Virus record (IMG/VR): IMGVR_UViG_3300009529_000001
Coordinates: 45,579 to 109,578 of that record
Strand: one strand, 5' to 3'
DNA from: a virus
Length of the DNA: 64,000 nt
In this document: one piece after another, positions 1 to 64,000 of the stretch
How the letters are laid out: every line of letters begins with the position of its first letter
How positions within the stretch are numbered: position 1 is the first letter of the stretch
Translations under genes and position numbers: made by a program
The notes under the pieces: generated by a model
What the model was told of the DNA's origin: nothing
Databases searched by the model: none
What the model saw: the letters and a program-made list of their open reading frames with translations, nothing else

Positions 1-690
1 AGTGCTTCTGTATATGGATTCAATGATACTAAAGTTTTGACAGAAGAAGATGAACTTAATCCACAAAGTGCATATGGTAGAAGTAAAGTTGAATGCGAAA
101 AATTTTTAGAAGATTGGGAAGAAATCAATCCTGTTATGGTTCGTAAAGGAACTTTGATGGGCGTAAGTGATAGAATGCGTTTTGATCTTGTAGTAAATAC
201 CTTATGTTGGTACGCTTATTTTGAAGGGAAAATTAGTTTATTTTCAGGAGGAGAAACATGGCGTCCCATGGTAAATGTTAAAGACGCTGCAAAATTATAT
301 GATTGGCTATTTCATCATAAAGAATATGAAAAATTTTCTGGACAAAAAATAAATTTAGTTCATAAAAATTATAGAGTAAGTGAATTAGGTTTATTTATGA
401 AATCTTTAATAGAAAATGACAATAAGTATCCAAAACAAATAGAAATTCATTCTGCTTATGCTATTGAAGAACCACGGAGTTATCAGATCAGTAAGGATAA
501 ACTCACTAAATTAGGATTTTTGACTTATTTTGGTTTAAGAGAAACTGTAAAAGAAATATGGCATAATCTCAATGATGGAAAGTATAAGATTAATGATCCA
601 ATCTATTGGAGTGCAAGGTGGTTGGATCATTGTAAAAAAGTTTGTAATATTATTGGAAGGAAGTTTGATCCATTAGAAACTTATGTTTAA
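1..690 (+). CDS. NAD-dependent sugar epimerase/dehydratase (extended SDR), 5'-truncated
   Basis: The frame is open from base 1, so the N-terminal Rossmann part lies outside the window and 229 residues are visible. The first residues read SASVYG and are followed by YGRSK (visible Tyr25 and Lys29). This is the Ser...Tyr-x-x-x-Lys catalytic arrangement of extended short-chain dehydrogenases that epimerise or dehydrate nucleotide sugars. The later segment around GETWRPMVNVKDAAK matches the substrate-domain motif of UDP-glucose 4-epimerase-like proteins. A TTG at 37 could be read as a start, but it falls after the catalytic Ser and is not the real one. The gene overlaps the next by 8 bases. The exact sugar substrate cannot be read; a role in making an activated sugar for the phage's glycosyltransferases is inference. 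Confidence 0.85.
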   Translation, partial: SASVYGFNDTKVLTEEDELNPQSAYGRSKVECEKFLEDWEEINPVMVRKGTLMGVSDRMRFDLVVNTLCWYAYFEGKISLFSGGETWRPMVNVKDAAKLYDWLFHHKEYEKFSGQKINLVHKNYRVSELGLFMKSLIENDNKYPKQIEIHSAYAIEEPRSYQISKDKLTKLGFLTYFGLRETVKEIWHNLNDGKYKINDPIYWSARWLDHCKKVCNIIGRKFDPLETYV

Positions 691-1006
691 AACAAAGACA
701 AGATTAATTAATACTCTTGGAAGAGTTTATTACGCTTTTTATTTGAAAGGTGGTAGAAAAAATCCTAAAAGAAAAGATATAGAAGAAAATATATATAAAA
801 CAAAATATCCTGATTCTTTGAAATCATATCAAAAACTTTTTTCTCGATTATTTATACATATTAATGAAAAATTGACACAAAAATCTTATAAGAAAATAAT
901 AAAAATATTAAAAGAAGAAGATAAATTAACCGAGAAAAAAAGGCGCGGTTATATTAAGTGCTGGCGTTTAATGGAGAAATATTATGGAGGTTATTCAAGC
1001 GAATAG
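683..1006 (+). CDS. Hypothetical basic protein, 107 aa
   Basis: I do not recognise this protein. It is Lys/Tyr-rich with a high predicted charge, no clear membrane segment and no cysteine pairs. It sits between the epimerase (8-base overlap) and the thymidylate-synthase-family gene (23-base overlap). This places it in the same translationally coupled operon. The C-terminal half (LKEEDKLTEKKRRGYIKCW) looks helical. No function is assigned. Confidence 0.6.
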   Translation: MFKTKTRLINTLGRVYYAFYLKGGRKNPKRKDIEENIYKTKYPDSLKSYQKLFSRLFIHINEKLTQKSYKKIIKILKEEDKLTEKKRRGYIKCWRLMEKYYGGYSSE

Positions 1007-3269
1007 TATTAATGATGGATTAGCAAAAGTTCTTGAAGGTATAGTAGGTAGAGGGAATAAAGTTGATATAAAAGGTAAAGAAACTCTAGAACTTCATCCT
1101 TGTTTAATAGAATTTGATAAACCTCTTAAACGTACATTGCTTTATCCAGGAAGGGGTAATAATCCTTTCGCTAGTCTTGCTGAAACTTTATGGATTTTAG
1201 CAGGACGAAATGACGTTGATTGGCTAAAATTCTTTTTGCCAAGAGCGCCTGATTGGAGCGATGATGGTGAAGTTTGGAGAGCAGGTTATGGACCTCGATT
1301 GAGGCAATGGAAAGCAGAGGGTGAATGTTCTAGTGAATGGACGTTCATTGATCAAATTAAATATGTCTACGATACACTTAAAAATGATCTAATGAGCAGA
1401 CAAGCAATAATATCTTTATGGGATCCTGGTGAAGAATGTACTGTGGGAAAAACATTAGATTGTCCTTGTTCCAATTGGCTACATTTTATGGTAAGGAGAA
1501 AATATAGGCCAGAATTAGCAGATATAAAAGACAAACCTGAAACTTGGACTTTCCATCTAGATTGTGAATTTGTGATCAGATCAAATGATGCAATTTGGGG
1601 ATTCTGTCTTTCCGGTGCTACTAAAATAAAATTATTGGATGGAACTGTTAAACCTATAAAAGATCTTGTTGATAAACAGTTTTGGGTTTATTCAAAAAAT
1701 AATGATAAAGAAATAGTACCCGGAAAAGTTATAAAATGTAAAAAAACAGGAAAGAAAAAAATATTAAAAATAACTTTTAGTGATGGAAGCTTCGTAAGAT
1801 GTTCTAAAAACCATAAGTTTTTATTAAGAGATTGGAAATATAGAAAAGCAAAAAATCTAAAAGTAGGTGATTCAATTGATAGTGTATATTTTAGATTGAA
1901 TAAAAAAGGTTATGAACAATATAACAACGGTGATGGCTGGTTTAATACGCATATAATGGCAAATATTCTGTCGGAAAAGGGAGAATTAGATAGTAATAAT
2001 AATTTTCATATAACTCACCATAAAGATTTTGTTAAACGAAATAATAATCCTGAAAATCTTTTATGGCTGGGGAATTATGATCATCATAGTTTTCATGCTG
2101 AATTATTGCGTAAAATGTGGCGGGATCCTAAATATAGAAAATCAAGAAAGAAAGTTATAAAAAAACTTTTAGCTTTTAATAGAAAACAATGGAAAAATCC
2201 TGAATATAGAAGAGAAAGACGTAAAATCTTAAGTGAAAGAATGATCCAATGGTGGGAAGAAGAAAGATTTGATACTGAATTACATAAAGAAGCTGCTAAA
2301 AATAATTTAATCAATTACAATAAATCTTTTAAAGGGCGTAATAAATCTAGAGAGATTGGACAAACATTTGGAACAGATAATTTTAAGAAATATCACAAAA
2401 CGGGCGGACATTTAAAAACTTTAGCAAAAATTCATAGAGAAAAATTAAACAATACTCCAAAAATTAAATTTAAACGCACTAGAACTAGAATCCTTAATGT
2501 TTTTAATGAATTGAAAAAAAGATTCTTAGAATTTAATGAAGAAAATTATTTTAATTATAAACCAATGGGTAATCCTGGATGGAAAAAAGTTTTTGAATAT
2601 TTTAAAGATTTGGATGAAATAAATGAATGCTTAGAAAATTATAATCACATAGTTACTTCTATAAAATCTGACGGTTATGAAGATACTTATGATTTGGAAG
2701 TAGAAGATTATCACAATTTTGTATTGGAAAATGGTGTTATCGTTCACAATTCTAATATTAATTTTTATGAATGGAGTGTATTACAAGAAATATTAGCAAG
2801 TGTATTAGGTATAGAAATTGGGACATTTTATTATTATGTATCAAGTATACATGTTTACAAACATCATTGGAAACGTGTTAAAAAATTATTGGAAAATAAA
2901 GAAAAATTTGTAGACAATCTTCCTGAATTTAGATTTTGTAGAGGGCAAATTAATCTTGATAAATATTTGGAAGACTGTGAAATGTTATGTAAATATGTAG
3001 AAGAAATAATAATAAATGATAAGAAAAAACTTAAATATTTTATACCTTTTCATGGGGAGAGAGGATCTACTTTAAACGATATTGCTTGTTTATTGTCAGT
3101 TTTTGTAAAAATGAAACAAAACGATAATGCTTGGAGAAAAACTTTGCATTGTATTCCATTTTCTGATTTAAAAGTATCTTGTTATTACTATGCAATGAAA
3201 AATATTTTTAAATACAAAGATTATACAATTCAAGAAGCAATAGAAAAGGTGCAAAAAAATGAGTATTAA
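984..3269 (+). CDS. Thymidylate-synthase-family (ThyA-like) enzyme with in-frame intein
   Basis: The 761-residue product is two extein pieces (1-207 and 590-761, 379 aa joined) around an intein. The N-extein carries a nucleophile region DCPCSNWLHF (ThyA catalytic Cys context). The split motif RSNDAIWGF / SNINFYEWSVLQEI reconstructs the conserved ThyA signature (RSxDxxLGxPFNIxxY in classical enzymes). The C-extein has VSSIHVYKHHW, like the ThyA GDxHxYxNH segment. The family methylates or hydroxymethylates pyrimidine deoxynucleotides with methylene-tetrahydrofolate. The SNINFYEW version is divergent, so the product could be dTMP, hydroxymethyl-dUMP or hydroxymethyl-dCMP; sequence reading alone does not decide. 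The neighbouring ribonucleotide reductase (11-base overlap) supports a deoxynucleotide supply role. The ATG at 984 follows GGAG. Confidence 0.88.
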   Translation: MEVIQANSINDGLAKVLEGIVGRGNKVDIKGKETLELHPCLIEFDKPLKRTLLYPGRGNNPFASLAETLWILAGRNDVDWLKFFLPRAPDWSDDGEVWRAGYGPRLRQWKAEGECSSEWTFIDQIKYVYDTLKNDLMSRQAIISLWDPGEECTVGKTLDCPCSNWLHFMVRRKYRPELADIKDKPETWTFHLDCEFVIRSNDAIWGFCLSGATKIKLLDGTVKPIKDLVDKQFWVYSKNNDKEIVPGKVIKCKKTGKKKILKITFSDGSFVRCSKNHKFLLRDWKYRKAKNLKVGDSIDSVYFRLNKKGYEQYNNGDGWFNTHIMANILSEKGELDSNNNFHITHHKDFVKRNNNPENLLWLGNYDHHSFHAELLRKMWRDPKYRKSRKKVIKKLLAFNRKQWKNPEYRRERRKILSERMIQWWEEERFDTELHKEAAKNNLINYNKSFKGRNKSREIGQTFGTDNFKKYHKTGGHLKTLAKIHREKLNNTPKIKFKRTRTRILNVFNELKKRFLEFNEENYFNYKPMGNPGWKKVFEYFKDLDEINECLENYNHIVTSIKSDGYEDTYDLEVEDYHNFVLENGVIVHNSNINFYEWSVLQEILASVLGIEIGTFYYYVSSIHVYKHHWKRVKKLLENKEKFVDNLPEFRFCRGQINLDKYLEDCEMLCKYVEEIIINDKKKLKYFIPFHGERGSTLNDIACLLSVFVKMKQNDNAWRKTLHCIPFSDLKVSCYYYAMKNIFKYKDYTIQEAIEKVQKNEY
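1605..2750 (+). mobile_element. Intein with HNH homing endonuclease domain, inside the ThyA-like gene
   Basis: This is residues 208-589 of the host protein (382 aa). It begins with Cys208 (block A, CLSGATKIKLLDGTVK). Block B is near GSFVRCSKNHKFL. It ends with block F (TYDLEVEDYHNFVLENG) and block G VIVHN, followed by Ser590 as the +1 nucleophile. The middle holds an HNH-type endonuclease, HHKDF...NNNPENLLWL...DHHSFH (about 342-372), then Lys/Trp/Tyr-rich repeats (MWRDPKYRKS, QWKNPEYRRE) resembling DNA-binding modules of homing nucleases. Cys1, penultimate His, Asn and Ser+1 are all present, so the intein looks splicing-competent. The insertion interrupts the most conserved substrate-binding motif of the enzyme, the usual target choice of homing elements. 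Confidence 0.93.
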
Positions 3270-5313
3270 TATTGATCATGGAAAAGATGTTAGAGATACA
3301 TGGACGCATACTGCTCCTCCTGTAAAAAGAAACCATGTTGAAGAGCGATTTTGTCTTAATGCTGATATTAAAAAACTTCTGTATTCTAATCCTCAAGAAT
3401 TTGGGTATGATTATTTTGGAGAATTTATTTTCTATAGAACTTATAGTAGGTCGAAAGAAGATGGAACAAATGAATCTTGGGCTGATGTTGTAATCAGAGT
3501 GACAGAAGGTACATTTTCTATTAGAAAAGACTGGTATAAGAAATGCGGTATAAGATGGAATGAAAACGCGGCTCAAAGTTATGCTCGGAAATTTGCACTA
3601 TCACTTTTCAATATAAAATGGACTCCACCTGGACGTGGTCTTTGGGCAATGGGCACAGATTATGTATACAAACGTGGATCCGCTGCTTTGTATAATTGCG
3701 CCTACGTAACAATTAAAGACCTTCCTGGAGATGCTCATTGGTTAATGGATATGTTGATGAATGGAGTAGGTGTAGGATTTGGAATCGGTGATAATTTTAA
3801 TCAATGCTTACAATTTCCTAATCCTGATAAACATTTGGAAGTAGTTATTGGAGATGACAGAGAAGGATGGTGTGAATCTGTTAGATTATTATTACAATCT
3901 TATATTATACCTGGATTTTCTACAGTAAAATTTAATTATAGTAAAATAAGAAAAGCTGGTCTTCTTATAAAAGGATTTGGTGGATTAAGTTCTGGACCTG
4001 AACCTTTAATACAATTACATGAGAGAATAAGAAAATATTGTTCAGATTATATTGGAATGAAAAATAGCGAAACAAGATTGATCACAGATATTATAAATGC
4101 AATAGGATGCTGTGTTGTTGCAGGAAATGTCAGACGATCAGCGGAAATTGCTGTAGGTTCTATATATGATGAAGTATTTTTAAATCTTAAAAATTATGAT
4201 AAATATCCCGAAAGAAAAGATATTGGATGGATGTCAAATAATTCTGTATGGTTAAAGAAAACAGAGGATTTTGCGTATCTTCCTCAGATAGCAAAACGCA
4301 TTATTGAAAATGGAGAACCTGGATTTGTGAATGGAATCAACGTAAAAGAATATGGAAGAGTTGGTAAAAAAGATGTTGTGCGAGAAGATGAAGCAGAAGG
4401 AATAAATCCTTGTGGTGAAGTTCCGTTGGAAAGCTGTGAGGTATGTAACCTTTCGGAGACCTATCCAACAAGATGTAATAGTTGGGAAGATTGGTTAGAT
4501 GCTTGTGAACATGCAACGTTTTATTGTTCTACTGTAGCTTTACTTCCTACACATAGATCAGAAACAAATGCTGTGGTAGCAAGAAATAGAAGGATTGGTG
4601 TAGGATTAGTTGATTTTAGTGGATGGAAAGAACAAACAAATCTTACTGAGATTACTACGCTGCTGCGTAAGGGCTACAAACATATAAGGTCGGTTAATAA
4701 GCGTCTAGCGGCCGAAGCTGGCGTCCCAGAAAGCATTAGAGTAACGGTTGTAAAACCGGGCGGTACTGTGCCAAAGCTTGCAGGCAGAACAAGCGGTATA
4801 GGACATCCTACATTTATTTATACTATTAGAAGGGTGAGAATTCAAAACAATAGTCCTATAGCAAAATTTCTTGCAGACCATAATGTGCCTTATGAAAAAG
4901 ATAAATATAGTGATAATACTTTGGTGTTTGAATTTCCTATTAAACAGGGTCCAGCAAAACCTGCGAGTGAAGTAAGATTATGGGAACAGGCAATGAACGT
5001 TGTACTAATACAGAGGGAGTGGGCTGATAATGCTGTATCAAATACCATTATGTTCAATCCTGAAACAGAGGCAAAAGAAGTAGAATCTGTAATTGCATGT
5101 ATAGCTCCTTTGGTCAAGTCAATTTCAATGTGTCCACACAGTACAAGAGGAGCCTATGAACAGATGCCCGAGGAAGGATGTAGTAAAGAAGAATACGAAA
5201 AAAGGTTAAGCGATATTAAAAAGATGGATTGGTCCAAATATTCTGGAACAGATGGAATGGATACAAAATTTTGTGATGGGGAGGCTTGTGAATTAGATGT
5301 TCAAAATTCTTAA
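3259..5313 (+). CDS. nrdJ: Adenosylcobalamin-dependent (class II) ribonucleoside-triphosphate reductase
   Basis: The 684-aa protein matches the monomeric class II reductase (RTPR type) that reduces ribonucleoside triphosphates using B12. Visible marks are NCAYV (Cys147), NPCGE with Cys385 as the expected thiyl-radical cysteine, and CNLSE with Cys396. The spacing of 11 between the last two equals that of C408/C419 in the Lactobacillus leichmannii enzyme. GNVRRSAEIA, GFVNGINVKEYGR and GGTVPKLAGRTSG are further family signatures. The C-terminus ends CDGEAC, a redox-active pair that exchanges with thioredoxin. It overlaps the ThyA-like gene by 11 bases, consistent with coupled nucleotide production. 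Class II enzymes work with or without oxygen but need cobalamin from the host. Confidence 0.93.
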   Translation: MSINIDHGKDVRDTWTHTAPPVKRNHVEERFCLNADIKKLLYSNPQEFGYDYFGEFIFYRTYSRSKEDGTNESWADVVIRVTEGTFSIRKDWYKKCGIRWNENAAQSYARKFALSLFNIKWTPPGRGLWAMGTDYVYKRGSAALYNCAYVTIKDLPGDAHWLMDMLMNGVGVGFGIGDNFNQCLQFPNPDKHLEVVIGDDREGWCESVRLLLQSYIIPGFSTVKFNYSKIRKAGLLIKGFGGLSSGPEPLIQLHERIRKYCSDYIGMKNSETRLITDIINAIGCCVVAGNVRRSAEIAVGSIYDEVFLNLKNYDKYPERKDIGWMSNNSVWLKKTEDFAYLPQIAKRIIENGEPGFVNGINVKEYGRVGKKDVVREDEAEGINPCGEVPLESCEVCNLSETYPTRCNSWEDWLDACEHATFYCSTVALLPTHRSETNAVVARNRRIGVGLVDFSGWKEQTNLTEITTLLRKGYKHIRSVNKRLAAEAGVPESIRVTVVKPGGTVPKLAGRTSGIGHPTFIYTIRRVRIQNNSPIAKFLADHNVPYEKDKYSDNTLVFEFPIKQGPAKPASEVRLWEQAMNVVLIQREWADNAVSNTIMFNPETEAKEVESVIACIAPLVKSISMCPHSTRGAYEQMPEEGCSKEEYEKRLSDIKKMDWSKYSGTDGMDTKFCDGEACELDVQNS

Positions 5314-5324
5314 AGGAGAAGATC

Positions 5325-5564
5325 ATGGCTGATGAAGAGAAAGTTGAAAAAAAGAAGAAGAGTTGGAAGACTACGATTTGTGGTATTGTGGTAGGATTGG
5401 GACTCATTATTAAAGCATTTACGCCAATGTTGGATGGAATTGAAGAGACTGTGTTTTCTTTGAAAGAAGCATGGCCGATCATTATTACTGGACTCGGAGC
5501 AATGGGAATCGGTTGGTTTGCGCGTGATAACAAGGTAAGTTCTGAAGATGCAGGAGTTAAGTAA
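5325..5564 (+). CDS. Small membrane protein, holin-like
   Basis: This 79-aa protein has a charged Lys-rich N-terminus, a first hydrophobic segment (TTICGIVVGLGLIIKAF), a short loop and a second hydrophobic segment (AWPIIITGLGAMGIGWFA). It then has a polar tail, RDNKVSSEDAG. This two-helix layout with an ARDN-S-E tail recurs in small proteins beside lysis genes of environmental phages (from memory). A class II holin-like function is possible. AAAGGAG lies 7 bases before the start. The next gene begins at its stop codon and a lipoprotein gene follows, consistent with a lysis cassette, but no endolysin is seen in the window. Confidence 0.6.
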   Translation: MADEEKVEKKKKSWKTTICGIVVGLGLIIKAFTPMLDGIEETVFSLKEAWPIIITGLGAMGIGWFARDNKVSSEDAGVK

Positions 5565-5746
5565 TGGGTTGGATCAGCGAAATTATAAAAGGCATTGCCC
5601 ATCTACTGAAAGTCTTTTTTGGTATGGATAAACCTGAAGAAAAGGAAATAAAAGATGCTCCTACGCCGGATGCTCTTAAGCCTACTGATGATGAGCTTGA
5701 TGCTGGTCTCGGGATGCATAACAATCGGTCCGAGAATAAAAACTGA
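5564..5746 (+). CDS. Hypothetical protein with N-terminal hydrophobic helix, 60 aa
   Basis: The ATG overlaps the stop of the holin-like gene (TAATG). Residues 1-21 (WISEIIKGIAHLLKVFFG) form a hydrophobic or amphipathic helix and the rest is acidic and polar. The 3' half is overlapped in the +1 frame by a lipoprotein gene starting at 5655. An inner-membrane partner with an embedded outer-membrane lipoprotein is the layout of some spanin (Rz/Rz1) pairs. The periplasmic coiled coil of a typical Rz is missing, so this is only suggestive. Confidence 0.5.
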   Translation: MGWISEIIKGIAHLLKVFFGMDKPEEKEIKDAPTPDALKPTDDELDAGLGMHNNRSENKN

Positions 5747-5960
5747 ATTCGTCATTGTTCGTCTTGGCAATCCAGTTCAAGTTCTTGATAATAAAGTTGT
5801 AAGATGCAGACGAGTAGGTGATAAGTCCATAGGTGAACAAGACATAGGCGGTTGGTATGCGATGCCTGAAGATTCCTTTAATAGAATGATGAAGTTAGCT
5901 ACGATAGGGAAAAAATATGAAAAAGAAGAAAAGCGAGAAAAAGAAGAGGGTAATCCGTAG
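5655..5960 (+). CDS. Lipoprotein with signal peptide, nested in the preceding gene
   Basis: The N-terminus MLLRRMLLSLLMMSLMLVSGC has two arginines, a hydrophobic stretch and a lipobox (LVSGC, Cys21), so it should be exported and lipid-modified by the host. The mature part contains VRLGNPVQVLDNKVV and GGWYAMPEDSF and ends in a Lys/Glu-rich helix. It starts inside the 5564 gene in another frame and overlaps the next gene by 44 bases. GAAGGAAAT lies just upstream. It may be an outer-membrane spanin-like lysis protein; at about 80 mature residues it is longer than lambda Rz1. Confidence 0.7.
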   Translation: MLLRRMLLSLLMMSLMLVSGCITIGPRIKTEFVIVRLGNPVQVLDNKVVRCRRVGDKSIGEQDIGGWYAMPEDSFNRMMKLATIGKKYEKEEKREKEEGNP

Positions 5961-6300
5961 AATTCAAAGATATGTTGATGAAGCGAATGGAACAGAAGTT
6001 AGATGTTATACCCGTGTTGGAGCAAAAAAAGATATCTTTTTTACAACTCCTGTTAAAGCTATAACAGGACAAATAGTAGAAGTGAAAATTGAGGATGCGC
6101 ATACTGTAGATGGCGCATACGATAAATTAGAAGCTAGTGTGGAAAAGTTTGGAAAAGAAATGGAAGAAAAATTTAAGAAAAAACTTCAAGAAAAACAGAA
6201 GAAAATAATTAAAGCTGGTATGTCTCCTGATGAACTTATGGATATTGTCCAAAAACAAGGCATGGATGAAGAAGATATTAAAGGTATTATAATCCCATGA
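5917..6300 (+). CDS. Hypothetical Lys/Glu-rich protein, 127 aa
   Basis: Not recognised. A very basic N-terminus (MKKKKSEKKKRVIRRIQR) precedes a probable beta-rich middle (GTEVRCYTRVGAKKDIFF, GQIVEVKIED). A long charged helix follows (about residues 70-100, EKFGKEMEEKFKKKLQEKQ), probably coiled coil. The tail SPDELMDIVQKQGMDEEDIKG resembles a small helical hairpin. It overlaps the next gene by 4 bases (ATGA). Confidence 0.6.
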   Translation: MKKKKSEKKKRVIRRIQRYVDEANGTEVRCYTRVGAKKDIFFTTPVKAITGQIVEVKIEDAHTVDGAYDKLEASVEKFGKEMEEKFKKKLQEKQKKIIKAGMSPDELMDIVQKQGMDEEDIKGIIIP

Positions 6301-6836
6301 ATAGAAATATTGATTTAGACGGAAATATTGGTCATAGAATAGCTATACTTATAGATGTAGAAAATGTTTATAAGATAGCAAAAAGGTTCCGAGATTCACG
6401 ACTTAATTATGAAAAATTTTTGAAATGGGTTGCTGGAGAATATAGTGTCACTATTGCTACAGCTTATGTGTTAATGGATCCTGGTAATATAGAAAATGAA
6501 AAAAAGTTTTTAAGCGCATTAAGATTATCAGGTTATGATATCAGAACAAAACCTGCTTGGTTTAAAAAATCTAATTTAGATGAAGAGAAGGTTCCTAGGA
6601 ATGATTGGGTTTTAGGAATTTCTTTGGACGCTATAACATTATCTCATAAGGTAGATACTATAGCTATAGTCAGTAGTAATAGAAACTTTGTTGAAACTTG
6701 TTATTATTTGAAAAATAAAGTAAGAATAGAAATAATATCTATTAAAGACGCTATAGATCCAGTTTTGTTAAAAGCGTGTACTGAGTTTAATGAAATCAAC
6801 GAAGAATGTTTTGATCCTTTTAATAGAGAAGATTAA
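6297..6836 (+). CDS. NYN-domain (PIN-like) nuclease, LabA/DUF88 type
   Basis: The 179-aa protein is one NYN domain. AILIDVENVYK (acidic residue near 20) is strand 1 with its catalytic Asp-x-x-Asn. The middle acidic site is DWVLGISLDAI (around 105-115), and IAIVSSNRNFVETC replaces the usual SGDSDF loop. NYN proteins are metal-dependent ribonucleases of the PIN fold. The SGDSDF Asp positions read as Asn/Arg here (SSNRNF), so catalytic activity may be reduced. It sits between a hypothetical gene (4-base overlap) and a zinc-ribbon gene (1-base overlap). Confidence 0.72.
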   Translation: MNRNIDLDGNIGHRIAILIDVENVYKIAKRFRDSRLNYEKFLKWVAGEYSVTIATAYVLMDPGNIENEKKFLSALRLSGYDIRTKPAWFKKSNLDEEKVPRNDWVLGISLDAITLSHKVDTIAIVSSNRNFVETCYYLKNKVRIEIISIKDAIDPVLLKACTEFNEINEECFDPFNRED

Positions 6837-7120
6837 TGATTACAGTAAAATATCAATGCCAAAACTGTGAATATATTGAAAAGCATTATCTTAAAAATAA
6901 AAATTGGGATGATGCTGCAAAATTTATAGATTGTCCAAAGTGTGGATTTTTATCCGAAAAACTATTTCCATGTCCACGGCATGAAATAAAAGAAACCAAT
7001 GAACCTTTCAGTGCAAAGCCCGGAAGTTATTGGAGGAATGCAGAAAAAAATCGTCAAAAAGTTGCAAGAAAAAAAGCTGAAGCCGAAGCAGAAAAGAAAC
7101 GTTATGGCAAAAAAGATTGA
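6836..7120 (+). CDS. Zinc-ribbon protein, 94 aa
   Basis: Cys pairs YQCQNC (about 7-10) and DCPKC (about 33-36) form a classical two-knuckle zinc ribbon similar to the FmdB/regulatory type. The C-terminal third (GSYWRNAEKNRQKVARKKAE) is a charged helix with likely nucleic-acid affinity. It shares one base with the NYN gene before it, and the primase start at 7104 lies inside its 3' end. This coupling suggests a role near replication or RNA metabolism, but no specific function is visible. Confidence 0.6.
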   Translation: MITVKYQCQNCEYIEKHYLKNKNWDDAAKFIDCPKCGFLSEKLFPCPRHEIKETNEPFSAKPGSYWRNAEKNRQKVARKKAEAEAEKKRYGKKD

Positions 7121-8108
7121 TGCGAAGGAATTTATTTTACAACTTTTAGAAGAAGCAAATTGTCGTGGAATTCATCCAGTAGGTAAAGAAAATTTTAATT
7201 GTCAATGTCCATTTCATAGACCTAAGAAAAATACAACAGCTTTTGGAATATCTTTTGTTAATGAAGAATTTGGTTATCCTTTCAGATGTTTTAGTTGTGG
7301 AATAACTGGAACAATAATATCTTTAATTGTTTTTTTGAAAAAATGCTCTTATAAGCAAGCTGAAAATATATTTTATAAAAGAGTTTTAATAACTCCTGCT
7401 GATACGAAAACACTTAAAAGAAAATTGAAAAATATTAAATATAGAATGGATGAATCTATAGATCATAAACTTAAACTTGAATTACCGAAAAGATCTAATA
7501 AAAATAAAAAAATGTGGAATTATCTAAAGGAACGCAATGAAGAAAAACACCATACTTTGTTGTTTCCTGAGTATCTGGTGGGTAAGTACCTTCTCTATTA
7601 CTGCAATACTGGATTCTATTCTCGTCGGATCATTATGCCTATCCGTGACATGGATGGGACTGTTATATACCTTACCAACAGAGCTATTGACGACAACGAG
7701 ACAAGAAAAACTTTGCATCCACCAGGATTTAACAATGAAGAATATGTCCATGGATTGTATGAAGCAAGAGAAAAGAAAAAGGTAATAGTAGTTGAAGGTC
7801 CATTTGATATGTTCCAATTAGTTTGCGGATCATTAAGAATAAAAAGGAAGGATATTGGTATAATATCTATTTTAGGCACAGAGATGAATGAAGAACGTGC
7901 AAGCATTATTTCTGATACATTTGAAGAAGCTTATTTATTATTTGATCAGGATGAAGCGGGTTGGATAGCTGATAAAAAAGGTAAAAATATTCTTGGTGAC
8001 TATATGAAGGTAACATCTTTGCATGGATCAATAAATCGTGGAAAAGACCCCGGTTCATGCAATATGAGGCTGTTAAGACGAGTTTTTAATCAAATAGCCG
8101 AAAACTAA
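7104..8108 (+). CDS. DNA primase, CHC2 zinc finger plus Toprim domain
   Basis: The reading frame continues upstream to 6999, but the ATG at 7104 gives a normal N-terminus (MAKKIDAKEF) and the best start. Residues about 25-65 carry the CHC2 zinc finger: CPFH then CFSC, followed by GTIISLIVFLKKCSYKQAENIF as in DnaG. Toprim residues are in VVEGPFD (Glu about 231) and LFDQDEAG (about 279-283). It lacks a helicase-binding or helicase domain, so it is a stand-alone primase of about 334 aa that would make RNA primers on phage DNA with a partner helicase. No DnaB-like helicase is in the window. Confidence 0.88.
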   Translation: MAKKIDAKEFILQLLEEANCRGIHPVGKENFNCQCPFHRPKKNTTAFGISFVNEEFGYPFRCFSCGITGTIISLIVFLKKCSYKQAENIFYKRVLITPADTKTLKRKLKNIKYRMDESIDHKLKLELPKRSNKNKKMWNYLKERNEEKHHTLLFPEYLVGKYLLYYCNTGFYSRRIIMPIRDMDGTVIYLTNRAIDDNETRKTLHPPGFNNEEYVHGLYEAREKKKVIVVEGPFDMFQLVCGSLRIKRKDIGIISILGTEMNEERASIISDTFEEAYLLFDQDEAGWIADKKGKNILGDYMKVTSLHGSINRGKDPGSCNMRLLRRVFNQIAEN

Positions 8109-8188
8109 GCAAAACTGGAACGTTGTAGTGCCCATAGGACGATCAGAAATAAGTAAGGTATACCAAGGGTAGGGGGTTAAAATGGCCT

Positions 8189-8308
8189 ATGAACAACGAC
8201 GAATCAAGAGATATCTTCTTAGGGATTTTGATTATAACGGTGATATTATCTGTCTTCATAGGGTTGACATGTATAGTAGTATATGGATTAAAATGGTTAT
8301 TTTTTTAG
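8189..8308 (+). CDS. Single-pass membrane peptide, 39 aa
   Basis: A short ORF encodes an acidic N-terminus (MNNDESRD), a strong hydrophobic helix (ILIITVILSVFIGLTCIVVY) and a KWLFF end, a typical tiny phage membrane protein. An overlapping frame from ATG 8182 (to 8337, 51 aa, MAYEQRRIKRYLL...) has better spacing to AGGGGG at 8170-8175 but a less protein-like composition. Only one of the two is probably real. The stretch 8109-8181 before it shows no gene. Confidence 0.4.
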   Translation: MNNDESRDIFLGILIITVILSVFIGLTCIVVYGLKWLFF

Positions 8309-8317
8309 GATTATATT

Positions 8318-8540
8318 ATGGCAAAAGAAGATTTTGAAAAAGAAGAATTTATAAGGAAGTTGGCAAAGAAAAAAAGGATTTAATGTACATAAAGAAGTTG
8401 TGCATACTTATCATCTTCATGAAGATGTTAAGCGTAATGGAGAATTTTCTGTAATAGCTAATCAAGATAGGAAAAAAGCTCAAAAATCAGTAATAAGATT
8501 TTTAAGGACAAAAGAAGATAAGGGGGAATTAAATGATTAG
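8318..8540 (+). pseudogene. Small basic protein split by a +1 shift at an A7 run
   Basis: ATG 8318 opens a frame (MAKEDFEKEEFIRKLAKKK) that stops after 20 residues. Directly after the A7 run at 8369-8375 the next frame continues without a start as GFNVHKEVVHTYHLHEDV...KSVIRFLRTKEDKG to TAG 8538-8540. Removing one A would give one protein of about 73 residues. Options are a real frameshift mutation, programmed slippage on A7, or a homopolymer error in the sequence. It overlaps the next start (8533) by 8 bases, as an intact gene would. Confidence 0.55.
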
Positions 8541-8811
8541 AAAAACTCTTCAGGATGATTTAAATAATATAGCTGGAGATCTTAAGACCCTTATCAAAAG
8601 ACAAAAGAAGAAAAAGCCTAAGAAAAAACCCAAAAAGAAACCTAAGAAAAAACCCAAAAAGAAACCTAAGAAAAAACCAGCACAAGACGGAAGTGGTGGT
8701 GGTGAAGGTCAACCCGGAGGAGGGAGAAGAAATCGTAATCCTAAACCTTGTCCAACTGATGGACCTGGACAAGGACGTGGTGGTGGAAGAGGAGGAGGGA
8801 GAAATAGATAA
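8533..8811 (+). CDS. Lys/Pro-repeat, Gly/Arg-rich low-complexity protein
   Basis: The 92-aa protein has three parts: a helical N-terminus (MIRKTLQDDLNNIAGDLKT), a KPKKKPKKK repeat tract (about 26-49), and a Gly/Arg/Asn/Pro-rich tail ending GRGGGRGGGRNR. The DNA under the middle part is a 24-base tandem repeat (8617-8679). The lysine tract and RGG-like tail resemble histone-like or RNA/DNA-condensing proteins; binding phage nucleic acid is inference. Slippage of the 24-base unit would change tract length by 8 residues. Confidence 0.6.
   Translation: MIRKTLQDDLNNIAGDLKTLIKRQKKKKPKKKPKKKPKKKPKKKPKKKPAQDGSGGGEGQPGGGRRNRNPKPCPTDGPGQGRGGGRGGGRNR
8617..8679 (+). repeat. 24-bp tandem repeat coding for Lys/Pro tract
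   Basis: Two full copies of a 24-base unit beginning CCTAAGAAAAAACCC are at 8617-8640 and 8641-8664, then a 15-base partial copy. They encode PKKKPKKK units of the low-complexity protein. Confidence 0.85.
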
Positions 8812-9032
8812 TGCCATTTTCTATTAGAAAACAACGTTGTAAAAAAGCTGATGGTTCTAAAGGGAATTATGTAGTATATCGGACAGACACTGGGAAAAAA
8901 GTATCTTGTCATTCAACAAGAGCGAAAGCTGAAGCTGCCATGCGAGCAAGAATAGCAGGATCTGAAGATCTTAGTTTAGATATTCGGGAAGAAATTAAAA
9001 AAGATATGGACAATATTGAGGAGAAATTATGA
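8811..9032 (+). CDS. Hypothetical small protein, 73 aa
   Basis: It begins MPFSIRKQRCKKADGSKGNYVVYR, and the core GKKVSCHSTRAKAEAAMRARIAG resembles short phage proteins that often precede structural or protease genes in metagenomic phages (from memory). The C-terminus is a helix, IREEIKKDMDNIEEKL. Its ATG overlaps the previous stop (TAATG) and the next gene starts 4 bases before its end. No function is known. Confidence 0.6.
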   Translation: MPFSIRKQRCKKADGSKGNYVVYRTDTGKKVSCHSTRAKAEAAMRARIAGSEDLSLDIREEIKKDMDNIEEKL

Positions 9033-9466
9033 AAAAAGAAAAAAAGTCTGGTAAAAAGAAGAAACGTGTTAATTTTCCTTGGTTGAAAAAAAAACAAACG
9101 AAAACTTTGAAGTATTTCCTTGCTTATTATCTTGACAAAATAGGTTTTGCTAAGGTCATAAGAGGAAAACTAAGTTTCGGAAGTTATGTGCAAAAAAAAG
9201 TTATTCCTGTTGTGCGTCGAAAATTTCCTTCAGCTTACAGGATTGTCAAGAAACATTATAAGGAACATGGAAGGAAATTGAGTCGGAAGGAATTTAATAA
9301 CTTGATTTTCCTTAGAATCTCTGCTATGTTTAAGTATCGGAAGGGAGATAAAAAAATCGAGAAAACTTCCGAACATCCTTTGAAATCTAAGAAAAAAAAT
9401 ATGAAGTGTTCTGGACTTGCCAAGTTATTAATAGAAATGGATAAAACTTATGAAGAAGTTAAGTAA
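9029..9466 (+). CDS. Hypothetical Lys-rich protein, 145 aa
   Basis: Not recognised. Strongly basic throughout, with an N-terminal run KKEKKSGKKKKR, aromatic-rich helices (LKYFLAYYLDKIGFAKV) and a probable helix-turn region KEFNNLIFLRISAMFKYRKGD. The charge suggests nucleic-acid binding. GAGGAGAAATT precedes the ATG. It overlaps the HAD gene by 17 bases. Confidence 0.55.
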   Translation: MKKEKKSGKKKKRVNFPWLKKKQTKTLKYFLAYYLDKIGFAKVIRGKLSFGSYVQKKVIPVVRRKFPSAYRIVKKHYKEHGRKLSRKEFNNLIFLRISAMFKYRKGDKKIEKTSEHPLKSKKKNMKCSGLAKLLIEMDKTYEEVK

Positions 9467-9977
9467 GATATTGATAGACCTTGACGGTGTGCTTGCTGAA
9501 AACGGAGCGTTTCCTGAAGTTGGTGAACCGACTAAAGGAATGCGTGATTTTGTTGAAAAATGTATAACGAAAGGAATTAAAGTAATATTATGGTCAGCGC
9601 GGTTTAATGGTGGTGAAGAAGGACATAATCAATTTGGAACAACTTGTAGAGATCAACTTTTAAAAGTTAATGATTGGATTTTTAATGAATTTAAGTCTGC
9701 GGTTAATGATTTTTGTGTTCACGAAAAAGCTTGGAGTGAAGCAGATCATCATGCTGATGTATTAATTGATGATAGATGTATAGAATTTTTAAATGCTGAT
9801 TATTTAGAAAAAAGATTGTTTGAAAGCAGAGATGAAATATTAGCTAAAGCTATGTATGAAGAAACAAAAGATGAAGATTTTAATATCGTGTGTGACGTTG
9901 AAGTAGCAGATGGTGAAGGCTTTGATAAAGAATACATTTTAATGCGTGTTTTGGAAATGAGAGCAAAGGATAAATAA
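9450..9977 (+). CDS. HAD-superfamily phosphatase
   Basis: HAD motif I is at the N-terminus (LIDLDGVLAEN, nucleophile Asp near 10). Motif II is in VILWSARFN, and motif IV is VLIDDRCIEF with the paired Asp. The core is about 120 residues with a charged C-terminal extension. The DLDGVL...WSAR pattern is that of small phosphohydrolases seen in many phages, sometimes called nucleotidase- or polynucleotide-kinase-phosphatase-like. Its substrate could be a deoxynucleotide or a sugar phosphate; context does not settle it. Confidence 0.75.
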   Translation: MKKLSKILIDLDGVLAENGAFPEVGEPTKGMRDFVEKCITKGIKVILWSARFNGGEEGHNQFGTTCRDQLLKVNDWIFNEFKSAVNDFCVHEKAWSEADHHADVLIDDRCIEFLNADYLEKRLFESRDEILAKAMYEETKDEDFNIVCDVEVADGEGFDKEYILMRVLEMRAKDK

Positions 9978-10318
9978 TGTCAATATATTTTACAGATTTT
10001 AAAGTTCAAATTAAGAAAGAAAATCTTCCCGATGGATGGGATGTACAAAAAAAATATAAAGTTCTTGCAATTGAAGAAGAAGAGACCACTGTTACCATAG
10101 ATAAAAATGCGAGTATTAGAAAAAGAATAAAAAATCTTAAACCTTCTGAAATTGATGAAGACGATGAAGATGCCATTGAAGAAAGGTTTGAAGTACCTAT
10201 GAATGAAAGCAATGAAAGAAAAGAAGTACAAACAATTCTTTATTTTTTACTTGGTAATCTAAAAACTGGAGAGTTAAGATTTTTTGCGGATGAAGAAGTA
10301 AAGTATGCTGAAGACTAA
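9977..10318 (+). CDS. Hypothetical acidic protein, 113 aa
   Basis: Not recognised. The N-terminus, FTDFKVQIKKENLPDGWDVQKKYKVLAIEEEETTVTI, looks like a small beta domain. An acidic linker follows (PSEIDEDDEDAIEERFEV), then a predicted strand-helix ending. It shares one base with the HAD gene's stop. After it, 10319-10366 holds a promoter candidate. Confidence 0.55.
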   Translation: MSIYFTDFKVQIKKENLPDGWDVQKKYKVLAIEEEETTVTIDKNASIRKRIKNLKPSEIDEDDEDAIEERFEVPMNESNERKEVQTILYFLLGNLKTGELRFFADEEVKYAED

Positions 10319-10327
10319 AGAATGATA

Positions 10328-10355
10328 TTAACATATAGACTTTAAGACTTATAAG
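10328..10355 (+). promoter_or_regulatory. Candidate sigma70-type promoter before the 10367 gene
   Basis: TTAACA (10328-10333) and TATAAG (10350-10355) are separated by 16 bases, just upstream of AGAGGAG and the ATG at 10367. It lacks the ATTAAAAA block and TTGCAA box of the repeated early-type promoters, so it may belong to another expression class. Confidence 0.45.
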
Positions 10356-10366
10356 AGGAGAAGTAA

Positions 10367-10744
10367 ATGCCGTTGGCAGAAATGATAAATGTAACTGATA
10401 TTCCACTTGACCCTTATGGATTAAAATATGTTGTAATCGCAGTAGTTGTCATTTTGACTTTAGTATTTGGATTTGTTCTAAAACTTCGGAATGGGAAAAA
10501 TAAATCAAATTCTACTTCAAATCCAACAGACAAAGAAACTTGTGCCAGTGCCCGGACAAGATTAGAACTTGCAGAAAAAACACAGCAAGATCAATGGAAA
10601 ACTATTAATGATACTAAAGACACTGTTATAAGGACTGAAGAAAAAGTAAAGAATATAGAAGGAAAAATAAACGTTGTAGAACAAAAAGTAAGTGGAATGG
10701 AACAGGACGTAACTCGTATAGCACAAAAAATTCTTGAGGAGTAG
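10367..10744 (+). CDS. Membrane-anchored coiled-coil protein, inner-membrane spanin-like
   Basis: The 125-aa protein has a short N-terminal part, one transmembrane helix (about 21-40, YVVIAVVVILTLVFGFVLKL) and a polar linker. It ends with a long heptad-patterned helix (about 65-125, including EEKVKNIEGKINVVEQKVSGMEQDV). N-in anchoring with a periplasmic coiled coil is the architecture of inner-membrane spanins, but also of other small phage membrane proteins. AGAGGAG is 8 bases before the ATG. Confidence 0.6.
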   Translation: MPLAEMINVTDIPLDPYGLKYVVIAVVVILTLVFGFVLKLRNGKNKSNSTSNPTDKETCASARTRLELAEKTQQDQWKTINDTKDTVIRTEEKVKNIEGKINVVEQKVSGMEQDVTRIAQKILEE

Positions 10745-10747
10745 AAA

Positions 10748-11080
10748 ATGGCTTCTTATACTTTACGTGAAAACAAATGTAGATTAATGTCAATTGCCAC
10801 TACAACAATTGACGAATTATTATTTAGAAAAAACGGTCTTTTAAGAAATTTAGATAGTACAAATTCTCTTGTTCTTGTAGATGAATCTGTTGGAAATGCT
10901 GCCGATGATGCAGATGTAATAACTGCTTTAAATGATGCTACAACTCCATTAGAGAGTAAAATTGTTATTCCAGCCGGAAATGATTTACCTGTGAGACATT
11001 TTAGAAGAATGTTTGTAAAAGCTATTGGCGGTGATATTCTTCTTCAGTGGATTCCGTTAAGGCCAGTTTCTGGTGCTTAA
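10748..11080 (+). CDS. Hypothetical, possibly small structural/decoration protein
   Basis: 110 aa, neutral composition without long charged runs, rich in Thr/Asn/Asp/Leu (LDSTNSLVLVDESVGNAADDADV), ending in a hydrophobic strand region GGDILLQWIPLRPV. The composition resembles small virion proteins such as capsid decoration or head-fibre proteins more than the surrounding basic proteins. That is an impression, not a match. It starts 3 bases after the coiled-coil gene and is followed by a long inverted repeat. Confidence 0.5.
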   Translation: MASYTLRENKCRLMSIATTTIDELLFRKNGLLRNLDSTNSLVLVDESVGNAADDADVITALNDATTPLESKIVIPAGNDLPVRHFRRMFVKAIGGDILLQWIPLRPVSGA

Positions 11081-11086
11081 AAACAG

Positions 11087-11176
11087 AATATTAGCTCTCT
11101 TTTCCTCTCTTTGTTTGCCAAATTTCATTCAAATCTTCTTTAATCTATCTTCAAATCCTCAAAGAGAGCTAATATT
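11087..11176. terminator. 16-bp perfect inverted repeat between convergent genes, probable bidirectional terminator
   Basis: AATATTAGCTCTCTTT (11087-11102) pairs perfectly with AAAGAGAGCTAATATT (11161-11176) across a 58-base loop. It fills the gap between the plus-strand gene ending at 11080 and the minus-strand gene ending at 11179. Position suggests termination from both sides, though the loop is long and there is no strong T-run after the arms. Confidence 0.5.
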
Positions 11177-11178
11177 GT

Positions 11179-11391
11179 CTAATCTTTAAATCCCCAAAAT
11201 TTATTAGGGAGAGGTGGTAAGTTCATTGGTGAATCGTTATCGTCAGAATTCCACCATACAATGATTGTTAATATCATTGTAAAAATTATACTGAAAACAA
11301 TACATCCTAATATTAGTAAAATCAAAGGCCAAAGCCAAGACAATATCCACATTATTATACAGAAAAAAAGTTTTCCAAGTGCATCTAACAT
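11179..11391 (-). CDS. Small membrane protein with two hydrophobic helices, 70 aa
   Basis: The only minus-strand gene in this part of the window. Residues about 8-50 are almost wholly hydrophobic (FFCIIMWILSWLWPLILLILGCIVFSI region), followed by a polar Asp/Pro/Asn tail. It is convergent with the preceding gene and divergent from the early-type region. A holin or superinfection-exclusion role is possible but unsupported. A start is at 11391; GGAGAT lies 5 bases upstream. Confidence 0.5.
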   Translation of the reverse strand: MLDALGKLFFCIIMWILSWLWPLILLILGCIVFSIIFTMILTIIVWWNSDDNDSPMNLPPLPNKFWGFKD

Positions 11392-11527
11392 TATAATCTC
11401 CAGATAACTGCCCTAACCTTTGTGCATATAATAACTACTGGAATTTCTCATTACAACTCTTTTTTGTAAATCCTCTGATTAGGTTTTACGAAATCAAACA
11501 ATTTTATTCTTTAATATTAAAAACTAC

Positions 11528-11556
11528 TTGTAAAATGATTTTCAAAGTGTTATACC
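11528..11556 (+). promoter_or_regulatory. Repeated early-type promoter, copy 1
   Basis: TTGTAA (11528-11533), 17 bases, TATACC (11551-11556), preceded by ATTAAAAAC. It is the most diverged -35 of the family (TTGTAA instead of TTGCAA). It drives the operon starting at 11598. The gap 11392-11527 shows nothing else I can name. Confidence 0.75.
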
Positions 11557-11597
11557 ATTAATAAGGCAACACAAACACTTTTGAAAGGAAAAATGTT

Positions 11598-11954
11598 ATG
11601 GCAAAGCGAAAGAGAAAAGTCAACAAGTTGAGTAAATGGCAGTTTGGAAGATTGAAGGGTTGGTTGAACAAGTTGGATTTTGATAGACGAACTGATATTG
11701 ATACGGCAAAGGGAGCAAAAAAGGCTTTAGGCTTTAAAGTAACAAAAAATAATGTTAAAGGGGCGAGAGAAAAGATTGGTGTTTTCCGAAACAAAGGTGG
11801 TAGAATTATTGAAGACAAAAGAGATTCTGATTCTAAAGCTGCTGCTGTGCCAAAATCTCCTGTAAAAGGTATTGCGTCTCGCCTTCGGAACCTTGAAGAA
11901 AAGATTAACATTCTCGATGGGAAAATAGATAAACTTTTTGCAGTTTGGAGTTAA
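11598..11954 (+). CDS. Hypothetical basic protein with C-terminal coiled coil, 118 aa
   Basis: First gene after promoter copy 1, with GAAAGGA before the ATG. The N-terminus is very basic (MAKRKRKVNKLSKWQFGRLKGW). A middle part (TDIDTAKGAKKALGFKVTKNNVKGAREKIGVF) has the helix-turn-helix-like pattern of small DNA-binding proteins. The C-terminus (RLRNLEEKINILDGKIDKLF) is a short heptad helix suitable for dimerisation. A transcription regulator or nucleoid-type protein is plausible; not recognised by family. Confidence 0.6.
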   Translation: MAKRKRKVNKLSKWQFGRLKGWLNKLDFDRRTDIDTAKGAKKALGFKVTKNNVKGAREKIGVFRNKGGRIIEDKRDSDSKAAAVPKSPVKGIASRLRNLEEKINILDGKIDKLFAVWS

Positions 11955-11956
11955 AA

Positions 11957-12292
11957 ATGGCAAGACCAAAGTCAATAATCCCATACGTTTGTATTAGCAT
12001 AAAAATTCATAGCTATTTTAATTCAACTGCTATTACAAAATGTAAGATTGGAAAGAATACTTCTGTAATCATTAAGATTAATAAGAAGAAGACTAGGCTT
12101 TATTTTAAGTTCAACAAAAAAGGAAAAGGAATAAATGTTGGTGCTCCCACAAAAGTTAATCAAGCTATATTTGGCTTAAGAAGAGTTTTCGAGAAATTTG
12201 GTTGTAAAATTGAAGGGAAGTTTCGATTGAAGCGAGATAAAAAGAAGAAAATATGGTTTGCAAAGTTGAACAAACCTATGGGAGAAAAATAA
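11957..12292 (+). CDS. Hypothetical basic protein, 111 aa
   Basis: The start at ATG 11957 follows GGAG and lies just after the previous stop; an in-frame TTG at 11945 is less likely. The protein (MARPKSIIPYVCISIKIHSYF...) is Lys/Ile-rich with alternating hydrophobic residues, suggesting beta strands, and a helix VNQAIFGLRRVFEKFG. No recognised motif. Its stop overlaps the next ATG (TAATG). Confidence 0.55.
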   Translation: MARPKSIIPYVCISIKIHSYFNSTAITKCKIGKNTSVIIKINKKKTRLYFKFNKKGKGINVGAPTKVNQAIFGLRRVFEKFGCKIEGKFRLKRDKKKKIWFAKLNKPMGEK

Positions 12293-12483
12293 TGGATAAC
12301 TACTGTATTTATCACTTTACAAATTCTAGCGGAAGTAAAGAGTTTGTTGTAATTTCGGCAGAAAGAATAGATCTTATTGAAAAAGAATATGAAGAAAATG
12401 ACATTTTATTAGATTCGCATTGTGAAATTGATGGAGATGCTATAACTTTTCCTTGTGATCGACCTTTAAGAACAGGATTTTAA
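12292..12483 (+). CDS. Hypothetical protein, 63 aa
   Basis: The frame is open from 12253, but the ATG at 12292 sharing a base with the previous stop is the likely start. The product (MDNYCIYHFTNSSGSKEFVVISAERIDLIEKEY...) is acidic with a beta-strand-like start and a final FPCDRPLRTGF. Not recognised. Confidence 0.5.
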   Translation: MDNYCIYHFTNSSGSKEFVVISAERIDLIEKEYEENDILLDSHCEIDGDAITFPCDRPLRTGF

Positions 12484-12501
12484 CATGTCAAGGATTAAGT
12501 A

Positions 12502-13224
12502 ATGGATAGAAATCGCGCTATTGATTTAATTGGAAAAATCCAACGTCTGTTGGAACCCGGTAGTGGTGCTACTGAAGGAGAAATGCAAGCTGCTGCTAGT
12601 GCAGTTCAACGATTGTTAAAAAATCACAATTTGTCTATGATCGATGTAGAAGATTCCAAAACGAAAGAAAAAGCTGGTAAAAAAGGTCATGATATTGGAC
12701 AACGTGAAGGGATGGTCAGAAAAAGAAGCAGTTTGCCAAAGTTTGAAAAGATTTTGATTAATATAGTTGCAAAAGCTTGTGAATGTCAATGTTATTTGCA
12801 GCAAGAATGGTCTGGTAAAGGACATGGAAAAGTTTGGCGAATATTCTTTATTGGAGATCAATTTGATATAATTGTTGCAGGAGAATTATATACTTACTTG
12901 AACAAAGCCATCAATAAAATGGCCAGTAAAAGTTATCCTAAACAATACTCAAAACAAAATTCATTCTGGTATGGATGTATTGACAGATTAGGAAAGCGTT
13001 TTGAAAAAGAAGCTGAAAAATTTGAAGAAGAACATGGCGAATACGCTATGGTTCTTTTTGATAAAAAAGGCGTTATTGAAAAATGGGTTGATGATAATTT
13101 GAAATTAGTTAGTGGCAAAAGTAAAAAAGGCGGAACAAACGATTTTGATCCTCTTGCCTATGCACATGGACATCATTACGGAAGTAAGCTTGATATATCA
13201 AGCGGAAAACATTTGGAGAATTAG
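12502..13224 (+). CDS. DUF2786 domain protein, 240 aa
   Basis: The N-terminal 45 residues (RAIDLIGKIQRLLE...GATEGEMQAAASAVQRLLKNHNLS) match the DUF2786 pattern, common in phages and of unknown function. The central part has CECQCYL and a WRIFFIGDQFDIIVAGELYTYL strand-helix typical of the companion domain. The C-terminus is Gly/His/Lys-rich (YAHGHHYGSK). DUF2786 proteins often lie in early gene clusters, as here. Confidence 0.75.
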   Translation: MDRNRAIDLIGKIQRLLEPGSGATEGEMQAAASAVQRLLKNHNLSMIDVEDSKTKEKAGKKGHDIGQREGMVRKRSSLPKFEKILINIVAKACECQCYLQQEWSGKGHGKVWRIFFIGDQFDIIVAGELYTYLNKAINKMASKSYPKQYSKQNSFWYGCIDRLGKRFEKEAEKFEEEHGEYAMVLFDKKGVIEKWVDDNLKLVSGKSKKGGTNDFDPLAYAHGHHYGSKLDISSGKHLEN

Positions 13225-13226
13225 TC

Positions 13227-13445
13227 ATGGCGAGTACAATAGATGAAGATTTAAAAGAACAGGTGGAATTTTTTGCTAAAGCTTCGAGGATTCCTTTGAT
13301 TCTAAACCATGCCTATGGAAAAGTCAGAATATATTGTAAAAAAGAAAAAGGAATGATGGAAGTTTCACCGCGTCTTTCCAAAGGAAACTTGCGTATGTGG
13401 CTTGATGGATTTGAAAAAGCTTTGGAACTAACATCAAACGATTAA
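13227..13445 (+). CDS. Hypothetical protein, 72 aa
   Basis: Last gene of the operon before promoter copy 2. MASTIDEDLKEQVEFFAKASRIP is helical, then a strand-rich part (GKVRIYCKKEKGMMEVSPRLSK) and a final helix, MWLDGFEKALELTSND. Not recognised. It starts 2 bases after the DUF2786 stop. Confidence 0.55.
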   Translation: MASTIDEDLKEQVEFFAKASRIPLILNHAYGKVRIYCKKEKGMMEVSPRLSKGNLRMWLDGFEKALELTSND

Positions 13446-13467
13446 TTCAAACAATATTAAAAACCAT

Positions 13468-13496
13468 TTGCAAATTGATTTTCCTGCGTTTACTAT
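13468..13496 (+). promoter_or_regulatory. Repeated early-type promoter, copy 2
   Basis: TTGCAA (13468-13473), 17 bases, TACTAT (13491-13496), overlapping a better TATAAT at 13494-13499. The upstream block TTCAAACAATATTAAAAAC is identical to that of copy 3. It drives the operon from 13526. Confidence 0.75.
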
Positions 13497-13525
13497 AATA
13501 TAAGGTAAAGCGAAAGGAGACTACT

Positions 13526-13822
13526 ATGGATATTAACACACGTGTCAGTATTAGTTTGTCACCCGGTATTCTAAAAGAAGAAATAGCAAGGGAAGTAGGT
13601 AGAGGGATTCAGGTTGTTGCTAAGGATATCCTTAGCAATATGGATACTGCTGAAATTATCCATGAAGTTATTTCGGAAGAGGAAGGGCTTAACCAATTCA
13701 TCGAAAATGAGATAAGGGGACAGGTAGGTCCAATTGTAAAACGTATCCTAAACAAGGTTATCGAATCCGAGATAGGTGCTCACATTCATGCTAAGGCTAG
13801 GGAGGTTGACAATGCGAGATGA
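13526..13822 (+). CDS. Hypothetical acidic helical protein, 98 aa
   Basis: First gene after promoter copy 2, with AAAGGAG before the ATG. Mostly helical with Glu/Ile repeats (GILKEEIAREVGRGIQVVAKD, HEVISEEEGLNQFIENEIRG). Its regular i,i+3/i+4 hydrophobics suggest a coiled coil or helical bundle. Not recognised. It overlaps the next gene by 11 bases. Confidence 0.55.
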   Translation: MDINTRVSISLSPGILKEEIAREVGRGIQVVAKDILSNMDTAEIIHEVISEEEGLNQFIENEIRGQVGPIVKRILNKVIESEIGAHIHAKAREVDNAR

Positions 13823-14138
13823 AATGTATATTGGTTCTTCGCCTATTGACGAAAAATGTGCGCAGTTAGGAACAGATGGGTATTGGGAAAAAGCACAAAA
13901 GGAATGCAGAGCTTTTATCAATCAATTAAGACGAGTGTTTGGTAAAGAACCCGGAAGTGCTCGGTTGATAATTAAACGGAATCCTCACGATTTTGGTACG
14001 TATTTATCTGTCAATTGTTATTATAACGATGGAGACGAGGAAGCATTGGATTATGCTTTAAGATGTGAAGGCGAAACACCTGAAAACTGGGATGACGAAG
14101 CAAGGGAAGAACTCGGTTTGGAAAAGGAGAAAGTATAA
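13812..14138 (+). CDS. Hypothetical acidic protein, 108 aa
   Basis: ATG 13812 lies after AGGGAGG; the frame is open further upstream but without a site. The product (MRDEMYIGSSPIDEKCAQLG...) contains GYWEKAQKECRAFINQLRRVFG, then a strand region (SARLIIKRNPHDFGTYLSVNCYY) and an acidic tail. The C-terminal part resembles small phage proteins of unknown function. Coupled to the next ORF by TAATG. Confidence 0.55.
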   Translation: MRDEMYIGSSPIDEKCAQLGTDGYWEKAQKECRAFINQLRRVFGKEPGSARLIIKRNPHDFGTYLSVNCYYNDGDEEALDYALRCEGETPENWDDEAREELGLEKEKV

Positions 14139-14224
14139 TGGTAGATTTATCTCAAAGTATTGCTATTTGTTTGATAGGAATTGCACATATTCTTCATTGT
14201 TTGTCCCATCTTCGAAAACAATAG
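14138..14224 (+). CDS. Very small membrane peptide, 28 aa
   Basis: The ATG shares a base with the previous stop; the product is MVDLSQSIAICLIGIAHILH and eight more residues. One short hydrophobic helix with His/Cys. Start coupling is the main support; it may be translated only as a leader. Confidence 0.35.
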   Translation: MVDLSQSIAICLIGIAHILHCLSHLRKQ

Positions 14225-14253
14225 GAAACTTAAGACTAACGGAGGGCTTAACA

Positions 14254-14577
14254 ATGCGTATGAATCAACACATGGGCTTTACCGCTGAAGCCGATGTGTT
14301 TCTTGAAGAATACGCTAAGAAAGTTGGAACGCATCCATGTCCGCATTGTGGTGAAATGACTGATAAAACATTTGAAAAATTGTCGTATAGTTCATACACG
14401 GGAATGTTTCAACAGGAATATCCTCTTCACATATATCTTTTAAAAGACGGATCAACTGTAAAAGAAATTGTGCAGGCTGAACCTTGGTCTTCGGGACCAT
14501 GTTTCTTTATGTGTCTTGAAAGGGATAATGGTAAAAGAATTGGTAAATGGTCACAAGAAGAAATTAACAATGCTTAG
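14254..14577 (+). CDS. Small protein with Cys/His zinc site, 107 aa
   Basis: ACGGAGGG lies 7 bases before ATG 14254; the longer open frame from 14065 lacks a site. CPHCGE (about 31-35) is a single zinc knuckle and later PCFFMC adds two cysteines. The rest (QEYPLHIYLLKDGSTVKEI, KRIGKWSQEEINNA) looks like a small alpha/beta fold. Not recognised beyond possible metal binding. Confidence 0.55.
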   Translation: MRMNQHMGFTAEADVFLEEYAKKVGTHPCPHCGEMTDKTFEKLSYSSYTGMFQQEYPLHIYLLKDGSTVKEIVQAEPWSSGPCFFMCLERDNGKRIGKWSQEEINNA

Positions 14578-14586
14578 AACATAATC

Positions 14587-14937
14587 ATGAACTGTATACC
14601 TCCAGCACAAGCAAATTTTCCAAACAACATAAGTATCATTGTTTTGAATGGACATTGGTTTCGTGTCACAAAATTTTTCACACTTGAAGTTGCGCGAAAG
14701 ATTTATGAAAAACTATTTGAAAATCAGCCAATCACAATTAAATCTCGAACAAACGTTAAAGTCTACAAAGTCAAAAGCAGTAAGGGGGACAAATATTATA
14801 AGATTGTCAATAACGGTAATAATAATTGGACCTGTAACTGTTTAGGCTTTACGTATAGACGAAGATGCCGTCACATTGAAGAATGTAAACAACAGGAAAA
14901 AGGATACAAGGAGTTTAAGAGAAAATGCAAGGAATAA
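14587..14937 (+). CDS. SWIM-type zinc finger protein, 116 aa
   Basis: Near the C-terminus, WTCNCLGFTYRRRCRHIEEC gives CxC...CxH, the SWIM zinc-finger signature used for DNA or protein contacts. The N-terminal half is strand-rich with a VYKVKSSKGDKYYKI beta hairpin, as in phage SWIM proteins. It overlaps the next gene by 13 bases. Confidence 0.65.
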   Translation: MNCIPPAQANFPNNISIIVLNGHWFRVTKFFTLEVARKIYEKLFENQPITIKSRTNVKVYKVKSSKGDKYYKIVNNGNNNWTCNCLGFTYRRRCRHIEECKQQEKGYKEFKRKCKE

Positions 14938-15323
14938 AAATACTTTGTTCTGATTGTAGGAAACGTCCTCCTTCAAAAGGAATGAAAACTTGTGCAAAAT
15001 GCAGGAAACGAAAACGTGATTATCACATCAGACAAAGAGACAAAAAAATATGTCCTTGTGGAAAACCTATCACGAAATATACATGGCATTGTAATGATTG
15101 TATGTTGAAGATTAAAGAAAATATGCGTAAACTTCATCAAGAAAGACGCGATAATGGATTTTGTCCTCGATGTGGTAAAGAACTTAACTTGGAAGAAGAA
15201 ATAACTATTCTTCATTTATCTGTATTTACTTGTTTAAAATGTAGAACGAAAAACAAAAAGGCCCGTTTAAAAAGACTGGAGACAAGCAATGTCCAAAAGA
15301 ACTTGCAGGAGAACACAAATTGA
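14925..15323 (+). CDS. Cysteine-rich multi-zinc-ribbon protein, 132 aa
   Basis: Three CxxC-type clusters are spread through the protein: CSDC...CAKC (8-27), CPCG...CNDC (about 43-59) and CPRC...CLKC (about 80-106). Basic linkers separate them (RKRKRDYHIRQRDKK). This is a string of small zinc ribbons likely to bind nucleic acid. It starts inside the SWIM gene and ends inside the next gene, in a tightly packed operon. Confidence 0.6.
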   Translation: MQGIKILCSDCRKRPPSKGMKTCAKCRKRKRDYHIRQRDKKICPCGKPITKYTWHCNDCMLKIKENMRKLHQERRDNGFCPRCGKELNLEEEITILHLSVFTCLKCRTKNKKARLKRLETSNVQKNLQENTN

Positions 15324-15477
15324 AAACATAATCTGTGAACCATTTATGGATTCACGAGATTCTTTTGGACATTGGGCTTATTGGTGTGGTTCTAAACAGG
15401 ATGGATGGAGAGCTACTCCTTGCGAACACATTAAAGAAGGAAATTATAGTAAAACCAAAAGGAGAAAATTAAAATAG
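15289..15477 (+). CDS. Hypothetical Cys/Trp-containing protein, 62 aa
   Basis: MSKRTCRRTQIENIICEPF, then FGHWAYWCGSKQDGWRATPCEHIKEG: four Cys and two His could bind a metal. The tail is basic. It overlaps the preceding zinc-ribbon gene by 35 bases and has GGAGAC before its start. Last gene before promoter copy 3 in map order. Confidence 0.5.
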   Translation: MSKRTCRRTQIENIICEPFMDSRDSFGHWAYWCGSKQDGWRATPCEHIKEGNYSKTKRRKLK

Positions 15478-15501
15478 GATTCAATAAACATTAAAAAGGA
15501 G

Positions 15502-15530
15502 TTGCAATAGGAAGTTCATGCTGTTATAAA
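15502..15530 (+). promoter_or_regulatory. Repeated early-type promoter, copy 3 (before the helicase gene)
   Basis: TTGCAA (15502-15507), 17 bases, TATAAA (15525-15530), with ATTAAAAAGGAG directly upstream. It heads the operon beginning with the UvrD-like helicase at 15567. Confidence 0.8.
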
Positions 15531-15566
15531 CAGTGTATAAGGCCAGTAGGCTAAAAGGAAATTGTT

Positions 15567-17168
15567 ATGCCCATCCCGAATTGTCCTCAATGCGAAGCAC
15601 CTATGAAAAAACGTATTCGGAAGAGTGATAATTCATTCTTCTGGGGATGTCCCAATTATTTTGATAAGGGATGCAAGGGTTTTCGTCTCTACAGAGATGA
15701 AGATAGAGCCGAAAGAAAAAAGATCATACCTTCTAAATACCAGGAAGCTATTTTTGATTGGATTAAGGAAAGTAAAGGTCATGCTTTTGTAGAAGCTGTT
15801 GCTGGTTCGGGGAAGACCAGCACTATCGAAATGTCCTTAGATTACCTATCGAAGAAGGATCAACGACAGACGATCTTCTGTGCTTTTAATAGGCACATAG
15901 CCAATGAGCTACAATCACGTGTCCCTGCGGGAGTGAGAGCGTCAACAATACATTCCCTAGGCTTTAACGCCATAAATAAATCATTCGACGAAAAACCTAT
16001 GGTAGATAGTAAAAAGTTAATCAATATCATTAACGAAGTACTTGAACCCATACAATTTGATAAGTTGCAGACGAGAAAAGTTGTATTTGATATTCTTCAA
16101 AGATTGATTCCATTAGTCAAAGCTACACTGAAAAATCCTTCTAAAAGAAAAACAATGGAAAAGTTGTGTGAGCGTTATAGTATTGAGACTAACGGCGGAT
16201 TCAATATAGCTTTTCCGCTAATCGAAGAAGTATTAACAAAATGCAGAGAATACAAGTCTGTCATTGACTTCGATGATATGATTTGGTTGCCAGTGATTGA
16301 AAAAATTCCTGTTGAAAAATTCAAATGGATATTTGTCGATGAAGCGCAAGACTTAAATGCTTGCCAAATGGAATTTATCATGAAAATGCGCAAACGAGGA
16401 ACGAGAATTGTTTGCGTAGGGGATCGTCATCAGTCCATCTACGGCTTTAGAGGGGCTGACTTCCAAGCTGTACCAAAACTCATAAAGAAGTTAAAAGCCA
16501 AATGTCTACCTCTTAGTATTTGCTATCGTTGTGGAAAAACGATAGTTGAATATGCGAAGAGGATTGTTCCGCATATTGAAGCGTGGGATGAACAGGAAGA
16601 CGGTGTTGTAGAAAGTTTACCATCAATGCAAACTACTCAAGAAATGGAATATGGAAATATGGTTATGTGTAGAATCAACGCACCATTGATTCCGCTGGCT
16701 TATAGATTGATCAAAATGGATAAGAAGGTCGTAATTCGTGGAAGAGATATCGGTAAAGGATTAATAAATTTAATAGAAAAACTTGGCGGAACAACAGTTG
16801 AAGAATTGATTGTGCGTATCCAGGAATACCGAGCAAAGGAAATGAGAAAATTAGCATTAGCAAAGAAAGAAAACCAGCTTCAGACTCTTGAAGATAAATG
16901 TGATACGCTTATTGCTTTAACAGAAGGTATGAATAGTATTGCGGAGATCAAAAGCCGTATCGAATCAATCTTTAGCGATGATGTAACTGGCATTATTTTG
17001 AGCTCAATCCACAGAGCAAAAGGATTGGAAGCTGATACTACATTTATTCTTGAGCCCGGATTGTTACCGTTTCCAAAAGCTAAGGGCGAGAATCAAATGC
17101 AGCAAGAAAAAAACCTTGAGTATGTCTGCTACACTAGGGCGAAAAAAAGAATGGTATTTATAAGATAG
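15567..17168 (+). CDS. SF1 UvrD/Rep-family helicase with N-terminal zinc finger
   Basis: Residues 1-45 form a topoisomerase-type C4 zinc finger (Cys6, Cys9, Cys28, Cys36). Then comes a UvrD-like superfamily 1A helicase. Walker A AVAGSGKTS is near 75-83, Walker B FVDEAQDL near 256, motif III GDRHQSIYGFRGAD, motif IV-like LSICYRCGKTI, motif V SSIHRAKGLEAD, and motif VI YVCYTRAKKRM. At 533 aa it is shorter than UvrD/Rep (about 670-720), lacking most of the 1B/2B insertions. It would unwind DNA 3'-5' in phage replication or repair. The zinc finger-helicase fusion is uncommon in my experience. Alternative: a UvrD-like anti-recombinase. Confidence 0.88.
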   Translation: MPIPNCPQCEAPMKKRIRKSDNSFFWGCPNYFDKGCKGFRLYRDEDRAERKKIIPSKYQEAIFDWIKESKGHAFVEAVAGSGKTSTIEMSLDYLSKKDQRQTIFCAFNRHIANELQSRVPAGVRASTIHSLGFNAINKSFDEKPMVDSKKLINIINEVLEPIQFDKLQTRKVVFDILQRLIPLVKATLKNPSKRKTMEKLCERYSIETNGGFNIAFPLIEEVLTKCREYKSVIDFDDMIWLPVIEKIPVEKFKWIFVDEAQDLNACQMEFIMKMRKRGTRIVCVGDRHQSIYGFRGADFQAVPKLIKKLKAKCLPLSICYRCGKTIVEYAKRIVPHIEAWDEQEDGVVESLPSMQTTQEMEYGNMVMCRINAPLIPLAYRLIKMDKKVVIRGRDIGKGLINLIEKLGGTTVEELIVRIQEYRAKEMRKLALAKKENQLQTLEDKCDTLIALTEGMNSIAEIKSRIESIFSDDVTGIILSSIHRAKGLEADTTFILEPGLLPFPKAKGENQMQQEKNLEYVCYTRAKKRMVFIR

Positions 17169-17177
17169 GAGATTGTT

Positions 17178-17735
17178 ATGATTGAATGGGAAAATATTAT
17201 AGATGGAGACGACTACTCTGCATTTGGACCCGAAGAAGATACGGGCGAAATGAAGTTTAGAGTCCAAATTAAAGTAGATAATCTTGATTCTGCTGCTGGT
17301 GAATTAGCATGGTATGGACAAGTTAATGTTGTAAAAAATCCTTTTCAAATACCAAAAGAAGAATTTGAAAAAGCATTAAGATTAATGGGTTTTGATTCTG
17401 AAGGGCCAGAGATTACTGGTTTAAATGAACTAGCACTATATGAAATATTATCGTCATACGGAATACATGCTACGGTCTTTCAGTGTCTTGCATGGTATGG
17501 GAAGCCAAAAGATCTTAGTTGGGGTCAAGGAATGATTACTATGGATTTTATCAACGAAGACGAGGATTGGGAACCCGCTTTTGAGTGGGTAAAGAAAAAA
17601 GTAGAAGAAGAAGCACAAGGTGTTTATATCATGTTAGGTATGTATCTTGATCGTGTTTTGAATAAAATAGGTTCCACAGGTTGGGACTTTATCAACGGCG
17701 ATGTTCTTAGGCCGATAAGGGAGATGAAAAAATGA
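17178..17735 (+). CDS. Hypothetical acidic protein, 185 aa
   Basis: Follows the helicase by 9 bases with AGGAG before the ATG. Acidic and aromatic (WENIIDGDDYSAFGPEEDTGE; FQCLAWYGKPKDLSWGQG). The pattern resembles uncharacterised early proteins of phages with large genomes. It ends EEEAQGVYIMLGMYLDRVLNKIG. A helicase partner is possible from position only. Confidence 0.55.
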   Translation: MIEWENIIDGDDYSAFGPEEDTGEMKFRVQIKVDNLDSAAGELAWYGQVNVVKNPFQIPKEEFEKALRLMGFDSEGPEITGLNELALYEILSSYGIHATVFQCLAWYGKPKDLSWGQGMITMDFINEDEDWEPAFEWVKKKVEEEAQGVYIMLGMYLDRVLNKIGSTGWDFINGDVLRPIREMKK

Positions 17736-18067
17736 AAGATGATGAAGTGAAGCGGCCGGAAGATCCGTTTACTCAAATAACTAAAGAGGCAGAAATACAA
17801 CCGTATCCGATTCAGAGAGAAGGGAATAAGCTTGTTTGTACCGCTTGTGGTGAAAGAATGTGGATGGGAGTTTTTCCAGGATATCGTCCTATCGTTTGGA
17901 GTTTTCAATCTGAGGATGGTACCACTACCCTAAAGTGCATTTGCGGGAATGTAAGTTCCATCGAAGGACCTCCGAAACAGTTTCTTCTCTTGTTAAAAAT
18001 TGGAGAAAAGATTTTATTCACAAATGTAACAAAAATCATTGGTGTATTACTAACCCAGAATTTTTAA
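17732..18067 (+). CDS. Small zinc-binding protein, 111 aa
   Basis: VCTACGERMW (about 31-40) and LKCICG (about 67-72) give two CxxC/CxC knuckles separated by an aromatic loop (FPGYRPIVWSFQ), a zinc-ribbon arrangement. The C-terminus is hydrophobic (FLLLLKIGEKILF). ATGA overlap with the preceding gene. Function unknown. Confidence 0.55.
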   Translation: MKDDEVKRPEDPFTQITKEAEIQPYPIQREGNKLVCTACGERMWMGVFPGYRPIVWSFQSEDGTTTLKCICGNVSSIEGPPKQFLLLLKIGEKILFTNVTKIIGVLLTQNF

Positions 18068-18077
18068 AGGATTAATT

Positions 18078-18269
18078 ATGTCTAATTTTAAAAAGGAAAA
18101 AAAAATGGTTAAATTCAGTAGATGGTGGTATCGTTTTCGTGGAAATTTTTACGCTTATGGTCCTACTACTAAAAAATTTAGTTCTGAAAGAAAAGTACGA
18201 GCACATCTACGTGAAGTTTGGGAATGCAAACGTCTCCCTTATGGTACGGAAATTTGGAGAGCTGATTAA
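18078..18269 (+). CDS. Hypothetical basic aromatic protein, 63 aa
   Basis: AAAGGA lies 8 bases before ATG 18078; a second possible start, 18105, has AAAAAGG. The core (RWWYRFRGNFYAYGPTTKKFSSERKVRAHLREVWE) resembles a small beta-hairpin-helix nucleic-acid-binding fold such as AP2-like or integrase arm-binding domains. That is only a structural impression. Confidence 0.5.
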   Translation: MSNFKKEKKMVKFSRWWYRFRGNFYAYGPTTKKFSSERKVRAHLREVWECKRLPYGTEIWRAD

Positions 18270-18568
18270 TGGTTAAAAGAACAAAAACTCAGGCTATGAG
18301 GGAAGAACGACTACATAAACTTCCTATGGATGAAAGAATGAAAAGAGTATTGGAAACTATTTGGCAAATAATTGCTTGTGATTGTTTACAGTCGACAGAT
18401 AACGGTATAATGTCACAAGATGAAGTTATCGAAATAGTTCTTGACGCAAGTCGTCCTGAAACATTAGGCGGTGACAAAGAAGCTGCTAAGGAATTAGATA
18501 AAATGTCTTACGAAGATCAGATCAAAATTGCCAAAGAAGTTTTTAAGTATAGGGAATATGGTTATTAG
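18269..18568 (+). CDS. Hypothetical helical protein, 99 aa
   Basis: Shares one base with the previous stop (TAATG). Helical throughout: KLPMDERMKRVLETIWQIIACDCL, then DEVIEIVLDASRPETLGGDKEAAKELDKM. Not recognised. Confidence 0.55.
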   Translation: MVKRTKTQAMREERLHKLPMDERMKRVLETIWQIIACDCLQSTDNGIMSQDEVIEIVLDASRPETLGGDKEAAKELDKMSYEDQIKIAKEVFKYREYGY

Positions 18569-18577
18569 GAGATGATG

Positions 18578-18790
18578 ATGGCTAATACGATGACTAAAAG
18601 ACAGCTTGAGGTTCTAGTATACGCTGCAATTAGACGATTGCGAAAATATAAGGAACGTATGCAGACTCATGATACAGATGAAGCTAAACGTATTGTATTG
18701 AAAACCAGCGGACAACTTGAAGCTTTAGAAGATGTATATTCTGCAATGCAAGGTAATCCAGTTCTATTAAAAATGATAGCAGAAGAATAG
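18578..18790 (+). CDS. Hypothetical helical protein, 70 aa
   Basis: Three tandem ATG codons occur (18572, 18575, 18578); the last gives the best spacing from AGGAG. MANTMTKRQLEVLVYAAIRRLRKYKERM, then helices to the end. The composition suggests a small helical bundle, perhaps a regulator. Not recognised. Confidence 0.5.
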   Translation: MANTMTKRQLEVLVYAAIRRLRKYKERMQTHDTDEAKRIVLKTSGQLEALEDVYSAMQGNPVLLKMIAEE

Positions 18791-18801
18791 GGAGGTAAAT
18801 C

Positions 18802-19068
18802 ATGGATAAAGTATCTGGTGATGAACTTGCAAGTGTCGTAGAAAATTCTTTAAATACGTATAATTTCACCGAAGATATTGAAAAATTTGTAGAACGAATG
18901 AGTTGTTCTCATAGGACTTTACAACAAACTTTCACAAGACTTTGTATTAAATGGTTAACTCATCTTTCTGAAGTAGGAAATAATTACGATCTTAGAAATG
19001 AAGCTAGTGTAGATTTTACTAAGTCTATCAAAAAAGAATTGAACAAAGCAGCACTACCATTTATCTAA
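18802..19068 (+). CDS. Hypothetical protein, 88 aa
   Basis: GGGAGGT precedes the ATG. Mainly helical: GDELASVVENSLNTYNFTEDI, then SCSHRTLQQTFTRLCIKWLTHLSEVG. Not recognised. Evenly spaced (10-11 bases) from both neighbours, in the same operon. Confidence 0.55.
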   Translation: MDKVSGDELASVVENSLNTYNFTEDIEKFVERMSCSHRTLQQTFTRLCIKWLTHLSEVGNNYDLRNEASVDFTKSIKKELNKAALPFI

Positions 19069-19078
19069 GGAATAACAA

Positions 19079-19306
19079 ATGTATTTTGTAATCCAAAAAT
19101 GTGGAACTACAGATAATTCATGGGCTATTTTCAAAGTAGGCTCTACAAAACCTACGATGAAAGGATTATCAGAGAATGATGCAAAGTTTCATCAAGAAAA
19201 TCTTAACAAGATTGAAGATGATATAAAAGAGAGTAAACCTGAAGAACCAGATAAGACTTTAACCTTGGCAATTAACGGCTACATAGCCGATAAAGAGCAT
19301 AAATAG
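19079..19306 (+). CDS. Hypothetical protein, 75 aa
   Basis: MYFVIQKCGTTDNSWAIFKV looks like a beta hairpin, followed by charged helices with Lys/Glu/Asp (EDDIKESKPEEPDKT). Not recognised. Downstream 19307-19383 holds a weak CCCGT/ACGGG hairpin and GGAGG before the next gene. Confidence 0.5.
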   Translation: MYFVIQKCGTTDNSWAIFKVGSTKPTMKGLSENDAKFHQENLNKIEDDIKESKPEEPDKTLTLAINGYIADKEHK

Positions 19307-19383
19307 GATCGTTTTAAGGCCCGTCAGACGTTTCAAACGGGTTAAATGGTATACCGAGTAGGTCGTAATATTTTGGAGGTTGT

Positions 19384-19770
19384 ATGACACATAACTTCAA
19401 ACTCGATTGGGAAGTAGGATATAAGATTGTGAAGGCTTTGCCTTCAGGTTTGTGGTCTATTTTTTACCATCAAGGAGCAGAAGTACGTTATTCACCAATG
19501 GGAAAAATAGTTGCTCCTAAAAAAAGTTGTGGACCTCTTGCTGTTTTTGTAGATTTACCAAGAGCAGAAGTATTTGCAAGAGTATGTATACGTCATCATG
19601 GTGTAGGAAAAAGAATTGTACAAATATTTGAATGTTTGTATCTTCCAAGTGAGGAAAAAAGTCTTTGGAGAATACATAGAAGTGTGTTTAGTAGGAATCT
19701 AGATACTACTCCTTGGGGGACAGTATTTGCCAGCAGATTAAAATTACTTGGGAAAAACTTAAGGGAATAA
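19384..19770 (+). CDS. Hypothetical basic protein, 128 aa
   Basis: GGAGG lies 5 bases before the ATG. The protein (NFKLDWEVGYKIVKALPSGLWSIF...) has a strand-rich start and a middle FVDLPRAEVFARVCIRHHGVGKRIVQIFECLYLPSEEKSLW. This resembles uncharacterised phage proteins that repeat a xxVxxFxCxYxPS pattern. No function known. Confidence 0.55.
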   Translation: MTHNFKLDWEVGYKIVKALPSGLWSIFYHQGAEVRYSPMGKIVAPKKSCGPLAVFVDLPRAEVFARVCIRHHGVGKRIVQIFECLYLPSEEKSLWRIHRSVFSRNLDTTPWGTVFASRLKLLGKNLRE

Positions 19771-19772
19771 TT

Positions 19773-20099
19773 ATGATCGCTTTCACAAAAGCATCCAGTC
19801 ATAGTAAATTCTTTGGCGACAAACAATTGTTCAAACTTGGGACATTGTATGTTTCTGAAGGAGTTATAGAAATTTTTGATTTATATAATGTAGAAGGTAC
19901 TAAGTTTGTAGAACTTCTTAAAAGACATTCTAAGGGAGATTGGGGTGATGTAGATAATCATGACAAAAAAATCAATGACAGTGCTGTAAAACATGGAGGA
20001 CGAATTCTTAGTTCTTACAAGGTAAATGAAAAAGAAGTATGGGTCATTACAGAAGACGATAGAAGTTCCACAATAATGATAACACCTGAGGAGTATTAA
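19773..20099 (+). CDS. Hypothetical protein, 108 aa
   Basis: ATG 19773 is 2 bases after the previous stop; the frame is open further upstream. MIAFTKASSHSKFFGDKQLFKLG precedes an acidic/basic middle, and the C-terminus KEVWVITEDDRSSTIMITPEEY matches a small phage protein family I have seen but cannot name. Coupled to the next short gene. Confidence 0.55.
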   Translation: MIAFTKASSHSKFFGDKQLFKLGTLYVSEGVIEIFDLYNVEGTKFVELLKRHSKGDWGDVDNHDKKINDSAVKHGGRILSSYKVNEKEVWVITEDDRSSTIMITPEEY

Positions 20100-20100
20100 T

Positions 20101-20277
20101 ATGATTTCCAAACAAACAGTTAGGGAAGTTTGTAAGGTAATAGAAAACTGGAGAACTGAATGGTCTATACCACACGGTTCTGTATTGGCTCTTCTTAGAA
20201 AACTTACTACAGTCAAAGGAAATAAAAGTTTTACGGAAACTATACAAACTATAAGACAAGAGTACTTCAACCTATAA
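20101..20277 (+). CDS. Hypothetical small helical protein, 58 aa
   Basis: A short but good ORF directly after the previous stop, beginning MISKQTVREVCKVIENWRTEW and ending IRQEYFNL. Basic helical composition; a TEWSIPHGSVLALLRKL segment could be a helix-turn-helix. Last gene before promoter copy 4. Confidence 0.55.
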   Translation: MISKQTVREVCKVIENWRTEWSIPHGSVLALLRKLTTVKGNKSFTETIQTIRQEYFNL

Positions 20278-20300
20278 ATTCAAACAATATTAAAAACCCC

Positions 20301-20329
20301 TTGCAAAGTGAAAATCCTTATGCTATACC
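20301..20329 (+). promoter_or_regulatory. Repeated early-type promoter, copy 4
   Basis: TTGCAA (20301-20306), 17 bases, TATACC (20324-20329). TTCAAACAATATTAAAAAC lies upstream, identical to copy 2 over 19 bases. It drives the operon from 20362. Confidence 0.8.
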
Positions 20330-20361
20330 CTATATAGTAAGGTAAGCAAAGGAGTTAAAGG

Positions 20362-20562
20362 ATGCAAGTAATGTATGATACGATTAACAAAAAACTTGAT
20401 TCAATTGTAGCTGGTGTAGTTGAGATTAAAAATGAATTAGCACAACGTGATGCAACCGAAGAAGAACTTAAAAACGTTATTTCTCAGTTAACTGATGTAG
20501 ATAGCAATTTGTGGGATATTGAAGAATATGTTGAGTATTTTGCCAAAAAGAAAGGAAGGTAA
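20362..20562 (+). CDS. Hypothetical coiled-coil protein, 66 aa
   Basis: MQVMYDTINKKLDSIVAGVVEIKNELAQ starts a near-continuous helix with heptad spacing and a basic end (EYFAKKKGR). A second in-frame ATG is 4 codons in. First gene after promoter copy 4. A small dimeric regulator or structural helix is possible. Confidence 0.5.
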   Translation: MQVMYDTINKKLDSIVAGVVEIKNELAQRDATEEELKNVISQLTDVDSNLWDIEEYVEYFAKKKGR

Positions 20563-20565
20563 GTA

Positions 20566-20754
20566 ATGGAAAAACCTTCAGTTAGCCTTGTTGGTGAAGA
20601 TGGCAATGTGTTCAATGTAATTGGACGCGTATGTAAGGCATTACGTAAAGCTAAGATGCCTGAGCAGGCGCGGGAATTTCAAGCGAAAGCACTTAGTTCA
20701 GGCAGTTATGATGAAGTTCTTCGACTTGCTACAGAATACTGTGAAGTTTCTTAA
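20566..20754 (+). CDS. Hypothetical small protein, 62 aa
   Basis: MEKPSVSLVGEDGNVFNVIGRVCKALRKAKMPEQAREF resembles widespread phage small proteins with a GNVFNVIGRVCKALR helix, usually next to ParB-like or recombination genes (from memory). The C-terminus is SYDEVLRLATEYCEVS. No function established. Confidence 0.6.
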   Translation: MEKPSVSLVGEDGNVFNVIGRVCKALRKAKMPEQAREFQAKALSSGSYDEVLRLATEYCEVS

Positions 20755-20786
20755 AGATGACCAGTAGGTCTAAAGGAGACAATGTT

Positions 20787-21020
20787 ATGGCAGAAGAAAC
20801 AGAGACAGAACTGGTCTATACACGTGACAAAAGGTATGGCTCATGCTTTTTGTCACAAGAAGTGGAGATTCTGCTAAAGGAAGTTCCCAGTGACGGACAC
20901 CGTGAAAAAAGCAAAGCATTTGAAGTAACAATCTACGGAGGTATTATCTATACACATATGCACATGGAAGATGTCATTGCGGAACTCGTGGAGGTTTTCC
21001 AAAGGATCGAGGAAAACTAA
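20787..21020 (+). CDS. Hypothetical acidic protein, 77 aa
   Basis: ATG 20787 follows AAAGGAGACAATGTT; the earlier in-frame start at 20757 overlaps the previous gene's trailer. Contains KRYGSCFLSQEVEILLKEV, a strand (FEVTIYGGIIYTHMHMED) and a final helix. Not recognised. Confidence 0.5.
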   Translation: MAEETETELVYTRDKRYGSCFLSQEVEILLKEVPSDGHREKSKAFEVTIYGGIIYTHMHMEDVIAELVEVFQRIEEN

Positions 21021-21274
21021 TGGGAAAGAAAACGATAGCTACATTAATTGGAGAAGAACTTGAACCTATACTATGGAAAAATGTAAATGACGGTATGATT
21101 GTTTATCTTTATGCCACACACGAAGGGAAAGAATATGATGGATGTGGCCCTTTTCGTGTGATAAACGCAAATAAAAGAACACTCACACGTTGTGATAGCC
21201 ATAGGCAATTTTTTCATTATCCTGAGGAATTGTATCGTTTAACAGGAAAAATTAAATTAATAGGAGATCTATAA
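21020..21274 (+). CDS. Hypothetical small protein, 84 aa
   Basis: Shares one base with its neighbour upstream (TAATG). GEELEPILWKNVNDGMIVYLYATHEGKEYDGCGPFRVINANKRTL has the pattern of a small beta-barrel (SH3-like). The middle is aromatic and the C-terminus helical. Not recognised. Confidence 0.5.
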   Translation: MGKKTIATLIGEELEPILWKNVNDGMIVYLYATHEGKEYDGCGPFRVINANKRTLTRCDSHRQFFHYPEELYRLTGKIKLIGDL

Positions 21275-21462
21275 TGGCGAAAGGAAAAAACAAAACTCCC
21301 ATAAGAATGCACACTTGCATTAGTTGTGAAGAAGAAGTATCTTGTCGTCAGTCACTTGCTGTAATTGGTGACAAATGGAAAGGTTATCGTGCTGGTAAAG
21401 GATTTCCGAGCAATCAGGCCGAAAGGAAGTGCAGGAAGAAGTGCAAAACAAAAGAAAATTGA
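21274..21462 (+). CDS. Small Cys-containing protein, 62 aa
   Basis: HTCISCEEEVSCRQ gives three close cysteines (CxxC...C), and later CRKKCK adds two, so it may bind zinc. Basic. It overlaps the next coding frame by 34 bases and shares a base with the previous stop. Confidence 0.45.
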   Translation: MAKGKNKTPIRMHTCISCEEEVSCRQSLAVIGDKWKGYRAGKGFPSNQAERKCRKKCKTKEN

Positions 21463-21617
21463 TAAATAAAGATTCTTGTTTTGAATGTGAAGGCAAAGGA
21501 TGGGTTTTTGCTGATGATAACGATATGATGGGAAATTATCTTCCGAGTAGATGCATACCGTGTGAAGTTTGTAATGGAACTGGGAAAACCAAAGGAGGGA
21601 TTGAAGATGGACGTTGA
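21429..21617 (+). CDS. DnaJ-type CxxCxGxG zinc-binding protein, 62 aa
   Basis: CFECEGKGWVF and CEVCNGTGKTK are two CxxCxGxG units as in the DnaJ zinc domain, here isolated. The start is uncertain: GTG 21429 has AAAGGAA very close. TTG 21459 would give a shorter protein. Confidence 0.5.
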   Translation: MQEEVQNKRKLINKDSCFECEGKGWVFADDNDMMGNYLPSRCIPCEVCNGTGKTKGGIEDGR

Positions 21618-21939
21618 CGATCTGACTATCAGAGAAGTGAAGCGGCTGCAAGCAATGTTCGGGGCTGGTGAGCCGGGAATCCCAATCGTTGACGTGGGGC
21701 GGAAGGTTTTTATCCGCACGGTTACGCACCACTACACCGGGCGGGTGACCGCGTGCAATCCCGCGTGGCTTGAACTGGAAGAAGCCGCGTGGATCGCTTA
21801 CGACGGACGATTTCACGAATGTCTGGCGAACGGTACGCCGGATGAGGTTGAGCCATTCGTGGATTGGGTCCGCATTCCTGTCGGCTCGATCATCGACCTG
21901 ACTCCCTGGAACCATGATCTGCCGCAAAAGGTGAAATAA
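21607..21939 (+). CDS. Hypothetical protein in a GC-rich patch, 110 aa
   Basis: AAAGGAGGG lies before ATG 21607. The gene uses many GCG/CGG/CCG/GTC codons unlike its AT-rich neighbours. The product (TIREVKRLQAMFGAG...GRKVFIRTVTHHYTGRVTACNPAWLELEEAAWIAYDGRFHECLANGTPD) is SH3-like and rich in Trp/His, similar to uncharacterised prophage proteins. The base composition suggests recent transfer from a GC-rich source. Confidence 0.6.
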   Translation: MDVDDLTIREVKRLQAMFGAGEPGIPIVDVGRKVFIRTVTHHYTGRVTACNPAWLELEEAAWIAYDGRFHECLANGTPDEVEPFVDWVRIPVGSIIDLTPWNHDLPQKVK

Positions 21940-21940
21940 T

Positions 21941-22180
21941 ATGAATCAAGCTCTATTAAGAACAAGTTTTGATTGGTCAAGGTCATGGTCAAGGTCATGG
22001 TCAAGGTCAAGGTCAAGGTCATGGTCATGGTCATGGTCAAGGTCAAGGTCAGGGTCATGGTCAGGGTCAAGGTCAGGGTCATGGTCAGGGTCAAGGTCAG
22101 GGTCAAGGTCAGGGTCAAGGTCAAGGTCAGGGTCAAGGTCAGGGTCAGGGTCAAGGTCAGGGTCAAGGTCAAAGGAATAA
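21941..22180 (+). CDS. (W/R/G)S-repeat protein encoded by a hexanucleotide array
   Basis: The ATG is 2 bases after the previous stop and the stop is 2 bases before the next ATG, so this frame fits the operon best. After MNQALLRTSFD, the remaining about 66 residues are (W/R/G)-Ser dipeptides with no other content. The same DNA is open in the other two forward frames as Gly-Gln/His and Val-Lys/Met/Arg repeats. The expression frame is therefore uncertain, and the product may simply tolerate the repeat. Confidence 0.35.
   Translation: MNQALLRTSFDWSRSWSRSWSRSRSRSWSWSWSRSRSGSWSGSRSGSWSGSRSGSRSGSRSRSGSRSGSGSRSGSRSKE
21975..22172 (+). repeat. GGTCAN hexanucleotide tandem repeat, 33 units
   Basis: 198 bases made only of GGTCAA, GGTCAT and GGTCAG units (N is A, T or G) without interruption. 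Unit variants alternate irregularly, so the array probably grew by slippage or unequal exchange. Length change by any number of units keeps the frame. Confidence 0.95.
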
Positions 22181-22182
22181 TT

Positions 22183-22356
22183 ATGAGCAACAAACGAAGA
22201 AATAAATGGAAGAAGCCTAAGCCTGGAAGCCTACGATCAAGACCCGAAGATCGTAAGGGTTCAGATGCACATCAAAGAGCGAAGAAATGTGAAGAAATTA
22301 GGCGTAGACGAGATTTTTGTGTCTATAGCGGAATTTTTAGTGGACAATTTGATTAG
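22183..22356 (+). CDS. Hypothetical basic protein, 57 aa
   Basis: AAAGGAATAATT precedes ATG 22183, after the hexamer array. MSNKRRNKWKKPKPGSLRSR, then Lys/Arg/Glu-rich helix KKCEEIRRRRDFCVY. The frame is open through the repeat upstream, but the start is clear. Not recognised. Confidence 0.5.
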   Translation: MSNKRRNKWKKPKPGSLRSRPEDRKGSDAHQRAKKCEEIRRRRDFCVYSGIFSGQFD

Positions 22357-22364
22357 GAACTGAC

Positions 22365-22664
22365 ATGCAAATCCTTGATGCTTATTATTCTTCTGAAGCT
22401 GCTGAACTTCATGGCTACGCCATCTATAAAAATGGATGGGGACGAGAAGTTACAGTCACAGAAGTTGTAACTGCCGGTAAGAAACCAGGATCAGTGTGGG
22501 AAGATCTTCGATTTGTCGGAAAAGTAATTGAGTTTGTCGAATCATATCCAAGCCTCATAGATGTGTTTTTCGATGAATTATACGATAGAGAAGAAGATTT
22601 TTGTAGGAATCCGGATTACGAAATTTACGAAGAGGAATATAGAAAGGAGTATTGTTATGGCTGA
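22365..22664 (+). CDS. Hypothetical acidic protein, 99 aa
   Basis: MQILDAYYSSEAAELHGYAIYKNGWGREVTVTEV is strand-rich. The end (DELYDREEDFCRNPDYEIYEEEYRKEY) is very acidic. Not recognised. It overlaps the next gene by 8 bases. Confidence 0.5.
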   Translation: MQILDAYYSSEAAELHGYAIYKNGWGREVTVTEVVTAGKKPGSVWEDLRFVGKVIEFVESYPSLIDVFFDELYDREEDFCRNPDYEIYEEEYRKEYCYG

Positions 22665-23046
22665 AGAAAAGAAAAACCCATTGGATATTTTTGTTGAAGT
22701 ATGTGCAGATTTTAACGCTGCAATCAATAACCTTACTTATATGGATATACGCGCTCTTGAAGAAATGAGAATAGAGGGTAGTGAAGAAGATTTCTCGGCA
22801 CGTGAAGTCCTAATATTTTTAGGACAAATGCACGATTTCACAGAACGTATCGAAAAACACGTAAACAATTACATTGGACCTATCAAAATAAACGGAGTCA
22901 AAATAAATTGGGTTCCTATTGATAAACAAATCGAAACTGGACACACAATCAAAGCAATAAAATTGTTAAGAGACCAAGTTCCAATTGTTTTAAATGCAGC
23001 AAAAGAAGTGATCGAAAAACGAAGAGGGGATAAAGACGATGGCTGA
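22657..23046 (+). CDS. Hypothetical helical protein, 129 aa
   Basis: AAAGGAG lies 7 bases before ATG 22657; earlier starts in frame lie inside the previous gene. Helical with an amphipathic stretch (NPLDIFVEVCADFNAAINNL) and REVLIFLGQMHDFTERIEKHVNNYIGPIKINGVKINW. Not recognised. Confidence 0.5.
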   Translation: MAEEKKNPLDIFVEVCADFNAAINNLTYMDIRALEEMRIEGSEEDFSAREVLIFLGQMHDFTERIEKHVNNYIGPIKINGVKINWVPIDKQIETGHTIKAIKLLRDQVPIVLNAAKEVIEKRRGDKDDG

Positions 23047-23239
23047 TACCGATCATGACGTATGGTCTAAGTTTCCGGACGACGATGAATGGAAACAACG
23101 TGCTATTATGCCTGACAAGGATAGCGCACTTCTTGCTATGTTTGAACTTGTTGATACCGATCATGCAAATGGACAGATTGGTGGAAAATACAAAACACTT
23201 TCCACAAGAGGTAATATTGTGAGGGAGGTTTATCCATGA
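23039..23239 (+). CDS. Hypothetical small acidic protein, 66 aa
   Basis: Overlaps the previous gene by 8 bases. MADTDHDVWSKFPDDDEWKQRAIMPDKDSALLAMFELV, then GGKYKTLSTRGNIV. Not recognised. Followed by a membrane protein with a 4-base ATGA overlap. Confidence 0.5.
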   Translation: MADTDHDVWSKFPDDDEWKQRAIMPDKDSALLAMFELVDTDHANGQIGGKYKTLSTRGNIVREVYP

Positions 23240-23466
23240 ACGAATATGAAGAAGAACAAATGGCAAGACAAAAACGTCACAGAGATTATGTAGGTATTTC
23301 TTGGATAGGTGCTTTCATGATGTTGTTTTCTTTAATCCTTCCAATTATCATTTGGTGTAACGGAGGAGGATTTTTCTCAGGACTTGAATGGTGTCTCGGA
23401 CTCATGTTAGCAGGATTATTTGTTTATGGAGCAGGAGGAGCAGGAACAGGATTTAATAAGCCATAA
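23236..23466 (+). CDS. Small membrane protein, two TM segments, 76 aa
   Basis: After a charged N-terminus, WIGAFMMLFSLILPIIIW and WCLGLMLAGLFVYGAGGAG form two helices separated by a Gly-rich loop. Holin-like size but no lysis context. The stretch 23467-23560 after it may hold a weak promoter. Confidence 0.5.
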   Translation: MNEYEEEQMARQKRHRDYVGISWIGAFMMLFSLILPIIIWCNGGGFFSGLEWCLGLMLAGLFVYGAGGAGTGFNKP

Positions 23467-23560
23467 GGCTCAAAAAGTATTGATAGTAGAACAGTCCCTT
23501 ATAAATGGGATAGTATTTAGTTTATGTCATACTTTAAAGTTTTTAATAGGGAGCGAAATC

Positions 23561-23833
23561 ATGGTTACAAAAGAACAATATAAAGCGGCGTGTGATGCTC
23601 TTCAAATTAATGAAGGCGCTTGTAATGGCAGGGGAGTTTCAAAGGCTCTTGCCAAGGCTTATGACGCTTGGGAAGGTGATACAGATGAGTCTAATAGATC
23701 GGCTCCAGTAAGACTGATCCTTTACCAACTTTGTCATCTTGCGAAGATACCAGTAGATCTTTCAATGAGTGAATATGGCGAAGACGTCAACAAATGCAAA
23801 CAAATCAAAGAAGAATACGAAAGTTCAAAGTAA
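23561..23833 (+). CDS. Hypothetical protein, 90 aa
   Basis: ATG 23561 has GGGAG upstream; the open frame from 23420 is inside the previous gene. MVTKEQYKAACDALQINEGACNGRGVSKALAKAYDAW resembles small phage proteins with a central NGRGVS loop (unknown function). Last gene before promoter copy 5. Confidence 0.55.
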   Translation: MVTKEQYKAACDALQINEGACNGRGVSKALAKAYDAWEGDTDESNRSAPVRLILYQLCHLAKIPVDLSMSEYGEDVNKCKQIKEEYESSK

Positions 23834-23856
23834 TTTGGGTTAAAACAAAAAAGGAG

Positions 23857-23885
23857 TTGCAAAAAGATTTTCCTTACGTTACAAT
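23857..23885 (+). promoter_or_regulatory. Repeated early-type promoter, copy 5
   Basis: TTGCAA (23857-23862), 17 bases, TACAAT (23880-23885). The A-rich block before it (TTAAAACAAAAAAGGAG) is a diverged version of the family. It drives the single gene 23939-24304. Confidence 0.78.
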
Positions 23886-23938
23886 AGTATTAAATAAACA
23901 GGCGTAGGAACGCCACAACCTTTGGAAAGGAGACAAGA

Positions 23939-24304
23939 ATGGCTAAGAAAGAGAAGAAACCTCGTTACGAGCACCAGAACCCCGAAGAGGTAAGAATGGG
24001 CAAGACAGCCGTCAAGAATCCCATTCATGGTGCGCGAGGCTGGAAGCGGGCAACCACGATTGCTCTGGTGGTTGCTTTCGGGAAGCTGAAGAAGCGCGAC
24101 ATCAAGAGGTCGGAACTGGCTACGCTCTTGACGATGGCGGGTATCACGTTCAAGTGCGATAGCCCGAAGGAAGGACTGTCCGGCCAGGATCGTGAGGCTA
24201 ACGCCTACGCGAAGTGGGGACTTGACAACGCGAAGACCTACAACAACAAGAAGGTCGAAACGGTGATGGGATTCGCGGAAGCTGTGGTAAGCAAGAGTTC
24301 CTAA
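23939..24304 (+). CDS. Paralogous small basic protein A, single-gene unit in GC-rich DNA
   Basis: 121 aa with a Lys-rich start (MAKKEKKPRYEHQNPEEV), then RATTIALVVAFGKLKKRDIKRSELATLL, DREANAYAKWGLDN and GFAEAVV. The segment aligns almost without gaps to the protein at 28142 (RARALAIVAAF...SELAVIL...AYARWSL...WARAIV), so the two are divergent paralogues. The gene has its own promoter copy (23857) and a strong terminator (24334), and GC-rich codons unlike its neighbours. An abundant nucleic-acid-binding or capsid-associated protein is a guess from charge and isolated high-expression layout. Confidence 0.7.
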   Translation: MAKKEKKPRYEHQNPEEVRMGKTAVKNPIHGARGWKRATTIALVVAFGKLKKRDIKRSELATLLTMAGITFKCDSPKEGLSGQDREANAYAKWGLDNAKTYNNKKVETVMGFAEAVVSKSS

Positions 24305-24333
24305 AATCCCTAGTGCTACGGGGATGCGGGGGG

Positions 24334-24372
24334 AAGCGTGGGATGGTGACGGCACTGTTCCACGCTTTTTTT
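24334..24372 (+). terminator. Rho-independent terminator after paralogue A
   Basis: Stem AAGCGTGG (24334-24341) pairs with CCACGCTT (24360-24367), loop 18 bases, followed by a run of T to 24372. It lies 30 bases after the stop of the 23939 gene. Confidence 0.85.
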
Positions 24373-24392
24373 CCAATGGTATTAAAAAAGAG

Positions 24393-24421
24393 TTGCAAAA
24401 TGAATACAATGAACTTATACT
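24393..24421 (+). promoter_or_regulatory. Repeated early-type promoter, copy 6
   Basis: TTGCAA (24393-24398), 17 bases, TATACT (24416-24421), preceded by ATTAAAAAAGAG. Directly after the terminator, so it starts a new unit at 24463. Confidence 0.85.
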
Positions 24422-24462
24422 ATATACAGTAGCAAAGGGGTTGAAAACAAAGGAGACAAGAA

Positions 24463-24801
24463 ATGATTGAAATCAATGAAGAAGAAGTTGTTACTAGTAG
24501 AAAGTTGAAGCTTGAAGGCGTAGAATGGCGTGTAACAAAAAGGGAAAACGGCCGCACTAATGAATATATGTTGCGGCAGATTTGGGAAATCGAGGAGTTT
24601 CCTGTCATTGAAAATACGCTTTCGAGACTGGAATACTTTGACGATGGTGATGCAGAAAACGGCCCGCGAATAGGATCAGATTGGGTTGATATCGAACATT
24701 CACAAATGATGGGCAAACCTTGCGAAACACAAGATGAAGCGGATAACTTTGTCGAGCAGATTCTCATTGAAATATTGGAAGCGAAAATAGGACAGCAATG
24801 A
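24463..24801 (+). CDS. Hypothetical acidic protein, 112 aa
   Basis: First gene after promoter copy 6. EINEEEVVTSRKLKLEGVEWRVTKRENGRTNEYML gives strands, then helices, with Glu/Asp-rich runs and a DEADNFVEQILIEILEAKI end. Not recognised. ATGA overlap with the receiver-like gene. Confidence 0.55.
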   Translation: MIEINEEEVVTSRKLKLEGVEWRVTKRENGRTNEYMLRQIWEIEEFPVIENTLSRLEYFDDGDAENGPRIGSDWVDIEHSQMMGKPCETQDEADNFVEQILIEILEAKIGQQ

Positions 24802-25118
24802 CAAACGACAAAAAACTTCTGGTTTGGCTCGATGATGAACGGGCAATGCCAGAAGGTTACAATATTCATGTTAAAACTGCCGCTGAAGCTATTAAACTTC
24901 TTCGAAGCGGAACAGTAAAACATATTAGCTTTGATCATCACCTAGGAAATAGTAAAGGTACTGGCTATGATGTTGCTAAGTGGATCGAAGAACAAGCGTA
25001 CCATGGACGATTCATGAGCATAACTTGGCATATTCATACCGACAATCCTGTAGCATATCTAAATATTCATGCTGCTATGGCAAACGCAGACAAATATTGG
25101 GAAAAACAATGCTCGTAA
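24798..25118 (+). CDS. Receiver-like domain protein (cyclic-phosphate-processing type)
   Basis: LLVWLDDERAMPEGY gives the paired acidic residues of a receiver domain at strand 1. SFDHHLGNSKGTGYDVAKWIEEQ and ITWHIHTDNPVAYLNIHAAM follow the pattern of the cyclic-phosphate-processing receiver (cREC) family in phages and conflict-system loci. No histidine kinase partner is nearby, so a stand-alone enzymatic or binding role is more likely than two-component signalling. That role, such as degrading host cyclic-nucleotide alarm signals, is inference. Confidence 0.72.
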   Translation: MTNDKKLLVWLDDERAMPEGYNIHVKTAAEAIKLLRSGTVKHISFDHHLGNSKGTGYDVAKWIEEQAYHGRFMSITWHIHTDNPVAYLNIHAAMANADKYWEKQCS

Positions 25119-25285
25119 CCTCATGGGAATGGCTTGTTAACCTAACCCACATCAAAAGGATGTGGATAATGTGGCTACACAAGGATCATCATACCATTCC
25201 GCCAAAAGAAAAACTAGCCCATCTTAGGGCAGAGATCAAACGATTTGATGTGCCTGGAAAAAGGCGCAAAAAGAAAGGAAAATAA
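25109..25285 (+). CDS. Hypothetical basic protein, 58 aa
   Basis: ATG 25109 overlaps the receiver gene end by 10 bases. MLVTSWEWLVNLTHIKRMW, then Lys/Arg-rich tail PGKRRKKKGK. The start, His and Trp content give little. Not recognised. Confidence 0.45.
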   Translation: MLVTSWEWLVNLTHIKRMWIMWLHKDHHTIPPKEKLAHLRAEIKRFDVPGKRRKKKGK

Positions 25286-25287
25286 GA

Positions 25288-25596
25288 ATGACTAAGATTA
25301 TTGAATTTGTCGCAGGTATCAAAGGCGATATGTCTGTAGGGATTATTCCCTTCGATGAAAAGGTAACTATAATTTTCCATGGTGATAAGCACGGCCAAAG
25401 CGTTCTTGATGATGAACCTACTCGAACAGAGATGACAACCGCTTTAGCTCAAACAATAGCAGAACTTGTGGATGGCTTTTGCGTTTCACGAAAAATTTAT
25501 GAAGAGGACGTTATAAAAGAACGAATTATGTATGCGATTGAGGAGGACAGGAGACAGGATGAAAAGCAAGAAGAACAAGAAGCCCAAAAACAGTAA
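25288..25596 (+). CDS. Hypothetical protein, 102 aa
   Basis: MTKIIEFVAGIKGDMSVGIIPFDEKVTIIFHGDKHGQ looks beta-rich. A helical middle follows (ALAQTIAELVDGFCVSRKIY), then a Glu/Gln-rich end (EEDRRQDEKQEEQEAQKQ). Its end overlaps the next small zinc protein by 38 bases. Not recognised. Confidence 0.5.
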   Translation: MTKIIEFVAGIKGDMSVGIIPFDEKVTIIFHGDKHGQSVLDDEPTRTEMTTALAQTIAELVDGFCVSRKIYEEDVIKERIMYAIEEDRRQDEKQEEQEAQKQ

Positions 25597-25705
25597 AGAT
25601 TGTCCAAACTGCAAAGGGACAGGTAAGAAGTCTAAGGACATTTGGCCCAAAGGCACTACAGAATGTTGGGCTTGTCGTGGACGTGGCTGGTTTTTGAAAG
25701 GGTAA
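25559..25705 (+). CDS. Small CxxCxGxG zinc protein, 48 aa
   Basis: GGAGACAGG precedes the ATG. CPNCKGTG and CWACRGRGWF are a complete pair of DnaJ-like knuckles, very like the pair in the 21429 protein. Basic N-terminus MKSKKNKKPKNSK. Confidence 0.6.
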   Translation: MKSKKNKKPKNSKDCPNCKGTGKKSKDIWPKGTTECWACRGRGWFLKG

Positions 25706-25709
25706 AACA

Positions 25710-25877
25710 ATGGATGTTAATATTCTGCCAAAGTGTCCTAAATGTGGAAAACCCACAAAGATACTTCGTGATTATTTCCTGTACGTAACCTGCACTGATA
25801 AAGACTGTACATATATCGAAGATGTTTTAACGTTAGGAGTACGTCAACAAAAGGAAGAAAAGCCAAAGAAAGGGTAG
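25710..25877 (+). CDS. Small zinc-ribbon protein, 55 aa
   Basis: CPKCGKPTK (about 9-17) and CTDKDC (about 28-33) form a zinc ribbon; the end is basic. It starts 4 bases after the preceding stop. A 19-codon ORF at 25882-25941 follows, with nothing to support it. The stretch 25942-26037 shows no gene. Confidence 0.55.
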   Translation: MDVNILPKCPKCGKPTKILRDYFLYVTCTDKDCTYIEDVLTLGVRQQKEEKPKKG

Positions 25878-26037
25878 TATTATGGAACAAATAGCAAAAC
25901 ATCTATGGATTCACCACGTGCATCCACACTTAGGGATATAAAGGATATTTTCAAAGAAATCTGGAAAAAGAACAGGAAAAGGATTAAGGACTAGCCCAAG
26001 ACGCTAAATAAAGCGAAACTCTTTATTGGAGGAAGAT

Positions 26038-26244
26038 ATGCCCCATAATAAAACAGAGGTAGAGGTATTAAGCAATTTTAACAAACTTCTCGAAGAAGTA
26101 GAGGCTGAAAGAGCAAGGATAAAGGTATGGCATAATACGCATGAATTTGAAATAAGTAGAGACGGGAAAGTAGTACAGTTTTTTTCTACGATAGCTGAGT
26201 GTAGGGCTTTTCTAAAAGGATATCTATTAAAAACGAAGAAGTAA
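26038..26244 (+). CDS. Hypothetical protein, 68 aa
   Basis: TTGGAGGA lies before ATG 26038; an in-frame TTG at 26026 overlaps it. MPHNKTEVEVLSNFNKLLEEVEAERARIKVWHNTHEFEI is helix then strand. It ends in a basic helix. Not recognised. Confidence 0.5.
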   Translation: MPHNKTEVEVLSNFNKLLEEVEAERARIKVWHNTHEFEISRDGKVVQFFSTIAECRAFLKGYLLKTKK

Positions 26245-26762
26245 TTCTATTAAAAACCTCTAATAATTCTATTAAAAACCCTTCGATTTTCTCGGGAAAG
26301 TGTTCATTTTGAGTTCATTTTAGAAAAAAGTGTTCATGGCTTCGAGGGATTTTTGACAAAAAATTTTTCACCACAATTCCTTTCCTTTCATATTAAAAAT
26401 AAAAAAGAAATGAAAGAACTGAAATGAATCCAATCATATTAAGAATATTAAAAACAAGAACACATTCATACTGTTTCTTTTACAGAACTGAAATGAAAGG
26501 AATCAATTCACATTAAAAACTCTGACATGATCGTTTGAAAAGAGCTAAGTTTTCATTACAATGGGACGAACCTCATGAATGATTAGAGTTTAGAGTATTT
26601 TCACACAGATCAGAGTCAATTCTCCATAGAAAAGAGTCATTTCTTTTCAATTTAATATGAAAGGATTCTTTTCTTTTCTATTAAAAACAGAATAGATTCA
26701 AAAAGTATTAAAATGAGAAATGAATTTTTTCAAAGTATGAAATTAAAAACATTAAAAACTAC
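26245..26762. other. Non-coding AT-rich region with many ATTAAAAAC motifs
   Basis: I see no gene here. The stretch holds at least seven copies of ATTAAAAAC/A, some in pairs (for example around 26245-26280 and 26741-26760). It also contains repeated CTTTTC/GAAAAG tracts and short imperfect inverted repeats. It ends in promoter copy 7. The ATTAAAAA block is the same one found upstream of each promoter copy, so the region may be a cluster of decayed promoters, an upstream regulatory element, or a replication-associated region. Confidence 0.6.
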
Positions 26763-26791
26763 TTGCAAAATGAACGAAAATGATATATACT
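26763..26791 (+). promoter_or_regulatory. Repeated early-type promoter, copy 7
   Basis: TTGCAA (26763-26768), 17 bases, TATACT (26786-26791), with two ATTAAAAAC blocks immediately before. Nearly identical to copy 6 from the -35 to the following AGCAAAGGGG. Drives 26830-27314. Confidence 0.85.
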
Positions 26792-26829
26792 ATATATTAG
26801 CAAAGGGGCACTAGAACAAGGAGGTTGTT

Positions 26830-27102
26830 ATGATTTTAACGGAATTGGGTATGTTCCCAGCATTAAGAAGTATGTTTCAGGAAATATTTCTCGATCAGGG
26901 GCTAAACTATCCTACAGCTTTTAATGTGGCGGAAGGTTTCGATTTACAACACATGGAAAGTTTGGCACAGAAGCTTACTCGAAGCGAACGGGAAAGCTTC
27001 GCAACGGGAAATCTCGACGAGGAGATTTTACCGTTGGTAAAAGCTAAAGGTCTTGAAGAACTACATGAGTTCTGTGACGAATGTTATCACATTATGTTTT
27101 AG
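26830..27102 (+). CDS. Hypothetical protein, 90 aa
   Basis: AGGAGG precedes the ATG. Acidic and helical: GMFPALRSMFQEIFLDQGLNYP, FDLQHMESLAQKLTRSERESFAT, ending HEFCDECYHIMF. The Leu/Glu pattern is like small phage proteins of unknown role. No match recalled. Confidence 0.55.
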   Translation: MILTELGMFPALRSMFQEIFLDQGLNYPTAFNVAEGFDLQHMESLAQKLTRSERESFATGNLDEEILPLVKAKGLEELHEFCDECYHIMF

Positions 27103-27110
27103 GAGAAACC

Positions 27111-27314
27111 ATGCTAAGAGGAATTACAAAGAAGCCGAAGAGAAGGAAGTCTTGGCTAGAATCACATCGTTGCAAGAACAAAACGGTAAAGGGAGGGAAG
27201 AAACCCGTTACGGTAATATGCGAAGATAAAAGATGTTCTTCGTTGTTCATCGTGAAGGAGGAAGGACAGAAATTCTGTTCAACCTGTCAGCGGTTAAGAG
27301 GCAAAACTTCATAA
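27111..27314 (+). CDS. Small Cys-containing basic protein, 67 aa
   Basis: AGGAGAAACC precedes ATG 27111; the frame is open from 27081. MLRGITKKPKRRKSWLESHRC, then CEDKRC and CSTC, which together give zinc-binding potential. Last gene before a terminator. Confidence 0.5.
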   Translation: MLRGITKKPKRRKSWLESHRCKNKTVKGGKKPVTVICEDKRCSSLFIVKEEGQKFCSTCQRLRGKTS

Positions 27315-27325
27315 GACCCCTTGGA

Positions 27326-27370
27326 AAGAAGGAGTTGAGGTCATACGGATGACTTCTTCCTTCTTTTTTT
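27326..27370 (+). terminator. Rho-independent terminator after 27314
   Basis: AAGAAGGA (27326-27333) pairs with TCCTTCTT (27358-27365), with inner pairing of AGGTCAT and ATGACTT, and a T run to 27370. It ends the operon from copy 7. The stretch 27371-27552 has a small GAATCAT/ATGATTC inverted repeat and no gene. Confidence 0.8.
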
Positions 27371-27552
27371 AAGAATTTTTGGAAAAGATTCTTTTCTAAA
27401 AAAGAAAATTTCCCCAAAACTTTCTGAAGATGAAGACATTCCTGTGAATCTTTTCATACCAGTTATGGTTTGAATCATGTCATAGTCATAGCCCTGAGAT
27501 GATTCTAATCCTTCTTTTCTGGCCTATACCATAACGGTATCGAAAAATTCGG

Positions 27553-27598
27553 TCGAGTATACGTTTTGTATACAAAAGTATTAAAAACGTATACTCGA
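27553..27598. repeat. 15-bp perfect inverted repeat with nested palindrome
   Basis: TCGAGTATACGTTTT (27553-27567) and AAAACGTATACTCGA (27584-27598) are perfect inverse copies with a 16-base spacer that itself contains GTATAC. The spacer also has ATTA at its end, creating ATTAAAAAC with the arm. A hairpin or operator for a dimeric protein is plausible. Confidence 0.8.
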
Positions 27599-27696
27599 AA
27601 ACGCCAAAAATTTACTTCGATAAATGTTTAACAAAAGCATTAAAAACCTAAGCACGAAAAGCATTAAAAAAAACTTTAGTTTTTAATGTTTTTCGC

Positions 27697-27725
27697 TTTA
27701 CAAACTTTTGCCAATGTGCGATAAT
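27697..27725 (+). promoter_or_regulatory. Candidate promoter before the 27868-28555 genes
   Basis: TTTACA (27697-27702), exactly 17 bases, GATAAT (27720-27725), just after an AT-rich inverted repeat (CATTAAAAA...TTTTTAATG). The gap 27726-27867 contains a 17-codon ORF, MLFGNLTVRRTRYTNPL, without a clear site. Confidence 0.65.
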
Positions 27726-27867
27726 GCGCTTGTAGGTTATTAATGCTTTTTGGCAATTTAACGGTGCGGCGCACAAGGTACACAAACCCCTTGTAGTTTA
27801 GCACGGGTAGTAAACCGTTTTTAATACGTTTGCAATTTCGTAAACGTAAACAACAAGGGGCAATGCA

Positions 27868-28047
27868 ATGGGTAAATTTCGATACCACCGTGCAAAAGGT
27901 ACGGCCTACGGCTGGCGTGCTGTATGGCAAATGCTCGCCAGCGACGGCGAGCTGTCGATACATAATGGCTATCGTTGGTGCTGTACAAACAAGCTAGCAA
28001 ACCGTTGGCTACGCCGCGAAAGCTTTGTGCAGTTAACAGGTATTTAA
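27868..28047 (+). CDS. Hypothetical basic aromatic protein, 59 aa
   Basis: CAAGGGGC lies before ATG 27868. MGKFRYHRAKGTAYGWRAVWQ, then HNGYRWCCTNKLANRWLRRES. GC-richer codons like paralogue B downstream. The frame is closed at 28047 and a 15-codon ORF starts at its stop (TAATG). Not recognised; may act with paralogue B. Confidence 0.6.
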   Translation: MGKFRYHRAKGTAYGWRAVWQMLASDGELSIHNGYRWCCTNKLANRWLRRESFVQLTGI

Positions 28048-28141
28048 TGCCGTTACCTTATTTTAAACGAAAGGTAGGTGCTCGACAAAGCTAACGTTAT
28101 TAATGTGTTTCGTTTTTAATATTTTTACAAGGGGCTTTACA

Positions 28142-28555
28142 ATGGCAAAAGCAAAAACGACCGAAACGACCGAAACGACCGAAACGAAAACCGAAAAGCC
28201 AAAGGCCAAATACGAATTTGTACGGGCCGTTGGTATTGCCCTCGGCGGCACAACGCATACTTTGCCCGCAAGCAAGCGCGCGCGTGCCCTGGCGATTGTT
28301 GCGGCCTTTGCCGAAAGGCACAAACGCAAGCCGAACGCCAGCGAGCTAGCGGTTATACTCGGCAACGTTTCGACGATAATGGCGCGCTCGGCTAATTTCG
28401 CCTACGACATTAAAAACCGCGAAAGCGAAATGCGCGCATACGCTCGCTGGTCGTTAAAATCGGGTACGTGCCGCGACGCCGATTTGCAAGCGGCTATGCC
28501 GTGGGCGAGGGCGATTGTAAACGACGGCAAGCCCGTTACCGAAACGAAAAAGTAA
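28142..28555 (+). CDS. Paralogous small basic protein B, terminator-bounded
   Basis: ATG 28142 follows AAGGGGC; the frame extends upstream to 28103. The 137-aa product begins MAKAKTTETTETTETKTEKP (repeat-coded) and continues as RARALAIVAAFAERHKRK, SELAVILGNV, AYARWSL and WARAIV. This matches protein A of 23939 in order and spacing. Its codons are GC-rich. The coding DNA has ACCGAAACG repeats at the start; ACCGAAACGAAA also occurs at the 3' end and just after the stop. Two such copies in isolated units suggest a protein needed in quantity. Confidence 0.68.
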   Translation: MAKAKTTETTETTETKTEKPKAKYEFVRAVGIALGGTTHTLPASKRARALAIVAAFAERHKRKPNASELAVILGNVSTIMARSANFAYDIKNRESEMRAYARWSLKSGTCRDADLQAAMPWARAIVNDGKPVTETKK

Positions 28556-28580
28556 ATGACCGAAACGAAAACCATTAACA

Positions 28581-28610
28581 ACGGGCGCCTACGGGCGCCC
28601 GTTTTTTTTT
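28581..28610 (+). terminator. Strong rho-independent terminator after paralogue B
   Basis: ACGGGCGCC (28581-28589) pairs with GGCGCCCGT (28594-28602) over a 4-base loop, then a T run to 28610. GC-rich stem, the strongest terminator in the window. Confidence 0.92.
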
Positions 28611-28620
28611 GTCGATATTA

Positions 28621-28682
28621 AAAAACGAAAACGAAAAACGAAAACGAAAACGAAAAACGAAAACGAAAACGAAAAACGAAAA
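28621..28682. repeat. CGAAAA(A) tandem repeat, about 19-bp period
   Basis: Units ACGAAA, ACGAAA and ACGAAAA alternate about three times. The same CGAAAA/CCGAAACG words occur inside and beside the 28142 gene, so the repeat may be of local origin. Confidence 0.8.
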
Positions 28683-29026
28683 GTATTAATAACTTTTTTG
28701 CTGCACAAACATTTTAGTAATACCATATTAAAAATAATAATATTAAAACCCCCCCCACATAATAAACAAAATTTTTTTTTATTTTGTATGAGTGTTCCCC
28801 TTTTAGAAACCTCGAGAATTTTTGAACTTTAAAACAGTTAATATCAAAAATTTAGAAATCTCGAATGTCCTGGAAACCTCAAAATATTAATATCAAACTA
28901 TTTCCCGTATATTGAACTCAATCTGCCTCATATGACTGGAATCTGGAAATCAGATCGCTCAAAAAATATAGCACAACTACCTACAGGCGAAAAGGTTTTT
29001 AATAGAATTGACAAAAGAGTTAGTTA
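28683..29026. other. Non-coding strand-switch region
   Basis: Plus-strand genes end at 28555 and minus-strand genes end at 29027; no gene lies between. It has a C8 tract (about 28749), a long T run (about 28772), and short direct repeats. These are GAAAYCTC three times (around 28808, 28855 and 28877) and TTAATATCAAA twice. These features are seen in replication-origin or transcription-convergence regions, but I cannot say which. Confidence 0.5.
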
Positions 29027-29494
29027 TTATGTAGCGTCTAAAATATTTTCAAGTTGTTTTTTCAGAGTTTGAAGTTCATTGGGGATATCAGAAGATCGAG
29101 CGGCGGGATGCGTCAGTTGGAAAATACAAAGATCGTCTGGAAAATCTAAAGAATCAAAATTGGGGAAACGATCAAAAGTCTGTATAGCTAAATTGCCAAA
29201 AAGGATAATAACTTGTGGTTTGAATTTATTGATAATTTTCTTAATATGTTTATAATCAGCAGGAAAATGTGACGATGATTTGGAACCTATTTTGGGAGAA
29301 ATGTTTTCCCAATGGATTTGACGAAAAAGATCTTCGCCCAAATATTTAATAAGACGTTTGCCTGTGAAGGATTGGGCTAGGAGTCTTTTTTGAAATTCAA
29401 CCTTATGTCCTCTTTTTTCGGAACGATCAAGAGCTTCTTGGACGCGCTCAGGATTATAGACCCACATGTTTTGAAGGAAGGCGAGGATATTCAA
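29027..29494 (-). CDS. Uracil-DNA-glycosylase-like protein
   Basis: KPQVIILFGNLAIQTF is a typical strand-helix of the uracil-DNA glycosylase superfamily. FQLTHPAARSSDIPNELQTLKKQL gives the His-Pro catalytic-type motif HPAxR followed by a helix. The N-terminal GxDPG-type motif is not visible (NILAFLQNMWVYNPERVQ instead), so it may be a divergent glycosylase or a related domain. If the phage DNA carries a modified thymine, a UDG-like protein could be part of repair or inhibition of it; inference. Confidence 0.55.
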   Translation of the reverse strand: MNILAFLQNMWVYNPERVQEALDRSEKRGHKVEFQKRLLAQSFTGKRLIKYLGEDLFRQIHWENISPKIGSKSSSHFPADYKHIKKIINKFKPQVIILFGNLAIQTFDRFPNFDSLDFPDDLCIFQLTHPAARSSDIPNELQTLKKQLENILDAT

Positions 29495-29709
29495 TTTATT
29501 CTACCTTCGTTCTTTAATTGATTTTCGAGAGATTGAATATGACTAATAAGAATATTAGTGATTTCTTGTAATGTATACCAAGTAACCAAACCAAAAGTAT
29601 TTCCTATACTTATCTGATATTCTATGTGAATTTTTATACATGTAAGACAATTATTTTTATCAGGAAAACATTCTCCGTCGTAATCAGGATGATCTGGGCA
29701 ACGTTGCAT
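29491..29709 (-). CDS. Hypothetical Cys-rich protein, 72 aa
   Basis: MQRCPDHPDYDGECFPDKNNCLTCIKIH: Cys residues in a C...C...CxxC arrangement may bind zinc. The rest is a helix (TLQEITNILISHIQSLENQL). ATGA overlap with the UDG-like gene. Confidence 0.5.
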   Translation of the reverse strand: MQRCPDHPDYDGECFPDKNNCLTCIKIHIEYQISIGNTFGLVTWYTLQEITNILISHIQSLENQLKNEGRIN

Positions 29710-29711
29710 AG

Positions 29712-30128
29712 TTAATCCTTATTGAACCTTTCCCATAAACCATATTTGTTTAAATTTTCAATAAAAGGACGTAATGCTTCTTTTTGTCTTTGGACTTTTT
29801 CTTGATATTCTATTAGAAGTTTTCTGATCTTTGGAGTATCGGGGTATAGATCAATATTGCCAATTTCAAAAGAACATATATGTTCTGATTGGTTAATAAA
29901 CATATCAGGATACATAATAGATTCTAATCCTTTAATATATTCTGCAATTATGGTAATTACTAAGGGATAATGGGGAGAGTCTTTATGTTCTTTTTCGCTA
30001 TCAATAGAAACGTATGCATCTATAACTTTATAAAGAGAAAATTTGTCACCCTTTCTATCCGAACACCATACATTCGTAGGGATTTTATATTTTTTTCTAT
30101 CTAATTTTCTATGGAATTTAAGTTGCAT
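29712..30128 (-). CDS. Hypothetical protein, 138 aa
   Basis: Not recognised. Basic N-terminus (MQLKFHRKLDRKKYKIPTNVW), a middle with YPLVITIIAEYIKGLESIMY, a C-terminal helix IRKLLIEYQEKVQRQKEAL. Separated by 2 bases from the downstream minus gene. Confidence 0.5.
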   Translation of the reverse strand: MQLKFHRKLDRKKYKIPTNVWCSDRKGDKFSLYKVIDAYVSIDSEKEHKDSPHYPLVITIIAEYIKGLESIMYPDMFINQSEHICSFEIGNIDLYPDTPKIRKLLIEYQEKVQRQKEALRPFIENLNKYGLWERFNKD

Positions 30129-30137
30129 AACAATCTC

Positions 30138-30653
30138 CTATTCAGTGTAAACATAAGGATCTTTGGTCATCTCATACAAAGTATTTTCTATATTATACTT
30201 TTGTTCTTGAAGAGCTAATAGTTCTCTTTCTGTAAGACTTTTATTACTTGACTTTTCTTCGACAGGAAGTTCTAATAATTTTTCGATTTGTTTCAATCTA
30301 TAATGTAGTCTATCAAATTCTTGAGTTTTTTCATGGAGTTTTTTAGCATGTTCTTCTTTGGGAAGATATTTATAGACTCTTTTGAATTTTTGTACACCAT
30401 TTAGTTCTCCCAATGATACACAATATTCTTCAGGATCTAATTCAAAAACGGCTTGTGGAATATTTACATCAGTTGCTATTGTAGATTTAACTGTAAACAT
30501 ATCAGGATCCCGTAAAGGTATAGCAACATGGACATTTGGTGAATCAAACAATGGTTTATCGACACATAAACCTAGTATAACTTTTCTAATATCTATGGAC
30601 ATAAGTTTTTCCCAAAAATATTTTCCCATTGTCTGTTCTACCATTGACTTCAC
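30138..30653 (-). CDS. Hypothetical protein, 171 aa, start possibly frameshifted
   Basis: The body (KYFWEKLMSIDIRKVILGLCVDKP...HVAIPLRDPDMFTVKSTIATDVNIPQAVFELDPEEYCVSLGEL) ends in charged helices. The ORF starts at GTG 30653 far from a ribosome site. A GGAGGGG site and an ATG lie just upstream but in another frame (MAIKICEV). Removing one A from the AAAA before TTT would join MAIKF to the long frame. So this may be a start-proximal indel or sequence error. Not recognised. Confidence 0.45.
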   Translation of the reverse strand: MKSMVEQTMGKYFWEKLMSIDIRKVILGLCVDKPLFDSPNVHVAIPLRDPDMFTVKSTIATDVNIPQAVFELDPEEYCVSLGELNGVQKFKRVYKYLPKEEHAKKLHEKTQEFDRLHYRLKQIEKLLELPVEEKSSNKSLTERELLALQEQKYNIENTLYEMTKDPYVYTE

Positions 30654-30680
30654 AAATTTTGATAGCCATCTTCCCCTCCG

Positions 30681-31193
30681 CTATTTCCAATGAACAAGCC
30701 TAGTATCCAGCCACGCTATTATTTCTTCCCTCGGAACTTTTGATCCGATTGGATATCTCTCTTGCGCCTCGTCGAGCAGGCGAGTAAAAACGTCTCGCTT
30801 TAGGTGTTTGTTCTCGGCCTCAAGCCCAGAAACTACTATCCTGACGGCATCCAGCGGCATTCCGTATTCCTCGGGAAGTGCGGGACATTTCTCCCGGAGG
30901 TACTTTTCGATAGCTTTGTTTGAATCTACGGCCACGCTCTGCCACGCCTCAAGCTCGGCGATGCGCAGGCTCCGCTCAAAGGCTGACGTGTCGGCCTCGG
31001 TAAGCCGACTGCGCTCGGCGCGGATAAGCTCGACGACAGCCTCGACCGCACCCTGTCCCGGTTCGCCATCGTCATCCCACTGACGCCAGAATTCCCTCGC
31101 CCTCTCTTCCGCGTCGTCAGCTTGTTTCCTATGTGCAGGACATGTACGAGCGTCGCCAGTGCAATTTGGATCTTTTCTTGCTGGATCAATCAT
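30681..31193 (-). CDS. Hypothetical GC-rich acidic protein, 170 aa
   Basis: The codons (GCG, CGC, GAG, CTC) differ sharply from the AT-rich neighbours. The protein MIDPARKDPNCTGDARTC, then a long Glu/Ala/Arg helix (AEERAREFWRQWDDDGEPGQG..., AVEAVVELIRAERSRL) and EIIAWLDTRLVHWK. Not recognised. The composition suggests transfer from a GC-rich phage or host. Confidence 0.55.
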   Translation of the reverse strand: MIDPARKDPNCTGDARTCPAHRKQADDAEERAREFWRQWDDDGEPGQGAVEAVVELIRAERSRLTEADTSAFERSLRIAELEAWQSVAVDSNKAIEKYLREKCPALPEEYGMPLDAVRIVVSGLEAENKHLKRDVFTRLLDEAQERYPIGSKVPREEIIAWLDTRLVHWK

Positions 31194-31375
31194 GGCCTTA
31201 ATTCCTTAGGAAGAGGACCGATATAACCTTTTGTAAAGATCCATTTTGTGGACCATTCTTCACCATCTTCACTAGATTCCACAATAACAATACGATTGAG
31301 TTTTCGCATTTTTTCCGAAAACTTTTTAATATCTTCAGGAAGCGGATATTCAGGTGGAAGATTTAGATACTCCAT
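31190..31375 (-). CDS. Hypothetical protein, 61 aa
   Basis: First gene of the leftward operon, with AAGGAGAT 8 bases upstream of its start. MEYLNLPPEYPLPEDIKKFSEKMRKL, then EDGEEWSTKWIFTKG. Overlaps the next gene by 4 bases. Not recognised. Confidence 0.5.
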   Translation of the reverse strand: MEYLNLPPEYPLPEDIKKFSEKMRKLNRIVIVESSEDGEEWSTKWIFTKGYIGPLPKELRP

Positions 31376-31399
31376 TGTATATCTCCTTAAAGAATAAAT

Positions 31400-31541
31400 G
31401 CCCTGATGGTCACGTTACATTTTAAAGATGCTCAGGGCCGGACACCCCTGGAGACAATGTGCATCCATTTGCGCCCACTTCTTTCTGTCATCTGGATGCA
31501 AACGCACGTGACCTCCACGCCAATGGCGAAAATGACAGAAA
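31400..31541 (-). ncRNA. Structured leader with interleaved inverted repeats
   Basis: On the minus strand this is the 5' leader of the 31375 gene, starting about 100 bases after the leftward promoter. Four perfect pairings are visible: GCCCTGA 31400-31406 with 31432-31438; GGTCACGT 31408-31415 with 31506-31513; TGCATCCA 31460-31467 with 31493-31500; TTTCTGTCAT 31482-31491 with 31532-31541. The last two cross one another, as in a pseudoknot. Small ORFs of 23 and 19 codons also fit here (minus strand, ATGA-coupled). A regulatory RNA or leader peptide is possible; no known riboswitch family recognised. Confidence 0.45.
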
Positions 31542-31641
31542 ATACGTTATAGCTACCATACTTACCCCTACCTCACTTGTTTTTGATCGTCCTCTGTCTA
31601 TCTGAGCGATCCATTTTTAAGCCCTTACTGTTACTATAGTT

Positions 31642-31670
31642 AATATAACATCCATGGGTTCAAATAGCAA
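31642..31670 (-). promoter_or_regulatory. Leftward promoter for 29027-31375
   Basis: On the minus strand TTGCTA (31665-31670), exactly 17 bases, TATATT (31642-31647). It lies between the NADAR gene and the leader region. Confidence 0.65.
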
Positions 31671-31692
31671 ATCCTATTAAAAATTAATTGAT

Positions 31693-32136
31693 TTATCTAT
31701 TTTGCAATTCTTTTCTTACTTGCATAAGAATTTTGCCTAGTTTATTTTTTCCTACCCATTTACCATCAGCTCTACATTTTCCCCAATATTCATCACCCCA
31801 ACGATTTCCTTCAATAAGTTTTGCATTTCCAGTATCAATGAGTTTTTTAGCTAAATCGGAATTTTGGAAAAACTTTGCTTTAACTGTTTTATACATGATT
31901 TTATCTTTAACATCATCCCAATCTTTGCGTAATTTAAGTTTTTTTCCTAAACGTTTTGCTTGGATAAAATTTTCACACTTACGAATTTCTTTACGAAGTT
32001 TTTTCTTTTTAGTTTTATGAGCTTGATAGTAATGTTCAACAGAACGCCATTTTTTTTCAGCAATTATAAATGACGCCATATAAAAATTACTAAGGAATCC
32101 ATAACCTCTTCTAAAAGAAAAAATCTTTTTAGCCAT
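31693..32136 (-). CDS. NADAR-domain protein (DUF1768, YbiA/RibX type)
   Basis: The 147-aa protein is a complete NADAR domain: FRRGYGFLSNFYMA (about 7-20), WRSVEHYYQAHK (about 30-41), then KDKIMYKTVKAKFFQNSDL and NRWGDEYWG near the C-terminus. NADAR enzymes hydrolyse N-glycosidic bonds of ADP-ribose- or riboflavin-related compounds. Phage NADAR proteins are reported to counter host DarT-type ADP-ribosylation. Here it is an accessory gene of a leftward cluster. A counter-defence role is inference from family knowledge. Confidence 0.82.
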   Translation of the reverse strand: MAKKIFSFRRGYGFLSNFYMASFIIAEKKWRSVEHYYQAHKTKKKKLRKEIRKCENFIQAKRLGKKLKLRKDWDDVKDKIMYKTVKAKFFQNSDLAKKLIDTGNAKLIEGNRWGDEYWGKCRADGKWVGKNKLGKILMQVRKELQNR

Positions 32137-32344
32137 TAGATATTACCTTTTCTATAATTTCTGTAGAAGTATCATTCTCCCAATGGAGAATCAATAAATT
32201 ATCTATTTTCTTTTTAGGATTTTTTAATCTAATAGCATTTTTGAAAATTTTATCAATTATCAAAATATCGCCAGAATGAGCAAAATCTCCTATTCTGTAT
32301 TTTGCTTTGACTCTATCACCAACTTTTATATTAATAGATTTCAT
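32129..32344 (-). CDS. Hypothetical small protein with SH3-like pattern, 71 aa
   Basis: MKSINIKVGDRVKAKYRIGDFAHSGDILIIDKIFKNAIRL has the VGDxVxAK beta-barrel pattern of KOW/SH3-like domains. The rest is a short helix. It overlaps NADAR by 8 bases and its upstream neighbour by 4, in the same operon. Confidence 0.5.
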   Translation of the reverse strand: MKSINIKVGDRVKAKYRIGDFAHSGDILIIDKIFKNAIRLKNPKKKIDNLLILHWENDTSTEIIEKVISNG

Positions 32345-32526
32345 TTGAGTATTTCTAATGCAATTTGTTCGATAAGATCTTCGTTTGAAATTTTGCCGAA
32401 TTTTTCGAGATCAAGAACAATACGTTTAGGATGCATACCTATGACAAAACGTTGTGCGTGAAGTTCTTCGCTCCATGAAATATTGTGTTTTTCACAATAT
32501 TTTTTGATTATTGTAGGATTAGCCAT
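32341..32526 (-). CDS. Hypothetical protein, 61 aa
   Basis: First gene of the leftward NADAR operon, with AGGAGGAAAAC before the ATG at 32526. MANPTIIKKYCEKHNISWSEELHAQRF, then helices (LDLEKFGKISNEDLIEQIALE). Not recognised. Confidence 0.5.
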   Translation of the reverse strand: MANPTIIKKYCEKHNISWSEELHAQRFVIGMHPKRIVLDLEKFGKISNEDLIEQIALEILK

Positions 32527-32552
32527 GTTTTCCTCCTATGTTTGTTGTACTT

Positions 32553-32581
32553 ATAATACCATTAAAAAGCCATCAAGTAAA
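32553..32581 (-). promoter_or_regulatory. Leftward promoter for the NADAR operon
   Basis: On the minus strand TTTACT (32576-32581), exactly 17 bases, TATTAT (32553-32558). It lies in the divergent gap before the rightward glycosyltransferase gene at 32617. Confidence 0.65.
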
Positions 32582-32616
32582 GGGTAAAGGATATTCCTTT
32601 TGCGTTATTCAGAATT

Positions 32617-33315
32617 ATGAAATTTTCTATTTTAATGGCAAATTATAATGGTGCAGAATTTATTGAACAAGCGATACAGTCTGTTTTAAATCAAACTTAT
32701 AAGAATTGGGAATTAATAATTGTTGACGATGCATCGACAGATGGTTCTATTGATATTATATCCAAAATAAAAGATTCAAGAATTTTATTAATTAAACGTG
32801 ATACAAATTATGGTTATGGAAGAAGTTTACAGATTGCGGCTGCAAATGTAACAGGTGATATAATCGGGATATTAGACAGTGATGATGCTTTAAGATTTGA
32901 TACTTTGAAAATAATGAAAAAAGCTTATGAAGAGAATCTTGACTGTGGATTAATTTATAGTCAACATTTTGTGTGCGATGAAAATCTTGACATAATATCC
33001 AGAGAAGGCAAATGCGGAGAATTACCTGAAAATATGACTTATCTGGATGTTTTGCAAGATAAATCTCAAAGAACAAGAGTTAGCCATTTTAAAACATTTA
33101 GAAAATCTGTTTACAGAAAGACTGAAGGATTTACAGATCATAGAAGGGCAGTTGATAAAGATATTATTTTGAAACTTGAAGAAGTTACCAAATTAGAATT
33201 TATAGATCTTTGTTTATATTATTATCGGAAACATTCTAAAGGAATTTCTATAAATCCAAGTTCTATTTATAATCAATTTGCAATAGATGATGCTAAAGAA
33301 AGACGTGGTCTATGA
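32617..33315 (+). CDS. Family 2 glycosyltransferase
   Basis: FSILMANYNGAEFIEQAIQSVLNQTYKNWELIIVDDASTDGS is the classic GT2 nucleotide-binding start. The DSD metal motif is GILDSDD (about 86-92). 232 aa, about GT2 catalytic-domain size, with no membrane segment. It opens the carbohydrate island and overlaps the next gene by 4 bases. Donor and acceptor cannot be read. Confidence 0.88.
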   Translation: MKFSILMANYNGAEFIEQAIQSVLNQTYKNWELIIVDDASTDGSIDIISKIKDSRILLIKRDTNYGYGRSLQIAAANVTGDIIGILDSDDALRFDTLKIMKKAYEENLDCGLIYSQHFVCDENLDIISREGKCGELPENMTYLDVLQDKSQRTRVSHFKTFRKSVYRKTEGFTDHRRAVDKDIILKLEEVTKLEFIDLCLYYYRKHSKGISINPSSIYNQFAIDDAKERRGL

Positions 33316-34250
33316 AAGTTCTTTTTCCTCCTTTAAAACGCTGGTCTGAAATTAAGACAGGAAAAGGATTTTTTCTGCATAGATTAGTGCAGGCTATAAC
33401 TGACTTTGATATTAAATTTGTAGATAATATCAAAGAAGCTGATTTGGTTTTTTCTCTGTTTAAATCTCATCCACAAGGTTATGGTCCTAAAACTATAGCT
33501 AGAATAGATGGTATGTATTATGAACAAGAAAAAGATCCAAGAAATAAATCAATAGGAAAACATCTTGAGAAATGCGATGGGATTATTTATCAAAGTAATT
33601 TTTCTAGAAAATGCTCTGAAAGATTTTTAAAAAAATACTTTAATTTTAAGAACAGTGTCAAAGAAACTGTTATATTAAATGGATGCGATATATCTTTTTA
33701 TGATAAAATAAAACCAAGGAAAAGCAAATTTGGATATAATATATTTTGTTCTTCTCGTTGGAGAAAAGGGAAAAGATTAAAAGAAATAATAGAATTAGTT
33801 TTAAGTCTTCCTAATACTGCTTTATGGATTGCTGGAGAACCTGATTGCAGAATAAAAAATAAACGTATTAAATATTTTGGAAGAATGACACAAGAAAAAA
33901 TGTCAGAAATTATAAAGATGTGTGACGCATGTATCCATCTTTGTTCACATGATTCTTGTCCCAATGGAATAGTAGAAGCAATAGGTGCCGGTACTCCTGT
34001 TTTGTGTTTGAATAATGGCGGTACTCCTGAAATTGTTGGGGAAAATGGTGTAATTTCTAAAGCAGAAATTCCATATAATTTTGAACCTTGCGATGTTCAA
34101 AATCTTCCAAAGCCTAATATGGATGTATTAAAAAAAGACTTGATAGAATTATTATTAAATGTTCCAATAAAGATAGATAGATATTCTGTAGACATAAAGA
34201 AAACTGCAAAACAGTATTATGATTTTTTCTTGGAGGTTTTGAATGCCTAA
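33312..34250 (+). CDS. Glycosyltransferase, GT-B fold (GT4-like)
   Basis: The C-terminal half (FGRMTQEKMSEIIKMCDACIHLC, PNGIVEAIGAGTPVLCLNNGGTPEIVGENG) is the retaining GT4 donor site, with the second Glu of the EX7E-like motif in VEAIGAG. The N-terminal half is shorter than in bacterial GT4 enzymes. 4-base ATGA overlap with the preceding GT and 8-base overlap with the FkbM gene suggest coordinated synthesis of a surface or DNA sugar. Confidence 0.82.
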   Translation: MKVLFPPLKRWSEIKTGKGFFLHRLVQAITDFDIKFVDNIKEADLVFSLFKSHPQGYGPKTIARIDGMYYEQEKDPRNKSIGKHLEKCDGIIYQSNFSRKCSERFLKKYFNFKNSVKETVILNGCDISFYDKIKPRKSKFGYNIFCSSRWRKGKRLKEIIELVLSLPNTALWIAGEPDCRIKNKRIKYFGRMTQEKMSEIIKMCDACIHLCSHDSCPNGIVEAIGAGTPVLCLNNGGTPEIVGENGVISKAEIPYNFEPCDVQNLPKPNMDVLKKDLIELLLNVPIKIDRYSVDIKKTAKQYYDFFLEVLNA

Positions 34251-34818
34251 AGTTTTAATTGATTGTGGAGCACATAATGGTAATATCCTTGAATTGCTTA
34301 TAGAAAAACTTGGACCTTTTGATAGAATATATGCTTTTGAATGCAATCCGGAATTTAAGAAGTATCCTCCCAATGTAACTTATATGCAAGCCGCTGTATG
34401 GACTAAAAATGGAGAAATAGATTTTTATCTTTCTCCATTAGGAACAAAACCTTCTTCTTTATTAAAAGAAAAAACTACTGGAAAATTAGATATTGAACAT
34501 CCTATAAAAGTTCGATGTATTGACTTTAGTCAATGGTTGAAAAATACAATTACAAAATATGATCATGTAACTATGAAAATGAATATTGAAGGTGCGGAGT
34601 ATGATGTACTTGAAAAATTGATAAAAGATGAAACTATAAAATTGATTGATGCTCTTTATGTTTCTTTCCATAGATCAAAATTGGATTTACCTGATCTTTT
34701 AAAACGAGAAAACAGTATTAAGACAGCATTGACATTCAGGAATATATCTATTTCGGATTGGGGAGATCTTTTAAGAGGATGGATTCGTGAACGAAAAACT
34801 AAAAAAGCAAATTCTTAA
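34243..34818 (+). CDS. FkbM-family methyltransferase
   Basis: VLIDCGAHNGNILELLI, IYAFECNPEFKKY and VTMKMNIEGAEYDVLEKLI are motifs of FkbM-type S-adenosylmethionine methyltransferases. These usually O-methylate sugars or polyketides. 191 aa. Between glycosyltransferases, methylation of a hydroxyl of the transferred sugar is the simplest reading. Confidence 0.85.
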   Translation: MPKVLIDCGAHNGNILELLIEKLGPFDRIYAFECNPEFKKYPPNVTYMQAAVWTKNGEIDFYLSPLGTKPSSLLKEKTTGKLDIEHPIKVRCIDFSQWLKNTITKYDHVTMKMNIEGAEYDVLEKLIKDETIKLIDALYVSFHRSKLDLPDLLKRENSIKTALTFRNISISDWGDLLRGWIRERKTKKANS

Positions 34819-35386
34819 GAATACACAGTGGCCCATCGGTAAGCGTGATAAACAATATCAATCCATTGAAGAAATGTCTGGGATTAGAGATATGGAACAT
34901 AGATATGGAATTATGCGTTTACCAAGAGATTTTGGAAATAAAAATGTTTTGGATTTAGGATGTAATTTAGGCACAGTTTGCGTTTATTCTAAAAAAGCTA
35001 ACGCTAATAGAGTTGTTGGAATTGATTATAAAACAAAAACTATTGATACTGCAAAAGATTATGTTTTGGAGTTAGGATTAGCTATAGGTTATTATACATT
35101 TGATATTAATCAAGGATTAGAAGAATTAAAGGATCTTATTGGTGATGAAAAATTTCATTATGTGTTTGCTCTTTCTATATGGAATCATGTTGAACATAAA
35201 AAAATATTTGAAATTATCAATTATTTTTGTAAAGAATTTTGTTGGTTTGAAGGTCATGCAAAAGATGATTCTGCGACAATGCATAAAATCCTCAAGGATA
35301 ATCTTGACCACAAAATGGTTGAATTTCTTGGATTTACTACGGATAGAAATCAAAGACCAAATTTTTTGATAGAGAAAGTATTTTAA
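34787..35386 (+). CDS. Class I SAM-dependent methyltransferase
   Basis: NKNVLDLGCNLGTVCVYSKKANANRVVGIDYKTKTIDTAKDY contains SAM motif I (DLGCNLG) and the acidic end of motif II (GIDY). GTG start at 34787 after AGAGGA, overlapping the FkbM gene by 32 bases. 199 aa. The C-terminal KDDSATMHKILKDNLD is not diagnostic. Substrate unknown; sugar methylation fits the neighbours. Confidence 0.8.
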   Translation: MNEKLKKQILKNTQWPIGKRDKQYQSIEEMSGIRDMEHRYGIMRLPRDFGNKNVLDLGCNLGTVCVYSKKANANRVVGIDYKTKTIDTAKDYVLELGLAIGYYTFDINQGLEELKDLIGDEKFHYVFALSIWNHVEHKKIFEIINYFCKEFCWFEGHAKDDSATMHKILKDNLDHKMVEFLGFTTDRNQRPNFLIEKVF

Positions 35387-35910
35387 TGAAATCTTTTGTT
35401 TTAGATGTTATAGATAGAAAAAATATAAAAATAGATGATATAGTTTATAATGATCTTTGCATAGGGAAATGGTCCGTATACTTACAGTATGGGAAACATG
35501 GTTATAAATTTTTTCTTTATCCTTTAAAGCAAGATGGAAAATGTATTTTTGATATAGATTTACTTGAGACATGTTCTCTAAAAAAGATTGAAGAATTGGC
35601 AGAGATTTATGAGATATTATCAAGTTACAATTTAGCTCCTAAATTGAAAGAAATATTTTCTTTTTCTTTTAGAAACAAAAAAGGATATGGATTAAAAGTC
35701 GAACACATTATTCTAAATGAAAAAGTTTTATCATGGAAAGCAAAGGGTGATTATCTGAAATATTTACGAGACATTTGTATAAAACATAAAATTGTAAGAT
35801 GGGGAACCATCGAAAATCTTATATGGGAATCGAGCAAATCAGGAAATTACATTTACAGTGAAAACGGATTTAAAGTTGTAGATATTGATCCAAGATGGGA
35901 GATAAAATGA
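35386..35910 (+). CDS. Kinase-like protein, partial fold
   Basis: The C-terminus NYIYSENGFKVVDIDPRW resembles the Asn/Asp metal-binding end of lipopolysaccharide-kinase-like proteins (DxxNI...IYSENGFKVVDID). The N-terminal half (WSVYLQYGKHGYKFFLYPLKQDGKC) could be the ATP-binding lobe. At 174 aa it is short and the catalytic His/Asp is not clear. Coupled by one base to its upstream neighbour and by ATGA to the HAD gene. A sugar kinase role is an inference from context. Confidence 0.45.
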   Translation: MKSFVLDVIDRKNIKIDDIVYNDLCIGKWSVYLQYGKHGYKFFLYPLKQDGKCIFDIDLLETCSLKKIEELAEIYEILSSYNLAPKLKEIFSFSFRNKKGYGLKVEHIILNEKVLSWKAKGDYLKYLRDICIKHKIVRWGTIENLIWESSKSGNYIYSENGFKVVDIDPRWEIK

Positions 35911-36275
35911 CTGATTACGCTAAAGAGATTAAAACAATTTTTTGTGATATTGATGGTGTAATTTTTAAACATTGTGGAGATTTGACTATTACTTATGATC
36001 AAGGCGGAAAACTTTTACTCGGAGTTACAGACAAATTTAAAGAATGGGCTTTTAAAGGATATAAGATTATTCTTATAACGGGTAGACCTGAAAGTATGCG
36101 AGAATTTACTAAAAAACAATTAGAAAACGCAGGATTATTTTATGATCAACTTATTATGGGATTACCACGTGGGGAACGTGTTGTAATTAATGATCGAAAA
36201 CCAAATTCACATATTCCAACTACAAAAGCAATTGATTTAGAACGTAATAAAGGATTAGAAAATGTTGACATCTAA
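35907..36275 (+). CDS. HAD-like phosphatase
   Basis: TIFCDIDGVIFKHCG holds the nucleophile Asp and the DxD. ILITGRPESMREFT is motif II and VINDRKPNSHI motif IV. ATG 35907 overlaps the previous stop (ATGA); ATG 35895 is in frame but inside the previous gene. 122 aa, small cap-less type. In the sugar-activation module it probably removes a phosphate from a sugar phosphate. Confidence 0.78.
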   Translation: MTDYAKEIKTIFCDIDGVIFKHCGDLTITYDQGGKLLLGVTDKFKEWAFKGYKIILITGRPESMREFTKKQLENAGLFYDQLIMGLPRGERVVINDRKPNSHIPTTKAIDLERNKGLENVDI

Positions 36276-37284
36276 ACTAGCATTTGGACCGATGAGTGAA
36301 GAAATTATCGAAGCTGTTTACAGATATTCTTCTAGTAAATACTCCAGTAAAACACTAGTTCAATTGATGCTTATTGCTTCTAGAAATCAAGTTGATTATG
36401 ATCATGGTTATGTATTTAAAACAAAAGAATATGCAACTTTTTTGGATAAAATGTATAAGCGTTATCCTGAAGCTGATATAAAAATTTGTCGAGATCATTG
36501 TGGTCTTGGATTTTCTAAAAGAAAAGATGATGATTTAAAATCTGTTTTTAAAACAATCGAAAATGATATTGAAAATGGCTTTGATCTTATTCACATAGAT
36601 TTGTGTCATTTAGATGCTAGCCTTAAAAGAAAACTATGTTGTTCTAAAAAACTTATGACTTTTGCTAAAGATTTAAATAAAAATATTTTGTTTGAAGTTG
36701 GAACAGACGAAAATATTGGAATTCCTGAAAATAATCCTAAAAAAATTATTGAAAATATTAATTATTTTTTGGATTCTGTTAATCTTGAATTTTATGTAGC
36801 GCAAACTGGAAGTCTTATTAAAGAAATGTACAATGTAGGAACTTTTGTAAAATATCTTGTAAAAGATATATCGGATGTTTTACATAATAAAGGAATAAAA
36901 CTTAAAGAACATAATGCTGATTATTTGTGTAAAGAAAATATTCAGGAAAGAATTGATTCAAATGTAGATGCATTAAATATAGCTCCTCAACTTGGAGTTA
37001 TTCAAACAAATTGTGTTTTAGCTCAATGTCAGATATATGGGATTGAATATAGAGATTTTTTATATATAGTGCATCAAGGAAGACGATGGGAAAAATGGAC
37101 TTCTGAAAAAGAAAATTTATATTTTCAAACTATTCTTGCTGGACACTATCACTATAAATCCCCCGAGTATCAGAAAATTATAACAGCGTTAAACAAATAT
37201 GTCGATATAAAAGAAATAATTATCGGACAAGTTACGGATTGCATTAGACATTACGATTCTTGCTTTAGGGGAGTAAACGAATGA
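36262..37284 (+). CDS. TIM-barrel protein, tagatose-bisphosphate aldolase accessory-like
   Basis: 340 aa. FEVGTDENIG is near the conserved FExGTE pattern of GatZ/KbaZ (class II aldolase non-catalytic) proteins, and IKICRDHCGLGF, FDLIHIDLCHLD and ALNIAPQLGVIQT are TIM-barrel strand ends. I therefore call it aldolase-like. It could be the enzyme that makes or cleaves the sugar phosphate used by this module. Not all active residues are certain from reading. Confidence 0.6.
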   Translation: MLTSKLAFGPMSEEIIEAVYRYSSSKYSSKTLVQLMLIASRNQVDYDHGYVFKTKEYATFLDKMYKRYPEADIKICRDHCGLGFSKRKDDDLKSVFKTIENDIENGFDLIHIDLCHLDASLKRKLCCSKKLMTFAKDLNKNILFEVGTDENIGIPENNPKKIIENINYFLDSVNLEFYVAQTGSLIKEMYNVGTFVKYLVKDISDVLHNKGIKLKEHNADYLCKENIQERIDSNVDALNIAPQLGVIQTNCVLAQCQIYGIEYRDFLYIVHQGRRWEKWTSEKENLYFQTILAGHYHYKSPEYQKIITALNKYVDIKEIIIGQVTDCIRHYDSCFRGVNE

Positions 37285-37625
37285 CTGTAATAGATAAACC
37301 TTGGGGAACTGAAGAAATTCTAGAATCTAATGATAAGTATGTAGTTAAACGAATCTACATGGAAATAGGAAAAAAATGTAGTCTTCAATATCACGAAAGA
37401 AAGAAAGAAACAATATTTGTCTTAGTTGGTTCTTTAGAAGTAGATATAGGCGAATCTGTTAATAATCTAAAAACTATTATAGTAAATACAGCAGATGGTT
37501 TGACATTAGATCCTGGAGATATCCATAGAATGAAAGCTGTAGAAGAAGATTGTATTTATCTGGAGATGTCTACTCCAGAACTTGACGATGTTATAAGATT
37601 AGAGGATGATTATGGAAGAGTATAA
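37281..37625 (+). CDS. Cupin-domain protein, phosphomannose-isomerase type II-like
   Basis: DKPWGTEEILESNDKYVVKRI is the usual start of type II phosphomannose isomerase cupins, with the metal site in SLQYHERKKETIFVLVG and LDPGDIHRMKA. 114 aa, only the cupin. Overlaps its neighbours by 4 and 14 bases. It probably isomerises or epimerises a phosphorylated sugar in the activation pathway. Confidence 0.75.
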   Translation: MTVIDKPWGTEEILESNDKYVVKRIYMEIGKKCSLQYHERKKETIFVLVGSLEVDIGESVNNLKTIIVNTADGLTLDPGDIHRMKAVEEDCIYLEMSTPELDDVIRLEDDYGRV

Positions 37626-39186
37626 AGTAGTTATACCTTGCGCTGGAGCAGGTGGACGCTTAGGTGGTCTAACTAAGCATGTCAACAAGGCTCTTATTAC
37701 TGTTGGCCTTAAACCTATTATTTCCTATATTATTGAAAAATTTCCTGAAAATATTGAATTTGTAATTGCTCTTGGATATAAAGGGCAATTAGTTAAAGAC
37801 TTTCTTGAGCTTGCTTATCCTGAAAGAAAATTTACTTTTGTAGATGTTGATCTTTACGAAGGAGAAGGATCAAGTGTTGGTTATTCTTTATTCTCCTGTA
37901 AAAAACATTTACAATGTCCATTTATTTTTTGTGCTAATGATACGATAGTTACGGAAGAGATTCCTTGTCCAGTAAAAGATTGGATAGGATATTATGCATT
38001 AAAAAAAGCTAATGATAATTATAGATCAGTTAGTCTTGATTTTAATGTAGTTAATTATGTCCATGAAAAGGGTGAAAATCCGAACGCACGTCCTTATATA
38101 GGATTATGCGGTATAAACAGTTATAAAAGATTTTGGAGAGCAATGGAAGATAGTGATTTATCAGAAGGGGAATGTATTGGATTAAATGCTATATGTCAAC
38201 TTCATGCATATCCTTTTATGTGGCAAGATACGGGTAATCTATCTGATTTAGATTCTGCACGTGCAAGAATTGGACAGCAAAAAGAATTAACTATTCTTCC
38301 TAAAGAGGATGAAGCTATTTGGTTTGTTAATGACAAAGTAATAAAATTCCATATTGATAAAGATTTTATTAAGAATAGAATAGAACGGGCAAAGCATTTA
38401 GAAGGATATGTGCCAACGCTTCTTGACGCAAGAGAAAACATGTATAGTTATAAAAAGGTTGAAGGAAGAATGTTTTCAAAAAGTGATTCTATATTATCGG
38501 ATTTTAAAATCCTTCTTAAAGTTTTAGGAGGAGGTTTTTGGAAACTTTGTGGTTTGAATCCCGATGAAGAAAAAGAATTTGATAAAGCTTGTATAAAATT
38601 TTATAAAGATAAGACGTATCAAAGAATTGAACAATATTTTTCAAAATATGATTATAAAGATACTGAAGAAAGAATAAACAGAACATATACGCCGAAATTA
38701 TTTAGTATGCTTGATACTTTGGACTGGGATAATATTACTGATGGTTTTGCTGTCAGATTTCATGGAGATTTACATTTTGAAAATATTGTTATAAATGAAG
38801 AAACTGATTTAATGGATTTTTATTTTATGGATTGGCGACAAGATTTTGGAGGAATTGTAGGAAGATGTGGGGATATCTATTATGATTTCGCAAAGCTGTT
38901 ACATGGTATGATAGTTTCTCATGAATTGATAGCGGATGGAAAATTTAATATTTGTAAAAAGAATACTATGATTAATTTTGATTTTCTACGGAAACAAAGT
39001 CTAATAGATTGTGAGAATTATTTTATGGAATGGATTTTAACAAAACCTCAATTTGATTATTATAAAGTAGCTGTTTTGACTGCACTTATTTTTCTTAATA
39101 TTGCTCCGCTTCATGAACATCCTTATTCTGAATTTTTGTTTTATCTTGGAAAATCGTATCTTTACAAAGTAACAAGTGAAGTATGA
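37612..39186 (+). CDS. Bifunctional sugar nucleotidyltransferase-kinase
   Basis: The N-terminal about 240 residues are a nucleotidyltransferase: VVIPCAGAGGRLGGLTKHVNKAL (GxGxRL, Lys) and IFCANDTIV. The C-terminal part is an aminoglycoside-phosphotransferase/choline-kinase-like domain: FHGDLHFENIV (HGDxHxxN, about 383) and MDWRQDFGG (DxR-like, about 405). In LicC/LicA-type systems the two are separate; here they are fused, a design used for activating a phosphorylated polar head group or sugar. ATG 37612 is in the 3' end of the cupin gene. Confidence 0.82.
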   Translation: MEEYKVVIPCAGAGGRLGGLTKHVNKALITVGLKPIISYIIEKFPENIEFVIALGYKGQLVKDFLELAYPERKFTFVDVDLYEGEGSSVGYSLFSCKKHLQCPFIFCANDTIVTEEIPCPVKDWIGYYALKKANDNYRSVSLDFNVVNYVHEKGENPNARPYIGLCGINSYKRFWRAMEDSDLSEGECIGLNAICQLHAYPFMWQDTGNLSDLDSARARIGQQKELTILPKEDEAIWFVNDKVIKFHIDKDFIKNRIERAKHLEGYVPTLLDARENMYSYKKVEGRMFSKSDSILSDFKILLKVLGGGFWKLCGLNPDEEKEFDKACIKFYKDKTYQRIEQYFSKYDYKDTEERINRTYTPKLFSMLDTLDWDNITDGFAVRFHGDLHFENIVINEETDLMDFYFMDWRQDFGGIVGRCGDIYYDFAKLLHGMIVSHELIADGKFNICKKNTMINFDFLRKQSLIDCENYFMEWILTKPQFDYYKVAVLTALIFLNIAPLHEHPYSEFLFYLGKSYLYKVTSEV

Positions 39187-40022
39187 GAATAGCACTTTGT
39201 CTATCAGGTCTTATTGGTAATGCCAAGGGAAAATCTGGCGATGCTTCTTCAGAACAATCTGTTTTAGATATTTCTTTTAAGTATTGGAAGAAACATGTTT
39301 TAGATAAAAATGATGATATTGATGTTTTTATCCATACTTGGGATGTAGATCTTGAAGATAGAATTAAACAATTATTTGATCCTCTTCTTATTACAGTAGA
39401 AAAACAAAAAATTTTTGATATTCCTGATTATGTAGTTGGACATCCTGAACAAAGAAAACAAAACCATTATAGTAGATGGTATGGAAATAGAGAAGCTGTT
39501 GGTTTAAAAAGAGAGTATGAAGATTATTGTGATTTTAAATATGATATGGTTATGCTTTCTAGATTTGATGTAGCATGGCAAACCGATGTAATTTTTTCAA
39601 AATTTGATTCTTCTTGTTTTTATGTAGGAAATTGGTGTACGTTAAGAGATAAAAAAACAAATTTGAATTGTTTTAAAGATGGAAGAGGAGATCTTTATGA
39701 ACGTTTGGAAACTGAACCTCTTTCTAATTTTAAACATTCACATTTTCCTATCAGAAGAGGAATGTTAGATCATTGGTTTTTCTCTCATTCTGAAAATATA
39801 GATAATTTTGCTGAACTTTATAGCAATTTGGATGAATATTTAAAAGATCCAAAAGCATCTAGAGATCCTAATAAACCCGATAGTTCTTTAAATATTTGTA
39901 ATCATCAATTGGTTTGTTATCATCTTCAAAAGCTTGGACTTTTTGATAAAGTGCGTTGTGTTTTTCATTCGTTTAGTGATTTTCCATTAACAAGATATAA
40001 ATTTTTAGGATCCAAAATATGA
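39183..40022 (+). CDS. Glycosyltransferase-like protein, tandem paralogue 1
   Basis: IALCLSGLIGN, DIDVFIHTWDVD and FKYDMVMLSRFDVAW follow the pattern of capsular-type glycosyltransferase-like proteins that begin with RIALCxSG and carry SRFD. Closely related to the next gene through most of its length. 4-base overlap with each neighbour. Catalysis is inferred. Confidence 0.6.
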   Translation: MRIALCLSGLIGNAKGKSGDASSEQSVLDISFKYWKKHVLDKNDDIDVFIHTWDVDLEDRIKQLFDPLLITVEKQKIFDIPDYVVGHPEQRKQNHYSRWYGNREAVGLKREYEDYCDFKYDMVMLSRFDVAWQTDVIFSKFDSSCFYVGNWCTLRDKKTNLNCFKDGRGDLYERLETEPLSNFKHSHFPIRRGMLDHWFFSHSENIDNFAELYSNLDEYLKDPKASRDPNKPDSSLNICNHQLVCYHLQKLGLFDKVRCVFHSFSDFPLTRYKFLGSKI

Positions 40023-40831
40023 AAACAGCATTGTGTTTATTCGGATTAGTCGGTAATATCAAAGGGAAAGCTGGTAAGCATTCTTCTGACAATGAACTTC
40101 TTGAACTTTGTTATAAACATTATAAAGAACACATTTTAGACAAGAATGATATTGATGTATTTATTCACACTTGGGATATTCAATTTAAAGATAGAATTTT
40201 AGAATTATATAAACCTAAAGATTCGATTTTTGAAAAACAAATTCAATTTAAAACTCCTGATTATATCAAGAGTAATAAGTTAAGAAAAAATAATCACTAT
40301 AGTAGATGGTATAGTGCTTGGAAATCTGTATGTCTTAAATATCGGTTTGAAAGAATGTTTAAATTTAAATATGATATGGTTATGTCAAGTAGATTTGATC
40401 AAACTTGGGAAACTGATGTTGTATTTGAAAAGTTTGATCCACAATATTTTTACGCAGGACATTGGTGTGAATTATTTGACATGGTTGGTCGAGTTTTTAG
40501 TGCTGGACAAGGACCGTTATATAAGTGGATAAAAGAAGGTAGAGATATATCTGATCTTAAACATTCGCATTATACTAAAGAAAATAAGGGATTAGTCGAT
40601 CATTGGTTTTTTTCTAATTCAAAATATATGGATAAATTCCATACACTTTTTTTGCATTTGGATGAATATCTAAAAGACCCCGAAGCATCTAAAAATGGTA
40701 AAATTTCTAATCATGCTTTGGCTCCTTATCATCTTAAAAAAATTGGATTGTGGGATAAACTCAAATTTGTATTCCATTTTTTCGATGATTTCCCATTAGC
40801 GCGAAGAAAATATTTTGGAGTGATAGAATGA
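40019..40831 (+). CDS. Glycosyltransferase-like protein, tandem paralogue 2
   Basis: Begins TALCLFGLVGN, has DIDVFIHTWDIQ, NHYSRWYSA and FKYDMVMSSRFDQTW at the same places as paralogue 1, and ends with the same FHFFDDFPLARRKYFG-type tail. The pair is a gene duplication. A duplicated transferase can add two related sugars or act on two acceptors. Start GTG/ATG is 4 bases before the previous stop. Confidence 0.6.
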   Translation: MKTALCLFGLVGNIKGKAGKHSSDNELLELCYKHYKEHILDKNDIDVFIHTWDIQFKDRILELYKPKDSIFEKQIQFKTPDYIKSNKLRKNNHYSRWYSAWKSVCLKYRFERMFKFKYDMVMSSRFDQTWETDVVFEKFDPQYFYAGHWCELFDMVGRVFSAGQGPLYKWIKEGRDISDLKHSHYTKENKGLVDHWFFSNSKYMDKFHTLFLHLDEYLKDPEASKNGKISNHALAPYHLKKIGLWDKLKFVFHFFDDFPLARRKYFGVIE

Positions 40832-41382
40832 GTTTTAATAAAGAAATGATAATAGAAGCCATAGAATTAATTGATCCTAGATATGAACACGTTCTTGAAT
40901 TTGGAGTATATAAAGGACGATCTATAAAAATTATTCGAGAAAATCTACCAAATTCTTTTAGAGTATTTGGTTTTGATTCTTTTGAAGGATTGCCAGAAGA
41001 TTGGAAAGATTCTAAAAACAATCTTGTAGGAAAATGTAAAAAGGGATTTTTTTCTACTAATGGTAAAATTCCCGATATAAGAGGAGTAAAGTTTTTTAAA
41101 GGATGGTTTAAAGATACAATTTCTGAATATAAAAAGATCGCTCAGAAAATTGCTTTTATCCATATAGATTCTGATTTGTATAGTTCTGCGAAAGAAATAT
41201 TATGGGGATTAAATGATTATATTGTTAAAGGGACCATTCTTCTTTTTGATGAATGGTATTATGATCATGATCCTAAATATAATGATCATGAAGAAAAAGC
41301 ATTTTTTGAATGGTCAGAAAAATTTAAAAGAAGATATGAAATGTTTGCTGAATACGATGGTAAACAAATTGTGAGGATTTAA
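40828..41382 (+). CDS. TylF-type SAM methyltransferase
   Basis: HVLEFGVYKGRSIKIIRENL, FGFDSFEGLPEDW, IAFIHIDSDLYSSAKEIL and LLFDEWYYDHD are the motifs of the TylF/macrocin O-methyltransferase-like family (DSFxGLP, DxDLYxS). 184 aa. In this setting it would methylate the sugar made or transferred by the neighbours. 4-base overlap with the upstream gene. Confidence 0.82.
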   Translation: MSFNKEMIIEAIELIDPRYEHVLEFGVYKGRSIKIIRENLPNSFRVFGFDSFEGLPEDWKDSKNNLVGKCKKGFFSTNGKIPDIRGVKFFKGWFKDTISEYKKIAQKIAFIHIDSDLYSSAKEILWGLNDYIVKGTILLFDEWYYDHDPKYNDHEEKAFFEWSEKFKRRYEMFAEYDGKQIVRI

Positions 41383-41384
41383 AA

Positions 41385-42689
41385 ATGATTAGATGTGATT
41401 ACCCTAATTGTGGATGTAAAAAAACTACTACTTTCAAATGGATTTCTCATGTTTTAAAAACAATTTATTTTGAAGTTCCTAAAGTAGCATCTACAAGTAT
41501 ACGAAAAGGATGTTTCGGTATTGATGTAAATGATCTAAAGAAAAATAATCCTTATGATTTTGAAGTATTTCGAGATTCCAATCTTGAAAAATATTCTGAT
41601 TATTTTAAATTTACAATTGTCCGAAATCCTTGGGACAGAATCGTATCTATTTGGAAAATGTATACAACACAGTCTTCTCGCAAAAAACAAATAAAAAAAT
41701 TATTCAAAATAGAAGATCCTGCTAATCTTTCTTTCCTAGAATTTATTGAAAAAATGACAGAAAAGAGGAATCACCATTGGGAACAACAAATTGAATTTTT
41801 GCCTAATTTAAATGAATTAGATTACATAGGAAGATTTGAAAATCTTAGGGAAGCTTGGCATTTTATTTCTTATAAATTAGGAATAAATACAAAATTACAG
41901 AAATTAAATGTCACAGATCATTACCATTATCATTATAGTGAATATTATGACAGAATAACAAAAGGAATTGTAGAGAAAGAATATGCGAAAGATTTTAAAA
42001 TACTTAAATTCAAATTTGAAGTGCTTTCTTACTGTGATAATTTTTCTAAAGAAAAATCTAATATTGCAGGATTAAAATATATTCCGACTCAGGAACCATA
42101 TAGAAGTAATGGTTGTCAAATGATGAATATTCCTTCTTGGTTAGTAAGAAGAAAGGAAATGAGAAAAGATAGTTTTTCTGTAAGGAATAGAAAAATTTTA
42201 TTTAAACGTATTACTCCTGAAATGAAATGTATCTTAGAAATTGGCGTCAATAGATATGCAGAAAAATCTTCTACAAGTATTGTTTTTAAAGGTAAATCTG
42301 ACGATTGTGTTTACTTAGGAATTGATTTAATGGATAAATCTTATTTGGATAATCCTGAAAAGAATATATATACAATGAAATGCAATTCAAATTTAAAACA
42401 AAAGGTTATAGATAAATTAAATAGTTTAGGACAAGAACAGATAAATCTTCTTATTATTGATGGGGATCATTCAATCAATGGCGTTATAGGTGATTGGGGA
42501 TTTACTAAATGGCTTGCTGAAGATGGGATTGTATTTTTACATGATACAAATGCACATACTGGTCCTATGCTTGTTTATGACGCTATAGATGAAACTATGT
42601 ACAAAAAGAAGAAACGTTGTACTGGAAGAAATGAAGATGGCAGTTTTAAAGATTGGGGAATTGGTGTTTGTAGGAAGATTAAAGAATAG
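41385..42689 (+). CDS. Sulfotransferase fused to a SAM-methyltransferase-like domain
   Basis: Residues about 27-45 (IYFEVPKVASTSIRKGCFGI) form the 5'-phosphosulfate loop of PAPS-dependent sulfotransferases, with FTIVRNPWDRIVSIW (about 79-93) as the 3'-phosphate loop. After about 250 residues a second domain shows CILEIGVNRYAEKSS, GIDLMDK and LLIIDGDHSINGVIGDW, as in class I methyltransferases close to cephalosporin hydroxylase-like proteins. A single 434-aa chain with both is unusual. It may sulfate and methylate one sugar. Convergent with the minus block: the last 11 bases overlap the 42679 gene. Confidence 0.8.
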   Translation: MIRCDYPNCGCKKTTTFKWISHVLKTIYFEVPKVASTSIRKGCFGIDVNDLKKNNPYDFEVFRDSNLEKYSDYFKFTIVRNPWDRIVSIWKMYTTQSSRKKQIKKLFKIEDPANLSFLEFIEKMTEKRNHHWEQQIEFLPNLNELDYIGRFENLREAWHFISYKLGINTKLQKLNVTDHYHYHYSEYYDRITKGIVEKEYAKDFKILKFKFEVLSYCDNFSKEKSNIAGLKYIPTQEPYRSNGCQMMNIPSWLVRRKEMRKDSFSVRNRKILFKRITPEMKCILEIGVNRYAEKSSTSIVFKGKSDDCVYLGIDLMDKSYLDNPEKNIYTMKCNSNLKQKVIDKLNSLGQEQINLLIIDGDHSINGVIGDWGFTKWLAEDGIVFLHDTNAHTGPMLVYDAIDETMYKKKKRCTGRNEDGSFKDWGIGVCRKIKE

Positions 42690-43617
42690 AAATTACATCT
42701 ACAAATTTAAGCATATTACTTTTTCTATTCCCAATATAAGAAATTAATCTTTTTTGTAGATTTTTCGCTAATTTTTGGCGAAATTCATGATTTTTTATAA
42801 GATATTTTGTATATTCTATAAGTTTTTCGGGTGTTCTTGCTAAAAGTGCAGTTTCCTTGTGTATAGCATAATCCCGGACCCCTCCAATATCCATACCTGC
42901 AATAGCACAACCACAGAGACCAGCTTCCATTGGAGGAATATGTAAGCCTTCCGTCTGAGAAGTAAACATCCAAATATCACACTCATTATAGATCCAATTT
43001 AATTTTTCAGAATCAGGAGATCTGTAATAAGAACAAGTATTAAATTTTACATCATTCACTCCAAATGTTATGACTCTGATTTTTTCTGTTTTTCTAATTT
43101 CGTTTATAGTTCTTTTAAATAAATCAAATCTTTTATATCCTCTTTCGTGATACAATCCTCCGATAGTTATTCCTGTTCTTGCGAAATTACGAGAATAAAA
43201 TATATCCAAATCTAAACCCGGATAAACAACAGGTGGATAAGAATTAAATCTTCCAATTCTATTACTAAGCCATCTTGCATTCGTAATAATTCTGATTTTT
43301 TTGCAAAGTTCTAATATTTTTTCATCAGACTGAGACCAATTTTCCCAACCTCTTACGTACCAAATTTTCTTAGCTTTAGTTTTAAATTCCAACAATGGAG
43401 GAACTGAATTAATACCAGTAGCTATTATAACATCTAAATCTTTAGAATATTCTTTTGTAATACGTGCTACACATTTAGACCATGTGTAATTGTATTTGTC
43501 TGCAACAAGATAGACTTCATGTCCTAATTCTGTCAAAACATTTGCACAGGAAACAATAGTTTTTGTTCCACCATTGTTTCCATAACCACAGCCTAAAGCA
43601 GTGAAAGCAATTCTCAT
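42679..43617 (-). CDS. GT4-type glycosyltransferase
   Basis: Start ATG 43617 overlaps the upstream gene's stop (ATGA); the open frame from 43632 is less likely. RIAFTALGCGYGNNGGTKTI is the N-terminal donor/acceptor loop and EGLHIPPMEAGLCGCAIAGMDIGGVRDYAI the GT4 C-terminal motif. Last gene of the leftward modification operon and convergent with the sulfotransferase fusion. Confidence 0.82.
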   Translation of the reverse strand: MRIAFTALGCGYGNNGGTKTIVSCANVLTELGHEVYLVADKYNYTWSKCVARITKEYSKDLDVIIATGINSVPPLLEFKTKAKKIWYVRGWENWSQSDEKILELCKKIRIITNARWLSNRIGRFNSYPPVVYPGLDLDIFYSRNFARTGITIGGLYHERGYKRFDLFKRTINEIRKTEKIRVITFGVNDVKFNTCSYYRSPDSEKLNWIYNECDIWMFTSQTEGLHIPPMEAGLCGCAIAGMDIGGVRDYAIHKETALLARTPEKLIEYTKYLIKNHEFRQKLAKNLQKRLISYIGNRKSNMLKFVDVISIL

Positions 43618-44582
43618 TTGATTATATCCCAAAGATGTTTTGCAGCATGATTGATAGAAAGATTTTTCCAGTAATAATTATAAGAATTGTATTGATCGTA
43701 ATGTTTAAGGATATGATAAATGCCATTTAATATACCTAATGTATTAAGTTGACAAGATATTCCAGTTTCAGGAGTAATATATTTTTCAAACCAAATATTC
43801 ATGTCATTGGTCACTATTACAGGAAGACCACATACAAGAAATTCTGGTAAAACTCTTGGACAAGAATCGTATTCTGTGCTGCATATCAAACCCATTTTAC
43901 ATTGACTCATAAAAGCAGAAAGATTTGCTCGTCTTTGCCATCCTACTGATTTGATATTATGTTTTTTGGCAAGCTGTTTATCTCTATCATTTAACATTCC
44001 TATATGAAGAAGAGAATATCTAGAATCTTTGAAAGTTTCAAAAGTTAGTTTGATTCTTTTTATATCTTTGTCAGTAGAATTTGCCATAAAACAAACATCG
44101 TAATTTTTCTTTCCAAATCGAAACGAAGGATGAGGATAAAAGATATTTTCTGCTGCGGGTTTAATAAATAATTTAGAACCAGGAACTTGTTTTTGTTGTT
44201 TGACACTATCGACTAAAATAATATCCCAATTGCCGTCAGACGGTTTAAAACGATTACCGGCACCATAGTATACCCATTTTGCACTTTGAATCGTCTGACG
44301 AGCCTTTAAACAATCAGAGAACCCACCTCTAGCAATAACAACATCGAAATCGGTAACAGGCAGTTTATTTAAATCAGGAACCCATCTTTCGACGAATCTA
44401 GGACTAACAACTTTGATTTTTTTATAATCTCCTCCCCAATACCATAGTTCTACTTCATTAAAATATTTACACATTCTTTCAGCAAGGATAGTCCACATGT
44501 CTTCGCATTGCCATATGTGATCGTATTTAAGCCTTTCGGGCTTAAAAGTAGGAACTTTACCACGAAGGAAAAGAAGTTTCAC
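43614..44582 (-). CDS. GT-B glycosyltransferase
   Basis: LLFLRGKVPTFKPERLKYDHIW, IARGGFSDCLKA and the C-terminal EYDSCPRVLPEFLVCGLPVIVTND (donor site) are GT-B features. The core signature is weaker than in GT4 proteins. 4-base overlap with both neighbours of the leftward operon, so it acts with UGD and the hypermodification-type gene. Confidence 0.75.
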   Translation of the reverse strand: MKLLFLRGKVPTFKPERLKYDHIWQCEDMWTILAERMCKYFNEVELWYWGGDYKKIKVVSPRFVERWVPDLNKLPVTDFDVVIARGGFSDCLKARQTIQSAKWVYYGAGNRFKPSDGNWDIILVDSVKQQKQVPGSKLFIKPAAENIFYPHPSFRFGKKNYDVCFMANSTDKDIKRIKLTFETFKDSRYSLLHIGMLNDRDKQLAKKHNIKSVGWQRRANLSAFMSQCKMGLICSTEYDSCPRVLPEFLVCGLPVIVTNDMNIWFEKYITPETGISCQLNTLGILNGIYHILKHYDQYNSYNYYWKNLSINHAAKHLWDIIK

Positions 44583-45418
44583 AGAATCGCTCCCTCGATA
44601 TCTTCCCAGTCACGTTTTTTACGAAGACGTAAATTGTTTTCCCAAGCGGATTCAAGGAAAGAAGTATCAATATCTAAATCTTTGAATAATCCTATGATTG
44701 ATCGCATATCTTTAGGAAGACATTTGCCACCAAATCCTCTAGCATTGGAAACTTTCAAATGTTCAGCAGAATACATAGGATCGGCAGTAACGATTTCTAC
44801 AAGTTTTTCGTAATCTACACCAAGTTTATCAAATCCTTGTTTCATCACATTTGCGTATATGACTTTGATTGCTCCTAAGGAATTTGCAAAATATTTTGTA
44901 GCTTCAGCAGTAACAGTATCACATCTATATATTGGAATATCTTTGTTAATATTTTCTAAAGATCTTATGTATTCATTGACCTTACAAGGATATTCTGCCC
45001 CTATAACATGACGTTTTGGATTTATGGCGTCAAACATCCAAATAGATTCAGTAAGAAATTCAGGAGAAAAATAGATATTAGAATAGCCAGTACTTCTGAT
45101 TAATTCTTTAGTTGTACCAGGAGTAACAGAAGATTTGATAATAATATGTTTTAAATGTTTGGTTTTGATTTTAACTATATCTCCTACTATTTGTTCTACA
45201 AGATGAACACTTATTCTAGGATTATTATTTATATCTACACAAGGAGTAGGAACACAAACAAAAATAAATTTGGATTCTTTTACAACTTCTTCAAAGCTAT
45301 AAGTATCAGGATTTTTAGGATCATAAAATTTTATTGAAATATTTTTTCGATGATGTTTAAAGAAAAGAGCTGTTGCTTTTCCAACAATGCCATAACCTAT
45401 GATTCCAATATTATTCAT
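44579..45418 (-). CDS. UDP-glucose/GDP-mannose dehydrogenase-like, short form
   Basis: IGIIGYGIVGKAT (NAD-binding GxGxxG), VCVPTPC, SSVTPGTT, EFLTESIWMFD and the catalytic GFGGKCLPKD (Cys233) are the family's hallmarks. Length 279 against about 400-450: the C-terminal nucleotide-sugar-binding domain is largely absent. The enzyme would oxidise a nucleotide sugar to a uronic acid, e.g. UDP-glucuronate. It lies 2 bases from the DNA base hypermodification-type gene. Whether the short form is active is uncertain. Confidence 0.85.
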   Translation of the reverse strand: MNNIGIIGYGIVGKATALFFKHHRKNISIKFYDPKNPDTYSFEEVVKESKFIFVCVPTPCVDINNNPRISVHLVEQIVGDIVKIKTKHLKHIIIKSSVTPGTTKELIRSTGYSNIYFSPEFLTESIWMFDAINPKRHVIGAEYPCKVNEYIRSLENINKDIPIYRCDTVTAEATKYFANSLGAIKVIYANVMKQGFDKLGVDYEKLVEIVTADPMYSAEHLKVSNARGFGGKCLPKDMRSIIGLFKDLDIDTSFLESAWENNLRLRKKRDWEDIEGAIL

Positions 45419-45420
45419 TT

Positions 45421-46359
45421 TTAAACCTTTGTAATAGGATGAAAATGCATTCTGGCTTTACCTACCTGTTTTTTAATCTTCCAATACTTACCCCACTCAC
45501 AGAGACAAAATTCCATATCTTGAAGTGTCAATCGTGGACCTTTGAATTTAATGCCAAGATGTTCAAAATGTTCATCTTGTTCATCGGTAAGTTCCGACAT
45601 TGCATCTGTGTAGGAAATACATTCCCTATTAGGATATATTGTTTCTATTCCAAATTCGCATCCTGGTCCTGGATTAGCAAAAGTATCACGAACTTTGTCA
45701 GGGAATACTCCAGCATAGACCATATCTATACAGACTTCGTATGAAGTAAATCCTCCGAATCCATATTGTTTAAGAAAAAATTTAAAGCATCCTTCCCAAT
45801 CTAAAATTTTTCTAAACTTTTTAATTTCTTTCCAGATATACTTCCAATTCTTTTTGAGTTTGGTGACGATAGTAATGAAATTAGCAATACGAGACTGCTT
45901 AAGATTTGATTGACAAGTAATGTGCGCATTTGTAAAGACTCTAAATCCTTTTGATTTGTAGGAATTAAGGCGTTTTTCGTATTTTTCGGGATTAAATTTT
46001 TTTCTGAGAGGAATTCCACAGGCTTCAAAGGTTTCGATATTGTTGTTAATCCTATAAAAAATGCAAGCCCAAACTTTATCTTGAAGTCTCGGATACTTAT
46101 CGTTTTCAATAATATTTTTAATCATCCACTGACTGCCACGATCAAGAATACGATAAACATTAGTAAATTTATATTTTTCTAATATTGGGTCTTTAGTCCA
46201 CGGAGGAGGTTTTTTCTTTATAAATCGACGTATATAAATGTTATGACGTTTATGAAGGAATCTGAAAAACATATCAAGATTTTTCTGACAAACTTCAGGA
46301 TAATCTTCAGGTTTTGGAAGAGCAGATAAAGATTTAGAAGATTCTCTTTTTAGAACCAT
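45421..46359 (-). CDS. DNA base hypermodification family protein (5-hmdU DNA kinase helical domain)
   Basis: The order FFRFLHKRHNIYIRRF (about 31-46), WTKDPILEKYKFTNVYRILDRGSQW (about 54-78, given here by its parts WTKDPIL and FTNVYR), then the C-terminal NPGPGCEFGIETIYP, matches proteins annotated as putative DNA base hypermodification or 5-hmdU DNA kinase helical domain (family resemblance from memory). These are linked to thymine hypermodification through 5-hydroxymethyluracil. 312 aa, helical, no P-loop, so it may be the helical partner only. The neighbours are UGD and glycosyltransferases. A sugar-bearing modified base is a plausible product, not shown. Confidence 0.75.
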   Translation of the reverse strand: MVLKRESSKSLSALPKPEDYPEVCQKNLDMFFRFLHKRHNIYIRRFIKKKPPPWTKDPILEKYKFTNVYRILDRGSQWMIKNIIENDKYPRLQDKVWACIFYRINNNIETFEACGIPLRKKFNPEKYEKRLNSYKSKGFRVFTNAHITCQSNLKQSRIANFITIVTKLKKNWKYIWKEIKKFRKILDWEGCFKFFLKQYGFGGFTSYEVCIDMVYAGVFPDKVRDTFANPGPGCEFGIETIYPNRECISYTDAMSELTDEQDEHFEHLGIKFKGPRLTLQDMEFCLCEWGKYWKIKKQVGKARMHFHPITKV

Positions 46360-47285
46360 TATTCACCCCTTGTAAAACCGTACTGATATTGTTGGAGAAT
46401 TTTGTCAACTTTGTCATCTTCTATATCGCAATGCCATTGTTTTTTAAAAGCATTTCTTGACTCATGAAAATGTAATAACAATATACCTTCGACGTTAACC
46501 TTTTTACGATAATCAATTAAACGCTTTTTAAGTGATGGAAGTAAATTTCTAAGAAGCTGAATATGTTTACCTAATTGACAATCAAAATTATATTCGCTGA
46601 TTTTAAGAGAAATTCTTATATCACCAAAGAGAATAATGCGCATTAAAAAATCTGTTACTGCATATGTAGGATGTTTAAAATTAAGATTAAACATTCCTAT
46701 CATATCAAAGACTTTCTTGTGAACAAGAAAACAATTAAACCCTGAAGCAATTAACATTGATCCTTTCATTACTTGTTCACAAAATATATTAAACCAATTA
46801 TATTTCCACATAACATCGTATCCACTAATTAAAATCCAGTCTGTATTAGACGCTGTAATAATAGCATTACAAAATTTTGAAAAATTACAATTTTCAAAAT
46901 CTATATCCGTATCTATTATATTTAAATCATGTATTGTTTGAAATGATGACTCTTTATCTAAAAATTTTTCCAATTTTTCTATTTCTTCTTTTTTAAAAAA
47001 AGAAAATTCAAAAACTTTATTGTTAAGCATTTTATAAAGTTTAATAGGATCAAAATTATTACTAAGAATATTTACATCTGTATTGGAAGGAAGTGTATTA
47101 AGAAGAGAAATAACTGATAAATAAGTCACTTCTGTTGGCATAAAATAATTCAGAATATTGCAAGTGATTGGTATCATACTATAATTAATATGACAGAGTT
47201 GATCATGAAAAATATTTAATATTTTTAAATATTTTTTATTATATGAATTTCTTCCAACATTACGAGACGCTAGGGCGTCGCGCAC
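46359..47285 (-). CDS. Glycosyltransferase-like (GT-A) protein
   Basis: The GTG at 47285 opens the frame; the region just upstream is an inverted repeat. Within it LKILNIFHDQLCHINYSMIPITC, then NTDWILISGYDVMW (an SGYD in the place of the GT-A DxD) and FNCFLVHKKVFDMIGMFNLNFKHPTY resemble the acceptor half of GT2-type enzymes. A later start (ATG at about 47177) is possible. First gene of the leftward operon; shares one base with the hypermodification-type gene. Confidence 0.5.
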   Translation of the reverse strand: MRDALASRNVGRNSYNKKYLKILNIFHDQLCHINYSMIPITCNILNYFMPTEVTYLSVISLLNTLPSNTDVNILSNNFDPIKLYKMLNNKVFEFSFFKKEEIEKLEKFLDKESSFQTIHDLNIIDTDIDFENCNFSKFCNAIITASNTDWILISGYDVMWKYNWFNIFCEQVMKGSMLIASGFNCFLVHKKVFDMIGMFNLNFKHPTYAVTDFLMRIILFGDIRISLKISEYNFDCQLGKHIQLLRNLLPSLKKRLIDYRKKVNVEGILLLHFHESRNAFKKQWHCDIEDDKVDKILQQYQYGFTRGE

Positions 47286-47306
47286 AGGCGCTTGCCCTAA
47301 GCGTCT
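47265..47306. repeat. GC-rich inverted repeat at the divergent junction
   Basis: AGACGCTAGGGC (47265-47276) and GCCCTAAGCGTCT (47294-47306) are inverted, with one extra base, around a 17-base GC-rich centre. It covers the start of the leftward operon and ends 28 bases before the head operon. The neighbouring DNA is AT-rich. Possible operator or module-boundary recombination site. Confidence 0.7.
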
Positions 47307-47333
47307 TAAGGGAGGAAGCTGGAGATTAGGATC

Positions 47334-48218
47334 ATGGAATTTGAAAAAGCATTAACAAAAGAACAAAAAAGAAAACAAAAATTAGAAAAATTATTAAAAA
47401 AATATGGACATCTTCTTAGTATTCCTGCGGGAGTTTTACCTTTAGAACATAAAGCTCCTTTAGGTGGTGGATTGAAATGTTTTCAGAAAATATATCAGCG
47501 CAAAAATGGTAAAAAAATAAAAAACCTTCCAAAAATCCGCTGTACTAATCCTGCCGTAAAAGGATCATTTTTTTGTAAAAAGCATGGCGGTGGTAATACA
47601 CATGCAATGGTTCATGGGAAAAGAAGAATGTCCTCTATTACCGGAGGATTATACGGAAGAGGAATGCAACAAGATTTTAGTAATCTTCTTGAAGAATTTT
47701 TAAATGATCCTAAAATGGTAGATCTTAGACCTGAACTTGCCGCATTACGATTAGCTCTATCGGAATATATGAGTGAACTTACTTCTGGAGAACCCAAACA
47801 GTCTCCAAAGAGATTAATCAAATATATTAAAGATATTACAGAAAGTGAAAATACAAATTATGGAGAAAAATTTGTATTGATAAGAGATTTATGCGCTTCT
47901 CAAAGTTTTTTAACTGATGGTGATTCTTTAGATAGACTGTATAAGATAATAGAAACTATAAGTAGAGTTGCAGAAAGAATGCATAAAATACAAATGCAAG
48001 ATAATTATATTTTGACTCCTGATGGGTTGAAAGTTTTCTTAAGATCTATAGTTGATTTATTAAAACAAACTATTCCTGATCCAGACATATTGAAAGAAAT
48101 TCAAGAAAAATTGTTAGAAATTTCTATGCAGACAAAGGGAAATATACACGATGTTGGTAGAAAAAACGTAAATATAATGAATGAAAAGGAAGATATGGAA
48201 TTTCAGGAATTTGATTAA
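47334..48218 (+). CDS. Putative small terminase subunit
   Basis: It sits directly before the large terminase (1-base overlap), the usual place of TerS. Sequence: basic N-terminus, a zinc-like CTNPAVKGSFFCKKHGGG, then RPELAALRLALSEYMSEL and a long helical C-terminus (IETISRVAERMHKIQMQD). That HGG element followed by a RPELAxLR helix appears in TerS candidates of similar phages, from memory. 294 aa. It would bind the packaging site and load TerL. Confidence 0.6.
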   Translation: MEFEKALTKEQKRKQKLEKLLKKYGHLLSIPAGVLPLEHKAPLGGGLKCFQKIYQRKNGKKIKNLPKIRCTNPAVKGSFFCKKHGGGNTHAMVHGKRRMSSITGGLYGRGMQQDFSNLLEEFLNDPKMVDLRPELAALRLALSEYMSELTSGEPKQSPKRLIKYIKDITESENTNYGEKFVLIRDLCASQSFLTDGDSLDRLYKIIETISRVAERMHKIQMQDNYILTPDGLKVFLRSIVDLLKQTIPDPDILKEIQEKLLEISMQTKGNIHDVGRKNVNIMNEKEDMEFQEFD

Positions 48219-49963
48219 TGGCACAAAAACGTAGAAGAATAATCCAACACATAGTTCAAAATCCTTTTGAAGAATTAGCTCTCGGATTATCAGCAGATAA
48301 AATTGAAGATGAAATATGGGAAGAAAAGCCTGTAAGTATTCAAGAATTTATTGAAGGCGAAGAATATCTTAATTTAAAGTGGAACGGAAGAATTGGTTGT
48401 CGTCCTGAGATAATGAAAATATTGAAAAAAGTATCTCAAGATCATATACGCGAAGCTGTTCTTTTATTAGGTAAGGGTTCTGGGAAGGATTATTCAGCAG
48501 CAATACTACATTGTTATGGAATTTATAAATGTTTATGTATGAGGAATCCTCAAGGATTTTATGGATTATCTAGAAGATCAAAGATTTATTTTGTTAATAC
48601 CGCAAGAAATGACCAACAGGCAAGGAAAGTTTTCTTTGAAGAGTTTAGAGGAATGGTAGAAGATTGTCCTTGGTTTGAAGGACAATTTTCTGAACCTACA
48701 GGCAGTAGTATTTTTTTTGCAAAACGAATTGAAGCGATTAGTGTAAATAGTCAAGCTTTTGGATGGCTTGGATATAATACCATACAGTGGGTTGGAGATG
48801 AATTGGCATTTTTCTTAGAAAATGATAAAGATGAAGAATCTGATTCTCGTGCAGAAGAATGTTGGGAAGCCGCTTATGGTTCCTGTAGTACGAGATTTGG
48901 AAATTATTATAAAATGATTGGAATAACAACACCACGTTATGATGATGATTTTGTAATGAAAAAATTCTATGAATTACAAGATAGACCTGATGGCTACGCA
49001 ATTCAAAAGGCAACTTGGAATATTCACCCTGATAGAGAAAAGAAAGATTATTATTGGGCGTTGACTAGAAACTATCGTCGTGCTATGCGTGATTTTGGAG
49101 CAGTTCCAAGTGGTGTTATAGAATCGTTCTGGGCTGATCCTGATTTTGTAGAAAACAATATTTGTCAACAATGTAGGCAATGTCCTGTTTATCAGAATAG
49201 AGGAATAGATAGCGATATTTATAGTTGTTGGGATTATGATAAGTGTAAAGTAAATGCTTATATGGGAAATGGAAGATGGCGTGAATGGTTTAAACCTGAA
49301 GAAGATAAAGAAATATTTATTCATTTTGATTTATCAAAAAATAAAGATAGAGTAGGATTTTCAGTAGGGTACGTAAATGATTATATTCAAGTCGAATTAG
49401 ATTTACATGTAATGAAAGAAAAAGCAGAAAAAGAAAAAGTGGAATTAAAAACTCTTGATGACGATGATCGTTTCGAAGAAAAACCAATGATAAAAATCTG
49501 TGCCATTGGTACAATTTCTCCTGCAAGTAAAAGAGACTCAAGACTTACAAAAAATGGTGAAATTTATTATACTGGTATTTTAAAGCATATTATTGTAACT
49601 CTAATAGATAAAGGATTTGAGATAGGCACTATTTCTTTCGATCAATTCCAAAGTCACATGTTGAAACAATCTTTAGAAGATATGGGAATAGATGTAGAAT
49701 TGATTTCTTTGGATAGGAATGATACTTTACCAGTGCAGGCTAAATTAGCCCTAACAGAGAATAGAGTTGAATATCCTTATTCTAAACTTTTATGTGATGA
49801 AGCAAGACATTTAAAGTATATTAAAGGTAAGAAAGTGGATCACGCGAAGAAAAAGTCAAAGGACGTATGGGATGGATTTGCTGGCACTATAGCAGATTGT
49901 GAAAATTATTCCGGAGGAAGTAAAACATTTGCTTTTGAGGATGATGAAGAAGACGATGATTAA
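48218..49963 (+). CDS. terL: Terminase large subunit (packaging ATPase and nuclease)
   Basis: Walker A LLGKGSGKDYSA (about 82-92), Walker B WVGDELAFF (about 190) and a nuclease domain with acidic positions in IHFDLSKNKDRVGF (about 367), SFDQFQSHM (about 473) and AKKKSKDVWDG (about 540). 581 aa, normal for HK97-type large terminases. It cuts concatemeric DNA and pumps it into the prohead. A zinc-like cluster CQQCRQCPVY...CWDYDKC lies in the middle, uncommon. Coupled to small terminase and overlaps portal start. Confidence 0.92.
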   Translation: MAQKRRRIIQHIVQNPFEELALGLSADKIEDEIWEEKPVSIQEFIEGEEYLNLKWNGRIGCRPEIMKILKKVSQDHIREAVLLLGKGSGKDYSAAILHCYGIYKCLCMRNPQGFYGLSRRSKIYFVNTARNDQQARKVFFEEFRGMVEDCPWFEGQFSEPTGSSIFFAKRIEAISVNSQAFGWLGYNTIQWVGDELAFFLENDKDEESDSRAEECWEAAYGSCSTRFGNYYKMIGITTPRYDDDFVMKKFYELQDRPDGYAIQKATWNIHPDREKKDYYWALTRNYRRAMRDFGAVPSGVIESFWADPDFVENNICQQCRQCPVYQNRGIDSDIYSCWDYDKCKVNAYMGNGRWREWFKPEEDKEIFIHFDLSKNKDRVGFSVGYVNDYIQVELDLHVMKEKAEKEKVELKTLDDDDRFEEKPMIKICAIGTISPASKRDSRLTKNGEIYYTGILKHIIVTLIDKGFEIGTISFDQFQSHMLKQSLEDMGIDVELISLDRNDTLPVQAKLALTENRVEYPYSKLLCDEARHLKYIKGKKVDHAKKKSKDVWDGFAGTIADCENYSGGSKTFAFEDDEEDDD

Positions 49964-51683
49964 AAGAACAATTCCTGAAATTAAAACCAGCAATATCGAG
50001 ATGCGCACAAAAGAAGCTTCTGGCTTCATAGAAGATATTATATTTGGAGATATTTTAACTTCTGCTTTTGAAAGAATATCGGATCAGGATGCGTTCGATT
50101 TATATAAATCAAACGAATGGGTTGGAAATACTGTAAATAGAATTGTAAGAGATTGTGTTAAAAATGAACCTGTTGTTGTTCCAATTAGAAAAACTAATAA
50201 AGTTTCTAAACGTCAAGAAGGAAGGATTAGAAAAGTCCAAGATTTTCTTTGGAATCCTAATAAGGGTAAAGAAAGTTTTAAAGAAATAAGAGAAAAACTT
50301 ATACGGGATGAATTAATATATGGACGTGGAGGAATAGAAAAAGTAGTTGATAAAGATTCTAGAAAATTATTAGAAATTTATTCGGTATCTGGTAAAGACA
50401 TTAGAGTAATGGCGGATAAAAAAGGAAATCTTCCTCCTACAAAAACTTATAGACTTACAAAACATCCTTTTAGTAATTCTAAAACCGATAATGAAAATAC
50501 TATTTGGTTTGATTTTGACGAATTAATTTTTGTTGTATTGAATCCAATTAGTAGAAGTTTGTATGGAATTAAGATTTTGGATAATATAGCTTTTGCTGTA
50601 GGCGTCGATATTCTTCGGTCAAACTATAATGGAAATTTCTTTGTTAATGGTGCTGAGGCTTCAGGAATTATTTCTGTTCCTGATTTAAATAAAAGAGCGT
50701 TTAGAGCATTTACAAGTAAGTGGAAAACTGGACATAAAGGTGCTGCTAAATCTCATAGACTTGCATTCACAAATTCTCAAGTCAAATTTGAAAGGATGTC
50801 TTTATCAAATCGTGATATGGAATTTGGAGAATATGGTAAAGAATTACGTGATAAAATATTTAGTGGATATGGAATGCAACCTGTTGTAATGGGTATAGTT
50901 GATTCGACCACAGGAAAACTTAATTCTAAGGAACAAATTAATCTTTATAAAGAGGGCGGTTTAAGACCTGTTCTTGAAAAGGAAGCTTATTATTATACTT
51001 TAGAAATTTTACATATGGGATTTAATATGCGGGATTTAAAAGTTACATTCCCAAGTATTGAATTGGCTGATATCGAAACTCAAACGGGAATTGAAACTCA
51101 AAGGCTTACTGCTGGAACTACATATATTAATGAAGTTAGGGCAAATCACAATGAGCCTCCTGTTGATTGGGGTGATAGACCTGTTGTGCTTCAACCGGGA
51201 GGAGGTCAAGTCAATCCAGGAGGTACGCTTGTACCTCCTTCTGGAAGTAAAAAACCCCAGAAAGAATTAGATCTATTTATAAAATATTTTGATTCTTTAA
51301 AAATTAAGCTTAATGCTTTATTTGGAATACTTGATAAAATCAAATTTGAAAAATGCAAGATTGACGAAGTTTCAAAATCACAAAGCATAAAATATAATGG
51401 AAAGAACTTTAAATTAAAAAGATTTACATTGCCGAGTAAATTTAAAGGATGTGAATTAGATAAAACATTAGATAAAATTATTGATTATAGATTAGTAATT
51501 GAAGGAAATTACTATGATGATTATATGGAATGTTTGCTTTCTAGAATAAAAAGTGCGATAGTTTCTAATATAATGGATGGAAGTGAGAAAAATATCTTTA
51601 ACGAGATGGATAGAATTAAAAATGATGAGATGAATTATGGTCCGGCTACGGTGATTTTCAATGGCAATAATACCTCAAGCTGA
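49941..51683 (+). CDS. Portal protein (HK97-like)
   Basis: The start is uncertain: 49941, 49944 and 49956 (ATGATTAA overlapping the TerL stop) are possible. Motifs: VGNTVNRIVRDCVKNEP, GIKILDNIAFAVGVDILRSNYNGNFFVNGAEASGII, and FSGYGMQPVVMGIVDS with LNSKEQINLYKEGGLRPVLE. These follow the phage portal family. The ring of 12 at one vertex is the DNA port. 594 aa from the longest reading. It overlaps the protease by 23 bases. Confidence 0.88.
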   Translation: MMKKTMIKRTIPEIKTSNIEMRTKEASGFIEDIIFGDILTSAFERISDQDAFDLYKSNEWVGNTVNRIVRDCVKNEPVVVPIRKTNKVSKRQEGRIRKVQDFLWNPNKGKESFKEIREKLIRDELIYGRGGIEKVVDKDSRKLLEIYSVSGKDIRVMADKKGNLPPTKTYRLTKHPFSNSKTDNENTIWFDFDELIFVVLNPISRSLYGIKILDNIAFAVGVDILRSNYNGNFFVNGAEASGIISVPDLNKRAFRAFTSKWKTGHKGAAKSHRLAFTNSQVKFERMSLSNRDMEFGEYGKELRDKIFSGYGMQPVVMGIVDSTTGKLNSKEQINLYKEGGLRPVLEKEAYYYTLEILHMGFNMRDLKVTFPSIELADIETQTGIETQRLTAGTTYINEVRANHNEPPVDWGDRPVVLQPGGGQVNPGGTLVPPSGSKKPQKELDLFIKYFDSLKIKLNALFGILDKIKFEKCKIDEVSKSQSIKYNGKNFKLKRFTLPSKFKGCELDKTLDKIIDYRLVIEGNYYDDYMECLLSRIKSAIVSNIMDGSEKNIFNEMDRIKNDEMNYGPATVIFNGNNTSS

Positions 51684-52923
51684 TATTATCGAAGAAATCC
51701 TGAAGAGTCCAAAAGCTTTTGAGCGGAATGGTCTTGAAGAGGATTTCTGTATTTATGTAAAAAATATTAAAAAGAAGAAGATAAATAAAAAGAAATTTAT
51801 TATAGAGGGATTTGCTGCTACTTCTGATAAAGATCGTGTTAACGACGTTATTACTAATGCTGCATTGAAAGAAGCTAAAAATCATCTTCTTCAAGATGGT
51901 GCAAGTACAGTATTTTATAATCATAATCGGAATAGGCCAATTGGAAAAGTTATTGCAACAGAATTTATTTTTAATAAGGGACTTAAAGTAACAATTTTGA
52001 TTTCCAAGGCTAAGGATGTTCGCAGTATAAGAACTAAATTACGTGAAAATGTTTTGAAATCACTGAGCATTGGAGGGCGGTTCAAGAAAGTACGAATTGA
52101 ACGCGATGAAGAAGGAAGAGTCATCGCGTACAAGGTACTTAGAATTGAACTTTATGAAGTCTCTGTTGTCGGACTTCCTGCCAACCCCAAAGCCAGAATT
52201 ACAAGTGTAGAAGGTAAGCCGTTGAAAGGATGGACTAAAATGTGGAAAAACATTAAGTTCAAAACTTCAGCGACAAACGACAACGGAAGGAGTGATAAAG
52301 TGGCTAAGAAAAAGACGAAGAAAAAGGATAAGAAAGAAGTTGATAAGGATGTAGACGATAATGATGATGAGCAGGAAGATACGTTTACGAAAGAAGTTGT
52401 TTCTGAAATGATTAAGGAAGCTATTGATCCTATTTCAGAAAGTGTAAAGGAAATTGCTGGTTCAGTTAAGAAATTAGCTGATCTTATTCCTCAAGAAAAC
52501 AAGAATGACGACGATGATGATAACGATAATGAAGACGACGATGATGAGAATGATGAAAAAGACAAGAAGAAAACTAAAAAGAAGGATAAAGACACCAGTG
52601 ATGCTCCTGAGTGGGCAAAGGATCTTGCAGAAACTGTCGATAGCATTTCAAAACGGATGAAGAAAATTGAAAATGGTAGCGATAATAAGCGGAAAGGATA
52701 TACTGGTTCTGATGATCCTGATGACAATGAGGATGACGACAATGAGGATGATAAGGATGTACCCAAGAAGAAACTGAGTGAAGACCTGGACGAAGATACC
52801 CTTAAGTATCTTGACTATATCTATAATAAGGAACCGGGAAAATACACGAAACTAACTGATGAGGAAAAGCAGTTAGCAGATGCTCTTTATGCGGCTGCGA
52901 TGTTGATCATTAATGGCAAATAA
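51661..52923 (+). CDS. Prohead protease fused to scaffold-like C-terminus
   Basis: The N-terminal about 180 residues are an S78-type protease: FIIEGFAATSDKDRVNDVI, FYNHNRNRPIGK with the catalytic His (about 86) and SLSIGGRFK with the catalytic Ser (about 134). After residue 200 the protein changes to Lys- and Asp/Glu-rich helices and acidic runs (DDDDDNDNEDDDDE type), which fit a scaffold part. The one-gene protease-scaffold design is known in some HK97-type phages. Starts within the portal gene. Confidence 0.9.
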   Translation: MAIIPQADIIEEILKSPKAFERNGLEEDFCIYVKNIKKKKINKKKFIIEGFAATSDKDRVNDVITNAALKEAKNHLLQDGASTVFYNHNRNRPIGKVIATEFIFNKGLKVTILISKAKDVRSIRTKLRENVLKSLSIGGRFKKVRIERDEEGRVIAYKVLRIELYEVSVVGLPANPKARITSVEGKPLKGWTKMWKNIKFKTSATNDNGRSDKVAKKKTKKKDKKEVDKDVDDNDDEQEDTFTKEVVSEMIKEAIDPISESVKEIAGSVKKLADLIPQENKNDDDDDNDNEDDDDENDEKDKKKTKKKDKDTSDAPEWAKDLAETVDSISKRMKKIENGSDNKRKGYTGSDDPDDNEDDDNEDDKDVPKKKLSEDLDEDTLKYLDYIYNKEPGKYTKLTDEEKQLADALYAAAMLIINGK

Positions 52924-52953
52924 GAGAAAGAATAAATTTGTTAGGAGGTAAAA

Positions 52954-53952
52954 ATGCGTACAATGTCCCTAATTAGAAAGGCGCTCAGTGTAGGGACTGG
53001 CGGAAATATTACCGATTATCTTCCTGCTCCAATGGCTAAGAAGATAGTTGATTATATCCGTGAAATCAGTCTTATGCGGCGTCTATTGAAAAGCTTTATT
53101 CAGAGATCAAGGACTTGGAAGAAAGCTACTAGAGCTACTGGTGGAAGTGCATATCATGTGGGTGACGGAACTGAAGTTACACAAACTAACTTTACGTCCG
53201 GTAGTGTGACGTGGACTGCCAAGAAGCTGATGGTCTATTTCACTGTGGATGAAGAAGCATTTGAAGACTCTTTGCCTGATTTAATGTCACAGGTACTTGA
53301 TGATGGCGCGGATGCACTTGCAGAAGCAGAAGAAAATGCTATTTTAAACGGTGACGATGGACATACCGCAACTGCCGCTACTGTTGCTGCTGCTACGGAA
53401 ACTAACTGGTTCACTCAAGATGCCCGTTTAATGTTCGATGGAATTTTCCCGGTAGCTACAAGTGCTAGTGCTTCTGATAATGTTGATGCTGCGAGTGGAA
53501 CTTTTGATAAAGAAATGGTAAATACGGCACTATATAATCTTGGCAAATACGGACGGAATAAAAGTAAACTAATTGGTCTTCTTCCTTCTTCACAAGCATC
53601 AAATATCCGTTCTAATTCGGATTGGCATAGTGCTGCAACTACTGGCCTTGCTCTTGCTGCATTTATTTCTGGTATGGGATCTGCTGGTGAAGCTGATGGT
53701 CTTGTTACTACTATTTATGGGATTAGATTTTTTGAAACTCCTCAGGTTTCTTCAGCAAATGAGGATAAGATTGCAATTCTTGATAAATCTAGTCCCGAAG
53801 TTGGTGATAGGCGTAAGATTAAGCTTGCCACTGATAATGTTGTTGAATCTGATCAGCGCAAATTTGTAATGAGTGAACGTATTTCCTTTAACTATAATAA
53901 TAAGGCTCAATTAACGGCGATTGATAATCTTAGTACAACGATTGCTTCTTAA
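52954..53952 (+). CDS. Major capsid protein, HK97 fold
   Basis: GTTAGGAGGTAAAA gives the best ribosome binding site of the head operon, as expected for the most abundant protein. 332 aa. PMAKKIVDYIREISLMRRLLKSF is the N-arm region; SAYHVGDGTEVTQTNFTSGSVTWTAKKLMVYFTVDEEAFEDS matches the E-loop/P-domain pattern. ALAEAEENAILNGDDG and the final SERISFNYNNKAQLTAIDNL fit the HK97 MCP (phage_capsid). Followed by a strong terminator. Confidence 0.9.
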   Translation: MRTMSLIRKALSVGTGGNITDYLPAPMAKKIVDYIREISLMRRLLKSFIQRSRTWKKATRATGGSAYHVGDGTEVTQTNFTSGSVTWTAKKLMVYFTVDEEAFEDSLPDLMSQVLDDGADALAEAEENAILNGDDGHTATAATVAAATETNWFTQDARLMFDGIFPVATSASASDNVDAASGTFDKEMVNTALYNLGKYGRNKSKLIGLLPSSQASNIRSNSDWHSAATTGLALAAFISGMGSAGEADGLVTTIYGIRFFETPQVSSANEDKIAILDKSSPEVGDRRKIKLATDNVVESDQRKFVMSERISFNYNNKAQLTAIDNLSTTIAS

Positions 53953-53976
53953 TAATAGAATAAGAAACAATTAAAG

Positions 53977-54004
53977 AAAAGGGCGTTTTCGGACGCCCTT
54001 TTTT
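53977..54004 (+). terminator. Rho-independent terminator after the major capsid gene
   Basis: AAAAGGGCGT (53977-53986) pairs with ACGCCCTTTT (53993-54002) over loop TTTCGG, with T's to 54004. It separates the capsid transcript from the glycosyltransferase insert. Confidence 0.9.
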
Positions 54005-54052
54005 ATTTAGTGATTTATAATAGACATTTTATTATTATATAAGGAGATTATT

Positions 54053-56881
54053 ATGAATATTGCAGTATTCAGTGAAAATAGAAACGATTATTGGAGCGGA
54101 GGAAGATGGTATCCGTGGTTTATGGGACATGTCCTTGCCAGCTTAGGACACAAAGTAATATTATCTACAAATAATCTTCCTACTTTTGATAAATGTTTTG
54201 AAGAATTTCCTGGAAGAGAAAATATAAATATTTTAGTATGTAAACATTATGGCATTAGAAAAGATATGAATAAAATTTTTAAGGGAGGATTTGATCTTAC
54301 TATTGGTTCTCCAATTTGGGGTGCAGAAAAAGCCGTTACTTTTGCAGAAATATTTAAATGTAAAAGTATGATTTTATGTTATGAACCAAATAATTGGATT
54401 GAAGAAAAGAGTGGTAGAGATGACATATTGTTGCCAGGACAAAATTGGTCTAGTTATATAAACGCTTCTAGAAAGTGTGATAAATTTCTTTGTAATGCAA
54501 AACTTCCTGCAAAATATGCCCGCAAATGGATTCCAGAAATATCGGACAGAATTGATTATTTATTTAATGGGATTAATACTGTAACTGCGGATAAAATAAA
54601 ACGTATATTATCAGATAAGAGAAAAAATCAAGTTGTTTATGTTTCAAGAAGTGATCTTTATAAAGGATTTGAAGATATAGGTAAATATTTTTCTGATCTT
54701 AAAGACAAACCTAAAATTATTTTTATAACAGGAATGTTGAAAAAAGAAAATGAAGAAAAACTTTTAGATATTTGTCAAAATATTGGTTTAGAATTAGAAG
54801 TAAAAATTCTCATTGATGATCAACAAAAATTTCAATTAATTTCGGAAAGCAAGGCATTATTTTTCCCATCTAAGTGGGAAGGTTTTGGTATTCCTCCTGC
54901 TGAAGCTTTTTATTTATCAGTTCCTGTGATCTGTTATGATTTACCCATAACAAAGGAAATTTATAGAGATTTTCCACATTATTTGCGATTAGAAAATGAA
55001 GAACATAACAAGAAATTAATGAAAAAATTATTTACTGATAATGATTTTTTATTTAGAAAAATAAAAGCTGCAAGAGAATATGTGACTAAATTTGCAGCTT
55101 TTGAAAATTACGCACAACATTTGAATGAAAAAATAGCAAATGTATTTAAAGCACCTTTAGCTGATAAAGTTGAAAAAGTTTCTTCACAACAGGAACGAAG
55201 TATTATTTCTAAATTACAACCAAAGAAGAAAGCTTCTGATTTTAGTAAATCAGATCTTAAGCCTAAATTTGTATCAAACAAAAAAGTATCTATAGTTATT
55301 CCATATTATAATGGGAATTTACAATATCTCAGTGAATGCGTTCAATCAATAGATAGACAAACTCACAAGAATAAAGAAATAATTTTTTTAGATGATGGAA
55401 CTACAGATAAAGAATGTAAAAAAGCAATTAAAATTATAGAAGATGCTGGCGAATGGCGTTTGATTAAGCATGAAAAAAATCAAGGTATACCAAAATCTAT
55501 GACGGATGGTGTGAAAGCCGCTACAGGAGATATTATAATTTTTTTGGATGCGGATGACACTTTGCGTGATCGCGCTTTAGAAATAGTGACATTGTGTTTT
55601 GAACAAAATAATAATTTAAAGATGTTATATACAAATGAAGTACACATGAATGAAAATGGTGAGATTTTTGCTGAAGAACGTAAACCAAATTGGAATATTG
55701 AATGTTTGTATACAGGACAATACTTAAATCACCTTACAGCATTTAAAGCTGATTTTTTGAAAAAAATGATGCCATGTTCTGAAAAATATGGCCGCAGTTG
55801 GGATTATGATTTGATGTTGCGTATTGCCGAAAAAACTTCTGAGATAAAACATATTCCAAAGATTTTATATAATTGGCGAATCCATGGTGGACAGTTTGGC
55901 GGAGGGGAAGGAGCTTATATTGCTCAAGAAAACGCTATTTCAGCTTTGAATGCACATTTAAAACGCATAAAATTAGATAAGAAAAAACAAATAACGCAAA
56001 CTCCTAATTTAGGATTTTATGGATCAAAACATAGGATAAAAAGAAAACCAAAAATATTAGTGATCACTATGACAAGAGATATTCACTATCTTGGACAATT
56101 ATTAATAAGTATGGAAAAACATACCCATATCCCATATGATCATTTGATAGTACATCATGAACCTAAAGGTAATTGGGATAAAAATATATTAGAATATTTT
56201 AAAGTTAAAGATTTATGGTTTGAGCTTGAAGATGGAGAATTTAATTTCTCAAAAACTCACAACAAAATGATTGAAAAACATGGAGATGGATATGATTATT
56301 TTGTTTTATTAAATGATGATATTATTTTAAATGATAGATGGCTTGAAGAATCAATCGCAATGTTCGATTATAGGTGGGATAAAGTCGGAGTTGTTGGAAT
56401 AAAATTAATGTACCCCAATGATGAAGATATCAGAAAAATAAGATTACCGAAATATTGGATGGAAAATGTAGCGACAATACAACATGCTGGAGTATGTTTG
56501 TTGAAAGATAGAGGGGCTGCTCATTGTTACGTTAATAGACCGAGCAATATGAGAGCAATAAATTTTGCTAGAGAGTTTGAAACAGTAACATTTGCTGTAG
56601 TTACTATTGATTCAAAGTGCTTTAATGAAATTAAAATGAATGAAAAATATGATTCTGATTTGAATGATATGGTTTTTTGTATAAACGCGAAGAGAAAAGG
56701 ATGGAAAATAATATATACGCCTTGGGCTAATGGAATTCATTTAACCTCTGTTACACGAGAAAAATACGGTATTGCTGGAAAAGTTGAAAATCAGGTTGCA
56801 TTTAGAAAAGAATTTAAGGAAGAAATAGAAGACAAAATGAATTATCCTCAGATGCTAAAAGCTGAAGAGGAAGGTTTATGA
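54053..56881 (+). CDS. Triple glycosyltransferase (GT4-GT2-GT2-like)
   Basis: 942 aa in three parts. Residues 1-370: GT4, with SKWEGFGIPPAEAFYLSVPVI. About 410-620: GT2 with KVSIVIPYYNGNLQYL and FLDADDTL. About 665-930: second GT-A-like domain, PKILVITMTRDIHYL, VLLNDDIILNDRWLEE and EIKMNEKYDSDLNDM. Such multidomain GTs build repeat sugars in one protein. AAGGAG precedes the ATG. It lies between capsid and connector genes, where a virion-glycosylating role is the natural guess. Confidence 0.88.
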   Translation: MNIAVFSENRNDYWSGGRWYPWFMGHVLASLGHKVILSTNNLPTFDKCFEEFPGRENINILVCKHYGIRKDMNKIFKGGFDLTIGSPIWGAEKAVTFAEIFKCKSMILCYEPNNWIEEKSGRDDILLPGQNWSSYINASRKCDKFLCNAKLPAKYARKWIPEISDRIDYLFNGINTVTADKIKRILSDKRKNQVVYVSRSDLYKGFEDIGKYFSDLKDKPKIIFITGMLKKENEEKLLDICQNIGLELEVKILIDDQQKFQLISESKALFFPSKWEGFGIPPAEAFYLSVPVICYDLPITKEIYRDFPHYLRLENEEHNKKLMKKLFTDNDFLFRKIKAAREYVTKFAAFENYAQHLNEKIANVFKAPLADKVEKVSSQQERSIISKLQPKKKASDFSKSDLKPKFVSNKKVSIVIPYYNGNLQYLSECVQSIDRQTHKNKEIIFLDDGTTDKECKKAIKIIEDAGEWRLIKHEKNQGIPKSMTDGVKAATGDIIIFLDADDTLRDRALEIVTLCFEQNNNLKMLYTNEVHMNENGEIFAEERKPNWNIECLYTGQYLNHLTAFKADFLKKMMPCSEKYGRSWDYDLMLRIAEKTSEIKHIPKILYNWRIHGGQFGGGEGAYIAQENAISALNAHLKRIKLDKKKQITQTPNLGFYGSKHRIKRKPKILVITMTRDIHYLGQLLISMEKHTHIPYDHLIVHHEPKGNWDKNILEYFKVKDLWFELEDGEFNFSKTHNKMIEKHGDGYDYFVLLNDDIILNDRWLEESIAMFDYRWDKVGVVGIKLMYPNDEDIRKIRLPKYWMENVATIQHAGVCLLKDRGAAHCYVNRPSNMRAINFAREFETVTFAVVTIDSKCFNEIKMNEKYDSDLNDMVFCINAKRKGWKIIYTPWANGIHLTSVTREKYGIAGKVENQVAFRKEFKEEIEDKMNYPQMLKAEEEGL

Positions 56882-57630
56882 ATATCGTAATCTGTGCTAC
56901 AACTTATTTTAGATTATCTCTAACAAGACAATGGCTTACTTCTATTTTGAAGTATTTCCCTGAAGATGCTATTCTTTTGATTGCTGATAATGGAAGTAAA
57001 GATGGTACAAAAGAATATTTGGAATCTTTGAAAGAAAATAAAAAAATAGGATTAATAAAATTATTTGATAAAAATATTGGAAAAGCTAAGGCAATGAATT
57101 ATTTATTTGCAGAAGCAAAGAAAAAATATAATCCTCGATTTTTAGTAAGTTCCGATAATGATATTGTGATTTGTAAAGATTGGGATAAAATATTAATTGA
57201 AGTTTTTGAATATTGGAGTAAGAAGAAGAAAATGGGATGGGTAGCTCCAATATATGAAGAAGATAATTGCCCAATGCCAGAGAGCAAAGCAAGAACTATT
57301 AAATTGGCAAACGAAAGAGGAGCAGGTTTTTGGGATAAAGGTGGTCTTGCTGGTGGATTTTTTTTAATGCCAATTGAACTTTATGACCATTTGGGCGGTT
57401 ATTGCATTGATAATGTTTATGGAGGAGTTGATGGAAGTTATTTACATCTTTGTAGAAAAAATAAATACCATTGCGGATGTACTCCTAAATGCGTAATGAG
57501 ACATTTATGTGGCGGAAAGGAATTTGAAAAGTATGAGGAATGGAAATTTCAAAAACAGAAAGAGCTTAAAGCCTATATGAAGAAGCATGGGAACTTTGAT
57601 TTTAAGATAGATAAAGGCTTTTTCGATTAG
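56878..57630 (+). CDS. GT2-type glycosyltransferase
   Basis: NIVICATTYFRLSLTRQWLTSIL, LLIADNGSKDGTKEYL and FLVSSDNDIVICKDW (DxD-like SDND). 250 aa, one GT-A catalytic domain. Overlaps the triple GT by 4 bases, so it is the same operon. Donor and acceptor cannot be read. Confidence 0.85.
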   Translation: MNIVICATTYFRLSLTRQWLTSILKYFPEDAILLIADNGSKDGTKEYLESLKENKKIGLIKLFDKNIGKAKAMNYLFAEAKKKYNPRFLVSSDNDIVICKDWDKILIEVFEYWSKKKKMGWVAPIYEEDNCPMPESKARTIKLANERGAGFWDKGGLAGGFFLMPIELYDHLGGYCIDNVYGGVDGSYLHLCRKNKYHCGCTPKCVMRHLCGGKEFEKYEEWKFQKQKELKAYMKKHGNFDFKIDKGFFD

Positions 57631-57669
57631 GTATACCCTTTTATTATTTTGACAATCTGAGGGGGGAGT

Positions 57670-58569
57670 ATGACGATCAAGAATGTGCTCTGTGTCGGGG
57701 GTCTAGGCTATTTAGGCAGTACAATATCGGGTAAACTTAAAAAAAATGGAAACAAAGTCGATATTTTAGATTGTGGAATGTATGATAATCTAGATGTAGT
57801 GGATGAAATTCGTCCTGACAACTTGTTTCAAGAATCCACATACAGTTTTGTATTAGATGTTAAAGATTATGATTTGATAATATGGTGCAGTGATATAGAT
57901 GTTCCAGAATATTATGATCAAGGTTATGAATATGACGATCCATTTTTTGATTTGTGTTTAAAACAAGCAAAGAATTTTTATTATGTGGGACATTATATTG
58001 ATATGATCGAAGATAGTCCATATAAGACATTTCGTAATTTTATTATAAATAAAAGAAATAAAATTATAAATGGAGGAAAATATTATATAAGATGTGGAGA
58101 ATTATTTGGACCATCTCCACGAATGAGATGGGATACGCTTGTAAATCGAATGATATTTATGGCAATTACACAGAAACAAATATTTTTAGAAGGAGATTGG
58201 TTATCAAAATACCCTATTTGCAATGTATCGGATGCTGCTGAAGCAATAATTGAAAATACGACAGATGCTTCAGTGGAATTTAATACATTCTCTTCTATAA
58301 TGTCAATGGTAGAAATTGCACACATAATAGGAAATTGTTTTGAAGATTTTGAGAAAGTAAATACAGTAGGAGATTGTGATAAAATTTTGGATTTAAATTT
58401 TGAACCTGATATTAAAGATAATTTTTCGATAGAATCAAGCATTAAACAAATTATACGAGAATTAGAAGCAGGACATCTTCCTGATTTTATGAATGACACG
58501 TATAGTAATGAGGTTATTGTTAATAATATGATTAATGGGCGTCTTGCTTGGAGTAGATTAAGAGAATGA
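57670..58569 (+). CDS. SDR-like NAD(P)-binding protein, degenerate active site
   Basis: NVLCVGGLGYLGSTISGKLKKNG is an extended-SDR nucleotide-binding start, and YIRCGELFGPSPRMRWDTLVNRM plus FLEGDWLSKYPICNVSDAAEAII are the usual later segments. I do not see a clear YxxxK triad (YKTFRNFIINKRNK is the nearest), so it may be a non-catalytic or altered epimerase. AGGGGGGAG lies before the ATG. Overlaps the connector gene by 4 bases. Confidence 0.75.
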   Translation: MTIKNVLCVGGLGYLGSTISGKLKKNGNKVDILDCGMYDNLDVVDEIRPDNLFQESTYSFVLDVKDYDLIIWCSDIDVPEYYDQGYEYDDPFFDLCLKQAKNFYYVGHYIDMIEDSPYKTFRNFIINKRNKIINGGKYYIRCGELFGPSPRMRWDTLVNRMIFMAITQKQIFLEGDWLSKYPICNVSDAAEAIIENTTDASVEFNTFSSIMSMVEIAHIIGNCFEDFEKVNTVGDCDKILDLNFEPDIKDNFSIESSIKQIIRELEAGHLPDFMNDTYSNEVIVNNMINGRLAWSRLRE

Positions 58570-59240
58570 GTTATACCACAAAAGCTTCAGCTCTTATATT
58601 TCTTCAGAATTATTATTCTTCTGCTGCATTAACTGATATTACGGATTATTTACTTAATGCTTCAGATGAAGAAATAAACTATAGAACTGATACTCAATGG
58701 TCTGAAGATACTGAAGATCAGACTATTACAATGGATGGAAATGCTGAAAGATTTATTCAAGTTCCTATAAGGCCAATAATTAGTATTACTTCTATTACAA
58801 TTATAAGCATGGATGAAGATGAAACAAGTCTTGATTTGTCGGGAACAAATAGAGAAGTAAGATGGAATGATGAAACTGGAATGATTGAAAGAATTGATGT
58901 AACAGAAAATTCTTTAATTGAACGTGATTGGGATGAACAAGAAGGTGCAGTATTTCCAGAAGGTATAGGCAATATTCAGATCGTTGGAAAATTTGGACGT
59001 GCAGCACCTAGTATGCTTGAATTAATTGCTAATTTAATTATTCTTCGATATATGACTCAGATTGATGCTGAAAATTATAAGACTGATCTTATTTCTGAGA
59101 CAATGGGAAAATATAAATATATGATGGATCCAAAATCAAAGAGAAATAAAGAAAACGAAAACCTAACACTTGAAGGATTAATTAATTATTTATTTTCTAT
59201 TCTTCCTAAAGACGATAAACTTTTTTTAGATGCAATTTAA
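58566..59240 (+). CDS. Head-tail connector (gp6-like adaptor)
   Basis: YTTKASALIFLQNYYSSAALTDITDYLLNASDEEINYRTDTQW is the helical start of phage gp6-type adaptors. FIQVPIRPIISITSI is the following hydrophobic loop; a C-terminal helical bundle ends the 224 aa. It would sit under the portal and start the neck. Position between MCP/GT insert and head-closure gene supports this. Confidence 0.7.
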   Translation: MSYTTKASALIFLQNYYSSAALTDITDYLLNASDEEINYRTDTQWSEDTEDQTITMDGNAERFIQVPIRPIISITSITIISMDEDETSLDLSGTNREVRWNDETGMIERIDVTENSLIERDWDEQEGAVFPEGIGNIQIVGKFGRAAPSMLELIANLIILRYMTQIDAENYKTDLISETMGKYKYMMDPKSKRNKENENLTLEGLINYLFSILPKDDKLFLDAI

Positions 59241-59584
59241 TGAGTTTTGAAAGTTTACTAAAGGATAGATGTAATATAAAAAGAAGATCGTTCACTACTA
59301 GGAATACTTATGGTGAGCCGGTTTATGGAGATCCTTCAGTTATAGTTTCTGATGTTTCGTGCAGAAAGGAAGAAATAACAGATGATTTAGATGAAGCAAG
59401 ACCCGTAGCTGGAAATAGAAAACGTTATTTATTTTTTTATCCTGCTGGAACTGATATTAAATCGCAAGATATTATTGAGATTGGAAGTAGTGATAATTAT
59501 ACTGTCGAAAATGTTGAACCAATTGGTGGAAGGAATGCTACACATCATCTTGAAGTAAAAGTTGAACAAGTTAGGGACACATAA
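59240..59584 (+). CDS. Head closure protein (SPP1 gp16/Hc1-like)
   Basis: LLKDRCNIKRRSFTTRNTYGEPVYGDP, RKRYLFFYPAGTDIKSQDIIEIG and HHLEVKVEQVRD match the beta-barrel head-closure (FII-like/gp16) pattern. 114 aa. Shares one base with the connector gene and one with the next neck gene. Confidence 0.75.
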   Translation: MSFESLLKDRCNIKRRSFTTRNTYGEPVYGDPSVIVSDVSCRKEEITDDLDEARPVAGNRKRYLFFYPAGTDIKSQDIIEIGSSDNYTVENVEPIGGRNATHHLEVKVEQVRDT

Positions 59585-60126
59585 TGCCTTTTAGGGGAGC
59601 CAAGGGAGGATTATTTGTTGCGGAATTTGTTAAGGATCCCGTAAAGATTATCAATAAATCTTTTAAAAAATGGGATAAAATTCAGCAGAAAAAACTTAAG
59701 AAAGCATTGAAAGGATCTGTTGTATATCTCAAGAAGAAAATGGTCGACTATGCACCGTCAGGAAGAAGTGGAAGAGGAGCACCATTAAAGACGTTGATTA
59801 AAGATTTACCTATTGGAACCGTCAGAAGAAAAGGACAAGGAATATCAATATTCCTTAACAAACGAGGATCAATAACTATTACTTTAAATATTAGACCAAA
59901 GAAACACGCCAAGATTAGATGGGTAAACGATGGAACAGGAATATATGGACCTAATAGAAAATTAATTAGACCGAGAAAATCTGAATTTTTATATTTCGAA
60001 GTAGATGGACAGTTAATAAGAACAAGATCAGTGCGAGGACAACCTGGACAAAAATTTATTCAGAAAGCAGTTAATGTGTCTAAGTTGATTATTGCTAGAA
60101 AGATTCAAAAAGCTTTTAGGATATAG
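59584..60126 (+). CDS. Neck protein (HK97 gp10-like)
   Basis: LKKALKGSVVYLKKKMVDYAPSGRSGRGAPLKTLI and HAKIRWVNDGTGIYGPNRKL are features of HK97 gp10/Ne1 type tail-completion proteins (AxxPxxTG-like start, helix, then strands). 180 aa. The C-terminus FIQKAVNVSKLIIARKIQKAF is helical. Confidence 0.7.
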   Translation: MPFRGAKGGLFVAEFVKDPVKIINKSFKKWDKIQQKKLKKALKGSVVYLKKKMVDYAPSGRSGRGAPLKTLIKDLPIGTVRRKGQGISIFLNKRGSITITLNIRPKKHAKIRWVNDGTGIYGPNRKLIRPRKSEFLYFEVDGQLIRTRSVRGQPGQKFIQKAVNVSKLIIARKIQKAFRI

Positions 60127-60136
60127 GATAAATGCT

Positions 60137-60238
60137 TTGTTTTTGCAGTCCATATTACAAGATACGACGATCATCGTGGATGCTCTTGAGGACGTCGAGC
60201 TTGGTGATATCCTGGTGGTCGGGAACATAGGGGAGTAG
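60137..60238 (+). CDS. Possible small protein, TTG start, 33 aa
   Basis: A frame open to TAG 60236-60238 reads MFLQSILQDTTIIVDALEDVE (first Met from TTG) and ends GDILVVGNIGE. AGGATA is upstream. The composition shifts to GC-rich here, like the next gene. It could be a remnant of the incoming segment. Confidence 0.25.
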   Translation: MFLQSILQDTTIIVDALEDVELGDILVVGNIGE

Positions 60239-60241
60239 GGA

Positions 60242-60679
60242 ATGGCTGATGGCGTTGCAATTATACTTCACACAACTGGTCGAGGTCAACTCGGTGATGG
60301 TGATTATGATCCCGGTAACGTGATTGCTGCTTTTGAATATTTTGAAGAGCAAGGCGAGATAATGTTGCAAATTGGTGCGGATGAACGCGGTCGAGTAAGT
60401 GATATCGGTTCCGAAGCTGAGCAGAAGTTTCGCACAGTGCTCTTACCCGGTGCGAAGTTGGTTGACGTGATGGCTTATGTCGGACGTGGCAAGGTGGAAC
60501 TCAATGTGTCACATAGACCCGAGCAGGAAATTTCCGCAACTGTGGCGCGGTTCGATCCGAAGCGCCGTTGTGTCGTGAAAGTCAAGCGTATACTTGGTGA
60601 TTTTGGGGAATTACAGCGTGCTAAGCGTGGCCCCGAATGGGAGAAGGAATTGATCCTTCCTAATGATGCGGAGCTTTAA
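60242..60679 (+). CDS. Hypothetical GC-rich tail-region protein, 145 aa
   Basis: Not recognised. Strand-rich: GVAIILHTTGRGQLGDGDYDPG, EIMLQIGADERGRVSDIG, VELNVSHRPEQEISATVARFDPKRRCVV. GC-richer codons than the genes before it. GGGGAG before the ATG. Shares one base with the next gene. Structural protein of the tail assembly region, by position. Confidence 0.5.
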   Translation: MADGVAIILHTTGRGQLGDGDYDPGNVIAAFEYFEEQGEIMLQIGADERGRVSDIGSEAEQKFRTVLLPGAKLVDVMAYVGRGKVELNVSHRPEQEISATVARFDPKRRCVVKVKRILGDFGELQRAKRGPEWEKELILPNDAEL

Positions 60680-62313
60680 TGGCAGACCGTACCTATCTTG
60701 TTAAAACCATCGGCACTACTGGCCGGGATTATGCCACGGTCGCCTTGTGGGATGCCGGGCTTGGCGACATGAGCCTTGGTTATCAGATCGGTGTGGTCTA
60801 CGCAGACTCGGTTTTCACTGAATATAACACGTACGTCTATCATCTTACCAGTGATTATAACAACTATAGTACCAGGGTTGATTTGATTGCTGCGAAAGAT
60901 GAAGCTCCTATCTGGCGTCCTGGTGCTGTCGCGGCAAGTTATATCATCCGAAACCAAATGAAAGGTTTAACAGCTGGACTCGATTTCGATGGTGTTAATT
61001 TAACTGCGGGAATTTTATTTCAAAGTCTTCATGGTGCCAACACAGAGCCTGGACAATTAGTCATTGCCTGCCGGGCGAGAAATGGACCAGCTGAAGGATT
61101 TTATGCTAGTAGTAACTATAGAAGAACGCAATATCATTTATGTCTTGCCGATAATAATGCTGGTGATGGCTTCCGGAATGGTCTCCAAAAGAGTATAGGC
61201 TTAACTTGTTGTGGTTCCGTCAAGAATGGCGGTATGGGGCTCAGGGGATATAATGATTCTTATAGGCCAACACAAGCATATAACTGTTATTTCCTTGGAA
61301 ATATTGGTGATGATGCTGACAGTACATACCCACCTGTGGCATCCTTTTACATCTGGATATCAGACACATCTCTAGCTGCCGGAGATGACATCCATCGAAG
61401 TGTTGATCCGACCACGCTCGGTTTTACGGACTGGGCGGGTGATGATTTCCGTCTTGCAGCTGGAAGTCCTCTCCTTCAAGTTGGTCAGCCTATTGGCAAT
61501 GCTGATAGTAGGTATTCTGGATTCCGTCTTGAGTATTACACCAATCGCCCCAGCCGCATGATGATTCGGGATGTGTTTAACAATAATTTAACACGTGCAT
61601 ATTTCGGCGAACGTTTTGACATCGGGCCGCATCAGTTAAGTTATGCTCCAGCCTCTGCTGCCACGCCCACTTTTGATTCCCTTACCGACGCAGCCAGTTC
61701 CGGTGAACTGGTAGTCGTTTGGACTTCTGCTGAGGATTGGGTTCTGGTCGTGGACGATACGACTGGTGACATTCTCGGCGGTGGTTCTGGTGCTTCCGGT
61801 GGAGTCACTATAGGCGGATTGACTGATGGAAATCCATACACTATTAAGATCAAGGCCAGTTCGGAAGGGAAAACGGATTCTGGATATTCTGGAACCAAGA
61901 CCGCTACGCCTACTGCTGCTTCTATTCCTACAAAATGCAGTAATGTTGCGGCTTCAAATCTTAATAGAAATCAGGATATAAGATTAACTTGGGATAAATC
62001 TTCTGATGATGATGGATCTTCTGTTGATGGATATCAAATATATTCTGGAACTACACTGAATGCAGCTTTAACATTGGCAAATTCAGGAGCAGATTATGAT
62101 TTTGAAGTAGAAGCTGACGGTTCAGCTTCTTATGTAAAAGATGTAACAGGATATACAAACAATATTGAAAGATTTTTTGTTGTAAGAGCAGTATTGCGTA
62201 AGATTGGCGCAACAGATCACGCTGATGGTGATGGAACTCATGCATCGGCAACTCCTGCAACAGACGCTGATATAACCCCCACAGCAAAGGCAACAGGTGT
62301 TGGAGCGGTATAA
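60679..62313 (+). CDS. Virion protein with C-terminal fibronectin-like domains
   Basis: 544 aa. N-terminal KTIGTTGRDYATVALWDAGLG is the repeated opening of some phage fibre or tail proteins; the middle resembles right-handed beta-helix (pectate-lyase-like) fibres. C-terminal: SGELVVVWTSAEDWVLVVDD...YTIKIKASSEG and NQDIRLTWDKSSDDDGSSVDGYQIYSG are Fn3-like. The first about 415 codons are GC-rich in patches, the last part AT-rich, so it looks mosaic. Host binding or sugar binding is inference. Confidence 0.65.
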   Translation: MADRTYLVKTIGTTGRDYATVALWDAGLGDMSLGYQIGVVYADSVFTEYNTYVYHLTSDYNNYSTRVDLIAAKDEAPIWRPGAVAASYIIRNQMKGLTAGLDFDGVNLTAGILFQSLHGANTEPGQLVIACRARNGPAEGFYASSNYRRTQYHLCLADNNAGDGFRNGLQKSIGLTCCGSVKNGGMGLRGYNDSYRPTQAYNCYFLGNIGDDADSTYPPVASFYIWISDTSLAAGDDIHRSVDPTTLGFTDWAGDDFRLAAGSPLLQVGQPIGNADSRYSGFRLEYYTNRPSRMMIRDVFNNNLTRAYFGERFDIGPHQLSYAPASAATPTFDSLTDAASSGELVVVWTSAEDWVLVVDDTTGDILGGGSGASGGVTIGGLTDGNPYTIKIKASSEGKTDSGYSGTKTATPTAASIPTKCSNVAASNLNRNQDIRLTWDKSSDDDGSSVDGYQIYSGTTLNAALTLANSGADYDFEVEADGSASYVKDVTGYTNNIERFFVVRAVLRKIGATDHADGDGTHASATPATDADITPTAKATGVGAV

Positions 62314-63119
62314 TGGCTAGACTTGGTATAAGATTTACAATGCCTTCCGATGCTGATGCTGATGGTATTGCTGTCGCTATTGCTGAAACAGCGGCTGAAG
62401 CAGTTACAAATGCAAATGCTAAGACTTTTGCAAAAATGAAAAGATATAGTGCTGGAACTACAAATACGATTTACGTTTATTCTTTAGCTGATGGAACGCA
62501 ATTAACAAAAGACACAAGATATTATTTTATAGCTAGTCCATTTGACACGAGTCTTAATTTTAATACGGATTATGATGCAGATGATGTAGTTAGCGGATTA
62601 GCAACAGGTATTTATGATGTAGCCGCTGCTGCTGGAAGTTTTGAAGCTACATTGGTATCTATACTTAAAGCTGATAGCACAGTTCAAGCAAATGTTTCAA
62701 AGGATCAAAGTGGAATAGATTATGAAATTTATCCCACTGGTTATCATCCCGTAGGAAATAGATTTCCACAACTTACTTATGAATTTGACGAAGGACCATC
62801 AGAAGATGCTATACCTGCTGGAAGAAGATCTTTAAAACTTATATATTGGGTGAAAAAATCTCAAAGCGAAGCATTCAGTAAGATAAAAACTGTTACCGAT
62901 AAACTTAATGAACTTGTTAATAGATCAGCAGGCGATTACCAAAGTGTAAATGAAGATACTAATACGGGATACAGAGTTGCCGGTATTATAAAAACAGGTG
63001 GAGGCATTGATTTTGATGAAGAACATAATTGTCACACTTTTGAATTGATTTATGATATAATTATTTCGGAGGAAGAAAGTTTTGCGGCGGCAACGAGCGG
63101 AGAAGCAGACTGGATTTAA
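62313..63119 (+). CDS. Tail-terminator-like protein with N-terminal domain, 268 aa
   Basis: TLVSILKADSTVQANV, YPTGYHPVGNRFPQLTYEFDE, RRSLKLIYWVKKSQSEAFSKIKTVTDKLNELVNR and ELIYDIIISEEE follow the pattern of phage tail terminator (gpU/DUF3168) proteins, about residues 110-260. The first 100 residues look like an Fn3-type domain fused in front. It shares one base with the preceding gene. Confidence 0.65.
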   Translation: MARLGIRFTMPSDADADGIAVAIAETAAEAVTNANAKTFAKMKRYSAGTTNTIYVYSLADGTQLTKDTRYYFIASPFDTSLNFNTDYDADDVVSGLATGIYDVAAAAGSFEATLVSILKADSTVQANVSKDQSGIDYEIYPTGYHPVGNRFPQLTYEFDEGPSEDAIPAGRRSLKLIYWVKKSQSEAFSKIKTVTDKLNELVNRSAGDYQSVNEDTNTGYRVAGIIKTGGGIDFDEEHNCHTFELIYDIIISEEESFAAATSGEADWI

Positions 63120-64000
63120 TCAATTAGATACTGGACATATTCCAGTATATGCTTATTGTTCTGAAGAATTAAAAAAAATAACTTCCTCAGAAGCCGCTCT
63201 TAGTAGACCATTTAATGTTGTTAATTTGACATCTCCTAATAAAATTAATCTTCACATAAGAACTTATGTCGATTTTTATGGAGGTTATGCTGAACATGGA
63301 AGAAATGTATTATTTAGATTAGACGATACAGGAAAATATAATTTAAGACTTACACCAATCAAGACACCTATTGATATTGATCCTATAGTTTGGAATAGAT
63401 GTAATTGGTATACAAAAAATCCTAATTTTAAAAAAGACGAATCAATATTATTAACAATAGCTGGACCAGGATGGATGCAAAAGAAATATTTATCAGAACA
63501 TAGGGTAAACATTGGTTGGACAATGGTAGAAAGTATGGAACCGCATTCTGATATTGTGCTTTGGTTAGAAAATTGTGATGAACTATGGTGTCCAACTGAT
63601 TTAGATTGGGCGAGATTTGCAGTAGCTGGAATACCTGAAACAAGTTTATTTAGAATGCATCTTGGATATGATGAGAAAATGTATAATCAAAATATAAAAC
63701 CTTTAGATATTTCAAATGTCCGTAATAGATTTGTGTTCGGAGTTTTAGGATCATGGAATAAAAGGAAAAATGTAAAAGCAATTGTTCAAGCATTTGCACA
63801 GGCTTTTGGTCCTGATGACAATGTTAGTCTTTTATTGTGTTGTAAGTACGGAACAAGACCATATGGAGAAGAAAAAGAGAATGATGAGCGTTGGACTATT
63901 GTTCATGAATTTAATCAATACCTTGAAGAAATTAAAAAATCGCCAGATGAATATCCTCATATGTGCTTGATAGATGTGCCTTTGCATGAAAGTGTTATGC
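63082..64000 (+). CDS. GT-B glycosyltransferase, cut by window end
   Basis: A frame from TTG 63082 (after GGAGG) is open to the window end, at least 306 residues. VNIGWTMVESMEPHSDIVLWLENCDELWCPTDLDWARF and NRFVFGVLGSWNKRKNVKAIVQAF are GT-B (GT4-like) features; the second is the donor-domain start. It overlaps the tail terminator by 38 bases. A glycosyltransferase here again mixes sugar chemistry with virion genes. Confidence 0.75.
   Translation, partial: MRRQRAEKQTGFNQLDTGHIPVYAYCSEELKKITSSEAALSRPFNVVNLTSPNKINLHIRTYVDFYGGYAEHGRNVLFRLDDTGKYNLRLTPIKTPIDIDPIVWNRCNWYTKNPNFKKDESILLTIAGPGWMQKKYLSEHRVNIGWTMVESMEPHSDIVLWLENCDELWCPTDLDWARFAVAGIPETSLFRMHLGYDEKMYNQNIKPLDISNVRNRFVFGVLGSWNKRKNVKAIVQAFAQAFGPDDNVSLLLCCKYGTRPYGEEKENDERWTIVHEFNQYLEEIKKSPDEYPHMCLIDVPLHESVM

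Follow-up and report, generated by a model that had tools for sequence, protein, structure and literature searches.

A tailed phage that appears to attach a sugar, possibly acidic, to a thymine-like base in its own genome

The DNA analysed here, referred to as the window, is a stretch of 64,000 nucleotides corresponding to bases 45579-109578 of virus record IMGVR_UViG_3300009529_000001 (109,578 bp); positions below are those of the window unless the record is named. The two ends of the record are identical over 123 bp, and the genome is therefore circular or terminally redundant, about 109.5 kb long and complete in this assembly. Its relevant parts were repeated at 99.8-100% identity in contigs of sample 3300024433; dN/dS estimation from this second copy (99.97% identical) was abandoned because the differences were too few. 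The virus is a tailed phage known from metagenomes alone; genes probably encoding terminase, portal, protease and capsid proteins were recognised by eye at 48218-53952, and directly after the probable capsid gene come a double glycosyltransferase of 942 aa (GT4+GT2) and a GT2 gene (54053-57630). Elsewhere in the window, minus-strand genes at 29027-29494 and 31693-32136 encode a uracil-DNA-glycosylase-superfamily protein and a NADAR protein, respectively, and ORFs of low complexity (LTLTLT / VKVKVR repeats) are present on both strands at 21813-22356. The locus of interest is an operon of five minus-strand genes running from 47285 to 42679, in which a gene for an HMUDK_hel protein is second and a gene for a UDP-sugar 6-dehydrogenase (UGD) third. 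Its junctions read, in order, TAATG, TAA-AA-ATG, GTGA and ATGA, so that the genes are coupled.

The product of the second gene (45421-46359, minus strand, 312 aa) had been placed in the 5-hmdU DNA kinase helical-domain family by the initial annotation, on the basis of three motifs and with an HMM search proposed as a check. All three motifs are present (WTKDP at residues 54-58, FTNVYR at 65-70 and NPGPGC at 229-234), and the search with the helical-domain profile PF18723 (aGPT-Pplase1) returned a full-length member, aligned to positions 3-276 of 281 with 205 bits (curated cut-off 25; E 1.9e-60), the only match to this profile in the whole record. Altogether, 15 of the 15 family-invariant columns among 53 aligned relatives are present in the protein, R38, W54, R70, D73 and K291 among them. 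These 15 residues are common to members associated with kinases and members associated with glycosyltransferases, as would be expected if the conserved job were recognition of hmdU and not phosphorylation. The AF2 model (pLDDT 93) resembled the helical part of the SP10 5-hmdU DNA kinase (TM 0.80). Against PDB folds the model gave no significant match, the best glycosylase reaching E 1.3; among these weak matches the coherent group consisted of HhH DNA glycosylases, each individually non-significant. HhH DNA glycosylases are base-flipping enzymes, and the protein is proposed here to be a partner that recognises 5-hmdU in DNA or presents the base. HMUDK_hel proteins were also observed in archaeal assemblies (Haloferax, Nanoarchaeota and Woesearchaeota; L091-L103), mostly with no kinase or recognised glycosyltransferase close by.

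The UGD gene (44579-45418, minus strand, 279 aa) starts 2 bases past the HMUDK_hel stop, the spacing originally given. Its product matched the central (PF00984, 1.2e-17) and N-terminal NAD-binding (PF03721, 8.3e-16) domains of the UDPG_MGDP_dh families in Pfam, and its motifs SPEFL, AEATKYFAN and GGKCLPKD aligned with the K. pneumoniae-type UGD 3phl (E 9e-24), with the catalytic Cys and Lys motifs kept. No match to the C-terminal UDP-binding domain (PF03720) was obtained; the description of the protein as a uronic-acid-producing dehydrogenase thus agrees with the NAD and central domains, but the third domain is missing. Lack of this domain is typical of phage short UGDs, which mostly measure 244-297 aa. 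Downstream, also on the minus strand, follow two GT4-family glycosyltransferase genes, at 43614-44582 (PF00534, E 4.3e-6), the GTG start of which overlaps the UGD stop, and at 42679-43617 (PF00534, E 1.5e-11), the ATG of which (at 43617) lies in an ATGA overlap. The first operon gene (46359-47285, minus strand, 308 aa), the stop of which overlaps the HMUDK_hel start, was assigned to no family: searches of Pfam, PHROGs, PDB and phage sequences gave no convincing match, comparison of its profile with TAGT and glycosyltransferase profiles yielded no identity, and its single-sequence AF2 model was uninformative (pLDDT 35). Glycosyltransferases had been reported on both flanks of the UGD and HMUDK_hel genes, and are certain on one side.

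Short UGDs also occur in other settings. Among 79 further loci retrieved with UGD, none (0/79) contained HMUDK_hel and many contained GT2 or GT4 genes, so that UGD is best seen as a generic phage sugar gene; its use as a general marker of DNA modification was rejected, and coupling of UGD to HMUDK_hel was found in this phage and in viral locus L011 only. A 15-kb sugar island (32617-47285) holds glycosyltransferases, methyltransferases, a sulfotransferase and sugar nucleotidyltransferase-like genes, and many further glycosyltransferases and sugar genes are found elsewhere in the genome. With a genome so full of such genes, the neighbours of HMUDK_hel could have another purpose: the operon could make a surface or virion glycan containing uronic acid, HMUDK_hel being an unrelated passenger in the sugar island, and the frequency of short UGDs among GT2/GT4 genes in viral contigs lacking HMUDK_hel would fit this as well as the island does. 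The coupling of five genes in a single inverted operon, and the single stretch in L011 that unites UGD, HMUDK_hel, ThyA and a BGT-like enzyme, argue against such an origin, which we regard as unlikely.

The thymidine hypermodification systems of M6, ViI and SP10 share with this phage a ThyA-family hydroxymethylase and an HMUDK_hel protein, but employ a kinase and an amino acid:DNA transferase (ADDT), where the present phage has neither and carries glycosyltransferases and UGD instead. No 5-hmdU kinase domain (PF18748), fused or adjacent, and no ADDT (PF18724) was detected in the circular record at E values up to 10, and our own ADDT HMM likewise found none; the positive controls responded, PF18748 matching in M6, Goe26 and Sonora, PF18724 in M6 and Sonora. 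An iterated kinase HMM, which detects kinases missed by PF18748, returned only RecA (E 0.0013), and a kinase elsewhere in the genome was rejected on the strength of both kinase searches. The kinase route implied by the initial annotation accordingly finds no counterpart in this genome. TAGT and the relatives' GT-B family, when looked for, were absent as well. In Goe26 (SP10-like) the P-loop kinase and HMUDK_hel are fused in one protein, whereas in M6 they are separate adjacent genes (gp54 and gp55), the ADDT being gene 51. The separate M6 genes would be compatible with a classical route served here by an unrecognised or host-supplied kinase, and HMUDK_hel might itself be the catalyst, possibly a transferase, given that its model matched ADDT proteins with a probability of 0.99-1.00, at a TM of about 0.5 that is less close than for the SP10 kinase. 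Such a route is nevertheless very improbable in view of a circular genome devoid of kinase-like proteins, even by the iterated HMM, and of the repeated replacement of the kinase by glycosyltransferases on the family tree described below.

A ThyA-like enzyme, which the initial annotation had brought into its argument, does exist (984-3269, plus strand; PF00303, E 1.3e-20), but lies 42 kb off in the window. An HNH intein (residues about 208-588; Intein_splicing 8.5e-20) splits the coding sequence close to the active-site Asn. Both the catalytic Cys and the Asn177-equivalent are kept, as in M6 gp58. In the ThyA family this Asn selects uracil, which favours dUMP over dCMP as the substrate; the enzyme is a probable dUMP hydroxymethylase. 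Its sequence is compatible with transfer of a hydroxymethyl or of a methyl group, and it is the presence of HMUDK_hel that points to hmdU as the product. A second ThyA-like paralogue (record 22412-23530, L003:3412-4530; PHROG 5131, 6e-24) has lost the catalytic Cys and is probably no longer an enzyme of the ThyA type. A DNA polymerase III alpha-like gene, recognised by eye at record 23797-27584 (L003:4797-8584), consists of two ORFs with a 4-base overlap and is broken within an intein-like stretch, reflecting a split intein or a frameshift.

Partners of HMUDK_hel in relatives were surveyed in 80 viral loci from an alignment search, 55 of which remained after removal of redundancy. A ThyA-like gene was usual around HMUDK_hel, and on the other side stood a kinase, an ADDT or both, or else a glycosyltransferase, the latter being a TAGT (PF20691, E 3.9e-21 for L079) or a GT-B enzyme. 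Among the 55 non-redundant loci, a glycosyltransferase was present in 0 of 13 kinase/ADDT loci versus 21 of 42 others (P 6e-4), while 21 of the 55 had no recognised kinase/ADDT or glycosyltransferase. Of 24 glycosyltransferases, 14 directly adjoined HMUDK_hel (P 5e-9), a figure that is partly circular, the families having been picked within 5 kb. An independent set from prokaryote assemblies comprised 8 kinase/ADDT loci and 6 glycosyltransferase loci with an overlap of 0. On a tree of 75 rows, built by a quick method, the kinase/glycosyltransferase label switched 7 times, with 6 as the minimum for either label (kinase, glycosyltransferase) given the starred branches, and the neighbourhood of this phage's protein contains both kinds. 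On this tree, the partner of HMUDK_hel has switched repeatedly between a kinase and a DNA-type glycosyltransferase. The exclusion is not absolute, since kinase and TAGT stand side by side in G021 and G022, about 10 kb away from HMUDK_hel, and TAGT, HMUDK_hel and kinase occur together in L251. In L013, L019 and L042, P-loop kinase paralogues occur in tandem, two or three at a time, close to HMUDK_hel.

A search with TAGT alone yielded 80 loci (L249-L328), with HMUDK_hel in 75 (mostly as the next gene), a ThyA-like gene in 77, a kinase in 1 and an ADDT in none. The compact trio of TAGT, HMUDK_hel and ThyA, free of a kinase, recurred in many of these viral contigs. As the TAGT queries came from HMUDK_hel neighbourhoods, the tight link applies to that subfamily and need not extend to all TAGTs. 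Divergent GT-A-like neighbours (L014/L016) were initially included as TAGT seeds; when rechecked without them, hmmsearch gave 1.9e-6 for L016, and hhalign gave 90.8% for the pair.

L011 (about 40% identity) is among the nearest relatives, and in a single stretch it carries UGD, a T4-BGT-like GT-B protein, a radical SAM (rSAM) protein, HMUDK_hel and ThyA. Comparison of all L011 ORFs with the present genome gave six matches, five of which were these module parts (UGD 1.2e-26, GT-B 3.5e-11, rSAM 3.1e-22, HMUDK_hel 3e-65 and ThyA 8e-30), the sixth (2.9e-6) being a small protein encoded at around 41.4-41.9 kb of the record. The same five parts are thus present in both phages, in one cluster in L011 and in three places here. 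The GT-B gene of this phage lies outside the window (record 37570-38793), directly preceded by the rSAM gene (record 36467-37570). A GT-B profile of L011 and L012 had T4 DNA beta-glucosyltransferase (BGT) as its best PDB match (E 4e-4), and T4 BGT again ranked first in PDB, at E 1.3e-6, once this phage's protein was added; searched alone, the protein gave no PDB match, and the link to T4 BGT requires the two relatives. Residues D100, R191, R269 and E272 of BGT are kept in all three proteins (this phage, L011 and L012), while S189, R195, I238 and M240 are not; we take D100 to be catalytic and the other three kept residues to bind UDP. A viral contig search with the L011-type GT-B family matched this phage and L011's record only. 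The four kept active-site residues would also suit plain glucose on hmdU, with UGD and the two GT4 enzymes serving other glycans: T4 BGT uses UDP-glucose, and most loci with HMUDK_hel and a glycosyltransferase are without UGD. Translational coupling of UGD to HMUDK_hel in this phage, and their clustering in L011, count against plain glucose, which we consider decidedly unlikely.

The reading we prefer, for which we judge the chances to be even, is that the phage carries a kinase-free module glycosylating 5-hydroxymethyl-dU in its own DNA, with HMUDK_hel presenting the base and UGD making a uronic donor. The ThyA-like enzyme would make hmdUMP, to be polymerised into DNA, and HMUDK_hel would bind hmdU in the duplex and present its hydroxymethyl group. 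Sugar transfer would most likely be carried out by the BGT-like enzyme, while UGD would oxidise a UDP-hexose to a UDP-uronic acid (UDP-glucuronate), probably supplying the donor. The GT4 pair of the operon may add or extend sugars. The sequences themselves establish the parts, how they are coupled, the lack of kinase and ADDT, and the family's association with glycosyltransferases; presentation of the base, the identity of the DNA-acting enzyme and the acidic sugar are what we infer. T4 BGT is reported to glucosylate 5hmU in single strands, and in duplex only if it is mispaired (PMC4111573), so that access to the paired base would be the missing step for a base-presenting partner. Against the module counts the location of ThyA, BGT-like/rSAM and HMUDK_hel/UGD genes in three separate places. 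The sugar-bearing thymine hypermodification first suggested for this locus is favoured by the lack of kinase and ADDT in the circular genome, the exchange of kinase and glycosyltransferase in relatives, and the L011 cluster. Acidity of the sugar, suggested along with it, can reasonably be deduced from the presence of UGD but stays conjectural, given how often phages carry short UGDs among glycosyltransferases in loci that lack HMUDK_hel.

To our knowledge, SP-15 offers the sole precedent for a uronic-acid sugar on a DNA base. With its DHPU bearing glucose and phospho-glucuronolactone, SP-15 is a phage with modified thymine that likewise encodes a UGD and glycosyltransferases, but has a full-length UGD (SP15_146, 1311 bp) and a ThyX-like synthase, where the present phage has a short UGD and a ThyA-like enzyme. 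The published SP-15 genes include UGD (gene 146, the glucuronate precedent in phage DNA), glycosyltransferases and ThyX-type synthases (PMC5977210), and a search of SP-15 for HMUDK_hel found none. The likeness to SP-15 drawn by the initial annotation therefore extends to the proposed outcome and not to the parts, and homology was rejected, no modification genes being shared beyond UGD and generic glycosyltransferases. T-even glucosylation of hmC (alpha-GT, beta-GT, TAGT) has in common with the present system a BGT-like enzyme with D100/R191/R269/E272 and, in relatives, TAGT; it differs in its substrate, hmC as opposed to the hmdU presumed here, in the HMUDK_hel partner found here, and in a GT-B enzyme whose similarity is remote. 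Kinetoplastid base J (beta-D-glucosyl-hmU) resembles the proposed end product in being a glucosylated hmU, but arises by another path, in which JBP oxidises T within DNA and the glucosyltransferase is unrelated. In HTVC023P-type pelagiphages, ThyA and aG/PT-PPlase1 (that is, HMUDK_hel) are co-located, with a TAGT-type gene in some, but the part of that report available to us mentions no UGD and no kinase exchange (PMC9599517).

In the literature searched, which did not extend to the original M6/ViI pathway publications, no statement was found of replacement between kinase and glycosyltransferase beside HMUDK_hel; glycosyltransferase-linked aGPT-Pplase1 clusters may have been mentioned earlier. 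These results suggest a role as a shared partner in base handling for a family so far annotated as kinase or pyrophosphorylase. More broadly, and tentatively, HMUDK_hel could be a general hmdU-presenting factor with a glycosylase-like fold and exchangeable catalysts (kinases, TAGT, GT-B), employed in this phage to place a uronic-acid sugar on hmdU. This would predict that HMUDK_hel makes paired hmdU accessible to BGT-like or TAGT enzymes and that glycosylated hmdU occurs in many phages, and may provide a role for some TAGTs without a known first glycosyltransferase, a matter left open in PMC13216743.
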